Both the position numbers and the translations under genes were made by a program. Shown one piece after another: positions 1-64,000 of a DNA stretch of 64,000 nt (position 1 is its first letter; each line of letters opens with the position of its first letter). The DNA is from Styela clava (Eukaryota > Chordata > Ascidiacea > Stolidobranchia > Styelidae), in the NCBI RefSeq assembly GCF_964204865.1, contig NC_135255.1, positions 21,481,135-21,545,134 of the forward strand. Direction: 5' to 3'. The notes beneath the pieces are model-generated. The model searched no databases, was not told the origin of the DNA, and worked only from the letters and a program-made list of their open reading frames with translations.

Positions 1-71
1 CAAACTTTATAGGGCGGGCCGCAAAAAACAGTCTGGCGGGCCGAATGCGGCCCGCGGGTTGGGCAGCCTTG
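1..71 (-). repeat. Terminal piece of a hAT-type element
   Basis: The GC-rich block rich in GCGGGCCGC and GCGGCCCGCGGG ends in GGGCAGCCTTG. Read on the minus strand it starts CAAGGCTGCCCAACCCG, the style of end seen on many animal hAT and hAT-derived MITE families. The other end lies outside the window, so no target duplication can be checked. Confidence 0.5.
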
Positions 72-209
72 AGATAAGTAGTTGATAAAAAGTGGACACT
101 GTGTAGCAAATAAGCCTGCCGATTGTTGCATAATTTGTTAAGTCAGACATGAAATAAACAAGCTGCATCGTTTTGCTTCAGTTGCAGATTTTTGGAGCCA
201 AAATTAGGC

Positions 210-404
210 ATGGCCATATCTTCTCTTAGGCGACATTATTTAAACAATTTATTTTGCTATATTTGCGGAGAATATACATCGCAATCCAACAGGAAAGGGA
301 TCAGTAAATTTGTGATGTGTGCTTATCTTGCCTACTTTAATGTATTGCTGGGTGATCAAGATAAAGCATTGGCACCCCGTATTGTATGCAAGCAATGTGT
401 AGAG
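210..404 (+). pseudogene. CxxC zinc-finger protein pseudogene, 5' half
   Basis: An open frame from ATG 210 encodes a Cys-rich module: CYICGEYT, then AYLAYFNVLLGDQDKALAP, then VCKQCVE. This resembles a multi-copy invertebrate protein family, not formally named as far as I know, whose N-terminus carries paired CxxC motifs around a conserved LGDQDK block. The frame is cut at 404 by a hAT insertion and resumes at 1471. The gene looks dead because the resumed half needs two frame changes. Function is unknown; a zinc-binding, possibly DNA-binding, role is inference. Confidence 0.55.
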
Positions 405-1462
405 CAGGGGTCACCAATTCGTTGCCCGCGGGCACCAAGTCGCCCGTGAAGACCACATGAGTCGCCCGCAGGTCTGTTCCGAAATAAGTTACATCAATCA
501 ATTTTTGTCCTGCTATTCTTGTACTGATCAAACTTTTTTGGGAACTGGGAATGGCACTATATAAATTATTGTAACAATCAACCTGATTTGAACTCAGCAA
601 TGTGACGAGTTATTTAATAGTCTTTCAATTATGACATCACACAGTTATCACCTTCCACTATTACGCGTTTTTTTCAAATTCAGATTTAAGTAGTCTGTGG
701 CGTCTAAAGCTGCCGCAAAACCACGGCGGTGTTCCCGAACCATGACCCACTATGGCCAAGCCAAAACTCACGGCGACATACTTTTTAGCTGCCACATACC
801 AATGGAGAGCTGCCGTAACCGCGGCAGCAAATTGAAAACCAATATCAGGTAAAATTTTGCTGCCGGTCGGCCGTAAAGACAGGGCTGCCCCTGATGGTGA
901 CAAATATTGGGTGAATACTGAGACTATTGTTTGATTCAACCGTTCAACCTATCTTTGTGAATCAACATTTTTCATATGTACTTCACCAGGAACAAACACG
1001 GAACACGCCTTACTGATGATCTGCAAGTCTCTCTTAGTGTTACAGTGTCAAGTTACGCGCCGCAGTACAACACTCTGTAGCATTTTATAGTACAACTGTT
1101 AAGTCCATTTTATCCTAGGCAGAGGGCAGAGTGTTTGTGAATAGAATAACCCAGGTACATTTTGGTTTCCTAGTATATTATAGTAGTGATGACTTTAAAA
1201 TCAATTTGAGAACACTCAGTTTCAAAACGCAACGCAAGTGTCATTGATAGAAATTTATTTCAACGTTGTGATAATCGTTTGATTTTCTGAATAATCCTAG
1301 AGTTTATCAGTGTCTCTACTAGACCAAATACCAGTAATTATTATGAATTTAGGCTTAATCGAGCAAACTGCATTTTTTAGAAGTGTACATTACACTGGTA
1401 GCCCTCGGCTTAATCTGTACCCAGAAAGTAGCCTTCCGCTTCGAAAAGGTTGGTGACCCCTG
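405..1462. mobile_element. Non-autonomous hAT element inserted in a zinc-finger pseudogene
   Basis: The left end CAGGGGTCACCAA and the right end TTGGTGACCCCTG are perfect 13-bp inverted repeats. They are flanked by an exact 8-bp direct repeat gtgtagag (397-404 and 1463-1470), the size expected of hAT insertions. The left subterminal region is rich in GCCCGCGGGC-type sequence. The 1058-bp interior has no transposase reading frame that I recognise. Removing the element and one duplication restores the zinc-finger pseudogene. Confidence 0.88.
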
Positions 1463-1470
1463 GTGTAGAG

Positions 1471-1755
1471 CATCTCCACAGTGGACAAAAAAGGATAGAA
1501 ATTCACTCCGCTTTGGTATTACAATGGTCTCGAAAAATTATTTTGATGAATGCTTCTTCTGTGCAGTAGACACGAAGGGAATCAATAGGAAGAACAGGAG
1601 ATGTTAGTTTATCTAAACCTCGAGTCTGCAATTAGGCAAATTCCACAATGCAATGAAATTCCTTTTCCAGTGTTTGAAGGCTTGCCCGAATTGGAATCGC
1701 CTGGCTCTGAAGAAGACCATACCTCCGTTTTGTCCACTGTTAGTAGTAAATGCGC
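1471..1755 (+). pseudogene. CxxC zinc-finger protein pseudogene, 3' half
   Basis: This is the continuation after the hAT insertion. One frame gives QWTKKDRNSLRFGITMVSKN followed by CFFC; a second frame from about 1601 gives YLNLESAIRQIPQCNEIPFP. In intact relatives these blocks follow each other directly (LRFG-P-MV, then CxxC, then YPNLPSAI-like). Here they need about one base of frame change just after 1471 and another near 1600. Two frame breaks plus the insertion mark a pseudogene. Homology becomes vague after about 1755. Confidence 0.55.
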
Positions 1756-1799
1756 TGTTTTTGATGTCGGTTTTTCTTATTCTTCACTGCCATAGTGTG

Positions 1800-2150
1800 G
1801 CGGGACTGGATTGTCCTATTTTTTATTTATATTTCTTCTCTAGTATTGCATATGCATTGGTGTGTGGAGTCTGATCCATAATTCGGCCTATAGTTAGATC
1901 CTGTTACTCGACTCCAACCACCACTGCATATGTGAACTGGCTGCAGTTCGCTCTGTTTGCTTTTGCTGTCGCTGAGTAAGGACCGTATTTTGTCGCTCTT
2001 CTATTCTATCTGCTTTAATCGTGGATTTTACACTATTTTAATAAAGTCTTTCGTTGCATCGTTAACTTCGAACCTATTTGTGTGGCTTTGCAGCACACGG
2101 GATCTTCTGAACTAATTATTACTAGACTATATTAGTGGCGAGCACCTACC
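1800..2150 (+). other. Possible LTR remnant
   Basis: An AATAAAG at about 2040 and the ending ATTAGTGGCGAGCAC near 2135-2150 recall the 3' end of a Ty3-type LTR followed by a primer-binding region. No second LTR and no coding region is present in the window, so this is a weak call. Confidence 0.22.
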
Positions 2151-4096
2151 GGTATTCCGGTTAAGTCGTACTGTTGCAGTAGTCTTTTTCTCATGGAATA
2201 ACGGACTAGAGATCTCAACTTTTCCAAAGAATTCTTGAATTTCTAGCTCCAAGACTCTCATAACCTTCTATAGAATATAGAAACCCCTTATTGAATTCTT
2301 GTTATATTTCGCTCAGGAAAAAGACATAGTATATTGCAACGACGTTGCCGGCTTGCTGCGGCAGCTTGGTGTCCAGCATTGGAGCCTTTTTATAAACTGT
2401 GTTCGTTTCACAATTCTGGCTCTTCCTTGGGTTGAGCGTTCCAAAATTGCGTTCCCTTCTCTTCACATAAAGTTTGTCAGTTTGTGAATGCTCTTGAGAA
2501 AGATGGCGACTGTTTCAAAATATTTGCAAGAAACTTCTAGTTTTAACCGCAGAAAAATTAAAAGCTGGAATTTTTGATAGACCCTAGGTTCGAAAGTTAA
2601 TGAATGACGCAACTTTATGTAATTTTATTAATCCATGGACGGCGTTTACAAATGTAGTAAATTTTCTTTAGGAAAATCAGCGGCGCCCAACTACAGAGAG
2701 CTTGTTGAAAAACTACTCTCACAAGTCTCCGTCAACTTGGTGCAAATATAAGCATCAAGTTACATATTTTGCACAGCCATCTTGCCCGTTTTCCAGAAAA
2801 TCTAGGTTATGTGAATGATGGGGCAAGGGTAGCCCTTCCATCAAGATATAAGCGGTATGGAAGTTCGCAATCAAAGTCGTTGTAATGCCACCATGCTTGC
2901 AGACAACTGTTGGTCTATCAAGCGCGATGATGCCGGGGCCTCCCATTCTAGAAAATCAGTAAAACGTCAATTTATAGCTGATGACATCTATTAGTTAGCA
3001 TTTATTACAACTTCCAGCTTTAATTGGGAACATTTTGGTGAGATTCCATGAATGTGTTCAATAAAACTACAGAAAATGTTGTTTCTGCAATTTGCCTATC
3101 TTTATTGTAGCTATCAGCATCCTGCAAAGAGGGATATACCATAGAAGAAAAAATAGACCTGATAGAGAAAAGGTAAGAGCATTTCTGGAATCAGCGCCTT
3201 CAAATTTGCAAGTGTAATTATCAGCTGATTATGTCTCATGGCCATCAATATATAATTTTCGCCAGAGAGGTACAGAATAGTTGGAAGGGAAAAGATGGAT
3301 TTTGAAGGAAGGCAAAAGGCAGGGAGGTGTTGGAAAATTGAGTACCGTAGCTAATCTCAGCGAAATAAATTAAAAACAGGAGGAACAGGAATTTGTGCAA
3401 CAAAAAATCATTGAAAGTGATATGAGAAAAGTTGGAAATTTGTCAAATTGGACAGCTGAAAGAAAAACCAAAATTTTCGTAATTTGCCATCGACTGGCTT
3501 GCATGCCCACAGTCAAAATTTTAAAGTTGTGGTTGATATTCTGAAACTATTTCGTAAAAAACTTGCATCGCTATCACCATTTCAACAAGTTCTGTTAACT
3601 TGTATGCGTTCCAATATCACTTTGCAGTTGTTAGCATGAATATTTAATTTGTTTTAGACTAGACCTACTGCTTTTTTTAAAAGCAGCCGCCCAACCCCAT
3701 TTTCACTAGAAGCACCATAACACTGTAAAAATTTGATATAAAATTACCCCTTAAGGCATCATATATTTCATTTGAAAGGGCTGTGGAAGTAGATACATTT
3801 TCGACCCAAAATTATGAAATGTTATAACCAGGTGATTTTATCCTGCTGATAGAGATTTTGATGTTAGTGATCTTATCCTGCTGATAGAGATTTTGATGTT
3901 AGTGACTCTAATTAGACCTTGCATACCACAGTGAAAATTATCAAAGAAAAAAATTTGGAGCCTCGAGAACAGTCTATATCTGAGCACAAAAGATTCATGT
4001 GGAACACGTAATATGCATTTATAAGAAAAAATAACCCATCCTAAACAGTACCGATCCACAACCTCCTGCCTATGGAATCAAAACATTAGAGTCTGC
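2151..4096. other. Unassigned AT-rich DNA
   Basis: No convincing gene. Around 2760-2993 on the plus strand, two short frames read like a degraded protein tail (RFPENLGYVNDGARVALPSR, then ADNCWSIKRDDAGASHSRKS and a stop); I cannot name the family. The rest shows neither coding structure nor terminal repeats that I can pair. Confidence 0.4.
3838..3907. repeat. 35-bp direct tandem duplication
   Basis: Two adjacent copies of a 35-bp unit starting TTATCCTGCTGATAGAG occupy 3838-3872 and 3873-3907. They differ only near the unit end. A simple local duplication, with no gene context. Confidence 0.85.
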
Positions 4097-4790
4097 CAGG
4101 GGTTCTCAACCTTTTTTGTGTTAAGTACCCCCCGGAGTCACGAAACAATCAACGCGAACCCCCATAATCAGACACCAAACAAAGTTGTGATTTATTGACT
4201 GGCAATTTACTGCAACGGCAATTTATTGACCAACTGCTGTAACTAAATTAAACATTCGTTGTTGCCCTTGTCCTCCACTCAACAAATCAAGTTTCGATGA
4301 GCTTGTCACTTTCTGCAATGCTCGCAGTGTTTCGTTGCTTAATTGCTATCTGCTCAGAATATAAACTCGTATACAGCTGAAATACGTTTATTGAGAACAG
4401 CGGCACAACTTAAACAGCGATCATAAACAACATCTACAAGTTAACACAACTATATATCGACTGGTGAGCCAGACGAATAGATGAGATGCATTGCGCCGCA
4501 ACAATTAAGAGTTGTCGCGCTACTCATCATTTGAGTAATCACAATACGTCACACGCAGCACATTGTCTTTTGAGATTTCACAGTTTGACTAAAAAGCCGT
4601 GCATTTCACATTGTTGCGTCACAATCAAAACAACGCTAGATCAGAGAAAATTTACCAATTGGCATTCATTTTCATCTCGTAGTTACTTAGTTTTCCTTTG
4701 TTAAAGGATATTGGAAAAAAAAAACTCGACTTGCCATCCAAGTACCCCTGGAAATCTTCTCGTGAACCCCTGGGGGTTCGCGAACCCCTG
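4097..4790. mobile_element. hAT-type MITE
   Basis: The left end CAGGGGTTCTCAACC and the right end GGTTCGCGAACCCCTG are inverted relatives, with further subterminal CCCC-rich similarity (AAGTACCCCCC left, CCCCTGGGGG right). The 694-bp interior has no transposase. The flanking 8-mers gagtctgc and ctagacaa do not match, so the insertion is old or one end is rearranged. Confidence 0.6.
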
Positions 4791-6280
4791 CTAGACAAAT
4801 TGTTGTACTGTGCGTATTTGCAAAACTTTGTAATCAAGTGTGCCTTTTGACCAAGGATGTTCAAATCAGGAAAATTTAGCTTTTGAAATGGTCAACCTCA
4901 ATATAAATCTGGCATCTACAGATAAAACCAATTGTTTTTTAAAAATACATTTTTGATGTGTTTTATTCCTCAAATATAATTACTCTAACAGTGTGTGATA
5001 CATTTGGGTACCGTGGATACCATTTGCAAATAAGCTTATGTGGCACCCCTCTCAAATAGAATTTTAGACTCTTAAGTCATATCTTATAATATTCTTTGAA
5101 CAAAACGTTGCGGCTACCTTTCAGGATTTCCTTTCAGATCACAAAGTCGCAATATTACGCCTCAGCTAAGTTTCATTTGCAACTGTATTTGCTTGTAGTA
5201 TTGGTGTCCAACTTTAAGACTGAAACCTTCACTACTAGAACCACCGACACAAAATTTTTTGTTTGATAGGGCCGTATTGAAGTCGCATTCTTTCAAGCAC
5301 ATTGGACACTTTATCTCCACCGATTCAAATCCACAGCAATCACAAGTTACTTGCCATCATGCTTAGCATCAGGAAATGGATACTGAGGATGTATTATCAA
5401 GCCATACAAGCGGAGGTCTTGTGCCACTGTGGTTTTGTTGCAATACTTTGTCATCCCATCTATTTCATGGTCACATCCATATCTGTAAAATAATGAATAC
5501 GCATTCATTCAATATCATGACCCTGTACTAGCCTTGTAATAATTGTGAAGTTTTCATAAAATCTAACAATCAAGTGGTGAGATTTGTATCCATGTCCTAC
5601 CACATAGACCGACATTTGGTAGTACTATCAAAATCATCCAACCCCAACCTTTTCGCACTAGTCGTAAATGAATTTGAGTCCGAGTAGCATATCTTTTTTA
5701 CCAATGACAATAAAAAGACTTTTAGGATATGATTTATCTGGAGGGCTATCAGTGGAGAGGATTGCAGGTGAGGCGGCTTCATATGGCGAACCACAGCCTA
5801 TCCTACGATTATCATTCCATGTCGGGATTAGTTAGCCAGTTATTTGTTTTCAGAAGCATGGACTTGGTGGTGGAGGATGTCGCAACCGACCAGCGGTTAC
5901 GTGAACCACCCTCAGTGGGAGGAGTCCTGCAATCCTCTCGCACATAACTATCCCCGCATGAAATTGAAACCTCTGAAACTACCAGGGTTATCACAGATGC
6001 GGTGGCGAGCGTAATCCTAGATGGCAAATTCTGGTGATTTTTTGCATGACCACTGGCGTTAAACTTGAGTTATCTATTCAAATTTTCACACATACTAATA
6101 GAGTACCATACTAGAGCTAACTAGCGAAACAATACCTTATGACAATTGGTGATTAATTTCATACGCAAGTCAAGTGGACACCCAGTTATGCCTAGGGCCC
6201 TAGGCCTGGACCCGACTAAAATTTCCATTAAAATGATGGAGCTTATAAATATTTAAAGAAATTGATAACGGCACATTATC
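4791..6280. other. Unassigned AT-rich DNA
   Basis: No coding region with recognisable similarity and no paired terminal repeats. Several short open stretches exist (for example 5729-5947 on either strand), but they have no family signature and overlap on both strands. Confidence 0.4.
6191..6204. repeat. Perfect 14-bp palindrome
   Basis: CCTAGGGCCCTAGG reads the same on both strands. It lies just downstream (minus-strand sense) of the THAP-like fragment. It could be a chance site or a transposon end; nothing else supports either. Confidence 0.5.
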
Positions 6281-6287
6281 ACTTACC

Positions 6288-6455
6288 ACCGACGAAGTGC
6301 TGTCCGCAAACACAAGCGAGATGACGTAGACATCAAGCAGTCCTGCTAATAGATGATATAGGCTACGCTTTGCTCGACGTTCCGGATCATTTGGCAACTT
6401 ATGGAATATAACTGAAGATCCTTTTTGTTGTCGATACGTACAGCCAAACGGCACA
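6288..6455 (-). pseudogene. THAP-type zinc-finger exon remnant
   Basis: On the minus strand the reading PFGCTYRQQKGSSVIFHKLP followed by NDPERRAKR matches the first half of a THAP domain (Cys pair, FHxxPxD block). After a frame change the sequence reads VCGQHFVGG, the THAP C-terminal CxxHF motif, then gtaagt, a good splice donor. The same CxHF-donor arrangement recurs at about 12014. THAP domains bind DNA and are common in P, Kolobok and ISL2EU-type transposases. This copy is broken by the frame change. Confidence 0.55.
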
Positions 6456-6810
6456 ATACGAAATAACTATTTTAACGGCCAAGCAAAACGGAAACGAATA
6501 ACGCGACTCGCAACTGACAGGAGCGAGGTCTGGACGTTTTTGTTTTTTTGCCATTCAAAATGGCAGTCAGTTCTTATTGCATACTTTTTCAGTACATCAT
6601 TTGTAAGTGCTTATTTTGTAACAAACTAGCACGCGTGCTGAAGACCGACACTTGTGATTGTGATATAATGTTTCTGTCATGTAAAACCAAAGAAACAGGA
6701 GAATGCAAAGTCAATCAAGCATCTCAAATGTACTACCCAAGCAAGTTGCTACATCCACAGTCAACTTCAGATCTTCAATCCCCATCATTTGACATTTTGT
6801 TTTTATTGGC

Positions 6811-7065
6811 TCAGTGGCTATGGAGGGTCGTTTGAACAAGTGATTGACGGGACGCCTGGCACTTGCAAATGCATGATCCAAAGCAAGTATCGAAAACCCC
6901 GGATTGAGGCATGCCGCATAACTGTAACGTGTGTGCTGCACAAGAAACACTTCTCCAATTTTTGTCAGTCTCCAGAATTTTTTTATCTTCAAACATATTG
7001 GAGCCGTTATCTGTGACCAAAGCTGTTACTTTATTCTCAATGATGTACTGCTCTGCAGTTTCACA
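6811..7065 (-). pseudogene. hAT transposase fragment
   Basis: On the minus strand the frame gives VTDNGSNM followed by NWRSVSCAAHTLQLC. This is the central hAT transposase block around the second catalytic Asp (TDNGSNM) and the CAAHxLQL motif. The upstream reading TAEQYIIENKVTALVTDNG is also hAT-like. Neither the first catalytic block, the C-terminal dimerisation domain nor terminal repeats can be identified nearby, so this is a relic. Confidence 0.7.
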
Positions 7066-8819
7066 AATCCAAAAGCAAAAATATTTCGGAATCAGAATTG
7101 AAGTCCGAGGTCGGGATTTTAACCATCTAATTCCGGGATGACAAGCTGCCCACTGCCATGTTTATTTCTTATACAAAGACATGAGCATTGCAAGTGTCAT
7201 CGCTAAGGCGATTGATTCCTAATTTTGTTGGCCAAAAAATCAAGTGCTAAAAATGCACGGCCAGTCTCAACCGACGTAGATGTGATTGATTTTATTGCGT
7301 CATAACCCTTTTCGTGGTTTCGGGCATCTACCTGCTTGTCTCATATAGCAGCATTTCTTTCTCAACCATGGACCTTTCCCCGAGCATCGACTTCCTTGTT
7401 CACTTCGTAACATTGGCCAATCAGCAAGATGCAAAAAGTGACGTAACAATGCTCTCTGTTCGCCTCCGCTCAGACACTTTTCTCACTCAGACAGATTTTC
7501 GAGCGTGGTCGTAAATTTATTGCAGCAATAAAAAATTAGTGTAGAAATAGCTGTGATACCCTAGTCTAAAATTCCTTACCGATACTTTGAGAACAAAGAT
7601 TGTTGTATGCGATGAATCACAATGATGGTTTGAAACACATACCCCATTTTACAGGCGCCAACTCGCAAAAGCACTCTTAAAATAGCCCCGAAAATTTCGC
7701 AATGGTAAAGTATAGGAAGAATTTTTCGGGGGTCAAAGGTCGGGGAAAGGTCCATTGTTTGTCATCCACAACATACACATTCTCGTTCCTCTTCGTTTCT
7801 ATCGCGTGCAACGAAAGTATGAAGCGCCTGAGCCAACGTAATTTGAGTGTCCTCGTCATGGTTGCTATGCTTTTTATTTTATCAAATATTCAATAATGGT
7901 GTACAAATCGGATTCTTCAGTACAGCTTGGGCAAAAAAGATGTGAAACCACATGTTATTATGGAGCGAAAAAAAATATATTATTTTCCCAGACCAACAGC
8001 CTTCATTCAGCCATCAATGCAATTTAAAATGTTTTCAGCACTGTTTCACCATTCTATTCCCAATGTTTCCTCTTCTAAGTTTACATAAAAATATAAAGAA
8101 GAAAGCCATACTATTCAAACGACTCCATTTACGATATGCACAGTAAGCTCATTCAAAATAACATTACGTCGCGTATTAAATCCAGGAATTGTATTCAAAA
8201 TGATATCGGGATTGAAGAAAAAGCCAAAAATTCCGGGACTGGGATTTTGCGAGATTGCAACACTATTGAGCATCCGGTTCAGTAACCAAGGCTCTTATCT
8301 GTATTCGGCTAGGGTTGCTATGCGCCATATTTTTCCCTGACATGTCTGGGATTTTAGTGGTCAAATTTGCGTCAGGGAGAAATGTTAAAAAGTGCGTGAA
8401 TTTCAGGCATTTTTCGAATACAATGAATCCCTGCTACAAATCCTCGAGTTTTCAGATATTGCGCATCCACGAAATCCTATTTTTTAAGAGATATGCCACA
8501 TTCTAGCATTTTTGTGCAACACGGATTGCGTCGCATTCAAATAATTGTGATGTCACATTTGACCTGAATTGCCAACATTTTGTAATCGGTATTTTGGTTG
8601 CACCCCCTTTACCTGTGCTTTATTCCGTGCTGGAGTTTCTGTATTTATTCTATTCTCACGAAAAAGCGACGACAGCTTGTGCCTTTGGATAAATCGCAAA
8701 TTTATACGATATAATAAGTGTTTTGGTTGCAAAATTGGTCAATTCTCAACTTTCGCGTGACGTCATAACCACGTGACAAAGTCGCTCGACCAAAACTGCA
8801 GGTATATCTCGCTGGACTG
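7066..8819. other. Unassigned DNA, mostly AT-rich
   Basis: No gene that I can support. The 7066-7300 part may be degraded flanking sequence of the hAT relic. Short open frames near 7700-7890 exist on both strands without family signatures. Confidence 0.4.
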
Positions 8820-9180
8820 TCAGTAATCATCAGTAATCAGTAATTTATTTTTTCACCATTCTAAAGCACACAATGTGAATACACAATACAAGAAATAGGA
8901 AATATGGTACTTTAGGGCGAAGGGAGGCGCGAGACACCAAGACTGGTGATCGAGCAGCGACACCCATGACAAGTCTAACAGTAATAGATAAATAACAGTA
9001 ATATATAAATCAAACAAACAATAAATATTAGAACAGGTTTACGTTAAAGTAAGTCGAGGCGACCTGCATACCCAAAAGACACCCGATCCAAGGAGAAACG
9101 GATAACGACTCCGAGCACCGTCTTGTTAGTAACCATGGCAACGTCAGCGAAATCTTATACTGCGGAATACAGACACTGCC
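8820..9180 (-). repeat. LINE-tail-like dispersed repeat, copy 1
   Basis: This stretch matches 15969-16108 continued at 24101-24270: shared CAGTAATCAGTAATTTA start, then CGAGCAGCG-CACCCAT, then AACGACTCCG-GCAC and TAAC-ATGGCAA. Read on the minus strand it ends in AATAAATTACTGATTACTG, an AATAAA-like signal followed by a short ATTACTG/TGATTACTG microsatellite. That arrangement is typical of the 3' end of a non-LTR retrotransposon or SINE. No coding part is attached. Assignment to a LINE is inference. Confidence 0.5.
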
Positions 9181-10150
9181 TGAGTTGAGCTTGAATTCAT
9201 ATTTATCCCGCGAGGGGAAGCCGATAACTTGGCATATTTATATTATTATAAAATAGTTTTGTTTGTCGCAGTTAGGGATACGAGAGTGTGTAAACAAGTG
9301 GAAGTATAGTGGTAAGGTGCTTTGGTGCCGGAGACGTCGTGTGAAGAGGGAAGAGCCTAAGGACCCAACCTGACGGTTAAAGGTAAAAAATAATAAAATT
9401 TAATTGGCGATTGAAAATAATCGACAAAATAAATAAATGTGGAAGTAGATAGTATTGCTAGTTAGACAAAATATGTACATAAAGAAACTAGTATATTAGA
9501 AAATTTTAGTCCATCATTGAAAACATGAACATGTCGTCTGCCGCGAACTGTTTTGCGCGTTCGTTTCCTGCAGTTGTGTTTGAAAGCATATCTTTTTTGT
9601 AGCGTTAGTTGGTATAGCCTATGTTTGCACGGCATTTGTTTGTTTGTAGCTTATTAGTACAAGGCTTTATGATAATATGTTACGATGAGACAGGGTGTTA
9701 GCACTGCAGTATTTTTGGTTTGCCTGGATCTGTAACAGTTTCTTTGTCTGTCATTTCCAGATTTTTAACAGCATATGGTACTGTACGTAACGCGTATATA
9801 AACTATAAATAATGTCCTTTTTATTGTTGTGCATTAATCCATATAATGGCGTCGTCAGCTTCTGTATATAGCCTTCACCACCCGGATTTCAATACAAAAA
9901 AAACGCTAGCCTACTTTGAAAAACTTAAGATGTGTCACTTGGAAGAATGAACCTAGGCTATATGTCACCTCAGGTTGCATGAGTGAATGGAACATCTCTA
10001 TGGCCAAAGGTTGAATACCCTGGCGTATATTAATATCTCATCAATACACCTGGAATATACACAAAAGAGGCCATGAAAAACAGGAAGAGTTTGCAAGCAT
10101 ACAAAATTGAACCGTTCCAGCGTTCGATGTACAAGCTATTAAAAATTTGA
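9181..10150. other. Unassigned DNA
   Basis: No recognisable coding or terminal-repeat structure between the LINE-tail-like repeat and the THAP/HTH transposase remnant. Confidence 0.4.
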
Positions 10151-10224
10151 CAGTGGAATGTTTTTTGTAACCAGAGTATACTTGAGCTCGGGCAAGGTAT
10201 CGTTTCGGTGTATTGATAAATATT

Positions 10225-12100
10225 TCACAGCAGTGTATAATGCCAATCTTGGAAAGTATTGTCGAAAAAGTGGTGGTAGTGTTTTAATATTTGCTTCACA
10301 GTCCAACAAATCAGAAACGACATTTTGTTTTCGATCAAACCAATCCAGCGCCAGAATGCGTTGTTGAGATTTGATTTAGACAAATCGAATATGTCTGCTA
10401 ACGTATCAAAATGTTCGTTTAAGCGTAGTTTCATGAGCATTTTATAATGGCACGGATCTGGCAAACAGGGGCAGAGGAAATTGAACATAGCATCAAATGT
10501 TTCTACTGGTAAACCAGTATAGTAAATGAATTTTTTTGGCTATTTGCTCAAGTTCTTGTAACTGAAAATGTTAAAATTTTCTAGTTTTTCCACTGCCTCA
10601 TTTCTCTCCATTACAAGCTGCAAAAGTTCTGCCTCAAAGTTTTCTAAACAAAAGCTTCATCTTCCTCTTTTCTGATTCGTAAATTTTACTCCTCGAGGAG
10701 TAACTCCAATTGATTTTCTTTGGCGGTTGCATTTGACTCACTATGAGATGAAGCTGCAGTATCGACTGGTTCTGGATTTCTATTGAATAGTTCTATTTTA
10801 TGGCTTTTCGCTTTTTATGCGAACTGTAATGTATATTTATTTATTATTATTATTTATTGTATCCGTTTTTATTAGGCTTCCCGCTGCTTGTCAGCAGGGA
10901 ACCTATTGTATTCCTGTGTTTTATTATTATCATTTATTTATTATTATTATTATTTTTTTTTCAAATTGGTCCTACAAACTTGAAATTCACCTCAAATGTG
11001 CAGAAGTTCTCAGCTAGCAATAAAATGCAAATTTTATGCATGACTGGCCGCGCTTTCACGCTCCAGTGAGCAAAACGCGTCTTCAGTTTTTTTGCGATTT
11101 CTCAAAATTGATACATGGTATTGGGTTGAAATTCATAACAATGATTAATGGACATGTTCCGGATACAATATGTCAAGGATACGCATGAGTGACCTCGGCG
11201 GTACGCTCCAGTGAGCAATATAGGATTTTCATCTTCTTCTCGAGAACGACACTACATCACATGCAGATAATAAGTCCCCCATCATAAATTGCAGACTTAA
11301 TGCATGACTGATCACGGCTTCACGCTCCAGTGCACATAGCATAATTTTCAGTTTTTTTCGCATTTCTCAATTACTATTGAATATTAAGAACACAAACTTG
11401 GTATTTGAGGTCGGTTGATCCACCACAACTTATGTTAGCCTTTTGGGGTAGCACTCCCGGTCACGTGACTAAGTCATGCATTAGTGATTTTTTCATATTT
11501 CACGTTTGAACCCAGAAGAGTTACAGAGAAAAAGTTAACACTTTACTTCAGTGTTTATCTAGCTGCGACTCATTCTATTACATGGCTGCATTACGCGGGA
11601 AGCCTGTTAAAGCTAGTTTGAACTTGTTTTTGTGATGACAAATAAACGATTGATTGATATGCACACTCCTATCTTTTGCACTGCTGTGTCTGGAAAGTCT
11701 TTTTAAATTGGATTTACTTGAGGCGGCCGAATATACAAAAATTGATGGAATATAGTCTGGATGGCAGGGATCTCTAACTGGTTTGCCTAAAAAATAAACT
11801 TCTTGCAATTTTTTTAACATGACAACTCAGATACTTTCAGAAATTAAATATTTCAGTTTATTTCACCAATGAAGAAGTGCAGTGGTACAGTGCATAAGTG
11901 CGAGTCAGGAAAAAAAAACAATAAAGAGCATTCATTACAAGAGTTTAATTACATATCAAAAATAGAGCAATTCCAGAAATAAAAAAACTATTGGCAAACA
12001 TAAGTATACTTACCACTGATAAAGTGCTTACCGCAAATGTAAACATTTGGGCCCGTTGGATTCCACGCGTCAGATAGATAGTTTATTTTGAAAACTCCAT
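10225..12100 (-). pseudogene. Decayed THAP + HTH DDE-type transposase gene (ISL2EU-like)
   Basis: Read on the minus strand the pieces come in the order expected of a THAP-bearing DDE transposase. First is a THAP C-terminal exon at 12014-12070 (AWNPTGPNVYICGKHFISG) with donor gtaagt. Next is an exon from about 11790 (GKPVRDPCHPDYIPSIFVYS) that joins in frame across a TAG acceptor. Then comes a coiled-coil-like Glu-rich stretch near 10560-10720 (ELLQLVMERNEAVEKLE), and last YYTGLPVETFDAMFNFLC and MLMKLRLNEHFDTLADIF, followed by SKSNLNNAFWRWIG. The last block resembles the helix-turn-helix that precedes the DDE_Tnp_4 endonuclease. The DDE domain itself is not visible and there are frame breaks near 10640-10680. 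The ISL2EU label rests on domain order only. Confidence 0.6.
11035..11345. repeat. Three spaced copies of an ACGCTCCAGTG motif
   Basis: Related blocks at about 11035-11085, 11180-11230 and 11295-11345 each contain GCATGA-TG, a short GC-rich stretch and ACGCTCCAGTG. Spacing is roughly 120-145 bp. They lie in the intron or inserted sequence inside the THAP/HTH pseudogene and look like a decayed tandem repeat. Confidence 0.45.
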
Positions 12101-13560
12101 AACAGACATAAATTAAAGATGGAGAATTCTGGAGAGCAAGCAAAACCAATATAATCTCATGCAAAGATATTGTGGGGAGTAGAATGTAATAAATTGGCAA
12201 AGATAGTCATACTCATGAAGCCATGAAAGCTTTAAGAAGAACCAAGCCATGAAAAACTACACTGATTGCTAGATGGGGCATTGCGGAAAAGGTGATAAGT
12301 GGTTTAATATACAAACAAACGCAAAACCATGACGGCAAATTCAGTGTGCGGACACTCATAAAAACAATTATCAAAAAAAACACTAATCACATGTGAACAG
12401 GTCTGTAGCCTATAATTGATATATTGACGTGGCCAGCATTGTTAAAACAGTATACACACAGAGAGAACAAAACAAAAATATGCCATTAAATGAATGTTTA
12501 AAAACGTTGCGCATTGATATGGTCATAGTAAGTTACCCTGCAAACTCTTTACACATGTTATATAGTTGAATACTCGTTTACTATTCGTTCCATCGCTGTT
12601 ATTTCTGCCACACGCTGCACACCTTTGTCGCCGTTCACTTCCTATTCGGGAACCTGAAATATACTTATTGATATTCGCTTTGTTCCTGCATCAAAAGCGA
12701 TAAAATATATAGGTATCTTGCACCGGTACGTTAAGCAGTAGAAAAAAATAATGTAACAAACCTGTAGTCCCGGTTAGCGCGTATACCTGCAGTTTTCGTC
12801 GCCTGGTAACCGTTGGTCACGCATGAATGCGTCAGAATTACAGAATATGGCTCATTGAAATGTTGTCAGGGATTTTGTCTTTCCAGATATGGTAACCCTA
12901 TATTCGGCCCTCTCAGAAAAGTAAATGGCCCACTCCGAAAAGTAATTGTCCACTCCTGGTTTAGACTGACAATATAATCTAAAAACGCAGATACAGTAAT
13001 AATGTAATATATTTTTTATTTCAATGATTTTTCCAAGTACCGGTATACTGTTTTTGTCTCGTATCACTTAATATAACCTAAAATTAAGTCCTTGCTACAG
13101 TAGTGTTGTGTATTGTTCTGTGACCTTCGGGCCACTGGACCACATAGGCGAAATAAACTGCCAACGATCGTTGTTCGCGTTATAAATGATTCTCTTTATA
13201 TTCATTTCTCTCTCATGGGGTAAGTAGCGAAAAAACTTATGAGGTATGAATCTTGTTTTGGATAGTTTTTGCAAGCAGTATACGCCAGCTAGCAAGAGAT
13301 ATGATAACACATAGCAACAGCTATGTTTTTGTTTTTTTGAATATGGCAACATATTTTTAGTTGTTTGGTTCAGAGCCCAGTCCAAGTAGGCGAAACTTTA
13401 AAACTATATCAACTTTAAAACTATATCAAACGTACTAAAATCTTCTTGAAAACTGGCATCGTATTTGAACCGTAAGTTTGATCAGAATTAATAAAAAATA
13501 TACTTTAATAGCCAACTCATTTTCATTCACTGTGGATATTGGATAAGTGGACAAAAATAT
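12101..13560. other. Unassigned AT-rich DNA
   Basis: No supported gene. The expected first THAP exon of the upstream pseudogene (minus strand) should lie here but I cannot recognise it. Around 13390-13425 a 17-bp unit (ACTTTAAAACTATATCA) is directly duplicated. Confidence 0.4.
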
Positions 13561-13578
13561 GCACTTCCCAAATAATAG

Positions 13579-13752
13579 TTTTGGTACTGTGGAGAAAGAC
13601 TTTTTGAGCGCTCTGATCTTCCTCCATCAAAGGCAGAACTGGCTCTGATTCTCTCCATGGTTCTATTTGTTCTCGGTGTCGACAATTCTATTCCTCTGTT
13701 CTCTGATAAATGCTTTGAATTTGGTAAAGTTGCCTCTTGGCTAGGGATGTAA
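13579..13752 (+). other. Short open frame truncated by hAT-1
   Basis: A 57-codon frame reads through YCGERLFERSDLPPSKAELA and LGVDNSIPLFSDKCFEFGK to the exact border of hAT-1 at 13742; the transposon supplies the stop. The composition looks protein-like but I recognise no family and can find no continuation on the far side. It may be exon debris or chance. Confidence 0.22.
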
Positions 13753-15968
13753 GTTTCGAATATTTTTTTTTCGAATCGAATATTTCCGAATCGATTCTGA
13801 TTAATACAACATCACTTTTTCTTCGACTTTATTCAACACACACAAGGTTATTTTTCAGTAAACACGCATATTATGCAAAAAATATTCTAATGTTTAATTG
13901 AGGTGAACCAGCAATCATTCACTGCTGCATCAAACTTCGGTTGCAGTGCAAGAAGTTCAACTCATTTACGTGTGTGCCACTGAGTCTGGTTCTCGATCTG
14001 GAAACTGTCAGACCAGCAGAAGAGCAGGCTCTCTTTGCTGGTGCTGATGTACACAGTATAGCCAAGTACCGAATGGCCCTTTTGTGTAGGGATGGAGAAT
14101 CAGTTTTTCGGGCATGCCACCACAATAATGGGTCTAGCTGCTCTGTATTTGTGTGAAATTTCCTCTGACACTTTAGATGCATTTCCCTCCGATTCAGAGG
14201 AGCTTGACTGTTCAATGCCTATCGAAAAGAGTCCTTGGAGAGGGTTTTGTTCCTTGTCTGGAGCAGTAAGCACAGAAGGTTCAACATGTATTTCATCTTG
14301 TATTTCTGGCATTGAGGCTTCAGTGGCTTCCATTTCTAGAGAAACTCTGACCTTAAAACACAAAAAAAAAATATTAGATGGGTTTGTACAAGTCTATAAA
14401 TGATATGAAAGGGATAATGTTAGTTGAACCACTTATAAAACTCACATAATGAACAACAGAATCCTCCCAACACATGTAAAAGAAAAAATCACAGATGTAA
14501 ATTAGGAACATCACAGCCTATGCGTTTGAAAGAGTAGTTTTAACCTGACTTCACAAATGTAAGTAATACGGTGGTATAATAGATTGTAAGTGAATATTAC
14601 CTGGACCCTGATAGAACGATCAAAAAATTTCCCTTTATGACGGGGATGGAGCCACGTTGCTTTTTGGAACAAGTTGATCTCTTCTTGACTGGGTGTTTCC
14701 AGTATGGAACGAAATCGAAGTTTAAGAGAATTTATGAGAGTGTTGCAAAATTCATTTGTAATAGCTGATAGTGTCCCACCCTCATTTCTCTTTTCCTCAC
14801 AATGGCCCAACAGCCCTTTTGCGAGAGGAATCAAAGAAGAAACTGTTTCATAGTCACCTTCAAGGTGGTCAGAGGCAGCCTGTCAAAATATACAACAATT
14901 TTTTTTATTTCATACATGTATGTGCTAACAAATATCAAGAGATATGCAAAGTAATTTACACTACCTTAAAGGGTTCCAAAATCTCTGCTAGCACTGTAAG
15001 CATATTCCATGTTGTTTCACCTAATTCCAGGTGACTTGCTGCTGTTCTAGGAGTGATTGTTGGGTAACATAATACAGATCGAATAGTCCATTGATAACAG
15101 ATCAGATTTTTGATCATAACATAGGTGGAATTCCATCTTGTAGATACGTCGATTGGCATTTCTATTGATGGAGATGCGCCATCCTGAGCATGCCGATGTC
15201 TCAAAGTTGTCATAGCTTTTGTTGATCGGCGAAAGTACTGCACCATATGACGAGCTCCAGCTGCACAAATGAAGAAATTATTGCACTTAACAATACAAAG
15301 ACTAACAATGAAATAATAACCTATGCAGTTAAAAAGATATGCACTTTTTCTTTCATAAATTGGGTTTTTACAAAGACAAGTAATTTTAGATATTGAACCT
15401 TTTCAATAGAAATTAAAATCACCTAATGCATGAGATATTTCTTCAATTTTTAAGCCATCTTTGATGCAAAGCTGAATCGTATGCGCAGCGCATCTAATAT
15501 GGTACCAACCATATTCTTCATAAAGTGAACGACAAGCTGACACCACATTCGCTCCATTATCTGTTGTCACTGAGAACACCTTTGTCGGGCTAATATTAAA
15601 CTCACTCAATAATTTTAAAATTTCTGATTTTATATTTTCTGCCGTTTGAGCCTCATCCGTATGTTCTGTTGTCAATACATATTTGAGTAATCGACCATCG
15701 CTTGGATCTACGAAATGGGCAGTGACAGTTATATATGCTTGCATTCTTGCACTTGTCCACATATCTGTTGTAAGTGAAACAGATTTTTCTTTTATGGCCC
15801 CTATTATTTTAATAAGCCTTTTTTTACATTCTTTATACCTCCTTTCAATATGTTTGGTTACAGTGTTACGCCCTGGTAATATATAGACTGGCTGTAAGTG
15901 ATGTATCAAGGTGCAAAAATGCTTTCCCTCAACAAGGCTTATTGGCCGGAGGTCTCCAACAATAACTT
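13742..15968 (-). mobile_element. hAT-1, truncated hAT transposon
   Basis: The 3' terminus (left edge) begins TAGGGATGTAAG and is followed by TTCGAATCGAATATT-type subterminal sequence. The same pattern is at the ends of hAT-2. The flanking 8-mer is ctcttggc, but no matching right-hand duplication was found. The coding part breaks at about 15968, exactly where a LINE-tail-like repeat starts, so the 5' end with the BED exon is missing or displaced. Confidence 0.7.
13919..15968 (-). pseudogene. hAT-1 transposase pseudogene
   Basis: Exons on the minus strand parallel those of hAT-2. One at about 15421-15968 has EVIVGDLRPISLVEGKHF, TTDMWTS and VTDNGANVVSAC, then CAAHTIQLC. One at about 14965-15261 has IDVSTRWNST. 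One at about 14590-14880 has TWLHPRHKGKFFD. The C-terminal exon is about 13919-14355. That exon needs a frame change near 14130, between EEISHKYR and the WWHARKTDSPS block. The dimerisation block reads CTSAPAKRACSSAGLTVS, whereas hAT-2 has ATSAASERAFSSAGLTVS. The Glu that completes the hAT catalytic triad is therefore Lys here, and the protein would be inactive even without the frame change. Confidence 0.8.
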
Positions 15969-16108
15969 CAGTAATCAGTAATTTAATTTTTTCAACATAC
16001 TGAAAACACACTGGATAATACAAGAAATTACAAGAAATATGATAAATGAGTTTCAGGGCGAGGGAAGCCGCGAAAAACCAATATAGGTTATCGAGCAGCG
16101 GCACCCAT
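15969..16108 (-). repeat. LINE-tail-like dispersed repeat, copy 2, left part
   Basis: Homologous to 8820-8970. It begins CAGTAATCAGTAATTTA on the plus strand, at the point where hAT-1 coding similarity stops, and runs to CGAGCAGCGGCACCCAT at the border of BEL-A. It continues at 24101 on the other side of BEL-A. The minus-strand end consists of ATTACTG units, as in copy 1. Confidence 0.6.
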
Positions 16109-16709
16109 TGTCGGCGATAGAAGTTTCTTTTCAGTTGATTATATTTTGAACGCTGTTCTTCCTTGTGTTCCGACCGGCTAATTTTTATCGATAATTGCTT
16201 TTCTGTTTTGACGCGAATTTCGCGGGCTTTACTGCACCTGACGTGTCACGCGTGGCTCTTGCATCTCGACTTTACGCGTCGTAGGACGTTCTTGTTTAAT
16301 CTTGTTATGGTGTCAGTGGTGTGGTTTCGCATCATCCGCTTTACTGACTTAGCGTGTGGGTGGCATTTGGTCTCGTTAGGTAGAACTATGACCATCGTCG
16401 TCATTTATTGCTTTAATTGTTCATGTATTTTTTTATATTTCATTCTGCTTTCATTTCATAACTGCTTTCTAAATTTAGTTGCTATTATATTCTAATAACG
16501 TGATCGTTCACGTTACCTGTCAGTTTCTTGTCGATTTAGGCCTTTGGAGCGTTATCATATGTAAGTTTATTTTCTATTAACTTTCTGGTTATGTATTTTC
16601 GTTCCGCCCTCATCTTGTGATTGTTTATTGATTATTTCACTTTATTTACAGTCAACCGTTTTACAATAAACGCGTATGACATGGAACATCTGTGTGCCTA
16701 AATCTGACA
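16109..16709 (+). repeat. BEL-A 5' LTR (601 bp)
   Basis: Starts TGTCGGCGATAG, ends AAATCTGACA. It differs from the 3' LTR by a handful of substitutions, by small indels, and by lacking a 30-bp segment that the 3' LTR carries after AGGTAGAACT. Confidence 0.93.
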
Positions 16710-17550
16710 AAGTTGAATATCGCGCATTTGTTGAAGAAGTCGCCAAATACTGGAGAATCTGAAGCAACAGTGGCTTCATCGTCGACGAGTATGGAAGAAA
16801 GTAAATCCGTAACCGATAATATAATTGAGAGCTTGCCATCCTTAACCACACTCAGACAAAAGCGTGTCAACATAGAGACAGACCGAGCTTAAATCATTGT
16901 TGACCAATAGTCGGAATTTGATAAACGAAAAGGCTCGAAGATCGCAACTGGCATGCCCTAAAGCAGAGTTATATTTTAAACTGGCCGCTTATAATCAAAT
17001 TATATCGAACATATTACCTCAAATTTGCAATGCAGAGTCAAAAGCTGCTTTCGAAGAAGGCGTTCGGAGCGTGATATCTGAAGTTGAAGGTATGATCGAT
17101 GAAATTGATAGTTACATCGACCGCGAACCTGGAACATCGTGCGTGGCACCTGACGAAAAGAACTCTAATGTTTCAAGCGGAAGTCTGAAAGATAACAATC
17201 AGCCAGCTCTGGCCCGACAGCCGAATGGTGAAATGGGGGCGGCGATTGACCAACTTCAAGAGTCCAGCTTGGCGGAGAACGTAACCCACGAACCACAAAG
17301 ACGAGAACACGATGATCGTCGAGAGACACCATCTCTCCCAAAGAGTAGCTTTATGAACACCAGGTTCAATGACTCTGACGAACGCGATATGTTAGAATTA
17401 ACTCGAAGAAAAAGTGCCCGCTTTGAACCGGAGACTTTTACTACGACAGATACACGTCGTGAATATACGATTTCTTACACTTCAAGACATTATCAAAATC
17501 CTTCACCAGCAAACCAGATGCCATTGCCAGACCAGTCGGTAGATCGATAA
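16710..17550 (+). pseudogene. BEL-A gag N-terminal region
   Basis: Two frames overlap the LTR edge and continue: one ends with the stop at 16890-16892, and the next, from 16897, reads LLTNSRNLINEKARRSQLA and then a helical stretch (AAYNQIISNILPQICNAESK) and a polar, low-complexity linker. The break near 16888 looks like a one-base frame change, since RQKRVNIET and LLTNSRNLINEKAR should be contiguous. This is the N-terminal gag region of BEL elements; it is not conserved enough for a finer call. Confidence 0.65.
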
Positions 17551-17584
17551 TCTCCAACCAAATCAAGCAGGATCTAGAACGGTA

Positions 17585-18595
17585 AATGATAAAATTTCTC
17601 TAGCTGAGCAAACGTGTTTATCTTTGAGTTTAAATTCTAAAATGTGGGCTGAGCATCATTTGCCGCCGGTCCAAATAAGTCCGTTTGATGGTAGCGCTAT
17701 AAATTGGCCTAATTTCATTGAATTGTTTTATGAAAATGTGCATTCACGGTTGGACGACGATGGTCAACGCATGGTGAGATTGTCCTCATATTTGTCGGGT
17801 TCGGCGAAGCGTCGCGTTGAGGGATTAGGTACCGCCGGCAGTCATTACATACTGGTTTTGAAAGAATTGAAACGCCGCTACGGACAGTCTGTATTTATTG
17901 CACGGGCCGTGCTTGACCGTGTTGTGAACGGTAAGCGTATTTCGCCTCTCTCGGCCGATAGATTACTTAATTTTCACTCAGACGTGCGTGACTGCATGGT
18001 GAATCTAAAAAAGATGTGTTTTTTGGCTGACATCAGTAGTGTCGAGAATGTAAGGAGAGTTTCAAACAGGATTCCTCAAGAACTGAATTCGAGTTGGAAT
18101 AAATTTGTTGTGGGTTTTATTCACGAAAACTCTAATCCGACATTAATAGACTTTGAGCAATGGTTGTGGGAAAGAACTGAGGAAATCGCCAATCCTTTTT
18201 CTCCTGATGTTACTTGCAATGTCACCAATAGAGTTGACAATGAGAGGCCCAAAACCGGTCGTCGCCAGTAAATTACGTCACCATTTTCAACGTTAACAAA
18301 TTCGGAATCCGTTAATGCCTCATGCAGTGACGCACTACGTTGTCAATTCTGCAATGCTGGCCATTCTTTAAGAAGTTGTGATGTGTTTTACGGTGCAACC
18401 GATGACGTAAAACGTAATTTTGTTGTAGAGTACAGACTTTGCTTTAAATGTCTTGAACCGGGCCATCGTGCATTTATGTGTAGATGTGATGTCAAGTGTA
18501 GTATATGCAGTGGGAAACATCATAAATGTATTCATGGAATTCGCATGTTTGAAAGCGTCCCAAGACCAACAAACCGATAGGGCGTAAACAATGCA
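17585..18595 (+). pseudogene. BEL-A gag core (DUF1759-like) and zinc knuckles
   Basis: The frame runs through LPPVQISPFDGSAINWPNFI, YLSGSAKRRVEGL and LKELKRRYGQ, the DUF1759-type gag core of BEL/Pao. An in-frame TAA (18269-18271) interrupts it. The same frame then continues with CQFCNAGHSLRSC and CFKCLEPGHRAFMC, two CCHC zinc knuckles that would bind the element RNA, and stops again at TAG 18578-18580. Frame continuity past both stops shows they are point changes, not gene borders. A separate frame change lies between this part and the N-terminal region (17550-17590). Confidence 0.85.
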
Positions 18596-18961
18596 ATGTC
18601 GGTAACTACGAGGGTTCAATTTCAGTTGCTACCTGTATTGGTTAGAGAAGCTAATGGACGCTCCGAATATACCGTTGCTTTGCTCGATTCGGCAAGTCAG
18701 GTTTCTCTCATTCATCCTAAACTTAAAACTAAATTGGATTTGCGTGGATGTCGTAAAAAGCTTATGTTAACCACCCTGGCGGGAACTGGGATTTCATATG
18801 ATTCAGAAGCGGTTGGATGTTTTGTACGTGAAAAATTAAATCCCGATGGCAAAGAACTAGCTTTAAAATCAGTTTTCGTATGTGACAATAGAATTCCCCA
18901 CCCTGAAAGACGTCAAACGGGTCTATTGCTATTAGAACGCCACTTGGGTGGACTTTGCTAG
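18596..18961 (+). pseudogene. BEL-A protease region (DUF1758-like)
   Basis: Follows the zinc knuckles in the same frame. VALLDSASQVSLIHPKLKTK contains the aspartic-protease DSAS (D-S/T-G/A) active-site motif, as in the retropepsin-like domain of BEL elements. The frame ends at 18961 where one base appears to be missing: relatives read LGWTLLGA, here LGG then a frame change to LLGANKRAGE. Confidence 0.8.
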
Positions 18962-19980
18962 GTGCAAACAAACGCGCTGGTGAAGTCGACCTAATTCAGG
19001 CCAACTGTCATTTATTACACGACGATTACAATATCTTGCAAGAACAAGTTAAGCAGTTTTGGAGTACGGACGCGATAGGAATGGTTTACAACATGAAGCG
19101 AGCCGAATCAGTGGAAGATCGCGTGGCTGCGGATATGATTAGAGCTAAAACGTCCATTGTTGATGGGCATCATCAAGTTGGCTTTTTGTGGCGTCACGAT
19201 GCTTCCATTATGCCGGAGAACAGTCTTATTGCCCGCACTAGATTTAAAAATCTGAAATATCGACTTTTGAAAAATGACTGCCTGAGAGACATGTACTGCA
19301 CGTCCATGAGGAAAAATATCGAACGTGGCTGGGTGCGAAAACTGACCGATAAAGAACGGGATACTTTGGGTCCTCGAACTTGGTATCTGCCCCATCATGG
19401 AGTTCAGAATCCGAATAAACCCGGCAAGATAAGAATAGTTTTTGACGCCGCTGCTACATATTGTGGAATTAGTTTAAATAGTCAGATATATTCGGGACAT
19501 GATCTTATTAATAATTTAATTGGTGTTTTACTGCGATTCAGAGAAAGACCTGTTGCATTGAACGCTGATATTGAAGCCATGTATCATATGGTGCGTCTAC
19601 CGCAGTCAGACACCGATTCAGTTAGATTTTTCTGGCTAGAAGATCTAACATCAACATCCCCACCTGATGTATATCAGTTTTTAGTAAGGATTTTTGGTGC
19701 GGTCGACTCGCCATATGTTGCAAATTACTGCCTTAAACAAACCGCGCTTGACAATACCAGCCAATTTTCAACGGAAGCAGTAGAAACTGTTCTCAGGGAT
19801 CTTTACGTAGATGATCTGCTTTCATCAAAATGGAATGATGACTCCACTTTTTCCGTCGCACAAGAAATTTCTAATATGTTAGCAAGTAGGGGTTTTCGAT
19901 TGACAAAATGGCTTTCAAATTTCAAAACATTATTGTCGAAATTTAACACAGAGGAGAGGATCGTCTTAATCCTGATGTTG
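18955..19980 (+). pseudogene. BEL-A reverse transcriptase, N-terminal part
   Basis: Contains NPNKPGKIRIVFDAAATY, ALNADIEAMYHMVRLPQSD and LRDLYVDDLLSSKW. These are RT motifs with the YVDD catalytic box. The frame shifts by one position near 19955 (TEERIV should continue as EDRLNPDVDLD-type sequence). The coding sequence is then cut by a hAT MITE at 19989 and resumes at 21011. No intact enzyme can be made from this copy. Confidence 0.9.
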
Positions 19981-19988
19981 ATCTAGAT

Positions 19989-21010
19989 CAGGGGCGGCCA
20001 ACCTATGGCGCATGCGCCAAACGTGGCGCATTGCATGATTGGAGGTGGCGCATTGCATCTTTAACAGGAAAATAAATGAAGTTCAAATATTGATACTAAA
20101 GGCCTGTTGTCACAATATTACGCCTAACTTTACTTCTTAATCGTACCTTTTTCTCTTCGTTGTTAAAAACAGATTTATTGCGTAATGCTCATAAGACAGA
20201 ATGCGTTTTTCTCCTACTTTCAGGAAGGCTGTAGTTTTTATTTGAAGCATGGCGTTACAATGATTCCCTGTTTTGTAATCAATCGTAATCTGTTTATCGT
20301 AAATTGCTCGAATTTTTGCGTGGATACGAGAATTTTCGTTGAGTTAACTATATATATGAGGCTGTCATTGAAATTTATTCATTCCGTGTTTAATTCAGTG
20401 ATTCGGTAATTCTCTAAATGAGTGGTTTTCTGTAAACTTAATTGGTAAAGTTTCTTCTTGTGTGTGTAAAGGCGTGTATTAAAGGTTGATTTTTGTTTGT
20501 AAACATTTGCGGTTGTGTACTTTTCAAGACTTAAGCTTTGCTTTTATATATTTTGTTACCCAACACAGTGCGAAAGAAAATGAACAAAAGAAAGGCGGAA
20601 ACTGATAGTAAGCGTGAATTTAATGAACAATGGGAAAATGAGTTGTTATTTATTGCAGGTCCGTCAGGAAAACCGTTGTGCATTGTTTGTGAAAAAAACT
20701 CTTTCAAAAATAGAACTCCAAGAATAAAAAAACTGGCGAAAGTAAAACAGCAGCAAAAGTCTCACAAAGGCGGTACTTAAATAAAATTGATCAGTTTTAT
20801 TTATTATACTTCCTTGCTTAATTTCTATTCATGTGAAGTTGTAAATTGTAAAAACTACATATACGTGTGTATATATGTGTGTGTATTATAAATTTATATA
20901 ATTTCAACAAGAAGCGGGCATTAGGAGTGGGAATACAAGATATTTACGGCGCATCTGAAACATTATGTTTAAAACGTGGCGCATGGTATGTGAAAGGTTG
21001 GCCACCCCTG
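19989..21010. mobile_element. hAT MITE inside BEL-A RT
   Basis: Ends CAGGGGCGGCCAACC and GGTTGGCCACCCCTG are inverted near-copies. They carry subterminal GTGGCGCAT motifs on both sides and are flanked by an exact 8-bp repeat atctagat (19981-19988, 21011-21018). Excising it brings DVDLD and FDCLPVSKALGLHW of the RT together. It is 1022 bp long and contains a short piece of a transposase gene. Confidence 0.92.
20580..20780 (+). pseudogene. Captured N-terminal piece of a hAT/BED transposase
   Basis: The ATG at 20580 opens a 66-codon frame, MNKRKAETDSKREFNEQWEN, followed by GKPLCIVCEKN. This resembles the N-terminus of ZBED5/SCAND3-type hAT transposases (FNEQWExxYFFxxxxGKPxCLxC). The zinc finger is cut before its second half. 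It shows that the MITE is an internal deletion derivative of a hAT element carrying such a gene. Confidence 0.55.
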
Positions 21011-21291
21011 ATCTAGATTTTGATTGTTTGCCCGTTTCTAAGGCGTTGGGACTTCACTGGACCCTTAACGACGATGATTTCTTCTTTATTTACAATTCGT
21101 TGGCAAAACCTGTTACAAAAAGAGAGGCGCTAAGCGCGACGGCATCGGTTTTTGATCATCTCGGAATTTTAGCCCCTATTATTTTAACTGAAAAACTACT
21201 TATACGGGAGTTCTGGAGAGATGACTTGAAATGGGACGAAAATTTTGATGACCGTAGGAAGAATACTTGGGCGACTGGACCGAATCGTTAA
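21011..21291 (+). pseudogene. BEL-A RT, C-terminal part
   Basis: RT thumb/connection region: FDCLPVSKALGLHWTLNDDD, TKREALSATASVFDHLGILA, FWRDDLKWDE. This is the standard BEL sequence following the YVDD motif (LG-W, KR-L-S--A--FDPLG). A frame change near 21270 (TWATGPNR versus GDWTESLKQL) leads into the next frame. Confidence 0.85.
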
Positions 21292-22930
21292 AACAATTGA
21301 CTAATTTTCGTGTGCCTAGACAATATTTAGGAGTCTCGAAAACCGACGCCACTTATGAGCTCCACTTGTTTCGCGACGCGTCTGAACAAGCTTATGGTTC
21401 CGTAGCTTACTTGCGTGCCAAGATAGGCCAGTGTGTGAATTGTAGTTTTTTGATGGCCAAATCAAGAGTCTCCCCGATGAAACATATGTCCGTTCCCAGA
21501 CTAGAGCTGCAAAGTGCCTTATTACCCGCGCGTCTGCTGAAATTTCTGCGCAAGTCTTTAACCCTGCCCATCACATGCGAAATGTTGTGGTCAGATTCTA
21601 CGTGTGTTCTGAGATATCTCAGAAACACTAAAACAAGATTCAAAACATTTGTTGCAAATGGACTGCGTGAAATTCTTGACTACACTGAACCTGCGCAGTG
21701 GCGTTATGTCAATACCCAAAATAATCCAGCGGATTGTTGTACGAGAGTCATGCCCATGAACAAATTCATCGAAAGCGATAACGTGTGGATAAGCGGACCA
21801 AAGTTTTTATTGTTGCCTGAATCATCGTGGCCCCAACAGCCGGTATTAGGAGCAATTAACAATCGTGATTGCGAAGTTCGCGGAAAGGTCTGTTTTACAG
21901 TTACGTGGCCGGAAATCCATAAATACGAATTTCTGAATGACAAAATCCGCATCGACAACTTAATCAGGGTGGAAATGTTTTCCACATGGTACTCGTTATG
22001 CAAGCGGACAGCTATGGTAATTGCAGTCGCGGATGTGTTTCGAAGAAAGACCAAAATCTTAGAGCTTCGTCCGAAACTTTTAGAACTGAGTGGCATGATG
22101 TGGATAATAGCGGCCCAGCGAGAGCATTTCGCAGAAGAAATCAATGCTTTGAAATCGGATAAATTACTCTCGTGCAGGTCACCGTTATTGTCGTTGACAC
22201 CTTTTTTCGATGGAGTCTTCTTGCGTGCAAATGGTCGCTTACAAGAGTCACCTGAGCCGCTTGAAACGATGCATCCAATAATATTGCCATACAGTAGCAC
22301 TAAGTGTAAAGATAGTTGTTCTTGTCGTGTGTCTTGGCTTCTGATGTGCGCAGCTCATTGTCGATTAGCGCATTCTGGCCCAGATGCAATGTTAGCGTCG
22401 ATCCGGCAAATATTCTGGCCATTGAAGGGTCGCAAACTTGCCAGTCGCGCAATAAAGAATTGTTGTCCGTGTCGGAAACGCTCAGCTCGCCCTCAACCGC
22501 CCCTTATGGCAAACTTGCCCGAGGTTCGTCTGACGGAGGCGAGGCCATTTTTGAACAGTGGGATAGATTACTTTGGTTCACTGTACGTGAAACGAGGACG
22601 GTCCACTGAAAAGAGATGGGGATGTATTTTCACTTGTTTATCGTGTAGAGCAGTGCATTTGGAATTGGCCTGGTCAATGGAAACTGATTCTTTCATATGC
22701 GCTCTTAGAAGGTTTACAGCAATCCGAGGCCCCGTGAAAGGAATATGGAGTGACAACGGGTCCAATTTCGTTGGCGCTTCAAGAGAATTACGGCAATTAA
22801 TTTCTGATCTGGATCAAACTCGCATTACCAACGAATGTTTGAAGAAAGGCATTGATTGGAATTTTTTGCCACCTATGCCCCTTATTTCGGGGGCATCTGG
22901 GAGCGGCTCGTCAAGAGTGCAAAGCGTACT
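21267..22930 (+). pseudogene. BEL-A RNase H and integrase
   Basis: RNase H-like block: ELHLFRDASEQAYGSVAYLR, SVPRLELQSALLPARL, MLWSDSTCVLRYL. Integrase: an H-H-C-C zinc region (AAHCRLAHSGPDAML ending NCCPCRKR), then SGIDYFGSLYVKRGR, the first catalytic Asp, and KGIWSDNGSNFVGASREL, the second. The frame is lost near 22868 just before the third catalytic position. Order and motifs are those of BEL/Pao pol. Confidence 0.9.
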
Positions 22931-23434
22931 TTGAAGGCAGTCCTTGGTAACCTATGTGTAACGGACGAAGTATTAACGGCTGCGTTCGCTGAAATTTCCG
23001 ATATTATGAACAGCCGTCTTTTAACTCATATTGGGGACAACGTACGTGATCGAGCACCCCTCACGCCCAATTGTCTAATACTTAGGCATACTGACGCAAA
23101 TACACCTTTGGATACGGATTGTACATCAACAGCGCATCGGAGAAGATGGAGACAAACCGAAGCAATCTCGAATCAGTTCTGGAAGCGATGGCGGCGAGAG
23201 TATCTACCAATGCCGATGACTCGAACAAAGTGGCTGAAAGATCATAGGAATTTATCGATAGATGATATCGTAATTGTTGTAGATGACGGCGCGCCAAGAG
23301 GAAGTTGGCTACTAGGAAGAGTTGTCAAAGTTTTCCCTGGAAAAGATAACCGGGTGCGTGTCGCAACCGTTAAAACAACGAATGGGGATATAACCAGACC
23401 TGTGACGAAACTATGCCTCCTGGAAAATGAATAA
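22870..23434 (+). pseudogene. BEL-A integrase C-terminus and DUF5641-like tail
   Basis: Begins in a new frame with YAPYFGGIWERLVKSAKRTL, containing the catalytic Glu of the integrase DDE triad (WERLVKS). Then INSRLLT-like sequence (MNSRLLTHIGDN), FWKRWRREYLPMP, and the tail GAPRGSWLLGRVVKVFPGKD typical of the DUF5641 domain at the end of BEL pol. Stop at 23432-23434, followed by the probable polypurine tract and the 3' LTR. Confidence 0.88.
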
Positions 23435-23462
23435 CCCCTTGAAGGGTTATTGTGGGCGGCTG

Positions 23463-24095
23463 TGTCGGCGATAGAAGTTTCTTTTCAGTTGATTATATTT
23501 TGAACGCTGTTCTTCCTTGTGTTCCGACCGGCTAATTTTTATCGATAATTGCTTTTGTGTTTTGACGCGATTTTCGCGGGCTTTACTGCACCTGACGTGT
23601 CACGCGTGGCTCTTGCATCTCGACTTTACGCGTCGTGGGACGTTCTTGTTTAATCTTGTTATGGTGTCAGTGGTGTGGTTTCGCATAACCGCTTTACTGA
23701 CTTAGCGTGTGGGTGGCATTTGGTCTCGTCAGGTAGAACTGTGGTGAGGGTATCGTAACCGGGGCCCCATATGACCATCGTCGTCATTTATTGCTTTAAT
23801 TGTTCATGTATTTTTATATTTCATTCTGCTTTCATTTCATAACTGCTTTCTAAATTTAGTTGCTATTATATTCTAATAACGTGATCGTTCACGTTACCTG
23901 TCAGTTTCTTGTCGATTTAGGCCTTTGGAGCGTTATCATATGTAAGTTTATTTTCTATTAACTTTCTGGTCTGGTTATGCATTTTCGTTCCGCCCTCATC
24001 TTGTGATTGTTTATTGATTATTTCACTTTATTTACAGTCAACCGTTTTACAATAAACGCGTATGACATGGAACATCTGTGTGCCTAAATCTGACA
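23463..24095 (+). repeat. BEL-A 3' LTR (633 bp)
   Basis: Near-identical to the 5' LTR, but with an extra 30-bp segment after AGGTAGAACT (contains GTATCGTAACCGGGGCCCC) and a 5-bp local duplication near 23965 (GGTCTGGTTATG). The AATAAA-like AATAAACGCG sits about 40 bp before the end. Confidence 0.93.
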
Positions 24096-24100
24096 CCCAT

Positions 24101-24635
24101 AAAATAGTCTAACAGATAATAATAACAAAGATTCGAACTATATATGTTATTGGAAGAAAACAATAAATACGTCAGAGAAAAACCTGGTGTTCCCAGGATT
24201 CTCGCGTTTTCGCAACTACAAAAAAAAGACGACTCCGTGCACTAGTATTCTAGGTAACTATGGCAATAGCGTCTTGAGGCATAGTCACAATGGTACCATT
24301 GTGAGGCGACAATTACTACGTTTACATGTACACGATAATCGTTACAGCAAAAAACGTTCCCAAATCGTATTTCAGACAATCGAACGCAAAAATTTGTCTC
24401 GAGTTTACATGGACACTATTGAATTTCGATCCGGTTAAAAAAACTCCCGCGCAACCAAGCTATCGTATTTGACATGGAATTTGTTTGCCATTTTTACGTT
24501 TTACTCCTCCTTTCGAATTCGTTTAAACGACCAGATAAAATTTTATTTATGTATATATTTAGCCAAAATATTGAGGTTTTTAAGTAGTTATCTTCAACAC
24601 TTCAAGTGCTTATCTTTTAAGAATAACATGACAAC
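24101..24635 (-). repeat. LINE-tail-like repeat, copy 2, right part, and flank of hAT-2
   Basis: Continues the repeat interrupted by BEL-A; similarity to 9040-9180 extends to about 24270 (AACGACTCCG-like core, ATGGCAATAGCGT). Beyond that, 24285-24420 contains two TTTACATG-ACAC motifs also found near 43090. No gene. Bases 24628-24635 (atgacaac) are the left target duplication of hAT-2. Confidence 0.5.
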
Positions 24636-24914
24636 TAGGGTTGCCACTTCCGGATACATTTTTTTTCGAATCGAATCTCGAATCGAAAATTTTCGAATCG
24701 AATCTTTCCGAATCTGATTCCGGAAATATTTTTTTTTTTTTTTCATCGCTATAAAATTACCCAAACTGCGTCACCTCTAATGCTGACATGGCACCCAAAC
24801 AATACACTATTACAGCAAAAACAAAATGCCAGTGGAAAATGAAATATAATCTGTTATCTGAAAACAAATTCCAAAATAACATGCAAAACTTCAAATCGTG
24901 CCTAAAATATCATT

Positions 24915-24932
24915 CCCCCCCCCCCCCCCCCC
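24915..24932. repeat. Run of 18 C
   Basis: An uninterrupted 18-C tract within the 3' end of hAT-2, in non-coding sequence. Such tracts are unstable and can form i-motif or G4 structures; no role can be read from the sequence. Confidence 0.9.
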
Positions 24933-24996
24933 GTCAGAACCTGCGATATTGTGTGTCAAGTTCGCGAAAAAGGCAAAATTTGAAGAAGATATTGTT

Positions 24997-25461
24997 TCAC
25001 TCCAACAATTTCTTATTGCAGTAGAGAAAATTGAGTTCATTAACATGGGCACTCGTTAGTCGTGATCTCAACTGTGAAACAGTCAGTCCAGCAGAAGAAA
25101 AAGCCCTTTCTGAAGCAGCCGAGGTTGCAGGTACACTCAGATACTTCACTGCCATTCTCTTGAGCAAAGGGGCACGGGCTCCATTGTTATCCCACCAGGT
25201 CAATGGTGCAGGTGGTGACTCTTTATCATCAACGTTTCGTTTTAAGTACCAAGCTATTTCCTCTGACACAATATTTGAACTTTCCGAGTCTGAAGAACTG
25301 CCAGAGTTCTCTAGGCCTCTCTCAAAAAGTCCATGAATTTCACTAGATGAATTCACGGTTTCCATTTGCTCTTGACTATGATCCATTTGTGGCAGGGGTC
25401 CATGACGTGATTCATCCTGAGCCGTAGAAGTATCTGCTTCAGTTTCAACAGCTATCCGCAC
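24997..25461 (-). CDS. hAT-2 exon 5, dimerisation domain
   Basis: Ser/Glu-rich linker, then EEIAWYLKRN, APLTWWDNNG, KYLSVPATSAASERAFSSAG and HVNELNFLYCNKKLLE with a stop. The order is that of the hAT C-terminal dimerisation domain including the catalytic Glu. Confidence 0.85.
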   Translation of the reverse strand: MRIAVETEADTSTAQDESRHGPLPQMDHSQEQMETVNSSSEIHGLFERGLENSGSSSDSESSNIVSEEIAWYLKRNVDDKESPPAPLTWWDNNGARAPLLKRMAVKYLSVPATSAASERAFSSAGLTVSQLRSRLTSAHVNELNFLYCNKKLLE

Positions 25462-28400
25462 CTATGAAAAATGTTTCATCAGCATCAGAAATCGAAGTGA
25501 GATTAATTTGAAATTAGAACATTCAAAAATTAAATTACCGAGACTCGCATCTGTCTGGTGAAAAATTTGCCCTTGTGAAAGGGATTCAACCAGGTGGACT
25601 TGTGGTAAATGCTTACTCCTTCGCTTTGTACTGAAGTTGACATGACATCTGAGAATCTAGTGTGTAACGAACTGAGAATGGTCGAACAGAAGGTCTTTGA
25701 TGCCGATAGCTGAAGCTCATCGACAAGAAGTTCTTCACACTGACCCACTAAACCTTTTGCAATTGGTAGCAAAGATGACATCGTCACATAATTACTTCCT
25801 TCAAGGTGATCAGAGGCTGTCTAAAAATAAGATATTTTATTGCAAATTTTTGGACACTGAATTGTAAACCCAAGGACAAATAACCCTAGTCAATATAATT
25901 CAGTTCTCATAAACTATCATTATGATGCAGCAAACACAGAGTTAGTAACCTTTTGAAATAAAATTCTGAGCTTGATTAGTTACCTTGAATGGTTTCAATA
26001 TGATAGAAATTTCTCTCAGCAAGCTCCAGTGGTTGTCCTTTAGTTCAAGACTGACTGCTGTCGCTCGTGGGACAATTGTTGGATCAGCCAGTACCGAACG
26101 AATTATCCACTGGTTTTTCACAAGATTTGCTATCATAGCAAATGTGGAGTTCCACCTGGTTGAAACGTCTATCGGCATCTCAATGTTTTTTATTTCAGTG
26201 TCTGCCGACTGAGCATGGCGTCGCAACGCTGTCATGCATTTTGCTGACCTTCTAAAGTGTTGCACTAAGTGCCGCGCAGCACCTGAAATTTAAATTTTTA
26301 TACATAAATACATCCAGTGAACATATTCTGACAAAAAGTGTTTCATTTAAATAGCATATGATTTCAAACTATCCATTTGTAGGCGTTCCATAGATTTATC
26401 AGGCTTTCCCCTTATTTAGCATCACACACAGCCTCACTTACCTAGTGCCCTTGCTATTTCTGTATTTTTGATGGCATCTTTGATACACAGCTGGAGGGTG
26501 TGAGCAGCGCAACGAATGTGATGCCAGCCATGTTCAGTTTGTAAAATTTTACATGCAGAAACAACATTCGCCCCATTGTCTGTTACTATAGCAAATATGG
26601 AGGAAGGGGGGATAGAAAAATCATTCAGTACATATAGGATGTAACTTTTCAAGTTTATACCAGTTTGGTCCCCAACTATTTGTGTAGTGGACAATACATA
26701 GTTCTGTAGTTCTCCTGCCATGACAAAAGGTGCTGTAACAGTTATATAAGCTTCCATCCGGATGCTTGTCCATGCATCTGTTGTGATAGATATCACATTT
26801 TGTTCTTTTAAAATAGACATGAGTTTGCATTTATACTGCGAATATGTAGATCCAATCTGTTTTCCAAAAAAAGTTCTTCCAGGCATCTCGTATCCCGGCT
26901 CAAGATTTGATATTAAATTTCTGAAATGCTCTCCCTCTACGATATTGATCGGCCTCATGTCCCCTATTATAACATTGACTATTAATTTGTCTATATGATT
27001 CTGTCTTTGTCTGCTAATGGACTTTGATTTAAAAAAGGTTTCAAGTTTTTTCTGTTTTGTTCCACTTCCACTGCCTTCTGTCACTTGGCTCGCTGTTAAA
27101 CTGAAAATAAAATGTATAAAATATAAACAGCAGCTACATAATCTTGTACACATTTAGTAAAATTTTCTGCTGGCTTGACCTGCTTTATTGATTAGACAGT
27201 ATGAAATATGGTGGACAATTGCCTCTGACATAAATTTGCCGGACAACACTAAAAGGCTGAAGGAAGAAACGGATGAAGTGGAGGGAAAACGGAAGTTGAA
27301 GTGTTCCCAAAGGTGAAAAATTGAACAACACTAAAAGGCTGAACACTAAATGGAAGAAGTGGATGAAATTTCTTCCGGCGAATAATGAGGTGGTTGAAGT
27401 CACTAAAAAGATGAACACTAAAACGAAGAAGTGGATGAAATTTCTTCCGACGGGTAGTTAGGTGACTGAAGTCACTAAAAAGCTGAACACTAAAAGGAAG
27501 AAGTGGATGAAATTTCTTCCGGCGAATAATGAGGTGGTTGAAGTCACTAAAAAGATGAACACTAAAACGAAGAAGTGGATGAAATTTCTTCCGACGGGTA
27601 GTTAGGTGGCTGAAGTCACTAAAAAGCTGAACACTAAAAGGAAGAAGTGGACGAAATTTCTTCCGGCGAATAATGAGGTGGCTGAAGTCACTAAAAAGCT
27701 GAACACTAAAAGGAAGAAGTGGATGACATTTTTTCCGACGAATAATGAGGTGGCTGAAGTCACTAAAAAGCTGAACACTAAAAGGAAGAAGTGGATGACA
27801 TTTTTTCCGACGAATAATGAGGTGGTTGAAGTCACTAAAAAGCTGAACACTAAAAGGAAGAAGTGGATGAAATTTCTTCCGGCGAATAATGAGGTGGTTG
27901 AAGTTACTAAAAACATGAACACTAAAAGGAAGAAGTGGATGAAATTTCTTCCGACGGGTAGTTAGGTGGCTGAAGTCACTAAAAAGCTGAACACTAAAAG
28001 GAAGAAGTGGATGAAATTTCTTCCGGCGAATAATGAGGTGGTTGAAGTCACTAAAAAGCTGAACACTAAAAGGAAGAGGGGGATGAAATTTTTTCCGACG
28101 AATAATGAGGTGGTTGAAGTCACTAAAAAGATGAACACTAAAACGAAGGAGTGGATGAAATTTCTTCCGACGGGTAGTTAGGTGGCTGAAGTCACTAAGA
28201 AGCTGAACACTAAAAGGAAGAAGTGGATGAAATTTCTTCCGACGGGTAGTTAGGTGGCTGAAGTCACTAAAAAGCTGAACACTAACTAAAAGGAAGAGGG
28301 GGATGAAATTTTTTCCGACGAATAATGAGGTGGTTGAAGTCACTAATAAGATGAACACTAAAACGAAGAAGTGGATGAAATTTCTTCCGGCGAATAATGA

Positions 28401-31400
28401 GGTGGCTGAAGTCACTAATAATCTGAACACTAAAAGGAAGAAGTGGATGAAATTTCTTCCGACGGGTAGTTAGGTGGTTGAAGTCACTAAAAAGCTGATG
28501 AAATGTTTGCCGACGAATAATGAGGTGGTTGAAGTCACTAAAAAGCTGAACACTAAAAGGAAGAAGTGGATGAAATTTCTTCCGACGAATAATGAGGTGG
28601 TTGAAGTCATTAAAAAGCTGAACACTAAATGGAAGAAGTGGATGAAATTTTTTCCGACGGATAATGAGGTGGTTGAAGTCACTAAAAAGCTGAACACTAA
28701 ATGGAAGAAGTGGATGAAATTTCTTCCGACGGCTGGTGAGGTGGATAAAGTCACTAAAAAGCTGAACACTAAAAGGAAGAAGTGGATGAAATTTCTTCCG
28801 AAGGATAGTGAAGGATACTTGAAAATTTAATATATTAGGAATTGGGTAATTCTAATGTTTGTTCTGTTCGTATTTATGAGACAATGTCCTCGTGGATTCG
28901 TTTTTTGTTAATTTTTTATATGTTATGCTCAGTTCGAGCCTGGCGAATATTGAAGACCATGACATTCTCGTTATATTCTTTTAAATTTTGATGTAATGTG
29001 CAAACAAATTACTATATATATATTCATATCTAGCTGTTCCTGCCGTATAAATGGGTATGTTGCGCCACAATGGGTGGTTACGGCGAGGCATGTTTTGCAA
29101 ATAGATATCTTGTTTTTGAAGACGCGTGAAGCTGATTTTGTTATCAAATCAATTTTTCCAATTAACAAACCTTGTAATTTATAATATGTTTGTAGTCCAC
29201 CTCAAAATGCTTCTGAGGCTTACCAGTGGCCCATGGCCCATTGGTTGAGAACCAGTGGTCTAACAGGACTTCGATTTGACTAATACATCATTATTCAAAG
29301 TCTTCGTGCGTGAAGAAGATCGGGCTAAAAAATTCCAGCCCGACCCGACTCCGGCCCGTGGGTATTAAACCCGAGCCCGACTAATTAACTGGATTTGCAG
29401 GCCCGACCCGACCCGGGTCCGTGGGTATTGAAACCCGACCCGACTAATTAACTGGATTTGCAGGCCCGACCCGGGCCCGTGGGTAATAAAACCCGACCCG
29501 ACCCTAGCCCGACTAATTAACTGAATTTGCAGGCCCGACCCGAGCCCGACTAATTAAATGGATTTGCAGGCCCGACCCGACTAACTAACTGGCTTTGCAG
29601 GCCCGACAAATTAACTGGATTCGCAGGCCCGAAATTTCATATTTTATTTAGGAGTTCTTCGAATTGTCATTGCAAGAGGTTAGTACAGTATAGGGAAATG
29701 CTTGGACATATTTCTTCTTTTGTGAGCTCTATAATCTGCACATTCATTTGACAATGCGGGGCTAATGGATAGAGGGTAGCTAAAGGTTTTACTGGGCAAA
29801 CTAAGAAATTCCCTAGCGACACACATATTATCATCAAGAGGCATTCAAAAACGTGTCAAATGTCCCGCTGCACTTGTGCGGCACATTAAATTAAACGAGG
29901 TATGCCGTTAAAAAGCAATCAATATGCATCATCATCCAAAGAACTACGAAACTTTAAATTTCGAAATTTAATATTTATGAAATCGGAACCACTCTGAAAA
30001 ATAGTTTTTAATAAACATATATTTACTTATAAAAAATCCAGCGATATATAAGCCCGACCCGAACGTAATGATTGTCATTTCAGGCCCGACCCGAACGTAA
30101 TGATTGACAAATCAGGCCCGACCCGACCCTAACGCAATGATTGACATTTCAGGCCCGACCCGAACCTAATGATTGACAAATCAGGCCCGACCCGACCCGA
30201 ACGCAATTATTGACTTTTCAGGCCCGGCCTGACCCAACCCGAACGCAATGTTTGACATGTTAGGCCCGGCCCGAACGTAATGATTAACCATATAGGCCCG
30301 ACCCGAACGCAATGCTTGATATTTCAGGCCCGACCCGACCCGAAATATCGGGTCGGGTCGGGCTGGGGCTAGTCGGGTAACTCATGGTATATAAAAATAT
30401 ATCGCAGTAATCTGCAAACATGAAATGCATGGTAATATAGTCATGTTGTAGATAACAGTTATTCCATTGTTTATTGTATGCAAATTCCTTCATATACTAT
30501 AGATCAGTGATTTTCAACCGGTGTTCTGCGGAACACTGGTGTTCCGCGAGAGACCTCCGGGTGTTCGGCGGAAATTTTTTCAGTATTATGACGTCATAAC
30601 TGGTATTTAACCGTCCGATGGATTTATATAAATTTCACAAAGCGCGGTTCACAAGCGCTTCCAATCTTGCTATCATTTTCCACTACCTATCTTTGCGAAA
30701 TGAGCTTTTTAAGCATGGCCGGTCTAGGGCTGGGCAAAATATTCGAATAGCGAATACAATATTAAAATATTCGAATGCCATTTTACTATTCGTATGTACA
30801 ATACCACGTAATCTGTACCGCTTTGCTTGGGCACGGAATTCACGCCGGTAAATCGATCGCTTGGATTACGCGAGAATTCACCCTCGGTTCCACTGTTATT
30901 TTGCAAAAAGCGTGCCGACACTAGTCCGTAAATGTAGAAACGTCAACCCAAATGAGATATCTAAAATAAAGTTACCAGATTTTAAAGATATTATTAGCCT
31001 CCGCATGCATGACCCGAATAGAAAATCATTTTCGGAAATTAAGAGTTACAAAGACGTTTTCGATACATGGTGAAAACGGCAATTTTAGGTCGTCAGAAAA
31101 TTCGAGTTATATAATTGGTACTCCTGTAATATGCGAACCAAGACGTTGGACACCAGAACGTAGTATGTGTACCAGGTTAGGCCAAAATTTTGTTCCAATT
31201 TTCCTCATTTTAGTTCTGTTACGAGTTCGGGGACTAGCCAGGTGACTCCTATAGTATTTGTACCTGAAGTTGTGGCCTGACCCTAACTTGGTACGCATAC
31301 TACGTTTGTGTGTCCGCCATCTTGGTTCACATACCACGGGAGTACCATATAAATAGCATAGATTTGAAAATGGCGAGTCAGAGTTTTGAAAAGCCGGTAT

Positions 31401-34400
31401 AAAAACTTATAACCAGATAAGAAATGACAGGCCATACTTTCTTTTAATGGACTTTCTAATAGCTCGGCGTGTATTTTTAGTGATCCATTTCATCCTTGAC
31501 CAAAATCCTTGTTTCAAAAATGTGAACATTATACTCGACCATGGATGGAGTCATCATCGGAATTGATTACATTCGTTGCATTTTGAAGCTTTTCTTGCAG
31601 TATTATTTAGGGCGTTGCATCATCAAAATCGTCAAGTGGAGTGTTGAATTTGAAAATCCCGTAAATAAATTTATGAATTTCTCGGTAACGATATTAGCTA
31701 TGATAATGGTCGGGGTATTGATTTGTTGTAAAATAAATGGCGACTTGAGGTGATTAATTATAATTAGCGTCTTCCCTTCTACTAGGTACGAAAAGCACTT
31801 GGGCACAAAATTGTTTACAATTTTTTTGTAAATATCGTTCAAGAGTGCTGCCAAACGACAACGTAGAAATACCTTTATTTCAGATTTTAAATCAACATTC
31901 TTTATTCACGCAATCACAGCTTCACAGATTTATCTAATCACAGTATAAAATTGATTTATTTCGAAAATAACACTGAGCCTAAGAAAGTCAATTGTCGTCT
32001 TAATAATAAATGTGTGCATCCCGTTGACGATAATGATAATATTAATTGCTTAAAACTGGGACGTTCAATTTGCAAACGGCGATAAGTTAGATCAGAGTCG
32101 GCGCAAAAGATAAATATCAGAATACAAATAATTTGGCTTTGAAATCACTCCTTGGTGTCATTAAAATCTGTCGCTGATGTGAACTCATAGTTATATCAAT
32201 AATATGAAACTTCGATCTCCGCCGACCCACAGGAATTAATAGTTGCGCAAAAGAACAAATGGCGGGAATTTGAAAACGTTCAGGGGGACAAAATATCAGC
32301 GATTATGACGAAATTAATCAGTAAAAATCGCTTTGTTGCCGAATTTCAATGTTTCTATTAATTTCCAAATCTACCTCCGACGTTCTGGACCCTGCTGCGT
32401 ATAAAAAATATTCGGTATTGGACTATTCGGTATTTGTTAAGAATATTCGAATTATTTGATTCGGAAAAAATATTCGATTTTGCCCACCCTTTTCTTGGCC
32501 GCCATAAGAGTATAAAAAACATGAAAAATTGAGAGTCATCGAGAAAGAGCTGCGTGTTTGTCTCTCTCAATTAAATTCCAGCCAGAATAAAATATTGAAA
32601 CTTATCGAAACAGGCCCAGATATTACATTAAAATACCATTTCTGTTCCTAGCTCATCGGTAGCTCTGAATCGGAATATGTGTAACGTCTTTTCCAGCTGA
32701 AGTTGACAAGCTATTATTAATTTCGTTAATTTATTTTATTCCGAAATGATCGATGTCAGTTAATTGCATAATATAGTTTATTTCCAAAAATCTCATTTGG
32801 TGTTCCGTCACAATTTTAGAATAAAAAAAGTGTTCCACGATACAAAAAAGGTTGAAAATCACTGGTGTACGAGGTTAGGGATCAGGTTGTGCGACATCTT
32901 GGTGCACGTACTTCAGTAGTACCAATATTTCAATTTCAACGGAGTTTAAATTAAATTTCAATCAAAATTAAATGTTTTCTAGAAGTCGGTATCTGATCGT
33001 TTATCAATTCATGTCAAGGCGTACCATAACTTAGTCGCAGAGAAGGTGTGCTGTTGCATATTTTTAACAAAATTGCAACGAACTTTTGGGTATACGATCC
33101 ATTTAAATTTGCGTGTGATAGAAACTTAGGTCATTCAGTGGAATACTCAACTGACAGATTGAAGGAAATTAATTACCCACACAGCACGTCAGAATCTCGA
33201 GTGATGATCAGGGTGTGTTGCGCTGAACATGAAAATGAATGAAGGCAGATCAATAAAAGTAAATAACGAAAAATTCATTTACATTCCCGTCTGGCAATTG
33301 GTGTTATTTGGAGTGTTTGTTTTTCTTCGCTAACGTACTTCTTCCTTATAGTGTTTAGTTTTTTAGTGACCTCAGCCACCTCACCACCCGTCGGAAGAAA
33401 TTCATTCCACTTCTTTCTGTTAGTGTTCAGCTTTTCAGTGACCTCCGCCACCTCATTATTCGTCGGAAGAAATTTCATCCACTTCTTCCTTTTAGCGTTC
33501 ATCTTTTTAGTGACTTCAACCACCTCATTATTCGTCGGAAGAAATTTCATCCACTTCTTCCTTTTAGCGTTCATCTTTTTAGTGACTTCAACCACCTCAT
33601 TATTCGTAGGAAGAAATTTCATCCACTTCTTCCTTTTAGTGTTCAGCTTTTTAGTGACTTCAACTATCTCATTTTTCGTCGGAAGAAATTTCATCCACTT
33701 CTTCCTTTTAGTGTTCAGATTATTAGTGACTTCAACCACCTCATTATCCGTCGGAGGAAATTTCATCCACTTCTTCCTTTTAGTGTTCAGATTATTAGTG
33801 ACTTCAACCACCTCATTATTCGTCGGAAGAAATTTCATCCACTTCTTCCTTTTAGTGTTCAGCTTTTTAGTGACTTCAACTATCTCATTTTTCGTCGGAA
33901 GAAATTTCATCCACTTCTTCCTTTTAGTGTTCAGATTATTAGTGACTTCAACCACCTCATTATTCGTCGGAAGAAATTTCCTCCACTTCTTTCTTTTAGT
34001 GTTCAGCTTTTTAGTGACTTCAACCACCTCATTGTTCGCCGGAAGAAATTTCATCCACTTCTTCGTTTTAGTGTTCATCTTTTCAGTGACTTCAGCCACC
34101 TCATTATTCGCCGGAAGAAATTTCATCCACTTCTTCCTTTTAGTGTTCAGCTTTTTAGTGACTTCAGCCACCTAACTACCCGTCGGAAGAAATTTCATCC
34201 ACTTCTTCCTTTTAGTGTTCAGCTTTTTAGTGACTTCCGCCACCTAACTACCCGTCGGAAGAAATTTCATCCACTTCTTCCTTTTAGTGTTCATCTTTTT
34301 AGTAACTTCAACCACCTCATTATTCGCCGGAAGAAATTTCATCCACTTCTTCCTTTTAGTGTTCAGCTTTTTAGTGACTTCAACCACCTCATTATTCGTC

Positions 34401-36283
34401 GGAAAAAATGTCATCCACTTCTTCCTTTTAGTGTTCAGCTTTTTAGTGACTTCAACTATCTCATTTTTCGTCGGAAGAAATTTCATCCACTTCTTCCTTT
34501 TAGTGTTCAGATTATTAGTGACTTCAACCACCTCATTATTCGTCGGAAGAAATTTCATCCACTTCTTCCTTTTAGTGTTCAGATTATTAGTGACTTCAAC
34601 CACCTCATTATTCGTCGGAAAAAATTTCATCCACTTCTTCCTGTTAGTGTTCAGCTTTTTAGTGACTTCAACTATCTCATTTTTCGTCGGAAGAAATTTC
34701 ATCCACTTCTTCTTTTTAGTGTTCAGATTATTAGTGACTTCAACCACCTCATTATTCGTCGGAAGAAATTTCATCCACTTCTTTCTTTTAGTGTTCAGCT
34801 TTTTAGTGACTTCAACCACCTCATTATTCACCGGAAGAAATTTCATCCACTTCTTCCTTTTAGTGTTCAGCTTTTTAGTGACTTCAGCCACCTAACTACC
34901 CGTCGGAAGAAATTTCATCCACTTCTTCCTTTTAGTGTTCATGTTTTTAGTAACTTCAACCACCTCATTATTCGCCGGAAGAAATTTCATCCACTTCTTC
35001 CTTTTAGTGTTCATCTTTTTAGTGACTTCAACCACCTCATTATTCGCCGGAGGAAATTTCATCCACTTCTTCCTTTTAGTGTTCAGCTTTTTAGTGACTT
35101 CAGCCACCTAACTACCCGTCGGAAGAAATTTCATCCACTTCTTCCTTTTAGTGTTCATCTTTTTAGTAACTTCAACCACCTCATTATTCGCCGGAAGAAA
35201 TTTCATCCCCTTCTTCCTTTCAGTGTTCAGCGTTTTAGTGACTTCAACCACCTCATTATTCGTCGGAAAAAATGTCATCCACTTCTTCCTTTTAGTGTTC
35301 AGCTTTTTAGTGACTTCAGCCACCTAACTACCCGTCGGAAGAAATTTCATCCACTTCTTCCTTTTAGTGTTCAGCTTTTTAGTGACTTCAGCCACCTAAC
35401 TACCCGTCGGAAGAAATTTCATCCACTTCTTCCTTTTAGTGTTCAGCTTTTTAGTGACTTCAGCCACCTAACTACCCGTCGGAAGAAATTTCATCCACTT
35501 CTTCGTTTTAGTGTTCAGCTTTTCAGTGACTTCAGCCACCTAACTACCCGTCGGGGGAAATTTCATCCACTTCTTCCTTTTAGTGTTCATCTTTTTAGTG
35601 ACTTCAACCACCTCATTATTCGCCGGAAAAAATTTCATCCACTTCTTCCATTTAGTGTTCAGCCTTTTAGTGTTTTTTAATTTTTCACCTTTGGGAACAC
35701 TTCAACTTCCGTTTTCCCTCCACTTCATCCGTTTCTTCCTTCAGCCTTTTAGTGTTGTCCAAATTTGCCTGACCTGGCTGGGCATCACAACTGTCAACAT
35801 CGCAACTAATACAATTCTAACTTTTGTATCAGCTTCAAGTTACAAGTATAAAATTATTTCTAATTACTGATTTCTCTATTTATCTTTTCAGTCCTGCCAG
35901 TATGTTAGTTTAGCAAATTATTGCTTATTTCATTTCCTAGATGAAACTGTTTTAAGTACCCGAGTTTAAGAACTATAATTCTGTAGTTACGTAAGCCCAT
36001 ATGGCGTTCTGGCTGTAGAAGAATTAATTAAAAAAAAAGGTTTGGCTTACTTTGATGTATGCACTGAATCAGTGTTGATGAATGCATGTCTTCTTCTGAG
36101 GTGGTTCAAAAGATTGCCGGTTGACTCGCAGTATGACAACTTCTCTTTACAGAAGTTGCAAATCACATATGAATATCCCTCCTCTTTTGACGGGCGAGAA
36201 AAATGTTCCCAGACTAAGGAATTGGGGCGCCGTCCCTGCCGCCTAGGTGTTATTTTTTTAAAGCTACTACTGATATTAGACAT
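24997..36283 (-). CDS. hAT-2 transposase (BED finger, RNase H-like core, dimerisation domain)
   Basis: The gene is spliced from five minus-strand exons: 36051-36283, 26442-27100, 25984-26282, 25539-25820 and 24997-25461. Exon 1 begins MSNISSSFKKITPRR and contains a BED zinc finger. Exon 2 carries TTDAWTSIRMEAYITVTAPF (first catalytic Asp), VTDNGANVVSAC (second Asp) and CAAHTLQLC. Exon 3 has IDVSTRWNSTF. Exon 5 ends with ATSAASERAFSSAGLTVSQL (the catalytic Glu is in SERAFS) and HVNELNFLYCN, the hAT dimerisation region. Splice sites are GT/AG and the exon 1/2 phase agrees. The protein would cut and rejoin its own ends in the nucleus. I see no stop or frame break, so it may be functional, although intron 1 is now about 8.9 kb. 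Confidence 0.85.
25539..25820 (-). CDS. hAT-2 exon 4
   Basis: Follows TAG acceptor at 25821-25823 (minus). Encodes TASDHLEGSNYVTMSSLLP and STWLNPFHKGKFF, the segment that follows the inserted helical domain in hAT transposases. Donor gtaat at 25534-25538. Confidence 0.8.
25984..26282 (-). CDS. hAT-2 exon 3
   Basis: Acceptor CAG at 26283-26285 (minus), donor gtaac at 25979-25983. Contains HLVQHFRRSAKCM and IDVSTRWNSTFAMI, the conserved RW block of hAT transposases, and EISIILKPFK. Confidence 0.82.
26442..27100 (-). CDS. hAT-2 exon 2, catalytic core N-terminal part
   Basis: Acceptor TTTCAG at 27101-27106 (minus) and donor gtaagt at 26436-26441. Contains NVIIGDMRPINIVEGEHF, TTDAWTS and VTDNGANVVSAC, the first two catalytic acidic positions of the RNase H-like fold. 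Confidence 0.85.
27241..28822 (+). repeat. Left arm: about 20 tandem 72-bp units
   Basis: The unit includes GTTGAAGTCACTAAAAAGCT, GAACACTAAAAGGAAGAAGT and GGATGAAATTTCTTCCGACG, total 72 bp (24 codons). Two junction types alternate: AATAATGAGG (open) and GGTAGTTAGG (in-frame TAG). One unit near 28490-28505 is shortened. Both strands stay open for long distances because the period is a multiple of three. Confidence 0.93.
28823..29320. other. Foldback loop, proximal part
   Basis: AT-rich, no gene. At about 29246-29265 a GGTTGAGAACCAGTGGT motif looks like one end of a CAGTGGTTCTCAACC-type hAT MITE; the partner end is not present. Confidence 0.4.
29321..30380. mobile_element. GCCCGACCCG-array element
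   Basis: Two subterminal arrays flank an AT-rich core (about 29633-30046). The left array (29335-29632) repeats about 30-bp units of GCCCGACCCG plus ACTAATTAACTGGATTTGCA. The right array (30047-30345) repeats about 32-bp units of GCCCGACCCGAACG plus TAATGATTGACAAATCAG. Unit spacers differ but the GCCCGACCCG box is shared. The right end closes with a perfect hairpin. This looks like a non-autonomous transposon with many subterminal protein-binding boxes. I could not define target duplications. Confidence 0.5.
30329..30362. repeat. Perfect hairpin of 15-bp arms
   Basis: The arms CCCGACCCGACCCGA and TCGGGTCGGGTCGGG are separated by AATA. The GC-rich stem would be very stable. It lies at the right border of the GCCCG-array element. 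Confidence 0.9.
30725..32495. mobile_element. Nested TAGGGCTGGGCAAAAT element
   Basis: Left end TAGGGCTGGGCAAAATATTC; near 32455-32495 the sequence AATATTCGATTTTGCCCACC is its approximate inverse. The ends share the TTCGAA-type subterminal motif with hAT-1, hAT-2 and the intron-3 MITE. No clean target duplication was found; the right border is imprecise. Confidence 0.45.
31116..31347. mobile_element. Inverted-repeat MITE (TGGTACTCC ends)
   Basis: Both ends read TGGTACTCC-GT-ATATG-GAACCAAGA inward (with minor differences) and remain similar for about 80-90 bp. The 232-bp unit is therefore nearly one long hairpin. A related half-copy, including ACATCTTGGT-CAC and CAGTAGTACCA, is at 32865-32930. 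No coding capacity. Confidence 0.6.
32865..33331. other. Foldback loop, distal part
   Basis: Contains the half-copy of the TGGTACTCC MITE and otherwise nothing that I recognise. AT-rich. Confidence 0.4.
33332..35760 (-). repeat. Right arm: about 32 tandem 72-bp units, inverted
   Basis: The same 72-bp unit in opposite orientation, with the same outer about 100-bp cap. It is longer than the left arm by roughly a dozen units. Additional variants occur here (TTTTTCGTC junction, AAATGTCATCC). The inner border sequence is unlike the left arm's inner border. Confidence 0.93.
35770..36050 (-). other. hAT-2 intron 1, 5' part
   Basis: Original intron sequence between the foldback element and the splice donor of exon 1. 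Together with 27101-27231 it would have made an intron of roughly 0.4 kb. Confidence 0.7.
36051..36283 (-). CDS. hAT-2 exon 1, BED zinc finger
   Basis: NSLVWEHFSRPSKEEGYSYV followed by CNFCKEKLSYCESTGNLLNH and LRRRH fits the BED consensus (W-HF, CxxC, H-x3-5-H). It would bind the element termini. It ends at donor gtaagcc (36044-36050, minus). The ATG at 36283 is chosen because upstream codons lack similarity. Confidence 0.82.
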
Positions 36284-37462
36284 TCTGAATAAAAAAAATG
36301 CATTGCAAATAGTCATATAATTAAGTTATACTAGTAAGCTACCGATGCCTGGTCGCACATTTTGCAGTCCAATGAGTTTAACAGCAGCGCATGGCACCCT
36401 GTCAAGTACCACGTCCCGGTTCTCCTACAATTTGCAATGCAAACTTGTAACAATCAGTCCCCACTCAGTCTTGAACCCAACACCTCAGAAGAACACTGAA
36501 AAAACTTGTTGTAATATTCCGCTTTACAACACGACAGAACAATACGGCAATAACACTCGCAAATGGCATACAGAGTTTGTAGACTTCCCCACGCTGAGTT
36601 TTACTGTTACCGGTAACAAATATTGATAGATTCCAGGATTAAATAACTAAATACAGAACAGTTAGTAAAGATAACACGCAATAAGTCCCATCCTATCCTA
36701 ACCTATTGATTCCCAACTAAATAATAACAATAGCAGAAATCTAATAACTCACAAAACGCACACTCAACTAAATCCTAAAGGACCGGCAAAGCAGATGACT
36801 GCCGATTGCGCCATCACGGCTCGTCTCGCTCACGCACAACAGAGAGCAATACAAGATACTAACTAAAGAGCAAGGGTCGACGTCGGTCGATTGCAGCAGC
36901 CAATAGCGTGCAAGACAAACATATTGCGACATCGCTCAATACTCACTCTCAAATACAATAAAGAAATAAACCAATGTTCAGACCTGTTGAAAATTGTTGT
37001 CGTAAAATTACGCATCAAAGAAGCCCGGGCGATATGTGAATTCGACTTTGCGAGCGAGCAAAGAGTTTTGCAGACCACTAGCAGATGTCTCGCTGGTGTG
37101 TGTTCCCCACTGCAAAACTAACGCAAAACGAGAGCACTTCGCCGGAAAAAAGAAGGCAAATCACTCTCTAAAATATATCTTTCGTCGTTGAAATGAATGC
37201 TAATTTCATCAAACAAAGAACAGTATCCCATTATAAAGCGCAAATTCATTCGAGAGAGATAGCCGGACGAGCGCTTATTTGTTTGCTTTCGAGTGAAATC
37301 ATATCCGTTCGCATAGCTGGAAGACAACCGCCGTTAATAAAATCGAGAGTCGGCGTTATTTTTTGTAAAGCCACGTTATCGTTTTTCGAATCGCCCGAGT
37401 GCGATTCGAAAAGGCAACGATTCGAATCGATTCGATTCGGAAATCCAAATGTGGCATCCCTA
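36284..37462 (-). promoter_or_regulatory. hAT-2 5' non-coding end
   Basis: From the transposase ATG to the terminus. It must hold the promoter and 5' leader, but I see no clear TATA or initiator. The last 90 bp are rich in TCGAATCGATTCG palindromic motifs, likely transposase-binding sites by analogy with other hAT ends. Confidence 0.35.
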
Positions 37463-37470
37463 ATGACAAC

Positions 37471-38188
37471 GTTACATTTTATCTTGGAAAGTTTATGATG
37501 TTCTTAATCTGGCATACCAATAAAAGTAGTCTACTTCTTCTTGAAATACCGGTGTCGGCCACGGCATGGGGCGCTGAATTTGTGAGGCCGTAATAAAAAG
37601 TATATGCAGATAAATGAACCGAAACATGGGAACAAAACTGGTTTGAATATTTATACCATTATTTTATTTTACAATACTTTTTTTTAATTTAATATTGTAA
37701 TTGTCTGGTTATATCCCACTCATATGGGGTGGTGCAAAAAACAAAAAAGTATATGCAGAGATTAATTGAAAAACAATTGTTAATGTTTCTGCACTCCATG
37801 GTTATTTATACTTATTGATTGATGTACTGTAAATGGTTATTTGCTCCTGGAGGGAACGAAAAAAAAATGAAGATGGATTTGTCCCAGGTACGCACGTAAG
37901 GATTAGATTTCTTATTTTGTAATTTTTTGCTGGTTATTGGGTGGATTTATGATATTACCACAAAGATGCCTGATGTTTTTATGCTTTCGCTTTCGCATAT
38001 ACTGTATGCAGGTGTTTTATGAGGCATTTTCGTGGTGAATGAATCATACATAAGATTTAGATATTTCCATAAAACTGTAAAAGCTGAAAGGTGTTACGTT
38101 TGCTCACTGGATATTAAATGTGATCATATTGTTATATTTCAGATTCTGCCCACTTTGATACTGATACGAATGATGCAATTAATAATGC
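37471..38188. other. Unassigned flank of Harbinger gene
   Basis: AT-rich. It must include the left terminus of the Harbinger element if it is complete, but I could not pair a terminal inverted repeat with the right side. Confidence 0.35.
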
Positions 38189-40012
38189 TGTTTTTAACAA
38201 ATGAAAGATTAAAGCTATGTCAGGTTATGCTAAGGCGTAGCCGACTCAATTTTTTGAAAAAAGCTTGTCGTATTCCTACACCTACAAAAAAAAGATGTCG
38301 AAGATTTTGGAAAAAAACACGAACTTCAGAATGGTGGGACAGAATTGTAAATCAGCATTTTGTTGATGAAGATTGGATAGAAAATTTCCGGGTAAATTTA
38401 CCTCACCTAAAGATTTACCTTTTTTAGATTTTTGAAGGACAATTTTATCTGCACTTAATAATATCAAATCCTAGTTAAATTAAAAATGGACAGATGTGAA
38501 GTTTTTGAAGTGAGAGATTCTTATCTTACAACAAATTATGTTTTAAGGTATCCTGGAGTGCATTTCAATACATTGTGGAACAAGTCAGACCCTATATGTC
38601 ACCAAAACAGAACTGGGTTAGACCGCCTTTGCCAGTGGAAAAAAAGGTTGCCGTGGCTTTATACAAACTCGCTAGTTGCTGTGAATACAGGGTGGTTGCA
38701 AATATATTTGGGATTGCAAAATGCACAGTGCATGTCTGTGTTTATCAATTTTGCAGGTAGTTCTTGGCTTTGAATATTTATTAAGTCATTGGTTACATAA
38801 CTCTTTTGAAACTTTTGTACCAGGGTTTTCACCGATAATCTTGCAAAACAACATATCAGTTTTCCATCAGATGTTGAAGCTATTAAAATCAGTGAAAGAA
38901 TTTTCAAAGCTCACAGTTTTCCGCATGTATACGGGGCGATTGATGGAACTCACATTCCTATTTTACCACCAAAGACAGGTTATAGAGATTTTACAAATCG
39001 CAAAGGATGGCCGTCTATAATATTACAGGCTGTTGTAGATGATAGATGCATGTAAGTAAGATTATGAGTGAGATATTCTTCACAGAAAGCAGGCTTAATG
39101 GCTTACATAGTCAAAATAAAAAACACTGAAGCTTGTATTCATGGCTAGTTAGTTGTAACATCCGTTTCTTAAAAATTTTCCTTTGTAATAATATAGACAA
39201 GACTATCAGTGAACACAGTCGTGGTATTGTTAGTCCTAAGGTAGTTTATTATCTACCTAATTATAAATTGGACTAAACTGTGATGTGAATAAAATCTGAT
39301 TCAAAGTTATTTTCAATCAGATTCAGAGATATATCTTGTTCAATGCCAGGAAGTGTGCATGATGCAACAGTACTGAAAAATTCTTCGCTGTACAAGCTTG
39401 CTGTGGCAGGAAGTCTTCCTTCGGTAACAAGCATAAGCATGTTGTATTCATTTCAAACAGTCACAACGATGTTATATTATTTTTTGCAGACCATAAAACG
39501 AATTCAAAGTTGTGACGTCCCACTGATGATACTAGGCGATCCAGCATACCCTTTGCAAACATGGCTTATGAAAGGTTACTCTGGAAGTTTAAATCCATCT
39601 GAGGAGTCTTTTAATGTATATCTTTCATCTGCACGCAATGTGGTGGAACATGCATTTGGACGCCTCAAAAGCAGGTAAAGACTTCATTACAACCAATCCA
39701 ATGAAGGGACAAACACTTTTGGGAGGTAGTCTTATACTAGATATTATATTCAGGTGGAGATGTTTATCTAAAAGGTGTGACATCAGTTACAAGTTTATGC
39801 CAAAGGTTGTCGCAACATGCTGTGTGTTGCACAATATATGTGAGAAAAGGAAAGATGTATTTCTGGGAAGATGGTCGAATGGAACTTGCGTTGCACAACC
39901 ACAGCCTGAACGTAGGTCAGCGGCCAGCAGTTGCAGTGAAGCGGTACAAAACAGGGAGGCATTGAGAATCTTTTTAGAGGAAAATTTTCCTTTGAGACAA
40001 AGTTCATTGTAG
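38189..40012 (+). CDS. PIF/Harbinger transposase, six exons
   Basis: Exons: about 38189-38391, 38548-38756, 38824-39051, 39321-39423, 39490-39674, 39754-40012. All junctions use GT/AG and phases agree, giving one uninterrupted frame. Landmarks: [14 protein letters not shown] and DEDWIENFR in exon 1; [20 protein letters not shown] and the HTH-like [18 protein letters not shown] in exon 2; [11 protein letters not shown] (catalytic Asp) in exon 3; [12 protein letters not shown] in exon 4; [18 protein letters not shown] (second Asp) and [13 protein letters not shown] (Glu) in exon 5; [11 protein letters not shown] in exon 6. This is a DDE_Tnp_4 endonuclease of the PIF/Harbinger superfamily, which cuts and inserts at 3-bp targets, normally together with a Myb-like partner encoded nearby. 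The exact start codon is uncertain. All catalytic residues are present. Confidence 0.88.
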
Positions 40013-40432
40013 TCGCCTCCCTACACCCCTAAACAATACGAACAATATTACTTTTTTGAACATTTTCCCATCTGTCAGTTGCAATTAATACAGCAGGTCT
40101 GTTCACTTTTTTTTCAAGAACTTGCCTTTTACGTGACTCTGCACATTGATATTTTCAATTTCAAATCACGATGAAACATTGTTTTGGTTTTTATATTTAT
40201 TTCAACATGCACAACGAGAGAGCCAAATTCAATTTGTTATTTAAAGAATAAAAACATTTCTAACACTTGAGCATGGTTGTTGTGGCCAAGTAGACTTGAT
40301 TCATTCGTTGGTATCTTAAAAAAAGTTTTAATCTATCTCAAATTATGTGTGGGGTAAAGGTAGCCTAAGTAATTATACATATGATGGAGACCTTATTCTC
40401 AGTACGAGAGTAGTTCTCCATGAGTTCAAGAT

Positions 40433-41883
40433 TCAAAACCAGCGGTATCGACAAGTCGCACTTGAAAATTCATGTATGCACACAAAACTTAGGCATTTAC
40501 CTCGACTTTTTGAAAGCTGGGACACGCATGCAAAAAATACCGACCCCATCTCTTGCACAGTCTCTCTCATCATTTGGGCGTGAGCTTCCATTTGTTCATG
40601 CATCATTTTTTCTTCCCACTCCCTCTGTTTTTCGAAGAGGTCTTCCAAGTCAACCGAATGTTTTTTTCCTGAATTGTGGCAAAGAAATTTTTACCCAGGT
40701 AGACAAAAGGCCCATTTCTTAGTCACAAAGTTTTACAGAAACATGATAGAGTGTGACTTAGTTGGTTTGGATCTATGATATTTACCAGGTATATTTATGC
40801 ATTCATACCAGATTCTGAATTTCCTCCATAAATAGACGAAGTATCACCAGAGGTGTCAGTAGTGGAAGCTGCCGCTTCTTCGGTACCTAAGTCTAAGCAA
40901 AACAACTTAATTAACATTGCGCGCTTAAGATGGCATGGTGGATAGTAATCGGATTTCCATATTTATCTCGGGGCAAAGAAAAGCCATTAGGACGGAGTAA
41001 TTATATGGCAGGATATCAGTTCATGTTGAGTATGGGACCAGGCACATGAACTTGAAAGCGGATGGAAGACCAGTTGAATAATGTGACAATCCTCCTCTGT
41101 CAAATCCTGGGATAGGTTCAATTATGGCTAACATGCAGAGAGAGATATATAAGTTTATTGGAAATTCATAGCATTAGACTGAACTACTCCATACCTGGCT
41201 CTTCTGGTGTGCTGAAAAACATTGCATTCTGTGATTCCTCAATTTCTGAAATAAAAATCATCAGCATGACAGTATGCACATAAATTAGAAAAAATTGTAG
41301 AATTCAACTGCATAAATCAAAAAAATTGAAGAAAAGTAGTTACCTAGTGATACCGCATTTGTGATTCCAATATCCACTCCCATATTAGTATAATCAACTG
41401 CTGGACGATGGCCGGACATTTCATAGAGCTCATCATAATAATCACATGTTTTGTGAGCCGCCCCACTAACAGAATTCAGACGTATTATCTTGTTGAAATT
41501 AGATCGCAAGGCCTTCACTTTATTACGTATTTGTTGGAAACTACAAAGGAAACAACATCTCACTTTAGTAATGCGCAAAATTGAAAGCTGCTGATCGTTA
41601 AATCAACATACTTTGTAACTGATGAAATTTTGATAAAAATCCAACACATTTTTCTGAAATTTGGAATCAATAGCCTGCAACTTTATAACATAACAATGGT
41701 GCTCTCAAACCTCTTTTTGTATCCTTTTGCTGTCAACTGCTTCTCAACTTCTTTGTACAAAACTTCTGATCTCGACTTTTTTTGGTCAAGCAAAGCAACC
41801 AGATTCATTTCTCGAACAGTGCCAAGCATTGTTTTAACCTCGTTGTCTTCCCACTTAGTTTTCAGACTAGATGCAGACTCCAT
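40433..41883 (-). CDS. Myb/SANT-like partner protein of Harbinger, five exons
   Basis: Exons on the minus strand: 41711-41883, 41344-41540, 41195-41245, about 40810-40886, and 40433-40668. Exon 1 from MESASSLKTKWEDNEV and exon 2 (NKVKALRSNFNKIIRLNS, then CDYYDELYEMSGHRP) form the trihelix/Myb-like DNA-binding domain usual in PIF/Harbinger second proteins. Exon 5 is a charged, probably coiled-coil tail (EDLFEKQREWEEKMMHEQME). The gene converges on the transposase gene. In known Harbinger elements this partner brings the transposase to DNA and the nucleus. No frame break was seen; the start could also be at an earlier Met. Confidence 0.72.
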
Positions 41884-41939
41884 TTTACTCGCAAACATAA
41901 ACTGCACTACTACTTTCCTATGGTACGGTAACTTTTAAT

Positions 41940-43527
41940 TAAATAGAAATCAGTGAACTGAATACGCTTCTGCGCTAAGAGTGTGATTTATATTTTCAAT
42001 AAATTAAATAACATTTTGCCGAGCAATACTCATCTTTTGCTAGATAACTAGAGTTGGATTGAAATGCTCTATAGGTAGGCTTACCATACCTCGTGGTCTA
42101 GCCGGGACAGTTTTTGTTAATGCAGTATTCAGCTATTGCTGTCAAAAAAAATTTTTAACGGAGGCAGACCATTTATCACCGATTTGCGACTCAATTTACT
42201 AGTTCAGTGAGATAACGCGAGAATTACTATAGCCTATTGTGATAATACAGTAATACAATTATTCTACGATTTATACGTCAATTTAACATCTAACAATTGC
42301 TGAACTGTTTTTTCAATTATTCAAAATTGCCATTTCCAATGATTAAAATATTATCGTACTAATCCTCGGTACCGTATCGTACCTTGCCAAGGTTTATGTT
42401 ACCTAATTCGCAATGTTCAGGTTTTTGTTTTATATAAATGGTAAGCCTATTCATAGACCATAGGCCTATCATCTACAAGTAGGTATTACTACAGTATGTA
42501 TAAGTACCGTACCGTATATTTCAACTCCATAATCAGTATAACAGGCAATATGCAAGAAAATGATACATAAATGAAATCACTTCCTGACTTCAGTACGGTA
42601 CCGTACTTGTGGTTACTCTCAGCAACCTACTGTATCATTTGCTAAATTACCGGTGCGTACCGTACATTATAAAGGCAACTTCCACACTTGCATATCTTTT
42701 ACCGCACGGTACCGTACCTTACTACTGTACTAGAATGCGTCAGACCAAGTTACCGGTACCAGTACGGAATACATCGTGCATAACAGGCTGTTATTCTCTT
42801 TGACTTCGACGGATCAAAACCAAGACTAACAATTCTCAACTGAAAATCTTTCTATAAAAAGTTCAAACTTTCTGCCAACGGCAGCGCTGTCACATTACTG
42901 CAGTACCGGTACCGGTACCAAAGTTCTGCAGTTGCGCAGAACAAACGAGCTCCGACATCGCCTGAAGTAAAACCATCAGCGCATCCCTGTTCGCGCGTGC
43001 GTGGAAAGCATCGTGCCTGCTAGTCTACCCTGTGCAATCGTGCTGGAATATCACGATGCAAACACGCTGAGTCATGATTGGCGATCGAACCAAAGAGTTT
43101 ACATGAACACGATTCGGTCAAAATACGGTTTTGGCACGATAATCGTTGCCATGTAAACGCACTAAATGGCGATATAATATGGGACGCGGTTTTAGTGAAC
43201 TGAATACCAGCAGAAGTCCTGCCGGTTGTAAATTAGTATCATGCCAAAGTGCGGTATTAGTAATGAACTGAACCTCCATGGAAGGACGAAAATTGTACCG
43301 GCACGGTACTTAGATTTGTGATGGGGTCAGTTTATTAACACGTTGGACAAGAGGATTCAAAAATTGAAGGTATGATTGAATATCATGTGACACTTTAGGT
43401 TAAGTGACGAGAAGACACTTTATAAGTAACATAGAAAAAACAGAGATAGATTTATGAAATTATAATGTTGAGTCAATTTATGAAGCAACATGCAAAATAT
43501 AAAAGAAGACAATTGACAGTAGAATAT
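41940..43527. other. Unassigned DNA rich in GTACCGTAC/ACCGGTACC
   Basis: No gene. Between about 42350 and 43320, palindromic words such as CGGTACCGTAC and TACCGGTACCGGTACC recur many times. Near 43085-43165 a pair of TTTACATG-ACAC / CATGTAAACGC words forms a small inverted arrangement, also seen near 24310-24410. The right terminus of the Harbinger element should lie here but was not identified. Confidence 0.4.
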
Positions 43528-43590
43528 AGGCCGCGAGCCGAGGCCATTTATCTTTCAGTTTCGTGGCGCACATAAGGTAACTAACCGAAA
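43528..43590 (+). repeat. Left terminal inverted repeat of the Academ-like element
   Basis: An 18-bp perfect terminal block followed by a spacer and AGTTTCGTGGCGCACATA, then GGTAACTA. It is mirrored at the right end. Confidence 0.8.
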
Positions 43591-44158
43591 ATGATTTTAA
43601 AATGTTCCTTAGAAATTCAGTAACAAATAATGCCTTGTTCCCATTTCCAAAAGTTGCACATTCAACGGAAAAAACACTTTTACTACAAGAAATATGTGCT
43701 ATCATCTGTCCTATATTCTCTGCTCTTCCGGCAACATTGGCCAATGAACGCAGACTTCTGCGTGACGTAACACATAACTTTCAATCAGCTGTTCGCGTGC
43801 GGATGAATCTCAGTTTTATCGCTCAGTCTTGTGTTAGGTTGGGTGCGGTTGCCTTTCCATCGTTTTTTTAGTTATTATTAATTGAGTTATGCTAAGACGG
43901 TGTTAAAAAGTATAGGTAAGGTGTTATACACTCGTAGATTCTTACCATGGATAGCAATTTTAGTTGTTAAATAGGCTTTGTAGGGCAACTTCAAGGACTG
44001 AAGGAGGACTAGACCTAGAAAGATATAAAGTTACGGTATCACAAACAAACAAAGATATTTCCATGCTTGTATGGAAGGTTTAGAATTAATTTATTGACGA
44101 TTCTTGAGTATTCAGCAGACCCTTTAATATAGACTACAGTATATTTGAATAAAAAATA

Positions 44159-44316
44159 ATGGCCGTTTGTGTGATGCATGTTTGTAAGAACGAGGGGAAA
44201 GTGACCAATTTTACTGATGTCGGTTGGTCTAAATTTATAGAGTCGACAAAGACCTGGGCAGCAAATATAAGTCATGCAGGAGTTGAAAAAGATGTAGCGT
44301 TGGAAGTGATTGAAAG
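44159..44316 (+). CDS. Academ-like gene exon 1
   Basis: ATG at 44159 opens MAVCVMHVCKNEGKVTNFTD, then VGWSKFIESTKTWAANIS, ending at donor gtgaga. The FT-x-W-x-KF pattern fits the family N-terminus. The next exon joins in phase across BEL-B. Confidence 0.7.
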
Positions 44317-47300
44317 GTGAGAATTCATGTATCACTGTTGTAAAGTTGGAACGTGAATTCCAATCCACTCAACGTTGTTGTAGTGGAGTCCTATTTGCAC
44401 CCGCACCCGCCTTGAAGAATTATGCGCAATCTCCCAGCTTCTAGTAACTGCACAACCAAAGTAAAGAGGCAACGAGATCCTTAGAAAACGAACTGTATTC
44501 ATCAATCTCCACATATGAGTAAAATGTTGCTACAGCACAGAAACTTGAAGACCAACGATAAAACTAATTTATAACGACACGGATGCACTATGAACAACCA
44601 ATGAAAGAATGACAAAATAACATTCACAATGACAAGCAATAATAACCAATACTAAATAGGACCTAACTGAGCTAAATTAATATAACAGATTTCACGTAAC
44701 CCGCACCTCTAATGTAAACTATATCCAAGACAAATTTTAATACTAAACGACACTTTTGCAATCCCACAGTGCCGTATAGAACAAAGAATCAGAAAGCGTT
44801 ATCTCAAAACCCGGGGAAAAGTTTCACTCCCTATTTCTTCACTATGGCGCAATAATGAGTTACCGTCAACAGGAAATCAAGATAAAGAAAGATAGAAAAT
44901 AATTCGTCTGGGATTGTTAATATAATAGAGAAATATAAATGGACAAAAGTGTGAGGCGTGCGATGTCAAATCTAACATTCCGGCCCCAGATAATTTAGAC
45001 TTATAATTATCTCAATAAAAGAGGTGATCGAAGTAGCCGAACACAAAGCATATAAGTAAACCAAATAGGAAAATGATGAATACGAAATTGTGTATGGAAA
45101 AATGTGAAATGTAATATACAGAAACAAAATAAATAATCATCAATCAGACATTTAATCAAGTTCAAGTAAACATATCTTCCTAACATCACGCATGAACGTA
45201 GATTTAGAGGTTCGTACCTTCACCCTACGCACAATGCCTAGTCTATCAGGATAAACCTCATCCACAACAGCCATCGGCCAACTACCACGGGGAAGTATGT
45301 CATCACACATAAGTACTAAGTTACCAGGCTTCAGGTTAGGGGAGGGATGAAACCACTTTGAGCGTTTCTGAAGCAGAGGTAAATATTCCCTAGTAAATCT
45401 CTGCCAAAATATATCCAACAACCGCTGGACATGTCTATAGCCCTGTCTATACTCATCAGCTCGCAGAAAAACATCAGGGGGTAGATCAGGATCTAATTTA
45501 CTTAGTAAAATAGAATTAGGTGACAGGGCATGGAGGTCTCTGGGATCATTACTTACTCGGGTAAGGGGTCTGTCATTTAAGATGGATTCCACTCCAGCCA
45601 GAAAAGACCAAAGTGAATAATCGGTTAATGGTTTATCATCAAGCATATTCCTCAGAATCTTCTTAACTTCTCTGATCAATCTTTCAACAACTCCATTCTG
45701 GTGACTTGCAAGAGGTGGTGAAAAATGCCATTGAATTCCCTTTTGTGCAAAAGCATTGTCAATTTGTTTCTTATTCCAATTTGTAATTTCATCCTTGAGA
45801 GCTTTACTTCCAGCAATAAAATTCGTACCATTGTCAGAGTACATGTGAGCTGGTCTTGCACGTCGCGAGACAAAACGAAAAAAGGCTTGTAAAAATGCAG
45901 AGGTATCCAAACTCTCTGCAACCTCCAGATGAATTGCTCGATTAGAAAGACAAGTGAATATAACTCCGTAACGCTTATGTTCGCTTCTGCCCAACTTGAC
46001 CTTTATAGGACCAAAATAATCAACGAAGCTGTGAAAGAATGGTCTATTTCCTGTACAAAGCCTAACAGCAGGCATATCTGACATCCATTGTTTACCAGGT
46101 CTGGCAGATCGAATCTTGCATGGCATGCATTCTCTAAGAACTTTTGCCACCGCTGACTGAAGATGCAATATCCAATATTTTTGTAACAAATAAGCCTGTA
46201 CTTGATTGCTTCCACAATGTCCATGTTCACAGTGGTAATAATCGATCAGAAGTCTAGTGGCATGGTGATATGGGGGTAAAATTACAGGATTCCTTTGATC
46301 AGGTTGTAATTCAGATTGACGAAGCCTGCCTCCAACTCGAAGTATGCCATCAGCCACATATGAATTACACTGCAAAAGTTCTTTAGCAAATGGCGATTTA
46401 GATCTCTTTCTGTCAGAAGGTGGAGGGCCCGAACTCATCATATCTTTAAAATAACAAAGCTCAGCAGACAACGAATCTGTTTGTATAAGTTTCACAATAT
46501 CTATAGTTGCATTTTCCCGTTCTGCAACAGTAAAACAACCAGTAACTGGAGAATCAGAACGATGTAGCAATTTCCCAATCATGTAAGTCTTGAATCTTTG
46601 AAGCCATATCACAGAGGAAATAAGTCTTTCAAATTTAGAGTAACGTTTCAACAACAGCATAAGTCCAGGTTGTTGTATAGTAGAATTCTTGTCCTTGTAG
46701 GAAATCTCATAATTAACTTTCACTTCAGAACATATTTCAGAGTCCTCAATTGTTTCAGAAATATGTGAATTTCTCAATGGTTCCTTGCTTCTCAGAAAAG
46801 AAGGTCCTTTAAACCAGCAATCAGCTTTGTGGCATTTGTCAGGCATTAGTCCACGACTGGCAATATCTGCTGGATTAGACTTAGTGTCAACATGATGCCA
46901 TTGTCTAGGTTGAGAAAGCAAGTGAATTGTATTCAATCGATTAGCAACAAAAGTTTTGAAACGTTCAGATCGACTGTTTATCATTCGAAGAACTGTCATT
47001 GAATCCGTATAGAAAAATACATCTGTTATCACTTCATTCAATTCCAATTTTATGCATCTCGCCAATTCTGTAGCAGCAACCGCTGCAGTCAGTTCAAGAC
47101 GTGGTATCGTTACAACTTTCTTTGGAGCCACCCTTGACGAGCCTTTAACAAATGCAGTGTGAATGTTTCCTGCATCGTCAATTATTTTCAAATAAGCACA
47201 AGTTCCATATGCAAAAGAACTTGCATCACAAAATACATGTAACTGAAAAGTAGATGGAGTAAATCCTTTTGGTCTGTAGCATCTACAAAATGATAACCCA

Positions 47301-50300
47301 TTCAATGAAGGTAATTTAGATGACCATTCTTCCCATTTGTCTCTATGAGGGCCAGTAATTGTATCATCCCATTGAAATTCTTCATAACAAAGATCTTGCA
47401 GAATGATACGAGCTGCAAGTACAAATGGTTGAACATACCCAAGAGGGTCAAATATCTGCGACACCATTGATAATATGCCACGACGAGTAGGAGGACGTTC
47501 CTGAATTCTGACGATAACAACAAATTGATCAGTGGCTGCATTCCAATTCAATCCTAAAGTACGACTCACCGCATCATCGCCTAGTTCCAGAGCATGAGCA
47601 ACGGGAGCCTCGTCTTCCTCAGAAACACATTGTAGAACTTCTGGTTCATTGCTTGAAAATTTAGTCAATTGAAAACCTCCTGTTGCCAGTAAACCAATAG
47701 TTTGTCGAACTAGTGTAGAAGTCTCCTCTACAGTATCCTTTGAAAACAATCCGTCATCTACATAAAAATTAGAGTAAATGCATTGAACAGCGGTCGGATC
47801 AGCATTAGATAAATTATCTTCTGCAACCTTTCGTAGGGCAAAGGTTGCAATAGAAGGTGAGCAGGTAGTACCAAAGGCATGAGATAGCATTCTAAATTGA
47901 GAAACAGGTTTTGTAAGATCATGTGTAGGAAACCATAAAAAACGAAGAGATTGTGTATCTTCACGCTTTACCAATATTCTGTGAAACATCTGTCGAATGT
48001 CACACGACACAGCAATGGGGTTCAAACGGAAGCGTAGAAGAACTCCAACTAATGAGTTATTGAAATCAGGTCCTGATAGTAAATTCTTGTTCAGTGATTT
48101 TCCATCAAACTCTGCTGAACTGTCAAAGACAACACGAAACTTCGAAACTCTGCTGAACTGTCAAAGACAACACGAAACTTCGATTGTCTTGTTGCATGGT
48201 GTGGAATGAACCAGGTTCTCTCTGTAGGTGCCAATTCATCTTCTGGTATCTGTTCAGCATATCCATTCTTTATATATTCATCCAGTTTCTCAATGTACTT
48301 TGTAGCAAATTCAGCATCCTTCTCCATTCTTCGCTTGACAGACATGAGACGTTTGAGAGCCATGTTATAGTTGTACGGTAATTTAATATCATCATATTTC
48401 CATAATAAACCAATTTGCAATCGTCTGTCAACACGCTTCAAAGTATCATTCATAATTTGTGTAGCTCGTTCATCATCCAAAGAAGGTTGTGTTGTTAATG
48501 GATCTGCATTCATATCAGCAAAATCATTTCCACAAGTTTGACAGACAGCAATTTCACGGTTAACATCACTCTCATCCAGGATATCATCATGCAATGTGGA
48601 ACAAATAAAGAAAAAATCACAACCATTCAATTTGCTGCTTTCCGTCCCCTGACAATCTGTCACTTCCGGCTTGGTAATGATTTTGCAATATAGTTCATGG
48701 TTGTCAATTGTAGGTGTCTGTGAATTATCACATGCAATTTCTTCCTCCTGCAAATTGTGATCTTCTTCTGGAAGACTTTGAGGTGACATGCAAGTATCGC
48801 ATGAAGTGTCATTAAATGATAGCAATGGAAGAGTAGTAGAAATAAAATTCACAGCTACATCACTTTGTAAATTCTGTACATCAGATATCATAGGCACAGA
48901 AGTGTTAATATAATTCAGGGAATTATTATCAGATTTCATTGATGGATCCTTGCCAAAGAGACACCATCCAAGACATGTAAGCAAGGCTCCTGGAGTACCA
49001 GGAGGTCCGACTCGGGAATCAGTAAATGGACAATTACCCAAGGTATCTGCCCCAATTAATAGTTCAACATCGCCATCAATATCTGGGAACTTCAAACCAT
49101 CCAAATGAGGATATTTGTCAATTATATCCGGCTTTGGCAATGAATCTCTGACGTCAGGAATTTTGTCAAAAGTTGAAGCATTGTGTACTTCAACAATGTT
49201 AGTATTATTCACTCCATTTAGGCGAAATGATAGTCTTTCTCCAGTATGAACAGCAACACCATTTGTAGTGCGGATCATGCAACGCTCTGGTTTACCAGAA
49301 AGGCCAATAGATTTCGCTAGACGAGTAGAGCAAAATGATCTTTGAGATCCTAGATCCAAGAAAGCAATTGTTTTCTTCTTATCACTTGCGTCAGGTAAAT
49401 GTATTTCAACAGCAACAGCCATGAGTCGAACAGGGCACAAAGTGTTGAGTACAGACATAGAATTCACAGAGGTTGTTTCAGTTTGAGGTGCATGTAATGG
49501 TTCCTTAGAACGCGACTGATGCAACGCAGGCTGCTTGGCTACCTGCTCCAAATGTAACAGAGTGTGGTGAAGTCCACCACACCCTTCTTTTAGACACCTC
49601 TTCTCTGAAGGACAACTGCTAGAAAAATGTTTCTTGGATGACATGCAATTGTAGCAAATAGACTGGTCCTTTACAAATTGTCGTCTGTTAGAAATGCTCT
49701 TCTCTTTGAATTTGTTACAGCGCATCAGAATGTGATCGCCTTTACAAAGATAACAAAGCAGATTTGCCATTCTTGCCAGAGTTATTAGTTTTGTTGTAAT
49801 TTTGTTTGAAATTAGGCTCCGATTTTGGCGTACTTAAAGTGGTGAATGTAGAAAACTTCGATGGACGCTTGTTAATGTATCCTTTATGACCAGATGATTT
49901 TGTCGCCAATTCTGCCAGAGTGCGACCATAAAATGTGTTGTACAAACGAGCTCTAGACTCAATGAATTTCAGCAAATGGTTGAATGATGGGATTGTGAAT
50001 GAAGTCCATGTGCCATTCATGACATAGTCAGTACGCATATTAGGAGGTAACCGTTCAAAGATAGCAACCAGATATGCTGGGGCATCAAGTAAATTCCCTG
50101 CATTCCAATTGTCAAACACAATAGAACAGTTACGCATCTGTGATGATAATCTGCAAAGTCCTCTGACGTCATTTACACGAATTTTCGGTCCTTCAGTAAG
50201 TTGCTTTATAAATGTGCTGATGATCAGTGATCGATTGCCAAAATGAAATTCTAAAGTGTCCTTAGCTGCATGAAATGCTTGTGCTGGGTCATCAGCCATT

Positions 50301-53300
50301 TGCAAGTGCTTAATTACTTCATATGCCTCACCTTTGCAGTGAGCAAACAATTGTGCCAACAATGTAGAAGGATCAGATGTGAGACGTCCAATTGTGTTAT
50401 AGAAAGATCTTATAAATGCATGATACTCTAATGGATCACCAGCAAATTCTACTTTATCCAATGCTGGCAAGCGGAATTCTTGTTGAATATTTCTTCCCAG
50501 AAGGTACAAATCATCTTTGCTGGCAGCTTGATGATGGATAAAGTTAGGGGAAGGTAAGGAAGGTTGTCTCATAACGGTAGGGTGAGGTAATTGTGAGCTT
50601 GACATATAAGGAGGTATGAAAGATGGAATTGTGGCAGTATTTGTGCACAAGGCATTTGAAATGGTAGGATGAGGAAAGTATGGTCCTACAGGTCTTGTTA
50701 AGGGAGGTAACACTGATGTTATCTGCTGAGATGAGTTTGTATAAACAGGGCCTGGAGGCAAACTACTAACAGTGGTAATAGTATTTGGCCCAGCCTGTGG
50801 AAAACTACTACAAAATGTTGAAAAATAAGCACTAGTATGGGCCTGCGATACAACAGGCATAGTTACATTAACATGAGAAAATATGTCTGGCCTATTGTAA
50901 TCAAAAGACATAGTATCAGCTGGCGCAATAAGCCGCTGTGGGACAGAATTTATAGGTTGTGAATACACCGGCCCCGTAAACCTATCAGGGACAGTAATAA
51001 CAGCTGTGCTAATCACAGGGGTAGGTATAATGGCAGAAAAATTATTGTCAACAAAATTAGGTGCACTGTATGGCAACTGTGAAATATTTGCATTAGAAAA
51101 TTGGTTAGACTCTACAACACTGCATGGGGTTGAAGACTGAACTGCATTAACAGTAGATAAAGGATAATACGATGGTTGTAAAACATCAAAAGACGAATTC
51201 AAATAAGAACGTATACCTGCATTTTCCAAATTATTGTTAGACAAAAGTGGAACTGAACTAGGTCTCTGACTCACTTCAGTTGAGTGGCTAAATTTGACAT
51301 CCTGTGCTGAAATGACGGTGTCAACATCCAAAATTGACTTGGAGGTAGAAGAGTCTCTGTCACTTGACAGTTCATCAAGCAGTTGAGCTTGTTGTTCTTT
51401 AAACTTTGCTTTCATCTCTGCTAATCTTTGCTTTTGCGCCGCTAGTTCTCTTTCTTGTAATGCTTCAAGTTTTAACATTCTTGATTTCTCCAGTCTTCTA
51501 TAAGATGATGAAGAAGATTTAGATTTCGACGAATGAGATATTGACCGTTTGGAAATGTAACTAATGTCGGCTTCTTTAACACAGAAGTCCAAATATTGGC
51601 GATAAATCATGTCACATGATTTCAATTTATCCACAACCTGAGTCAGGTGTAATTTTGCCACATGTTGATCAAGTCCATTATTTAAAATATAATTCTCCAA
51701 ATAAATCTTCCAACTGTTCAGATGATCGCATACTTTCTGATAATGTAAAGTAACACTTTGTTGATTTTGCTTATTCAGAATAAGTTGTGCAAAAATGTTA
51801 TTCAAATCCGTAAAAGTTTGTCCATAATGGTCATTTGCTTGACGTAGATGATCATCCTTTATTGTTTGACCCAATGAAAATTGTCGAGCTTGAACTGCAG
51901 GAATGGTGATGTCACCAGACGATTCATCAACAATATCTTTAGAAACATTTGAAGCCATTGCTGAGAATAGTAGTCAGATGTTCTTCAAAGTCGGTCAATC
52001 GAATATTAGTTTTATTTCAATGTAAAGTTGGAACGTGAATTCCAATCCACTCAACGTTGTTGTAGTGGAGTCCTATTTGCACCCGCACCCGCCTTGAAGA
52101 ATTATGCGCAATCTCCCAGCTTCTAGTAACTGCACAACCAAAGTAAAGAGGCAACGAGATCCTTAGAAAACGAACTGTATTCATCAATCTCCACATATGA
52201 GTAAAATGTTGCTACAGCACAGAAACTTGAAGACCAACGATAAAACTAATTTATAACGACACGGATGCACTATAAACAACCAATGAAAGAATGACAAAAT
52301 AACATTCACAAGCAATAATAACCAATACTAAATAGGACCTAACTGAGCTAAATTAATATAACAGATTTCACGTAACCCGCACCTCTAATGTAAACTATAT
52401 CCAAGACAAATTTCAATACTAAACGACACTTTTGCAATCCCACAGTGCCGTATAGAACAAAGAATCAGAAAGCGTTATCTCAAAACCCGGGGAAAAGTTT
52501 CACTCCCTATTTCTTCACTATGGCGCAATAATGAGTTACCGTCAACAGGAAATCAAGATAAAGAAAGATAGAAAATAATTCGTCTGGGATTGTTAATATA
52601 ATAGAGAAATATAAATGGACAAAAGTGTGAGGCGTGCGAGGTCAAATCTAACAACTGTATTGACTTATACAATGACAGTTAATGTTTTAAAATATATATG
52701 TATGCAGCGCAGGGACTGTGTGATTTAACGAGATTCAGTGTACACATAATCTTTTATGCAAACACTACATGACTGTAGTACCGTACGGTACATGAGATAA
52801 AATGCATTATGTATGAGTGGTTTTAGTCAGTGTTTAGTGGTATTTTTATTTGTCGAAAAACACTCATGTTGTTCAGAATATGCATTTCTTCCTCATTTTA
52901 GATACTTCACTTCAGAAGAAAGTGGCAATGTTCCACCCATTCCACCTAATGCAGGCTACCATCGCTGCTGCTATCAGCGCTATACATGTAAAAATAAAAT
53001 GGGTCGAAGAAAAAGTCACAAGGAAAAGCGTAAAGGTATATGAGAATCATAACAATTGCATCAGTTTAGCTACCGGTACCGCTAAATCTTGTCTGAGGTT
53101 TTGTTTGCTCCCCTGATTTCAAGATCAGTTTTTATTTATTCGTTTTTACAAATCATTTTATTGCCAGTCATGCTGATTATGGAGTCGAAAAAAACTTATA
53201 CCTACACTAAAATGTGATGACAGACCGTGAGTAGCGGACAATTTGGTAATTGAAAATGAATAATTTGTTTTAGCCGGGGAGCTTGATCCTGACACACTCG

Positions 53301-56300
53301 CACTGCCTAAAAAGATGCTACGCTCTTCTATACCAACAAAGGGTTTGGGAACGATTGAACGACCGCATATTTTTTCCGTAAAGTGTACTATATGTGGAAT
53401 TACGAGATTTAAACGCAATAAGGTGACTGGGAAGAGAGTATTAGAGAAACTGACTCGGTGTCAGACATTGGAAGCAGGATGCCTTCTCGAAGCAGCAAAG
53501 CGAAAAAAAGATGAGGTGAGTTTGAAATATCAACCTTTACATCCATCAGTTATGATTGTGGTGTAGTCACCAGTAGGGCTGTCCAAGTGAATCAATTATT
53601 CGAAATCGAATAGAATTGCATACTATTCGAAGCGTTTTTCGGCCAATTTGCGAATCACTAAAATATGGTACATAATGCGCCTCACGACCACCTTTGCACG
53701 GCGTTTTTCACGGAGCAAGCAAAAACCTATTTCTATCGCTTTCTTTGCCGTAAAAAGATGTCTCTCCTATTGCCCGGTAACATGTAATTATCCATTTCAT
53801 GCATGGCCATAAATGAAAAGTTATCGAAAACAAAGATTTGAAGATGACGTTTTTTAGTTGTTTATCATTTTGCTGAAAATTACACAAAAAATCTTGAGTT
53901 AGTAATACCAATGATAACAGGATTTGCATGCCCTATTGAAACTGAATCCATTAAAATTGAGTAAATACCGTAATGGTGAGAGTTCCTGCAATTTCAAACC
54001 CTTAAAACTTGATAGTATTCAACCGCTATTTTTTTGACCAGTTCAAAGAGGCTTGTGATCTCCTTTTATAACTCTGGAAACATAGTTATGCAATATATTA
54101 CCAATAATTTGAATGTAACTGCGCATACGTTATCACAATATCGAAGAGGAAGTTTTTATTGTGCAATAGAGACAAATTTAGGATTACACAATAATATTCG
54201 GTTCGATTCGAGAAAAATATTCGGTTTGATTCGAATCAAAAAAGTATTCGATTTTGAACAGCCCTAGTCACCAGAATAATGTTTCATTGATAAGCTTTTA
54301 TATTCCTCGTTAGCTCATGTTGATTGTATCAATTTCAGATTTTACTACTCCAACTACGGGATGTTGATCCGGTTGCATCCGAAGTCCGGTACCATTCAAG
54401 TTGCTACCAAGGCTATACTCGCTTCATGAGAAGAAAGATAGAACAGTCAGGGTCTGTGGATACGCGGTATGCTACTGCATTCAAAATGTTTTGTGAAGAA
54501 TTTATTGTACCAGGGATAATTGTGAACAAGGAGATATTTCGGTTAACATTCTTAAACACCCTCTTCAAGAGATACATCGAACAGTTTGAGCTTTTTGATT
54601 CTCCTGGTTATCGTACCTCCAACTTGAAAGAGCGTTTAAAAAAAAAATTTCCACAACTTGCATTTATACGGTCCAAAGAGCAGACGTGCAGTGATCTGGT
54701 GTTCGTGGATACCATTTCAGTTGTTGATGTCATTGAAGAAAAAGAAAACACTGCCGATCATACTGTCACATACACTGTTATGGAGGCAGAAATGGAAGAC
54801 GATTCTGAGAATGAGCAACCAACATGTTCGCAACCATCCGCGCCTCCTGCAACTAATCCACAGCAAATATTTGCTTCTGCGATGTATCTCAGAAATGTTA
54901 TTAATGACCATGACCCTTCTTTTCAACACTGGCCTCCCACTTCAGAGCACTTCGATGATAATGCAGTGAAAAAATCTGTACCAAAGTTGCTGGTTCAATT
55001 TATTAGTTGGATTACTGGGTTAATCTCTGATCCTTTTTCTGTAGAAGTAGAAGAAAGAATGTCAAAAAAAATCTACTTCATCTGCCAGGATATTGTTTAC
55101 CTATCCAAGGGCGGAAGAATGCACATGCCCAAGCACATGTCACTTGCTATGGCAGTCCGTCATTTGACTGGATCAGCCTCGTTGATTACCCTCCTCAACG
55201 GTCTGGGGCACTGTGTGTCCAATACTCTTGTTTTAGAATACGACACTGCTCTGGCCACCTTACAAGAGCTGAAGGGTCCCATCTCTATTCCATCATGTAT
55301 CAAATCAAATCGGCCTGTGACGCTTGTGTGGGATAATAACGATTTTGGGGAAGAGACATCTACTGGAAAGGGCACCACTCATAATACTAATGGTATAATA
55401 GTACAGAGAACTATTCCTGAATGTGAACAAGTATCTGGGTATTTGGAACCTACAGCAGGACTTTCACGTGATAGAAAACGCTCATTTCAGCCTTCATCTT
55501 TTGGTCTAGTTGCATATCGTGGACAAAAGAAAGCCGCACCGCAACAGATTGATGAGAGCGTAGTGACAACTAGATGCAGTTTTGTGGTACAGGAATATGC
55601 CCGAAAGCTTGACCAGGCCTATATTCTCACAAGGATTCCAGGGGACAACGAAGAATCTTTTTTTTCCTACATGGACAGGATTTAATACAAAGCTGGTGCA
55701 AAATGTTCCCCTTTTATCATCTGTAGGATATTTGCCTGTAATTTATGCAAGCCCTACAGAAATGGACACAGTCTTGACTGTCCTGGAACGAAGTGTTCAG
55801 ATTGCAGATAAACTCAAGTTGCAGACAATAGTAATTGTTTTCGATCAGGCTATTTACTCTAAAGCTCAGACAATACGGTGGCAGACGGAACTATTTAAAA
55901 ACAGAACCGTTCTTCGACTTGGTGAATTCCACACTGCTATGACTTACTTAGCTTGCATAGGTAAGTGGTTTGGCGATGCAGGCCTTCGTGATATAATCAT
56001 CGAAGCAGAACTTTGTGCAGAAGGTTCTCTCTCTGGGGTGTTAAGTGGACATCATTATAATCGAAGCGTAAGGTGCCACAAGCTGATTTATGAAGCTCTT
56101 CATCGTCTTAGATGGCAGTCTTTCCTAGAGGAAATTTCAGAAACTGATTACAATCTTGTGAAAAAAGTCATATCTGACTTGAAAGAACATTTCCCTTCGC
56201 ATATGTATGCAGAAGTTGCTGTCTCACCTGAGTACAACACTGTGTACCAGAAATATGTTGGATTTATCAAGTCAAAATCAAAATGCCCAACTTTCAGGTT

Positions 56301-58608
56301 CTGGTCTTCTTACCTTGAGATGATTGAAATTCTTCTTCTTTTTCTGCGTGCCACAAAAGAAGGGAACTGGGCATTGCATTTGTCTGCTGTCCGTGCCATG
56401 TGTCCATGGATGTTCATCACTAACCGCAACAAATACGCCCGATACTTACCAATATATTATCTTGAGATGATGTCTCTTCAAGAGACCCACCCAGATGTTC
56501 ATAACATGTTTGTAAATGGAGAATTTGTGGTTCAGAGACAAGCACGCTATGGATTTTCACAAGTTGCATGTGATATGGCAATAGAGCAAACGTGCAACAG
56601 AGATACAAAAACGAAAGGTGGAATGGTAGGATTCACCCTCAACAAAAGTGCTTCTCAGAGGTGGATATTATCACACCCAGAAAGGGCACAAATAACAAAG
56701 GCATGCTTTGGGTATGCTGGGAGAGACTCGCAAGGGCGTGATAGGAAAGATCTTGATAAACCTCATTCTGTACGAGAAGAATCAGCCATTTGTCGCAATA
56801 TTGAGTGTATGGAAGGTTTTATAAACCCCTTTTTACGTGAATCTGAGGATCTTATACATATTGTTTCAGGAGTCGTAGTTCCCGAAGTAATTGCCAGTGA
56901 TATTATGACAGCTGAAGAGAGAGGAAGATTCTGCTTCACTCAGTTCTGCAAAGATCGGCTTTTATCAAACAAGAAAAGTTTTCATGATACTATAAGTAAT
57001 TTGAAATTAAAATCGTTTTCAAGTGTTGGAAAAATAATTAAGACCAAATGCAGTCAAAAGGAGATGGATTTAAAGTCTGGAAGAAATCTGATGGCGCGTC
57101 TTGCAATCATAGGAAGAGAGAGAGGTATCAAGATTGAGGATTTGCTCAAATACTCTCTTGGCCCTTTGCCCTTGTCGTTGGCATACACAGACGGAGGCCT
57201 AATGAGGACATCCAAAGCAAAACTGATGCATTACCTCTGCGAAAGTATACCATCTTCTATTGCTAAAGGATTACCAAGCGAATCAGTTTGGATACTAGAT
57301 GCAATGGCTGTTCTACAAAGCATCAACCACAGGAATATTCCCAAAACATTTGGAGATCTTGCCGCACTATACCTTTTGAAGTTAGTGAAAATTGCCCAGG
57401 AAAGTTGTGCAAAGGTTGTGCATCTCGTAATGGATAGATACCCCTCAATAAGCATTAAGAACGCAGAAAGACATCGGAGGGCTAAGCATCAAGCTGTTTG
57501 CCAAACAAGAGAAAATGAAATTTATTCAGAGAGCCAGAGGATACCACTTCAGTGGAAAAAGTACTTATCCTGCGGAAAAAACAAGGAGCTCCTGATGGAA
57601 TTTTTTATTAAATCTTGGAGTCAGAATGTCCAAAGTCTTGACTTCACACTGTTTATCGGCTATGCGGAATCTTGTCTGAAAATTTGCTTTGCTAGTACAT
57701 CGCATACTCCAACAATTGCAAGAGTAGATGAATTGGAATGCTCTCATGAAGAGGCTGACACCCGTCTAATGCTTCACGCTAAGTTTGCCGCTAACTCTTG
57801 CAACTCTATAGTAATCCAGTCACCAGACACGGACGTGCTCATACTGTGCATTGCAAAATATGACAATTTGGGTTGTTCTCTTTGGTTTGAAACTGGCGGT
57901 GCCAAAGGTAGACGGGTTATTGATGTTGGTGCCATACATTGTTATCTGAGCCAAATCCACCCATCGGCTCCAATGGCTATGGTAGGAGCACATGCAGATA
58001 GCGTGTCCTCCTTTTATGGAAAAGGAAAAGTGAAGCCCATCAAACTGGTGTTGGAGGAGTCAAAATTCATCGAGTTTATTGCTCAACTAGGAAGATCTTT
58101 TGACGTTAACGAGGCATCAATGAATAGAGCTGAGGAATTTGTTTGCTCGCTGTATGGAGAGAATATGAAAAATGTAAACGATGCCAGGGCACGTCTTTTC
58201 AAAATAGGCAAACACATGGATCACACCCTTCCACCCAACAGTGATTCACTGAAGGAGCATGTTCTGAGGGCAAATTACCAGGCAGCAATTCATCACCTTT
58301 GCCTAGAACCAAAGCCAATTATTCCTTCACCTATTGGCCATGGATGGGTTCTTGATGATGGCGTTTTGCAAGTTAAATGGATGGATCTACTTCCAGCCCC
58401 CAAATCAGTTCTTGAGTTGGCAAACTGCAAGTGCAAGAAGAATAGGTGCCAAACTAATTTATGCACATGTATCAAAAACAACCTCAATTGTACAGAATTT
58501 TGTTTTTGTGTTGACTGCCAAAACCAGTGTGAACTAATAGAGGAAAAGTCGATTTTCGAAACCGAGACAGTTGAAAATGAATTAGATATTGAAATTATAA
58601 TTTATTAG
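44159..58608 (+). CDS. XPG-like nuclease/CXC-domain gene of the Academ-like element
   Basis: Exons 44159-44316, 52902-53035, 53274-53515 and 54339-58608 join in consistent phase (about 1600 codons). Exons 1-3 and early exon 4 are Cys/His-rich, with the repeated motif YHRCCYQRYT (exon 2) and YHSSCYQGYT (exon 4). The C-terminal third has HEEADTRLMLHAK, SPDTDVLILCIAKY and GAHADSVSSFYGKGKVKP. These acidic motifs are arranged as in FEN1/XPG-like nucleases and match a multi-copy metazoan family that reads HA-TGCD-xS in the last block. The end (CKCKKNRC to CVDCQNQC) is a ten-Cys cluster of tesmin/TSO1 CXC type. A run of eight T (55660-55667) shifts the frame by +1; one T fewer would restore it. Inferred role: transposase/nuclease. 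Confidence 0.78.
44339..44977 (-). repeat. BEL-B 3' LTR (639 bp)
   Basis: Identical to the 5' LTR except for three noticed substitutions and an extra 6 bp near 44628 (ACAATGACAAGC versus ACAAGC). Confidence 0.95.
45152..48106 (-). CDS. BEL-B pol, RT core, RNase H, integrase, DUF5641
   Basis: Continues pol after the duplication: PIAVSCDIRQMFHRILVKRE, NFYVDDGLFSKD (catalytic YVDD), FDPLGYVQPF, RNase H-like LHVFCDASSFAYGTCAYLK and VFFYTDSMTVLRMI. Integrase zinc region YHCEHGHCGSNQVQAYLL to CMPCKIRSARPG, then catalytic FVDYFGPIKV (D), MYSDNGTNFIAGSKAL (D) and GVVERLIREVKKIL (E). Ends DILPRGSWPMAVVDEVYPD and KICLLELD, the DUF5641-type tail. All catalytic residues are in place. The only visible defect upstream is the 38-bp duplication. 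Confidence 0.92.
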   Translation of the reverse strand, partial: DGKSLNKNLLSGPDFNNSLVGVLLRFRLNPIAVSCDIRQMFHRILVKREDTQSLRFLWFPTHDLTKPVSQFRMLSHAFGTTCSPSIATFALRKVAEDNLSNADPTAVQCIYSNFYVDDGLFSKDTVEETSTLVRQTIGLLATGGFQLTKFSSNEPEVLQCVSEEDEAPVAHALELGDDAVSRTLGLNWNAATDQFVVIVRIQERPPTRRGILSMVSQIFDPLGYVQPFVLAARIILQDLCYEEFQWDDTITGPHRDKWEEWSSKLPSLNGLSFCRCYRPKGFTPSTFQLHVFCDASSFAYGTCAYLKIIDDAGNIHTAFVKGSSRVAPKKVVTIPRLELTAAVAATELARCIKLELNEVITDVFFYTDSMTVLRMINSRSERFKTFVANRLNTIHLLSQPRQWHHVDTKSNPADIASRGLMPDKCHKADCWFKGPSFLRSKEPLRNSHISETIEDSEICSEVKVNYEISYKDKNSTIQQPGLMLLLKRYSKFERLISSVIWLQRFKTYMIGKLLHRSDSPVTGCFTVAERENATIDIVKLIQTDSLSAELCYFKDMMSSGPPPSDRKRSKSPFAKELLQCNSYVADGILRVGGRLRQSELQPDQRNPVILPPYHHATRLLIDYYHCEHGHCGSNQVQAYLLQKYWILHLQSAVAKVLRECMPCKIRSARPGKQWMSDMPAVRLCTGNRPFFHSFVDYFGPIKVKLGRSEHKRYGVIFTCLSNRAIHLEVAESLDTSAFLQAFFRFVSRRARPAHMYSDNGTNFIAGSKALKDEITNWNKKQIDNAFAQKGIQWHFSPPLASHQNGVVERLIREVKKILRNMLDDKPLTDYSLWSFLAGVESILNDRPLTRVSNDPRDLHALSPNSILLSKLDPDLPPDVFLRADEYRQGYRHVQRLLDIFWQRFTREYLPLLQKRSKWFHPSPNLKPGNLVLMCDDILPRGSWPMAVVDEVYPDRLGIVRRVKVRTSKSTFMRDVRKICLLELD
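48107..48182. repeat. 38-bp tandem duplication inside BEL-B RT
   Basis: Two identical copies (48107-48144, 48145-48182) of a unit starting AAACTCTGCTGAACTGTCAA. Because 38 is not a multiple of three, the duplication shifts the pol frame within the RT domain, between FDSSAEF and the SGPDFNNSL-type sequence. Confidence 0.95.
48107..49770 (-). CDS. BEL-B pol, zinc knuckles to RT N-terminus
   Basis: Begins in a +1 frame relative to gag with NLLCYLCKGDHILMRC and CYNCMSSKKHFSSSC (two zinc-knuckle-like motifs). Then comes AIAFLDLGS-type protease sequence (TIAFLDLGSQRSFCSTRLA), a long variable linker, and RT start RTWFIPHHATRQSKFRVVFD. At 48107-48182 a 38-bp segment is duplicated in tandem, and the frame then runs out of register. 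Acts with the downstream pol part as protease and reverse transcriptase if translated. Confidence 0.85.
49742..51958 (-). CDS. BEL-B gag (738 aa)
   Basis: Starts MASNVSKDIVDESSGDI. Residues about 155-205 form a charged coiled coil (RRLEKSRMLKLEALQERELA, then QKQRLAEMKAKFKEQQAQLL). A long Pro/Ser/Thr-rich middle follows, then the DUF1759-type core (LPALDKVEFAGDPLEYHAFI, EAYEVIKHLQMADDPAQAF, LEFHFGNRSLI). It ends in a Lys/Asn-rich tail. Gag would assemble the particle. The frame closes at 49742 just before the zinc knuckles, which in BEL elements usually continue the same polyprotein. The next frame is +1 and overlaps by about 29 bases. Confidence 0.88.
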   Translation of the reverse strand: MASNVSKDIVDESSGDITIPAVQARQFSLGQTIKDDHLRQANDHYGQTFTDLNNIFAQLILNKQNQQSVTLHYQKVCDHLNSWKIYLENYILNNGLDQHVAKLHLTQVVDKLKSCDMIYRQYLDFCVKEADISYISKRSISHSSKSKSSSSSYRRLEKSRMLKLEALQERELAAQKQRLAEMKAKFKEQQAQLLDELSSDRDSSTSKSILDVDTVISAQDVKFSHSTEVSQRPSSVPLLSNNNLENAGIRSYLNSSFDVLQPSYYPLSTVNAVQSSTPCSVVESNQFSNANISQLPYSAPNFVDNNFSAIIPTPVISTAVITVPDRFTGPVYSQPINSVPQRLIAPADTMSFDYNRPDIFSHVNVTMPVVSQAHTSAYFSTFCSSFPQAGPNTITTVSSLPPGPVYTNSSQQITSVLPPLTRPVGPYFPHPTISNALCTNTATIPSFIPPYMSSSQLPHPTVMRQPSLPSPNFIHHQAASKDDLYLLGRNIQQEFRLPALDKVEFAGDPLEYHAFIRSFYNTIGRLTSDPSTLLAQLFAHCKGEAYEVIKHLQMADDPAQAFHAAKDTLEFHFGNRSLIISTFIKQLTEGPKIRVNDVRGLCRLSSQMRNCSIVFDNWNAGNLLDAPAYLVAIFERLPPNMRTDYVMNGTWTSFTIPSFNHLLKFIESRARLYNTFYGRTLAELATKSSGHKGYINKRPSKFSTFTTLSTPKSEPNFKQNYNKTNNSGKNGKSALLSL
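52021..52653 (-). repeat. BEL-B 5' LTR (633 bp)
   Basis: Partner of 44339-44977. On the minus strand it precedes the gag ATG at 51958. Confidence 0.95.
52659..52901 (+). other. Academ-like gene intron 1, 3' part
   Basis: Intron sequence following BEL-B up to the acceptor of exon 2. Together with 44317-44333 it would form the pre-insertion intron of roughly 0.27 kb. Confidence 0.65.
52902..53035 (+). CDS. Academ-like gene exon 2
   Basis: Acceptor TTTTAG, donor gtata. Encodes YFTSEESGNVPPIPPNAG and YHRCCYQRYTCKNKMGRR. The donor is weak, so the boundary is less certain than the others. Confidence 0.65.
53274..53515 (+). CDS. Academ-like gene exon 3
   Basis: Acceptor GTTTTAG, donor gtgagt. Encodes CTICGITRFKRNKVTGKR and LEKLTRCQTLEAGCLLEAAK, a CxxC-containing block found in the same order in relatives. 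Confidence 0.75.
53574..54266. mobile_element. hAT MITE in intron 3 of the Academ-like gene
   Basis: Ends TAGGGCTGTCCAAG and, inverted, TAGGGCTGTTCAAAATCG, with AATCGAAT/ATTCGATT subterminal motifs. Exact 8-bp duplication gtcaccag at 53566-53573 and 54267-54274. 693 bp, no coding capacity. It shares TAGGGxTG termini with hAT-1 and hAT-2. Confidence 0.9.
54339..58608 (+). CDS. Academ-like gene exon 4 (most of the protein)
   Basis: Acceptor AATTTCAG. Starts ILLLQLRDVDPVASEVRYHS and runs to the stop at 58606-58608. The only disruption visible is the T8 run at 55660-55667, which closes the first frame at 55685 while the second continues NLFFPTWTGFNTKLVQNV. Contains the XPG-like motifs (about 57740-58030) and the CXC cluster (about 58425-58535). 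Confidence 0.8.
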
Positions 58609-59206
58609 ATTCTTACAGATATGTGATAGTGTCATTCATTCATTCAATTTTCTTGACTTTTCGGTGTCAATTTCTCTTTTTTCATTATTAGTGTTTTTGT
58701 GACTTCATTGCATAAAAATAAATGCGCTTGATGGCTTTTATAAAATAAATGCAACATCTTATACCGTTCTTTGTTGCTTGTGCGAGGGAGGCTGATTTTG
58801 GTCAGACAAAACGCTGCAGAAATATATTAGTGTTAAATGCAGCTGGGCTCTTGAATTGCATAGTTCTTTTGCTGTATTGTAAACCTATGGTTATTGATTT
58901 TCTGGGAACCGCCTTATATCGAATTTAGCACCAGGGTTTTAACCGATTAACTTGTGTTTTTGTGCTTAAGGTAATAATTTGTGATTTTATCGCATAAAAA
59001 ATTGATGTGTTCGATGGCATATATGAAATGAAAGCGACGTTCCATGCTCTGTCGTTTTAAGCCTATGATCATTGATTTTCGGGGAATCCCCTTGATATCC
59101 AACTTTTGCATCACGATTTTTGAAGCCCGATTTACAGAAAATGTGCAACTTCCGTTAGTGGGAACAAGCTGTAATGCGTTCAGTATGTCCATTTTGATAC
59201 AAAACT
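58609..59206 (+). other. Academ-like element 3' untranslated region
   Basis: AT-rich sequence after the stop, with AATAAATG near 58720-58750 as possible polyadenylation signals. Two related AACCTATGGTTATTGATTTTC / AAGCCTATGATCATTGATTTTC-type blocks occur about 180 bp apart (58882 and 59060), a partial internal duplication. No second gene. Confidence 0.5.
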
Positions 59207-59284
59207 GAAGAATAAATATAGTTACCAGATGTGCGCTACGAAACTCACTTTCTAGGCGTTTTTCAGGGCCTCGGCTCGCGGCCT
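59207..59284 (-). repeat. Right terminal inverted repeat of the Academ-like element
   Basis: Inverse of the left end: GGTAAC, ATGTGCGCTACGAAACT, spacer, then GGCCTCGGCTCGCGGCCT. The spacer is several bases longer than on the left. Confidence 0.8.
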
Positions 59285-59289
59285 AATAT

Positions 59290-59800
59290 GGTTAACATTG
59301 TAATAATATTATTAAGAGTAAAATGACTGGATATCAATATTCTGGTTGCCTGTAATAGTTGCTATCAGAAACCCTGATCTAAGCAGCCTCAAATATATAT
59401 GTTCAACTATATATTATCACAATTCATAACTTATAGGATACTGGCCAAGGTTTTTTAATATTAAGTTGTTTTGAGGAGGAATAGGTAAGAATCAATTCAT
59501 AGTAGTTGATAGGAAAATGAATATCATGGTGAGTAGAGACTATATAAAGGCTGATTATATTGTCTCCTTGCGTTGGCAAATCTCATGGTAATTGTCACTA
59601 AGTGAGAGTAAATGATCCAAGTTGTTTGATTCAGGCCAATAATATATTGATGATGATATATTGGTCAAAATTGAAAATTCCGTGAATACTTGTTGTATCG
59701 CTGATTCCATGCAACATGCACAGGTCAAAATATTAATACAAATATTATAAATTACACAGGGCATTCAAAGAGTATTTATTTCGGGTACTCTAGATCAAGA
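59290..59800. other. Unassigned AT-rich DNA
   Basis: Nothing that I recognise. It includes 3' non-coding sequence of the adjoining LINE fragment near its right side. Confidence 0.4.
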
Positions 59801-59842
59801 CATCGTTTGAGCTGGCAATGCGAAGGGAATTCCAAATCCACA

Positions 59843-60350
59843 TTAATCGGATGTGACGATAGCAGAATGGTAAAGAGAAAGCATGAATTTCTTATATTTA
59901 ACTTTGAAGGTGTCATAAGATGACTGGCGTAAGCTCTGGGGAATGCTATTCCAGATTACAACACCCTTGTATTTCAAGGAGTTCTGGCATTTGCCTAATG
60001 TAAATCGGGGTAGAAATAAATTGGAATTGTTCGAAGAGCGAGTATTATGCTCATGCGTGTTACTAAGCGAGACGAAATAGTCGGAAAAGGCTGATTGCAA
60101 TTGATCATTGTGGAATAGATGCATACGTTTTGAAATCTCTAGTTTATAAATATCAGACAATTCAAGAATCCCGGTCTTATGGTATAGAGTGTTTAAGTTA
60201 GAACGAATGGGAGCCCTAGAAAGAATTCTAATAGCCCTATTCTGTGAAGTCTCTAATTTATGCAAGCTTGTTTTGGTAGCGGCGCCCCATGCAACTATGG
60301 CATATGCGATTGAAAGAGGGGAAAGTAGACAGTTCGCAAAGTTTTGTACT
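59843..60350 (-). pseudogene. LINE fragment, RT C-terminal region
   Basis: Minus strand: IAYAIVAWGAATKTSLHKLE, QNRAIRILSRAPIRSNLNTL, ILELSDIYKLEISKRMHLF, HNTRSSNNSNLFLPRFTLGK and VVIWNSIPQSLRQSSYDTFK. This is the conserved C-terminal stretch of CR1/L2-like non-LTR retrotransposon ORF2. Nothing N-terminal to it is present, so the copy is 5'-truncated near 60350-60400, as usual for LINEs. Confidence 0.8.
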
Positions 60351-60466
60351 GTACTCAGATATTTTATTTCCGTCGTGCATGAAATATTGTAGCGACACAA
60401 GTAATAAGAAAAAAAAATGCTAACAAAAAGATCAATTGAAATAGAAAGGCACACAAAAGGCCGCAA

Positions 60467-61133
60467 AATACTACCAGAGTCATCGTGTCAGCGACACCGT
60501 GTTTGCTGAGTTCAACAGCAGATAACGTCGAATAAAATAAACTAATTATTCTTTAACAAAAATGGGAATACAATTTAGCAAAATAAAATCGAGAGAGTCA
60601 AGACTCAAGAGATTACTGATTATAGTAACTAACTGTAGTAATTACTGATTATATAGTTACAGTCAGTTTAGCTTATTAACGTAATGCTCAGATGAGCGCA
60701 GAGAAAACAACATGACGCTGCAAATTTCAGATAACAGAAGGGGAATTCCCAACAACTGCTTTTGGGTACATCAATAATATTCGGGCGAGAGAAAAAACCA
60801 TTTCGAAGTTTTAGAAACAGAGTAATAAAGAATAATTGATAATTATTAATACATAATGAAGGAAATTAATCATCAAATATGCTTTTGTTTTAGGTATAAG
60901 ATTTATATATACCGGTACCGAGTTGAAGTGCTACAGCAAAGAAATAACCGAATGCTCAGGATATTCAAAATTATACCATCAACGAATAGTGATATTGACA
61001 ATGCCGTTCGCATTGCAGCATTGTTTATATATTTTGGAAACAGTGCTAAAAGAAACAAATGAAGACAATATAGGTGTTTTGCAGTATTCATCTTTTCATA
61101 AATCTGAAACAGATAGTCCTAACAAAGGCCAAA
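60467..61133. other. Unassigned AT-rich DNA between LINE pieces
   Basis: Contains ATTACTGATTATA-type words near 60610-60660 resembling the tail of the dispersed repeat at 8820 and 15969, and an isolated TATACCGGTACCG near 60908. No gene. Confidence 0.4.
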
Positions 61134-63682
61134 TTACTGACAGATATAAGCATCAAGGTAAAGATGTTTTAATTCTTGTTTAAATGGATAATAATTTTTA
61201 GAACGAATAGAATCAGGAAGCGTATTCCATAGTTTCACACCCACAAATTTTATAGTGTTTTGTGTAAGATTAGAAGAATAACGGGTTACATAATAAGAGC
61301 TGTAGGTAGCGGATCGAGTTGCATATGAATGTATAGCTCTTTGTTTAAAAAAATAATTAGTGAATGCAATAGGCAGTTCATTATTCTGCTGCTGATGCAT
61401 AATTTTTAGTACTTCAATTTTATAGATATCTGCCATTTTAATTATTTGCATTTTATGATAATGAGAGTCTAATTTTGATCGAGGTCCGGCATTAGTAAGT
61501 GCACGAATTGCCCTGTTTTGCATTTTTCAATGCGATGTAATGAAGTTTTGTTAGCTGATCCTCAAGCTACGATGCCATATTGAATATGGGACTGACACAA
61601 GGCGTAATAAACTAAGCGTAATGTTGACATTGAAGCATACCGTTTAAGTCTATAAAGCATCCCTATAGACTTGGATAATTTAACAACAATGTTGGATATT
61701 TGAATATCCCATTGCATTTTACTGTCAAGGTGGATGCCTAAATATTTGTAATAATTGACATTCTCAAGAACAGTGCCCTCAATTTCAAGTTTTAAAGTAA
61801 CCTTGGTGTTTCGTTTTATTGGTGATATTAGCATGGTCTTAGATTTGTTAACATTAAGAGTTAGTTTGTTAAGTTTCATCCAATTAGCTACTTTATTTAT
61901 TTCAGTGTTAGCCTTTGACTAATCCATTAGCCTTTTATGGATTAAACGCTCAAATATTTTATCAATAGAAGATAGAATAGATATAGGTCTATAGTTTGAC
62001 AACTGTTTTTTATTGCCAGATTTAAAGATCGGAACCACTCTGGCTATCTTCAGTGAAGATGGAAATATGCCAAATTGAAGGGAACTATTGAAAAACTCTG
62101 TTAGACATGGAGATATGATGTCCACAGCATACTTGAGGAAATGACAGGGAATGTTGTCTACCCCCACTGCCTTGCCCGCCTTAAGACTCGAAATTTCAGT
62201 CGCCAATTCGATTACTGTAGCTGGACTCAGAAATATGGATTGATTTATTCGTTTGTCAAGATACATTTTAAAACCGACCATATCATTAGAGAATTTACCA
62301 GAGAGGCTGGATCCAACAGTTGAAAAGTACTTATTGAATTCTTGTACTATGAAATGACTATCCCTAATGATGCAGCCGTTATCAAGATGAATTTCATCAA
62401 CATTATGCCTCAATTTATTCTTTCTGGAGGTAATCTGATTAACGATTCGCCATGTAGACTTTGGGTTGCCTTTGCTTTGAGCGATCAGGTTTTGATAATA
62501 CAATTGCTTTGCATTGTCAATTGTATGAGTCAGTAAGTTACGATACTTTTTAAAAAATGAGCATTGAGAACGATTGCCCTTCAGGTAGTGGGATTCGAAC
62601 ATCTTACGCCTGTGGCGAATACTAATAAGTATTCCTTTGGAAATCCTTGGGTTTTATTTTTTTTTTCACGACGCGACAACGGTCTAAATGGTGCATGGCG
62701 GTGGATTAAACAGAGCAACAAAAGAATTTGTGAATTCTTCAAATAATGTGTCAAAATTTTGAGAATTCAAGTCCAACGCAGCAAAGTGATTATTAATTAA
62801 GTCGTGTGTATCTGACCGAAATGCATCAATGGAAAATGCAGACATATCCCTTATCATGACAAGCTCATTGTTGGTTGATGGTTTGATGCCATTAACACAG
62901 CACATTAAAGGAAAGTGATCAGTGATGTTGGATAATATAACATAAGGATCTAATTTTAGGTGAGTCATGTTGGTATATATATGATCTATGAGTGTCCTTG
63001 AGGTTCTGGTAACCCTTGTAGGCTTTGTAATAAGAGAAATAGTGTTGTGAGCAACAAGCATATTAATATAATTGGTGATTTGGGGACAAGGTCTTGTTGC
63101 AAGTAGTTTTATGTTGAGATCTCCCACTATTATAAAATGTTTTTTTTGTCAATTTGGTGAGGCAGTTTTCGAATATGTTTGTGAAAGCAGGAATATCGTT
63201 TCTTGGGTGTTTATATATAATGCCGATGGTCAACTTATTGGATATGTTTTCCAAGTCTATATCGAGCCATATATCTTCACAGTTAATATAATTTAAATGA
63301 TATTCATCGACTTTGTAAATTTGATATCATTTCTGATAAAAGCGCCCACTCCGCCTGCCTTGGAGGCAGACGGTGTGTGTACGAATCTATAACCGTCGAT
63401 GCTTATATTATCAAAATAATCACTATATAATTTGATTTCGCTCACTGCTATTATATGGGGGGAGGGAGATAGATTAGGAAATAGCGTAGTTAGTTGATCA
63501 GTATTTTTTCTAATCGACCGAATATTAGTGTGGATAATTGTCAAGCCCGAATTAGTTTGGATATCTTTCAGATCAGTTACTTCAATGTTGCTGCAATCAC
63601 AACCACTATTTGAATTTAGGTATTTTAAACTATTAGAACCATTATCACTATAATCTAACAAATAATCACAATGATTCGGCAT
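61134..63682 (-). pseudogene. CR1/L2-like LINE ORF2 with deleted RT core
   Basis: Read on the minus strand. First is the AP-endonuclease (63682-62684, two frame breaks): TNIRSIRKNTDQLTTLFPNL, FVHTPSASKAGGVGAFIRND, GIIYKHPRND, GDLNIKLL and TLIDHIYTNM. Then RT (62602-61919): GKAVGVDNIPCHFLKYAVD and PIFKSGNKKQLSNYRPISIL. The sequence jumps from FERLIHKRLMD straight to SKANTEINKVANWMKLNKLT, so the stretch with the catalytic (F/Y)xDD box is missing. Next come YYKYLGIHLDSKMQWDIQI (to 61562), and C-terminal MQNRAIRALTNAGPRSKLDS and VGVKLWNTLPDSIRSKNYYP after another break near 61535-61560. Not functional. Confidence 0.85.
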
Positions 63683-63732
63683 TTACGTATATGGAAATAT
63701 AAGTGCCTTAACTTCCCTAGAATCCCGACTGA

Positions 63733-64000
63733 TCATGATAGCTTTTTGTGCATTTCTGTGGTATGAAGGTTCCATTTTAATTGATTGTCAATAACAAGGC
63801 CAAGGTATTTATGGAACTGGGTAATTTCTAGTGTGATACCCTTCATTTTGATTGAGAAGTTAGTGTGTTTAGCAAGGGGTTTTCGGCTGAACAACATGAA
63901 TTTGGATTTTTGTATATTCACTGTTAGTTTGTTGCAAGTCATCCAATCATATACTTTATTTAATTCAGTGTTCACCTTCTCTTGGAGCGTACACAAGTCT
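63733..64000 (-). pseudogene. Second LINE RT fragment, continues past window
   Basis: Minus strand: LQEKVNTELNKVYDWMTCNK, LTVNIQKSKFMLFSRKP and FHKYLGLVIDNQLKWNLHTT. This is the RT region just after the catalytic box of a LINE related to, but distinct from, the one at 61134-63682. It is cut at about 63733 on its 3' side, and its upstream part lies beyond the window end. Confidence 0.75.

Follow-up and report, generated by a model that had tools for sequence, protein, structure and literature searches.

The nuclease of AcademX transposons is XPG-like, and Kolobok transposons duplicate a TTAA target. Academ is counted among the DDE superfamilies (PMC9004415, PMC9587614), and its elements are long, with a mean of 5565 bp over curated bivalve consensuses (PMC10294476). 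Two types concern us here, which differ in gene content and target-site duplication (TSD), AcademX having a nuclease with a TSD of 3–4 bp and AcademH a helicase with a TSD of 9–10 bp (PMC10045372). We analyzed a stretch of 64,000 nucleotides of the Styela clava genome (hereafter the window), in which we find a DNA transposon that moves by cut and paste and very probably belongs to the Academ type, close to AcademX as judged by its features. It measures about 7.4 kb without the younger BEL/Pao insertion that it now carries, and its gene would encode a protein of about 1600 aa combining a DDE core, an XPG/FEN1-type region and a CXC domain.

The element spans positions 43527–59285 and is bounded by perfect 19-bp terminal inverted repeats (TIRs; TAGGCCGCGAGCCGAGGCC), the coordinates of which are collected in the table together with those of the other features. 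The original prediction had named perfect 18-bp inverted ends (43528–43545 and 59267–59284) and a second end block, AGTTTCGTxGCGCACAT. Both are present, the first reaching 19 bp when the adjoining T/A is included, and the second forming a further inverted block, with 16 of 17 positions matching, between the left inner block and the terminus. Searching the window for the 18-mer end with up to three mismatches returned these two sites only, and none in 100 shuffles; folding of the left end as single-stranded DNA was no better than that of shuffles. The same prediction envisaged a single gene between the ends, which did not hold: the interval contains more than one gene because a BEL/Pao retrotransposon lies nested in intron 1. 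Pfam profiles identified in this insert a Pao peptidase A17, a reverse transcriptase (below its cut-off) and an integrase zinc domain. The insert makes up over half of the window element, is foreign to the original one and is younger than the DNA transposon that surrounds it. A 15.7-kb element moving as one unit is ruled out by this nested BEL, and once the insert and its duplication are subtracted, about 7437 bp remain.

Features of the transposon and of the nested BEL/Pao insert, in positions of the window
Feature	Position	Strand	Evidence or detail
TSD ATA, left	43524..43526		single ATA at paralogous empty sites
Left 19-bp TIR	43527..43545	+	same terminus in sister copies and shorter derivatives
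Inner inverted block, left	43634..43662	+	pairs with 59140–59168, 29 nt, 83%
Transposase gene, exon 1	44159..44316	+	donor site, stop-free joined frame; region in sister copy L010
BEL/Pao TSD ACTGT	44334–44338 / 52654–52658
BEL/Pao LTR retrotransposon in intron 1	44339..52653	-	LTRs, TSD, Pfam domains
BEL/Pao LTRs	44339–44977 and 52021–52653		639/633 bp; 630/633 aligned bases equal
Exon 2, YHxxCY motif	52902..53035	+	splice sites, joined frame, sister copy
Exon 3, CxxC zinc-finger-like motif	53274..53515	+	family-2 counterpart weak, E 0.22
Exon 4: candidate DDE core, XPG/FEN1-like region, CXC domain	54339..58608	+	open in three sister copies
Candidate RNase H-like (DDE) core	55326..56100	+	WDNND 55326, FDQAIY 55837, GEFH 55921, IIIEAE 55993
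XPG/FEN1-like nuclease region	57289..58030	+	WILDAM 57289, VMDRYP 57427, EEADTR 57748, SPDTDV 57820
CXC (tesmin/TSO1/LIN54-like) cysteine-rich domain	58423..58530	+	ten Cys, weak profile matches
Inner inverted block, right	59140..59168	-	pairs with 43634–43662
Right 19-bp TIR, complement of left	59267..59285	-	same terminus in sister copies
TSD ATA, right	59286..59288		single ATA at paralogous empty sites

Several further repeats were recorded in the window. A perfect 38-bp tandem duplication (48107–48182) lies in the nested BEL where the pol frame splits. A second BEL/Pao element, at 16109–24095, has LTR-like ends 92.4% alike and a coding region spread over several frames. An inverted pair of 72-bp tandem arrays, at 27329–28801 (minus strand, about 20 copies) and 33337–35672 (plus strand, about 32 copies), encloses GC-rich 26- to 69-bp repeats at 29336–30338; long open frames run through the arrays, one of them reaching 773 aa, and the two frames tested gave no Pfam match. 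The minus-strand frames 15403–16245 and 26434–27153 match the hAT-associated DUF659, the second below cut-off.

The relatives described here were all found in a single genome of 376.6 Mb, the same assembly as the window. The exon-4 protein gave at least 50 matches in it, and copies at 96% or more besides the window lie on C10, C13 and C14, while C6 has three, two near 2.68–2.69 Mb and another near 18.88 Mb. The original prediction called for several copies in which gene and ends keep the same arrangement, and such copies were found, near-identical, in the same genome: all five gene-bearing loci of this family (family 1) in which both ends were read have the same ends and a 3-bp TSD, namely ATA in the window, CTT in C10, CTG in C13, AAT in C14, and AAT at the outer flanks of the composite formed by the two neighboring C6 copies. 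In the C6 copy near 18.88 Mb the right end was seen, and the left end was looked for and not found. The AATAT that had been noted beside the element is indeed present on both sides, and a duplication of these 5 bp fits the window, but C10, C13, C14 and the C6 composite have just 3 bp in common. Because these other gene-bearing copies share only 3 bp beside the 19-bp ends, the window TSD is ATA, and the 5-bp AATAT is a chance extension of it. The window's empty sites fit a 3-bp and a 5-bp duplication equally, and the case for 3 bp is made by the sister copies.

The comparison with empty sites was run on paralogous sites of the same genome, using as query the left and right flanks of the window element with a single ATA between them. 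This produced eight genome rows, two being the window itself and six falling at five other loci. At all three of the paralogous loci read (L062, L063 and L064) the alignment crosses the junction with a single ATA and no element, L064 having a 57-base gap immediately left of the junction; the two remaining candidate loci are not included in this count, one having a row that ends before the junction and the other a row that extends 10 bases past it. In addition, the short element L034 sits within another copy of the family, with its target GTG doubled.

Shorter elements share these ends. Genome-wide, the 19-mer TIR with up to three mismatches occurs at 361 + 377 sites (738), against 2 + 4 for the reversed control. 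From 100 exact TIR sites listed, we took loci whose ends face each other in order of listing and read the first 20, of which 18 carry an exact 3-bp duplication, L022 and L029 being without an outer TSD. Fourteen of these loci are 2.92–2.98 kb long, one is 2.06 kb, and four, with further sequence, are 5.8–7.4 kb. They match the window element at 75–100% by block over its left 800 bases (or parts of these), a piece around exon 2 and the sequence after about 58,075; between about 53,070 and 58,075, which includes the DDE core and the nuclease region, none of the 20 matches, except for a 126-base block in L033. It had been asked at the outset whether the TIRs occur without relation to the gene. 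They do occur without the full gene, but the 20 gene-poor loci retain both element ends together with the gene's 3' part and have the appearance of a related element that has undergone deletions. One of them, L022 (C1:23023092–23029387), consists of two elements of about 2.95 kb placed head to tail, abutting with a common TA (GGCCTAGGCC), the outer flanks not being duplicated. Separately, TIR sites cluster at C3:15716860–15786417, with two pairs 3.6 kb apart, possibly a local element array.

A second family extends the association between gene and ends. Its relative L036, on C5, encodes a protein 41–42% identical to that of family 1, and its ends (TAGGCCATGGGCCGAAA), with AAT on both sides, have only their first bases in common with the family-1 TIR. 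The family-2 TIR occurs at 12 exact places in the genome, 11 of them beside listed copies of the family-2 gene; allowing one mismatch adds 15 sites, none adjoining a listed gene copy. All four complete pairs have a 3-bp TSD (AAT, AAT, TTG and CAA). Because family 2 has a TIR of its own, adjacent to the gene and with a TSD in each complete pair, gene and ends travel together in two separate families. The target duplications, which had been expected at 3–5 bp, measure 3 bp in every gene-bearing locus of both families with both ends read and in 18 of the 20 further loci. These data also bear on the idea that a transposon took up a host gene, such as a nuclease/CXC factor, or that such a gene merely sits amid inverted repeats unrelated to it. 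The abundance of the TIR (738 sites) and the absence of the gene core from the 20 loci read would suit such a gene, yet ends and TSDs agree at the gene-bearing loci of two families so far apart in sequence (5/5 and 4/4), the gene-poor loci still have the two ends along with the gene's 3' part, and gene and ends are co-mobile in both families, which leaves the host-gene explanation scarcely credible. The copies, the ends, the TSDs, the empty sites and the second family with its own ends all favor the mobile element of the original prediction: the element moves as a unit between TAGGCC-type ends, which are joined to the target with a 3-base stagger.

The gene of this transposon is best read from the sister copies. 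Four exons with GT/AG sites are predicted, and their joined frame is stop-free up to about 55,657. In the window, exon 4 falls into two overlapping ORFs in different frames (54324–55685 and 55567–58608); comparison with a sister copy shows a T run near 55,657 that differs in length by one base and shifts the frame, and a 12-base deletion near 57,997 that has removed the GCD motif. An extra splice junction within exon 4 is ruled out, since three sister copies read through, their exon 4 being open from stop to stop over 1427–1431 aa. The window copy is broken; of the single four-exon gene of about 1600 codons that had been proposed for it, the four GT/AG exons stand and the continuous exon-4 frame does not. 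Among the three open copies dN/dS is about 0.4–0.6, on few changes (6/3, 11/7 and 11/8 nonsynonymous/synonymous codons in the three pairs).

The product of about 1600 aa, complete only in the sister copies, appears to comprise a zinc-finger-like N-terminus, a DDE core, an XPG/FEN1 region and a C-terminal CXC domain, every domain match of this protein falling below the curated cut-off. The N-terminal region bears CxxC and YHxxCY motifs. In the candidate DDE core, D507, H536 and E560, as numbered in an alignment of four rows from three families (A3), are invariant there; they belong to the motifs FDQAIY, GEFH and IIIEAE, respectively. The first candidate D is conserved in two families, the fragment of the third (27% identity) not extending to that D. 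The Pfam family DUF6589 matches this region with E 5e-5 in family 2 and with E 0.069 and 0.15 in trimmed family-1 proteins; at E up to 1 it matched neither the whole L010 protein nor the family-3 fragment. A genome-wide search with DUF6589 returned one place, a family-2 copy, L036 being missed and the controls silent, and our literature search found no paper on this family of unknown function.

Within the nuclease region, five motifs in FEN1/XPG order are conserved across families 1 and 2, among them the EEADTR and SPDTDV of the original prediction. The XPG-like identity that it proposed draws on weak matches pointing the same way. Pox_G5 matches family 1 with E 0.0012 and 0.0033, only with the CXC end trimmed off, and gave no match in family 2 and none genome-wide, where the controls were silent too. 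A five-sequence profile aligned with EXO1 at E 0.44, not significant alone, with the GCD motif aligned. The order of the acidic motifs and the GCD motif are like those of FEN1, EXO1 and XPG, including poxvirus G5, at the level of weak profile matches; unlike in those proteins, the candidate nuclease region here shares one polypeptide with a transposase-like part and a CXC domain. The ten-Cys CXC-type end was confirmed, with E 0.0029 for Pfam TCR (below cut-off), 0.0033 for the LIN54 CXC and 0.023 for the LIN54 chain 5fd3. Its cysteine pattern is the same as in the CXC domains of LIN54, tesmin and MSL2, from which it differs in being a single C-terminal repeat, putatively DNA-binding, in a mobile-element protein. 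Both AlphaFold predictions made on single sequences (nuclease and DDE) had a mean pLDDT of 34. PHROGs returned families of unknown function only (best E 0.0068), and Rfam nothing at the gathering threshold. Scans of viral contigs (with the protein and three motif patterns) and of genome contigs (with one pattern) gave no relative, their sole match, L001, looking like a phage contig matched by chance.

As for the class of the transposon, we file it with AcademX because a nuclease with a TSD of 3–4 bp is the combination given for that type in the passages on it (PMC10045372), so that the Academ-like identity first proposed agrees with the 3-bp TSD, features being the basis of the judgment. The likeness, taken by description, covers the candidate nuclease region, the 3-bp TSD, TIRs flanking the gene and the length of the element; the CXC domain is a difference, going unmentioned in those passages on Academ. 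AcademH, of the same superfamily by name, is ruled out by the 3-bp TSD and by the lack of any helicase match to Pfam at E up to 1, and Kolobok by TSDs that are 3 bp long throughout (ATA, CTT, CTG, AAT, TTG, CAA and others). We know of no other superfamily that joins an XPG-like nuclease to a TSD of 3–4 bp, and a literature search found no paper joining four of the terms transposon, XPG, FEN1-like, CXC domain and transposase. A TIR transposon from outside Academ, for instance from an unnamed DDE superfamily, might have gained an XPG-like nuclease independently, in keeping with a membership judged by features and with DUF6589 being a family of unknown function; against this, nuclease and 3–4-bp TSD together make up the AcademX combination as far as described (PMC10045372), and we consider such an origin quite improbable. 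For an AcademX-like transposon, the DDE-like core would cut and join strands, the XPG-like region would trim or nick flapped or branched ends at the junction of element and flank, and the CXC domain with the N-terminal fingers would bind the element ends. Shorter copies with the same ends would be moved in trans, and one end from each of two copies may be used together.

Such joint use of ends may have left its trace in the two neighboring C6 copies (C6:2678832–2693724). Here a full copy A (7445 bp) is followed by a copy B in two parts, first its last 975 bases in inverted orientation and then a stretch of 6473 bases. These parts have three bases (AAA) in common, which are present at both inner junctions; each inner junction directly abuts a TIR, and AAT borders the whole structure at either end. 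Over these lengths A and B are 100% identical. Sister-chromatid or reversed-ends transposition of Ac/Ds is known for its "double Ds" form. Alternative transposition accounts best for the C6 double element: one sister copy would have supplied its left end and the other its right end, and the two, taken jointly, would have been inserted into either copy. When maize Ac/Ds transposes in this alternative way, the ends of two copies are likewise joined to one target, with a TSD at the new junctions; unlike the 8-bp TSD given there, that of the C6 element has 3 bp, and its target lies within the partner copy (PMC3744419). The double element might instead be an assembly artefact or a plain nested insertion, which we hold to be unlikely: mis-joined haplotypes could produce the same 100% identity but would hardly be expected to leave one and the same base triplet next to each inner TIR together with matching outer AAT, and after a plain insertion of A into B the target sequence to the left and right of A should be identical, but it is not. 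We see about an even chance that an Academ-type DDE-XPG transposase pairs one end from each sister copy to generate the C6 double element, in sister-chromatid or reversed-ends fashion, that the fused FEN-like nuclease and CXC domain make it a two-nuclease machine, and that the family is a source of inversions and duplications like Ac/Ds.

Together, these observations link a protein barely recognized by general domain libraries with a mobile element whose ends are exact, which has empty sites, and whose gene-poor relatives bear the same ends; the gene can therefore be annotated as a probable transposase in the Styela clava genome. With open sister copies and a double element at one's disposal, the mechanism of a little-studied superfamily becomes directly testable, both in the role of its extra nuclease and in the possible pairing of ends from two copies.
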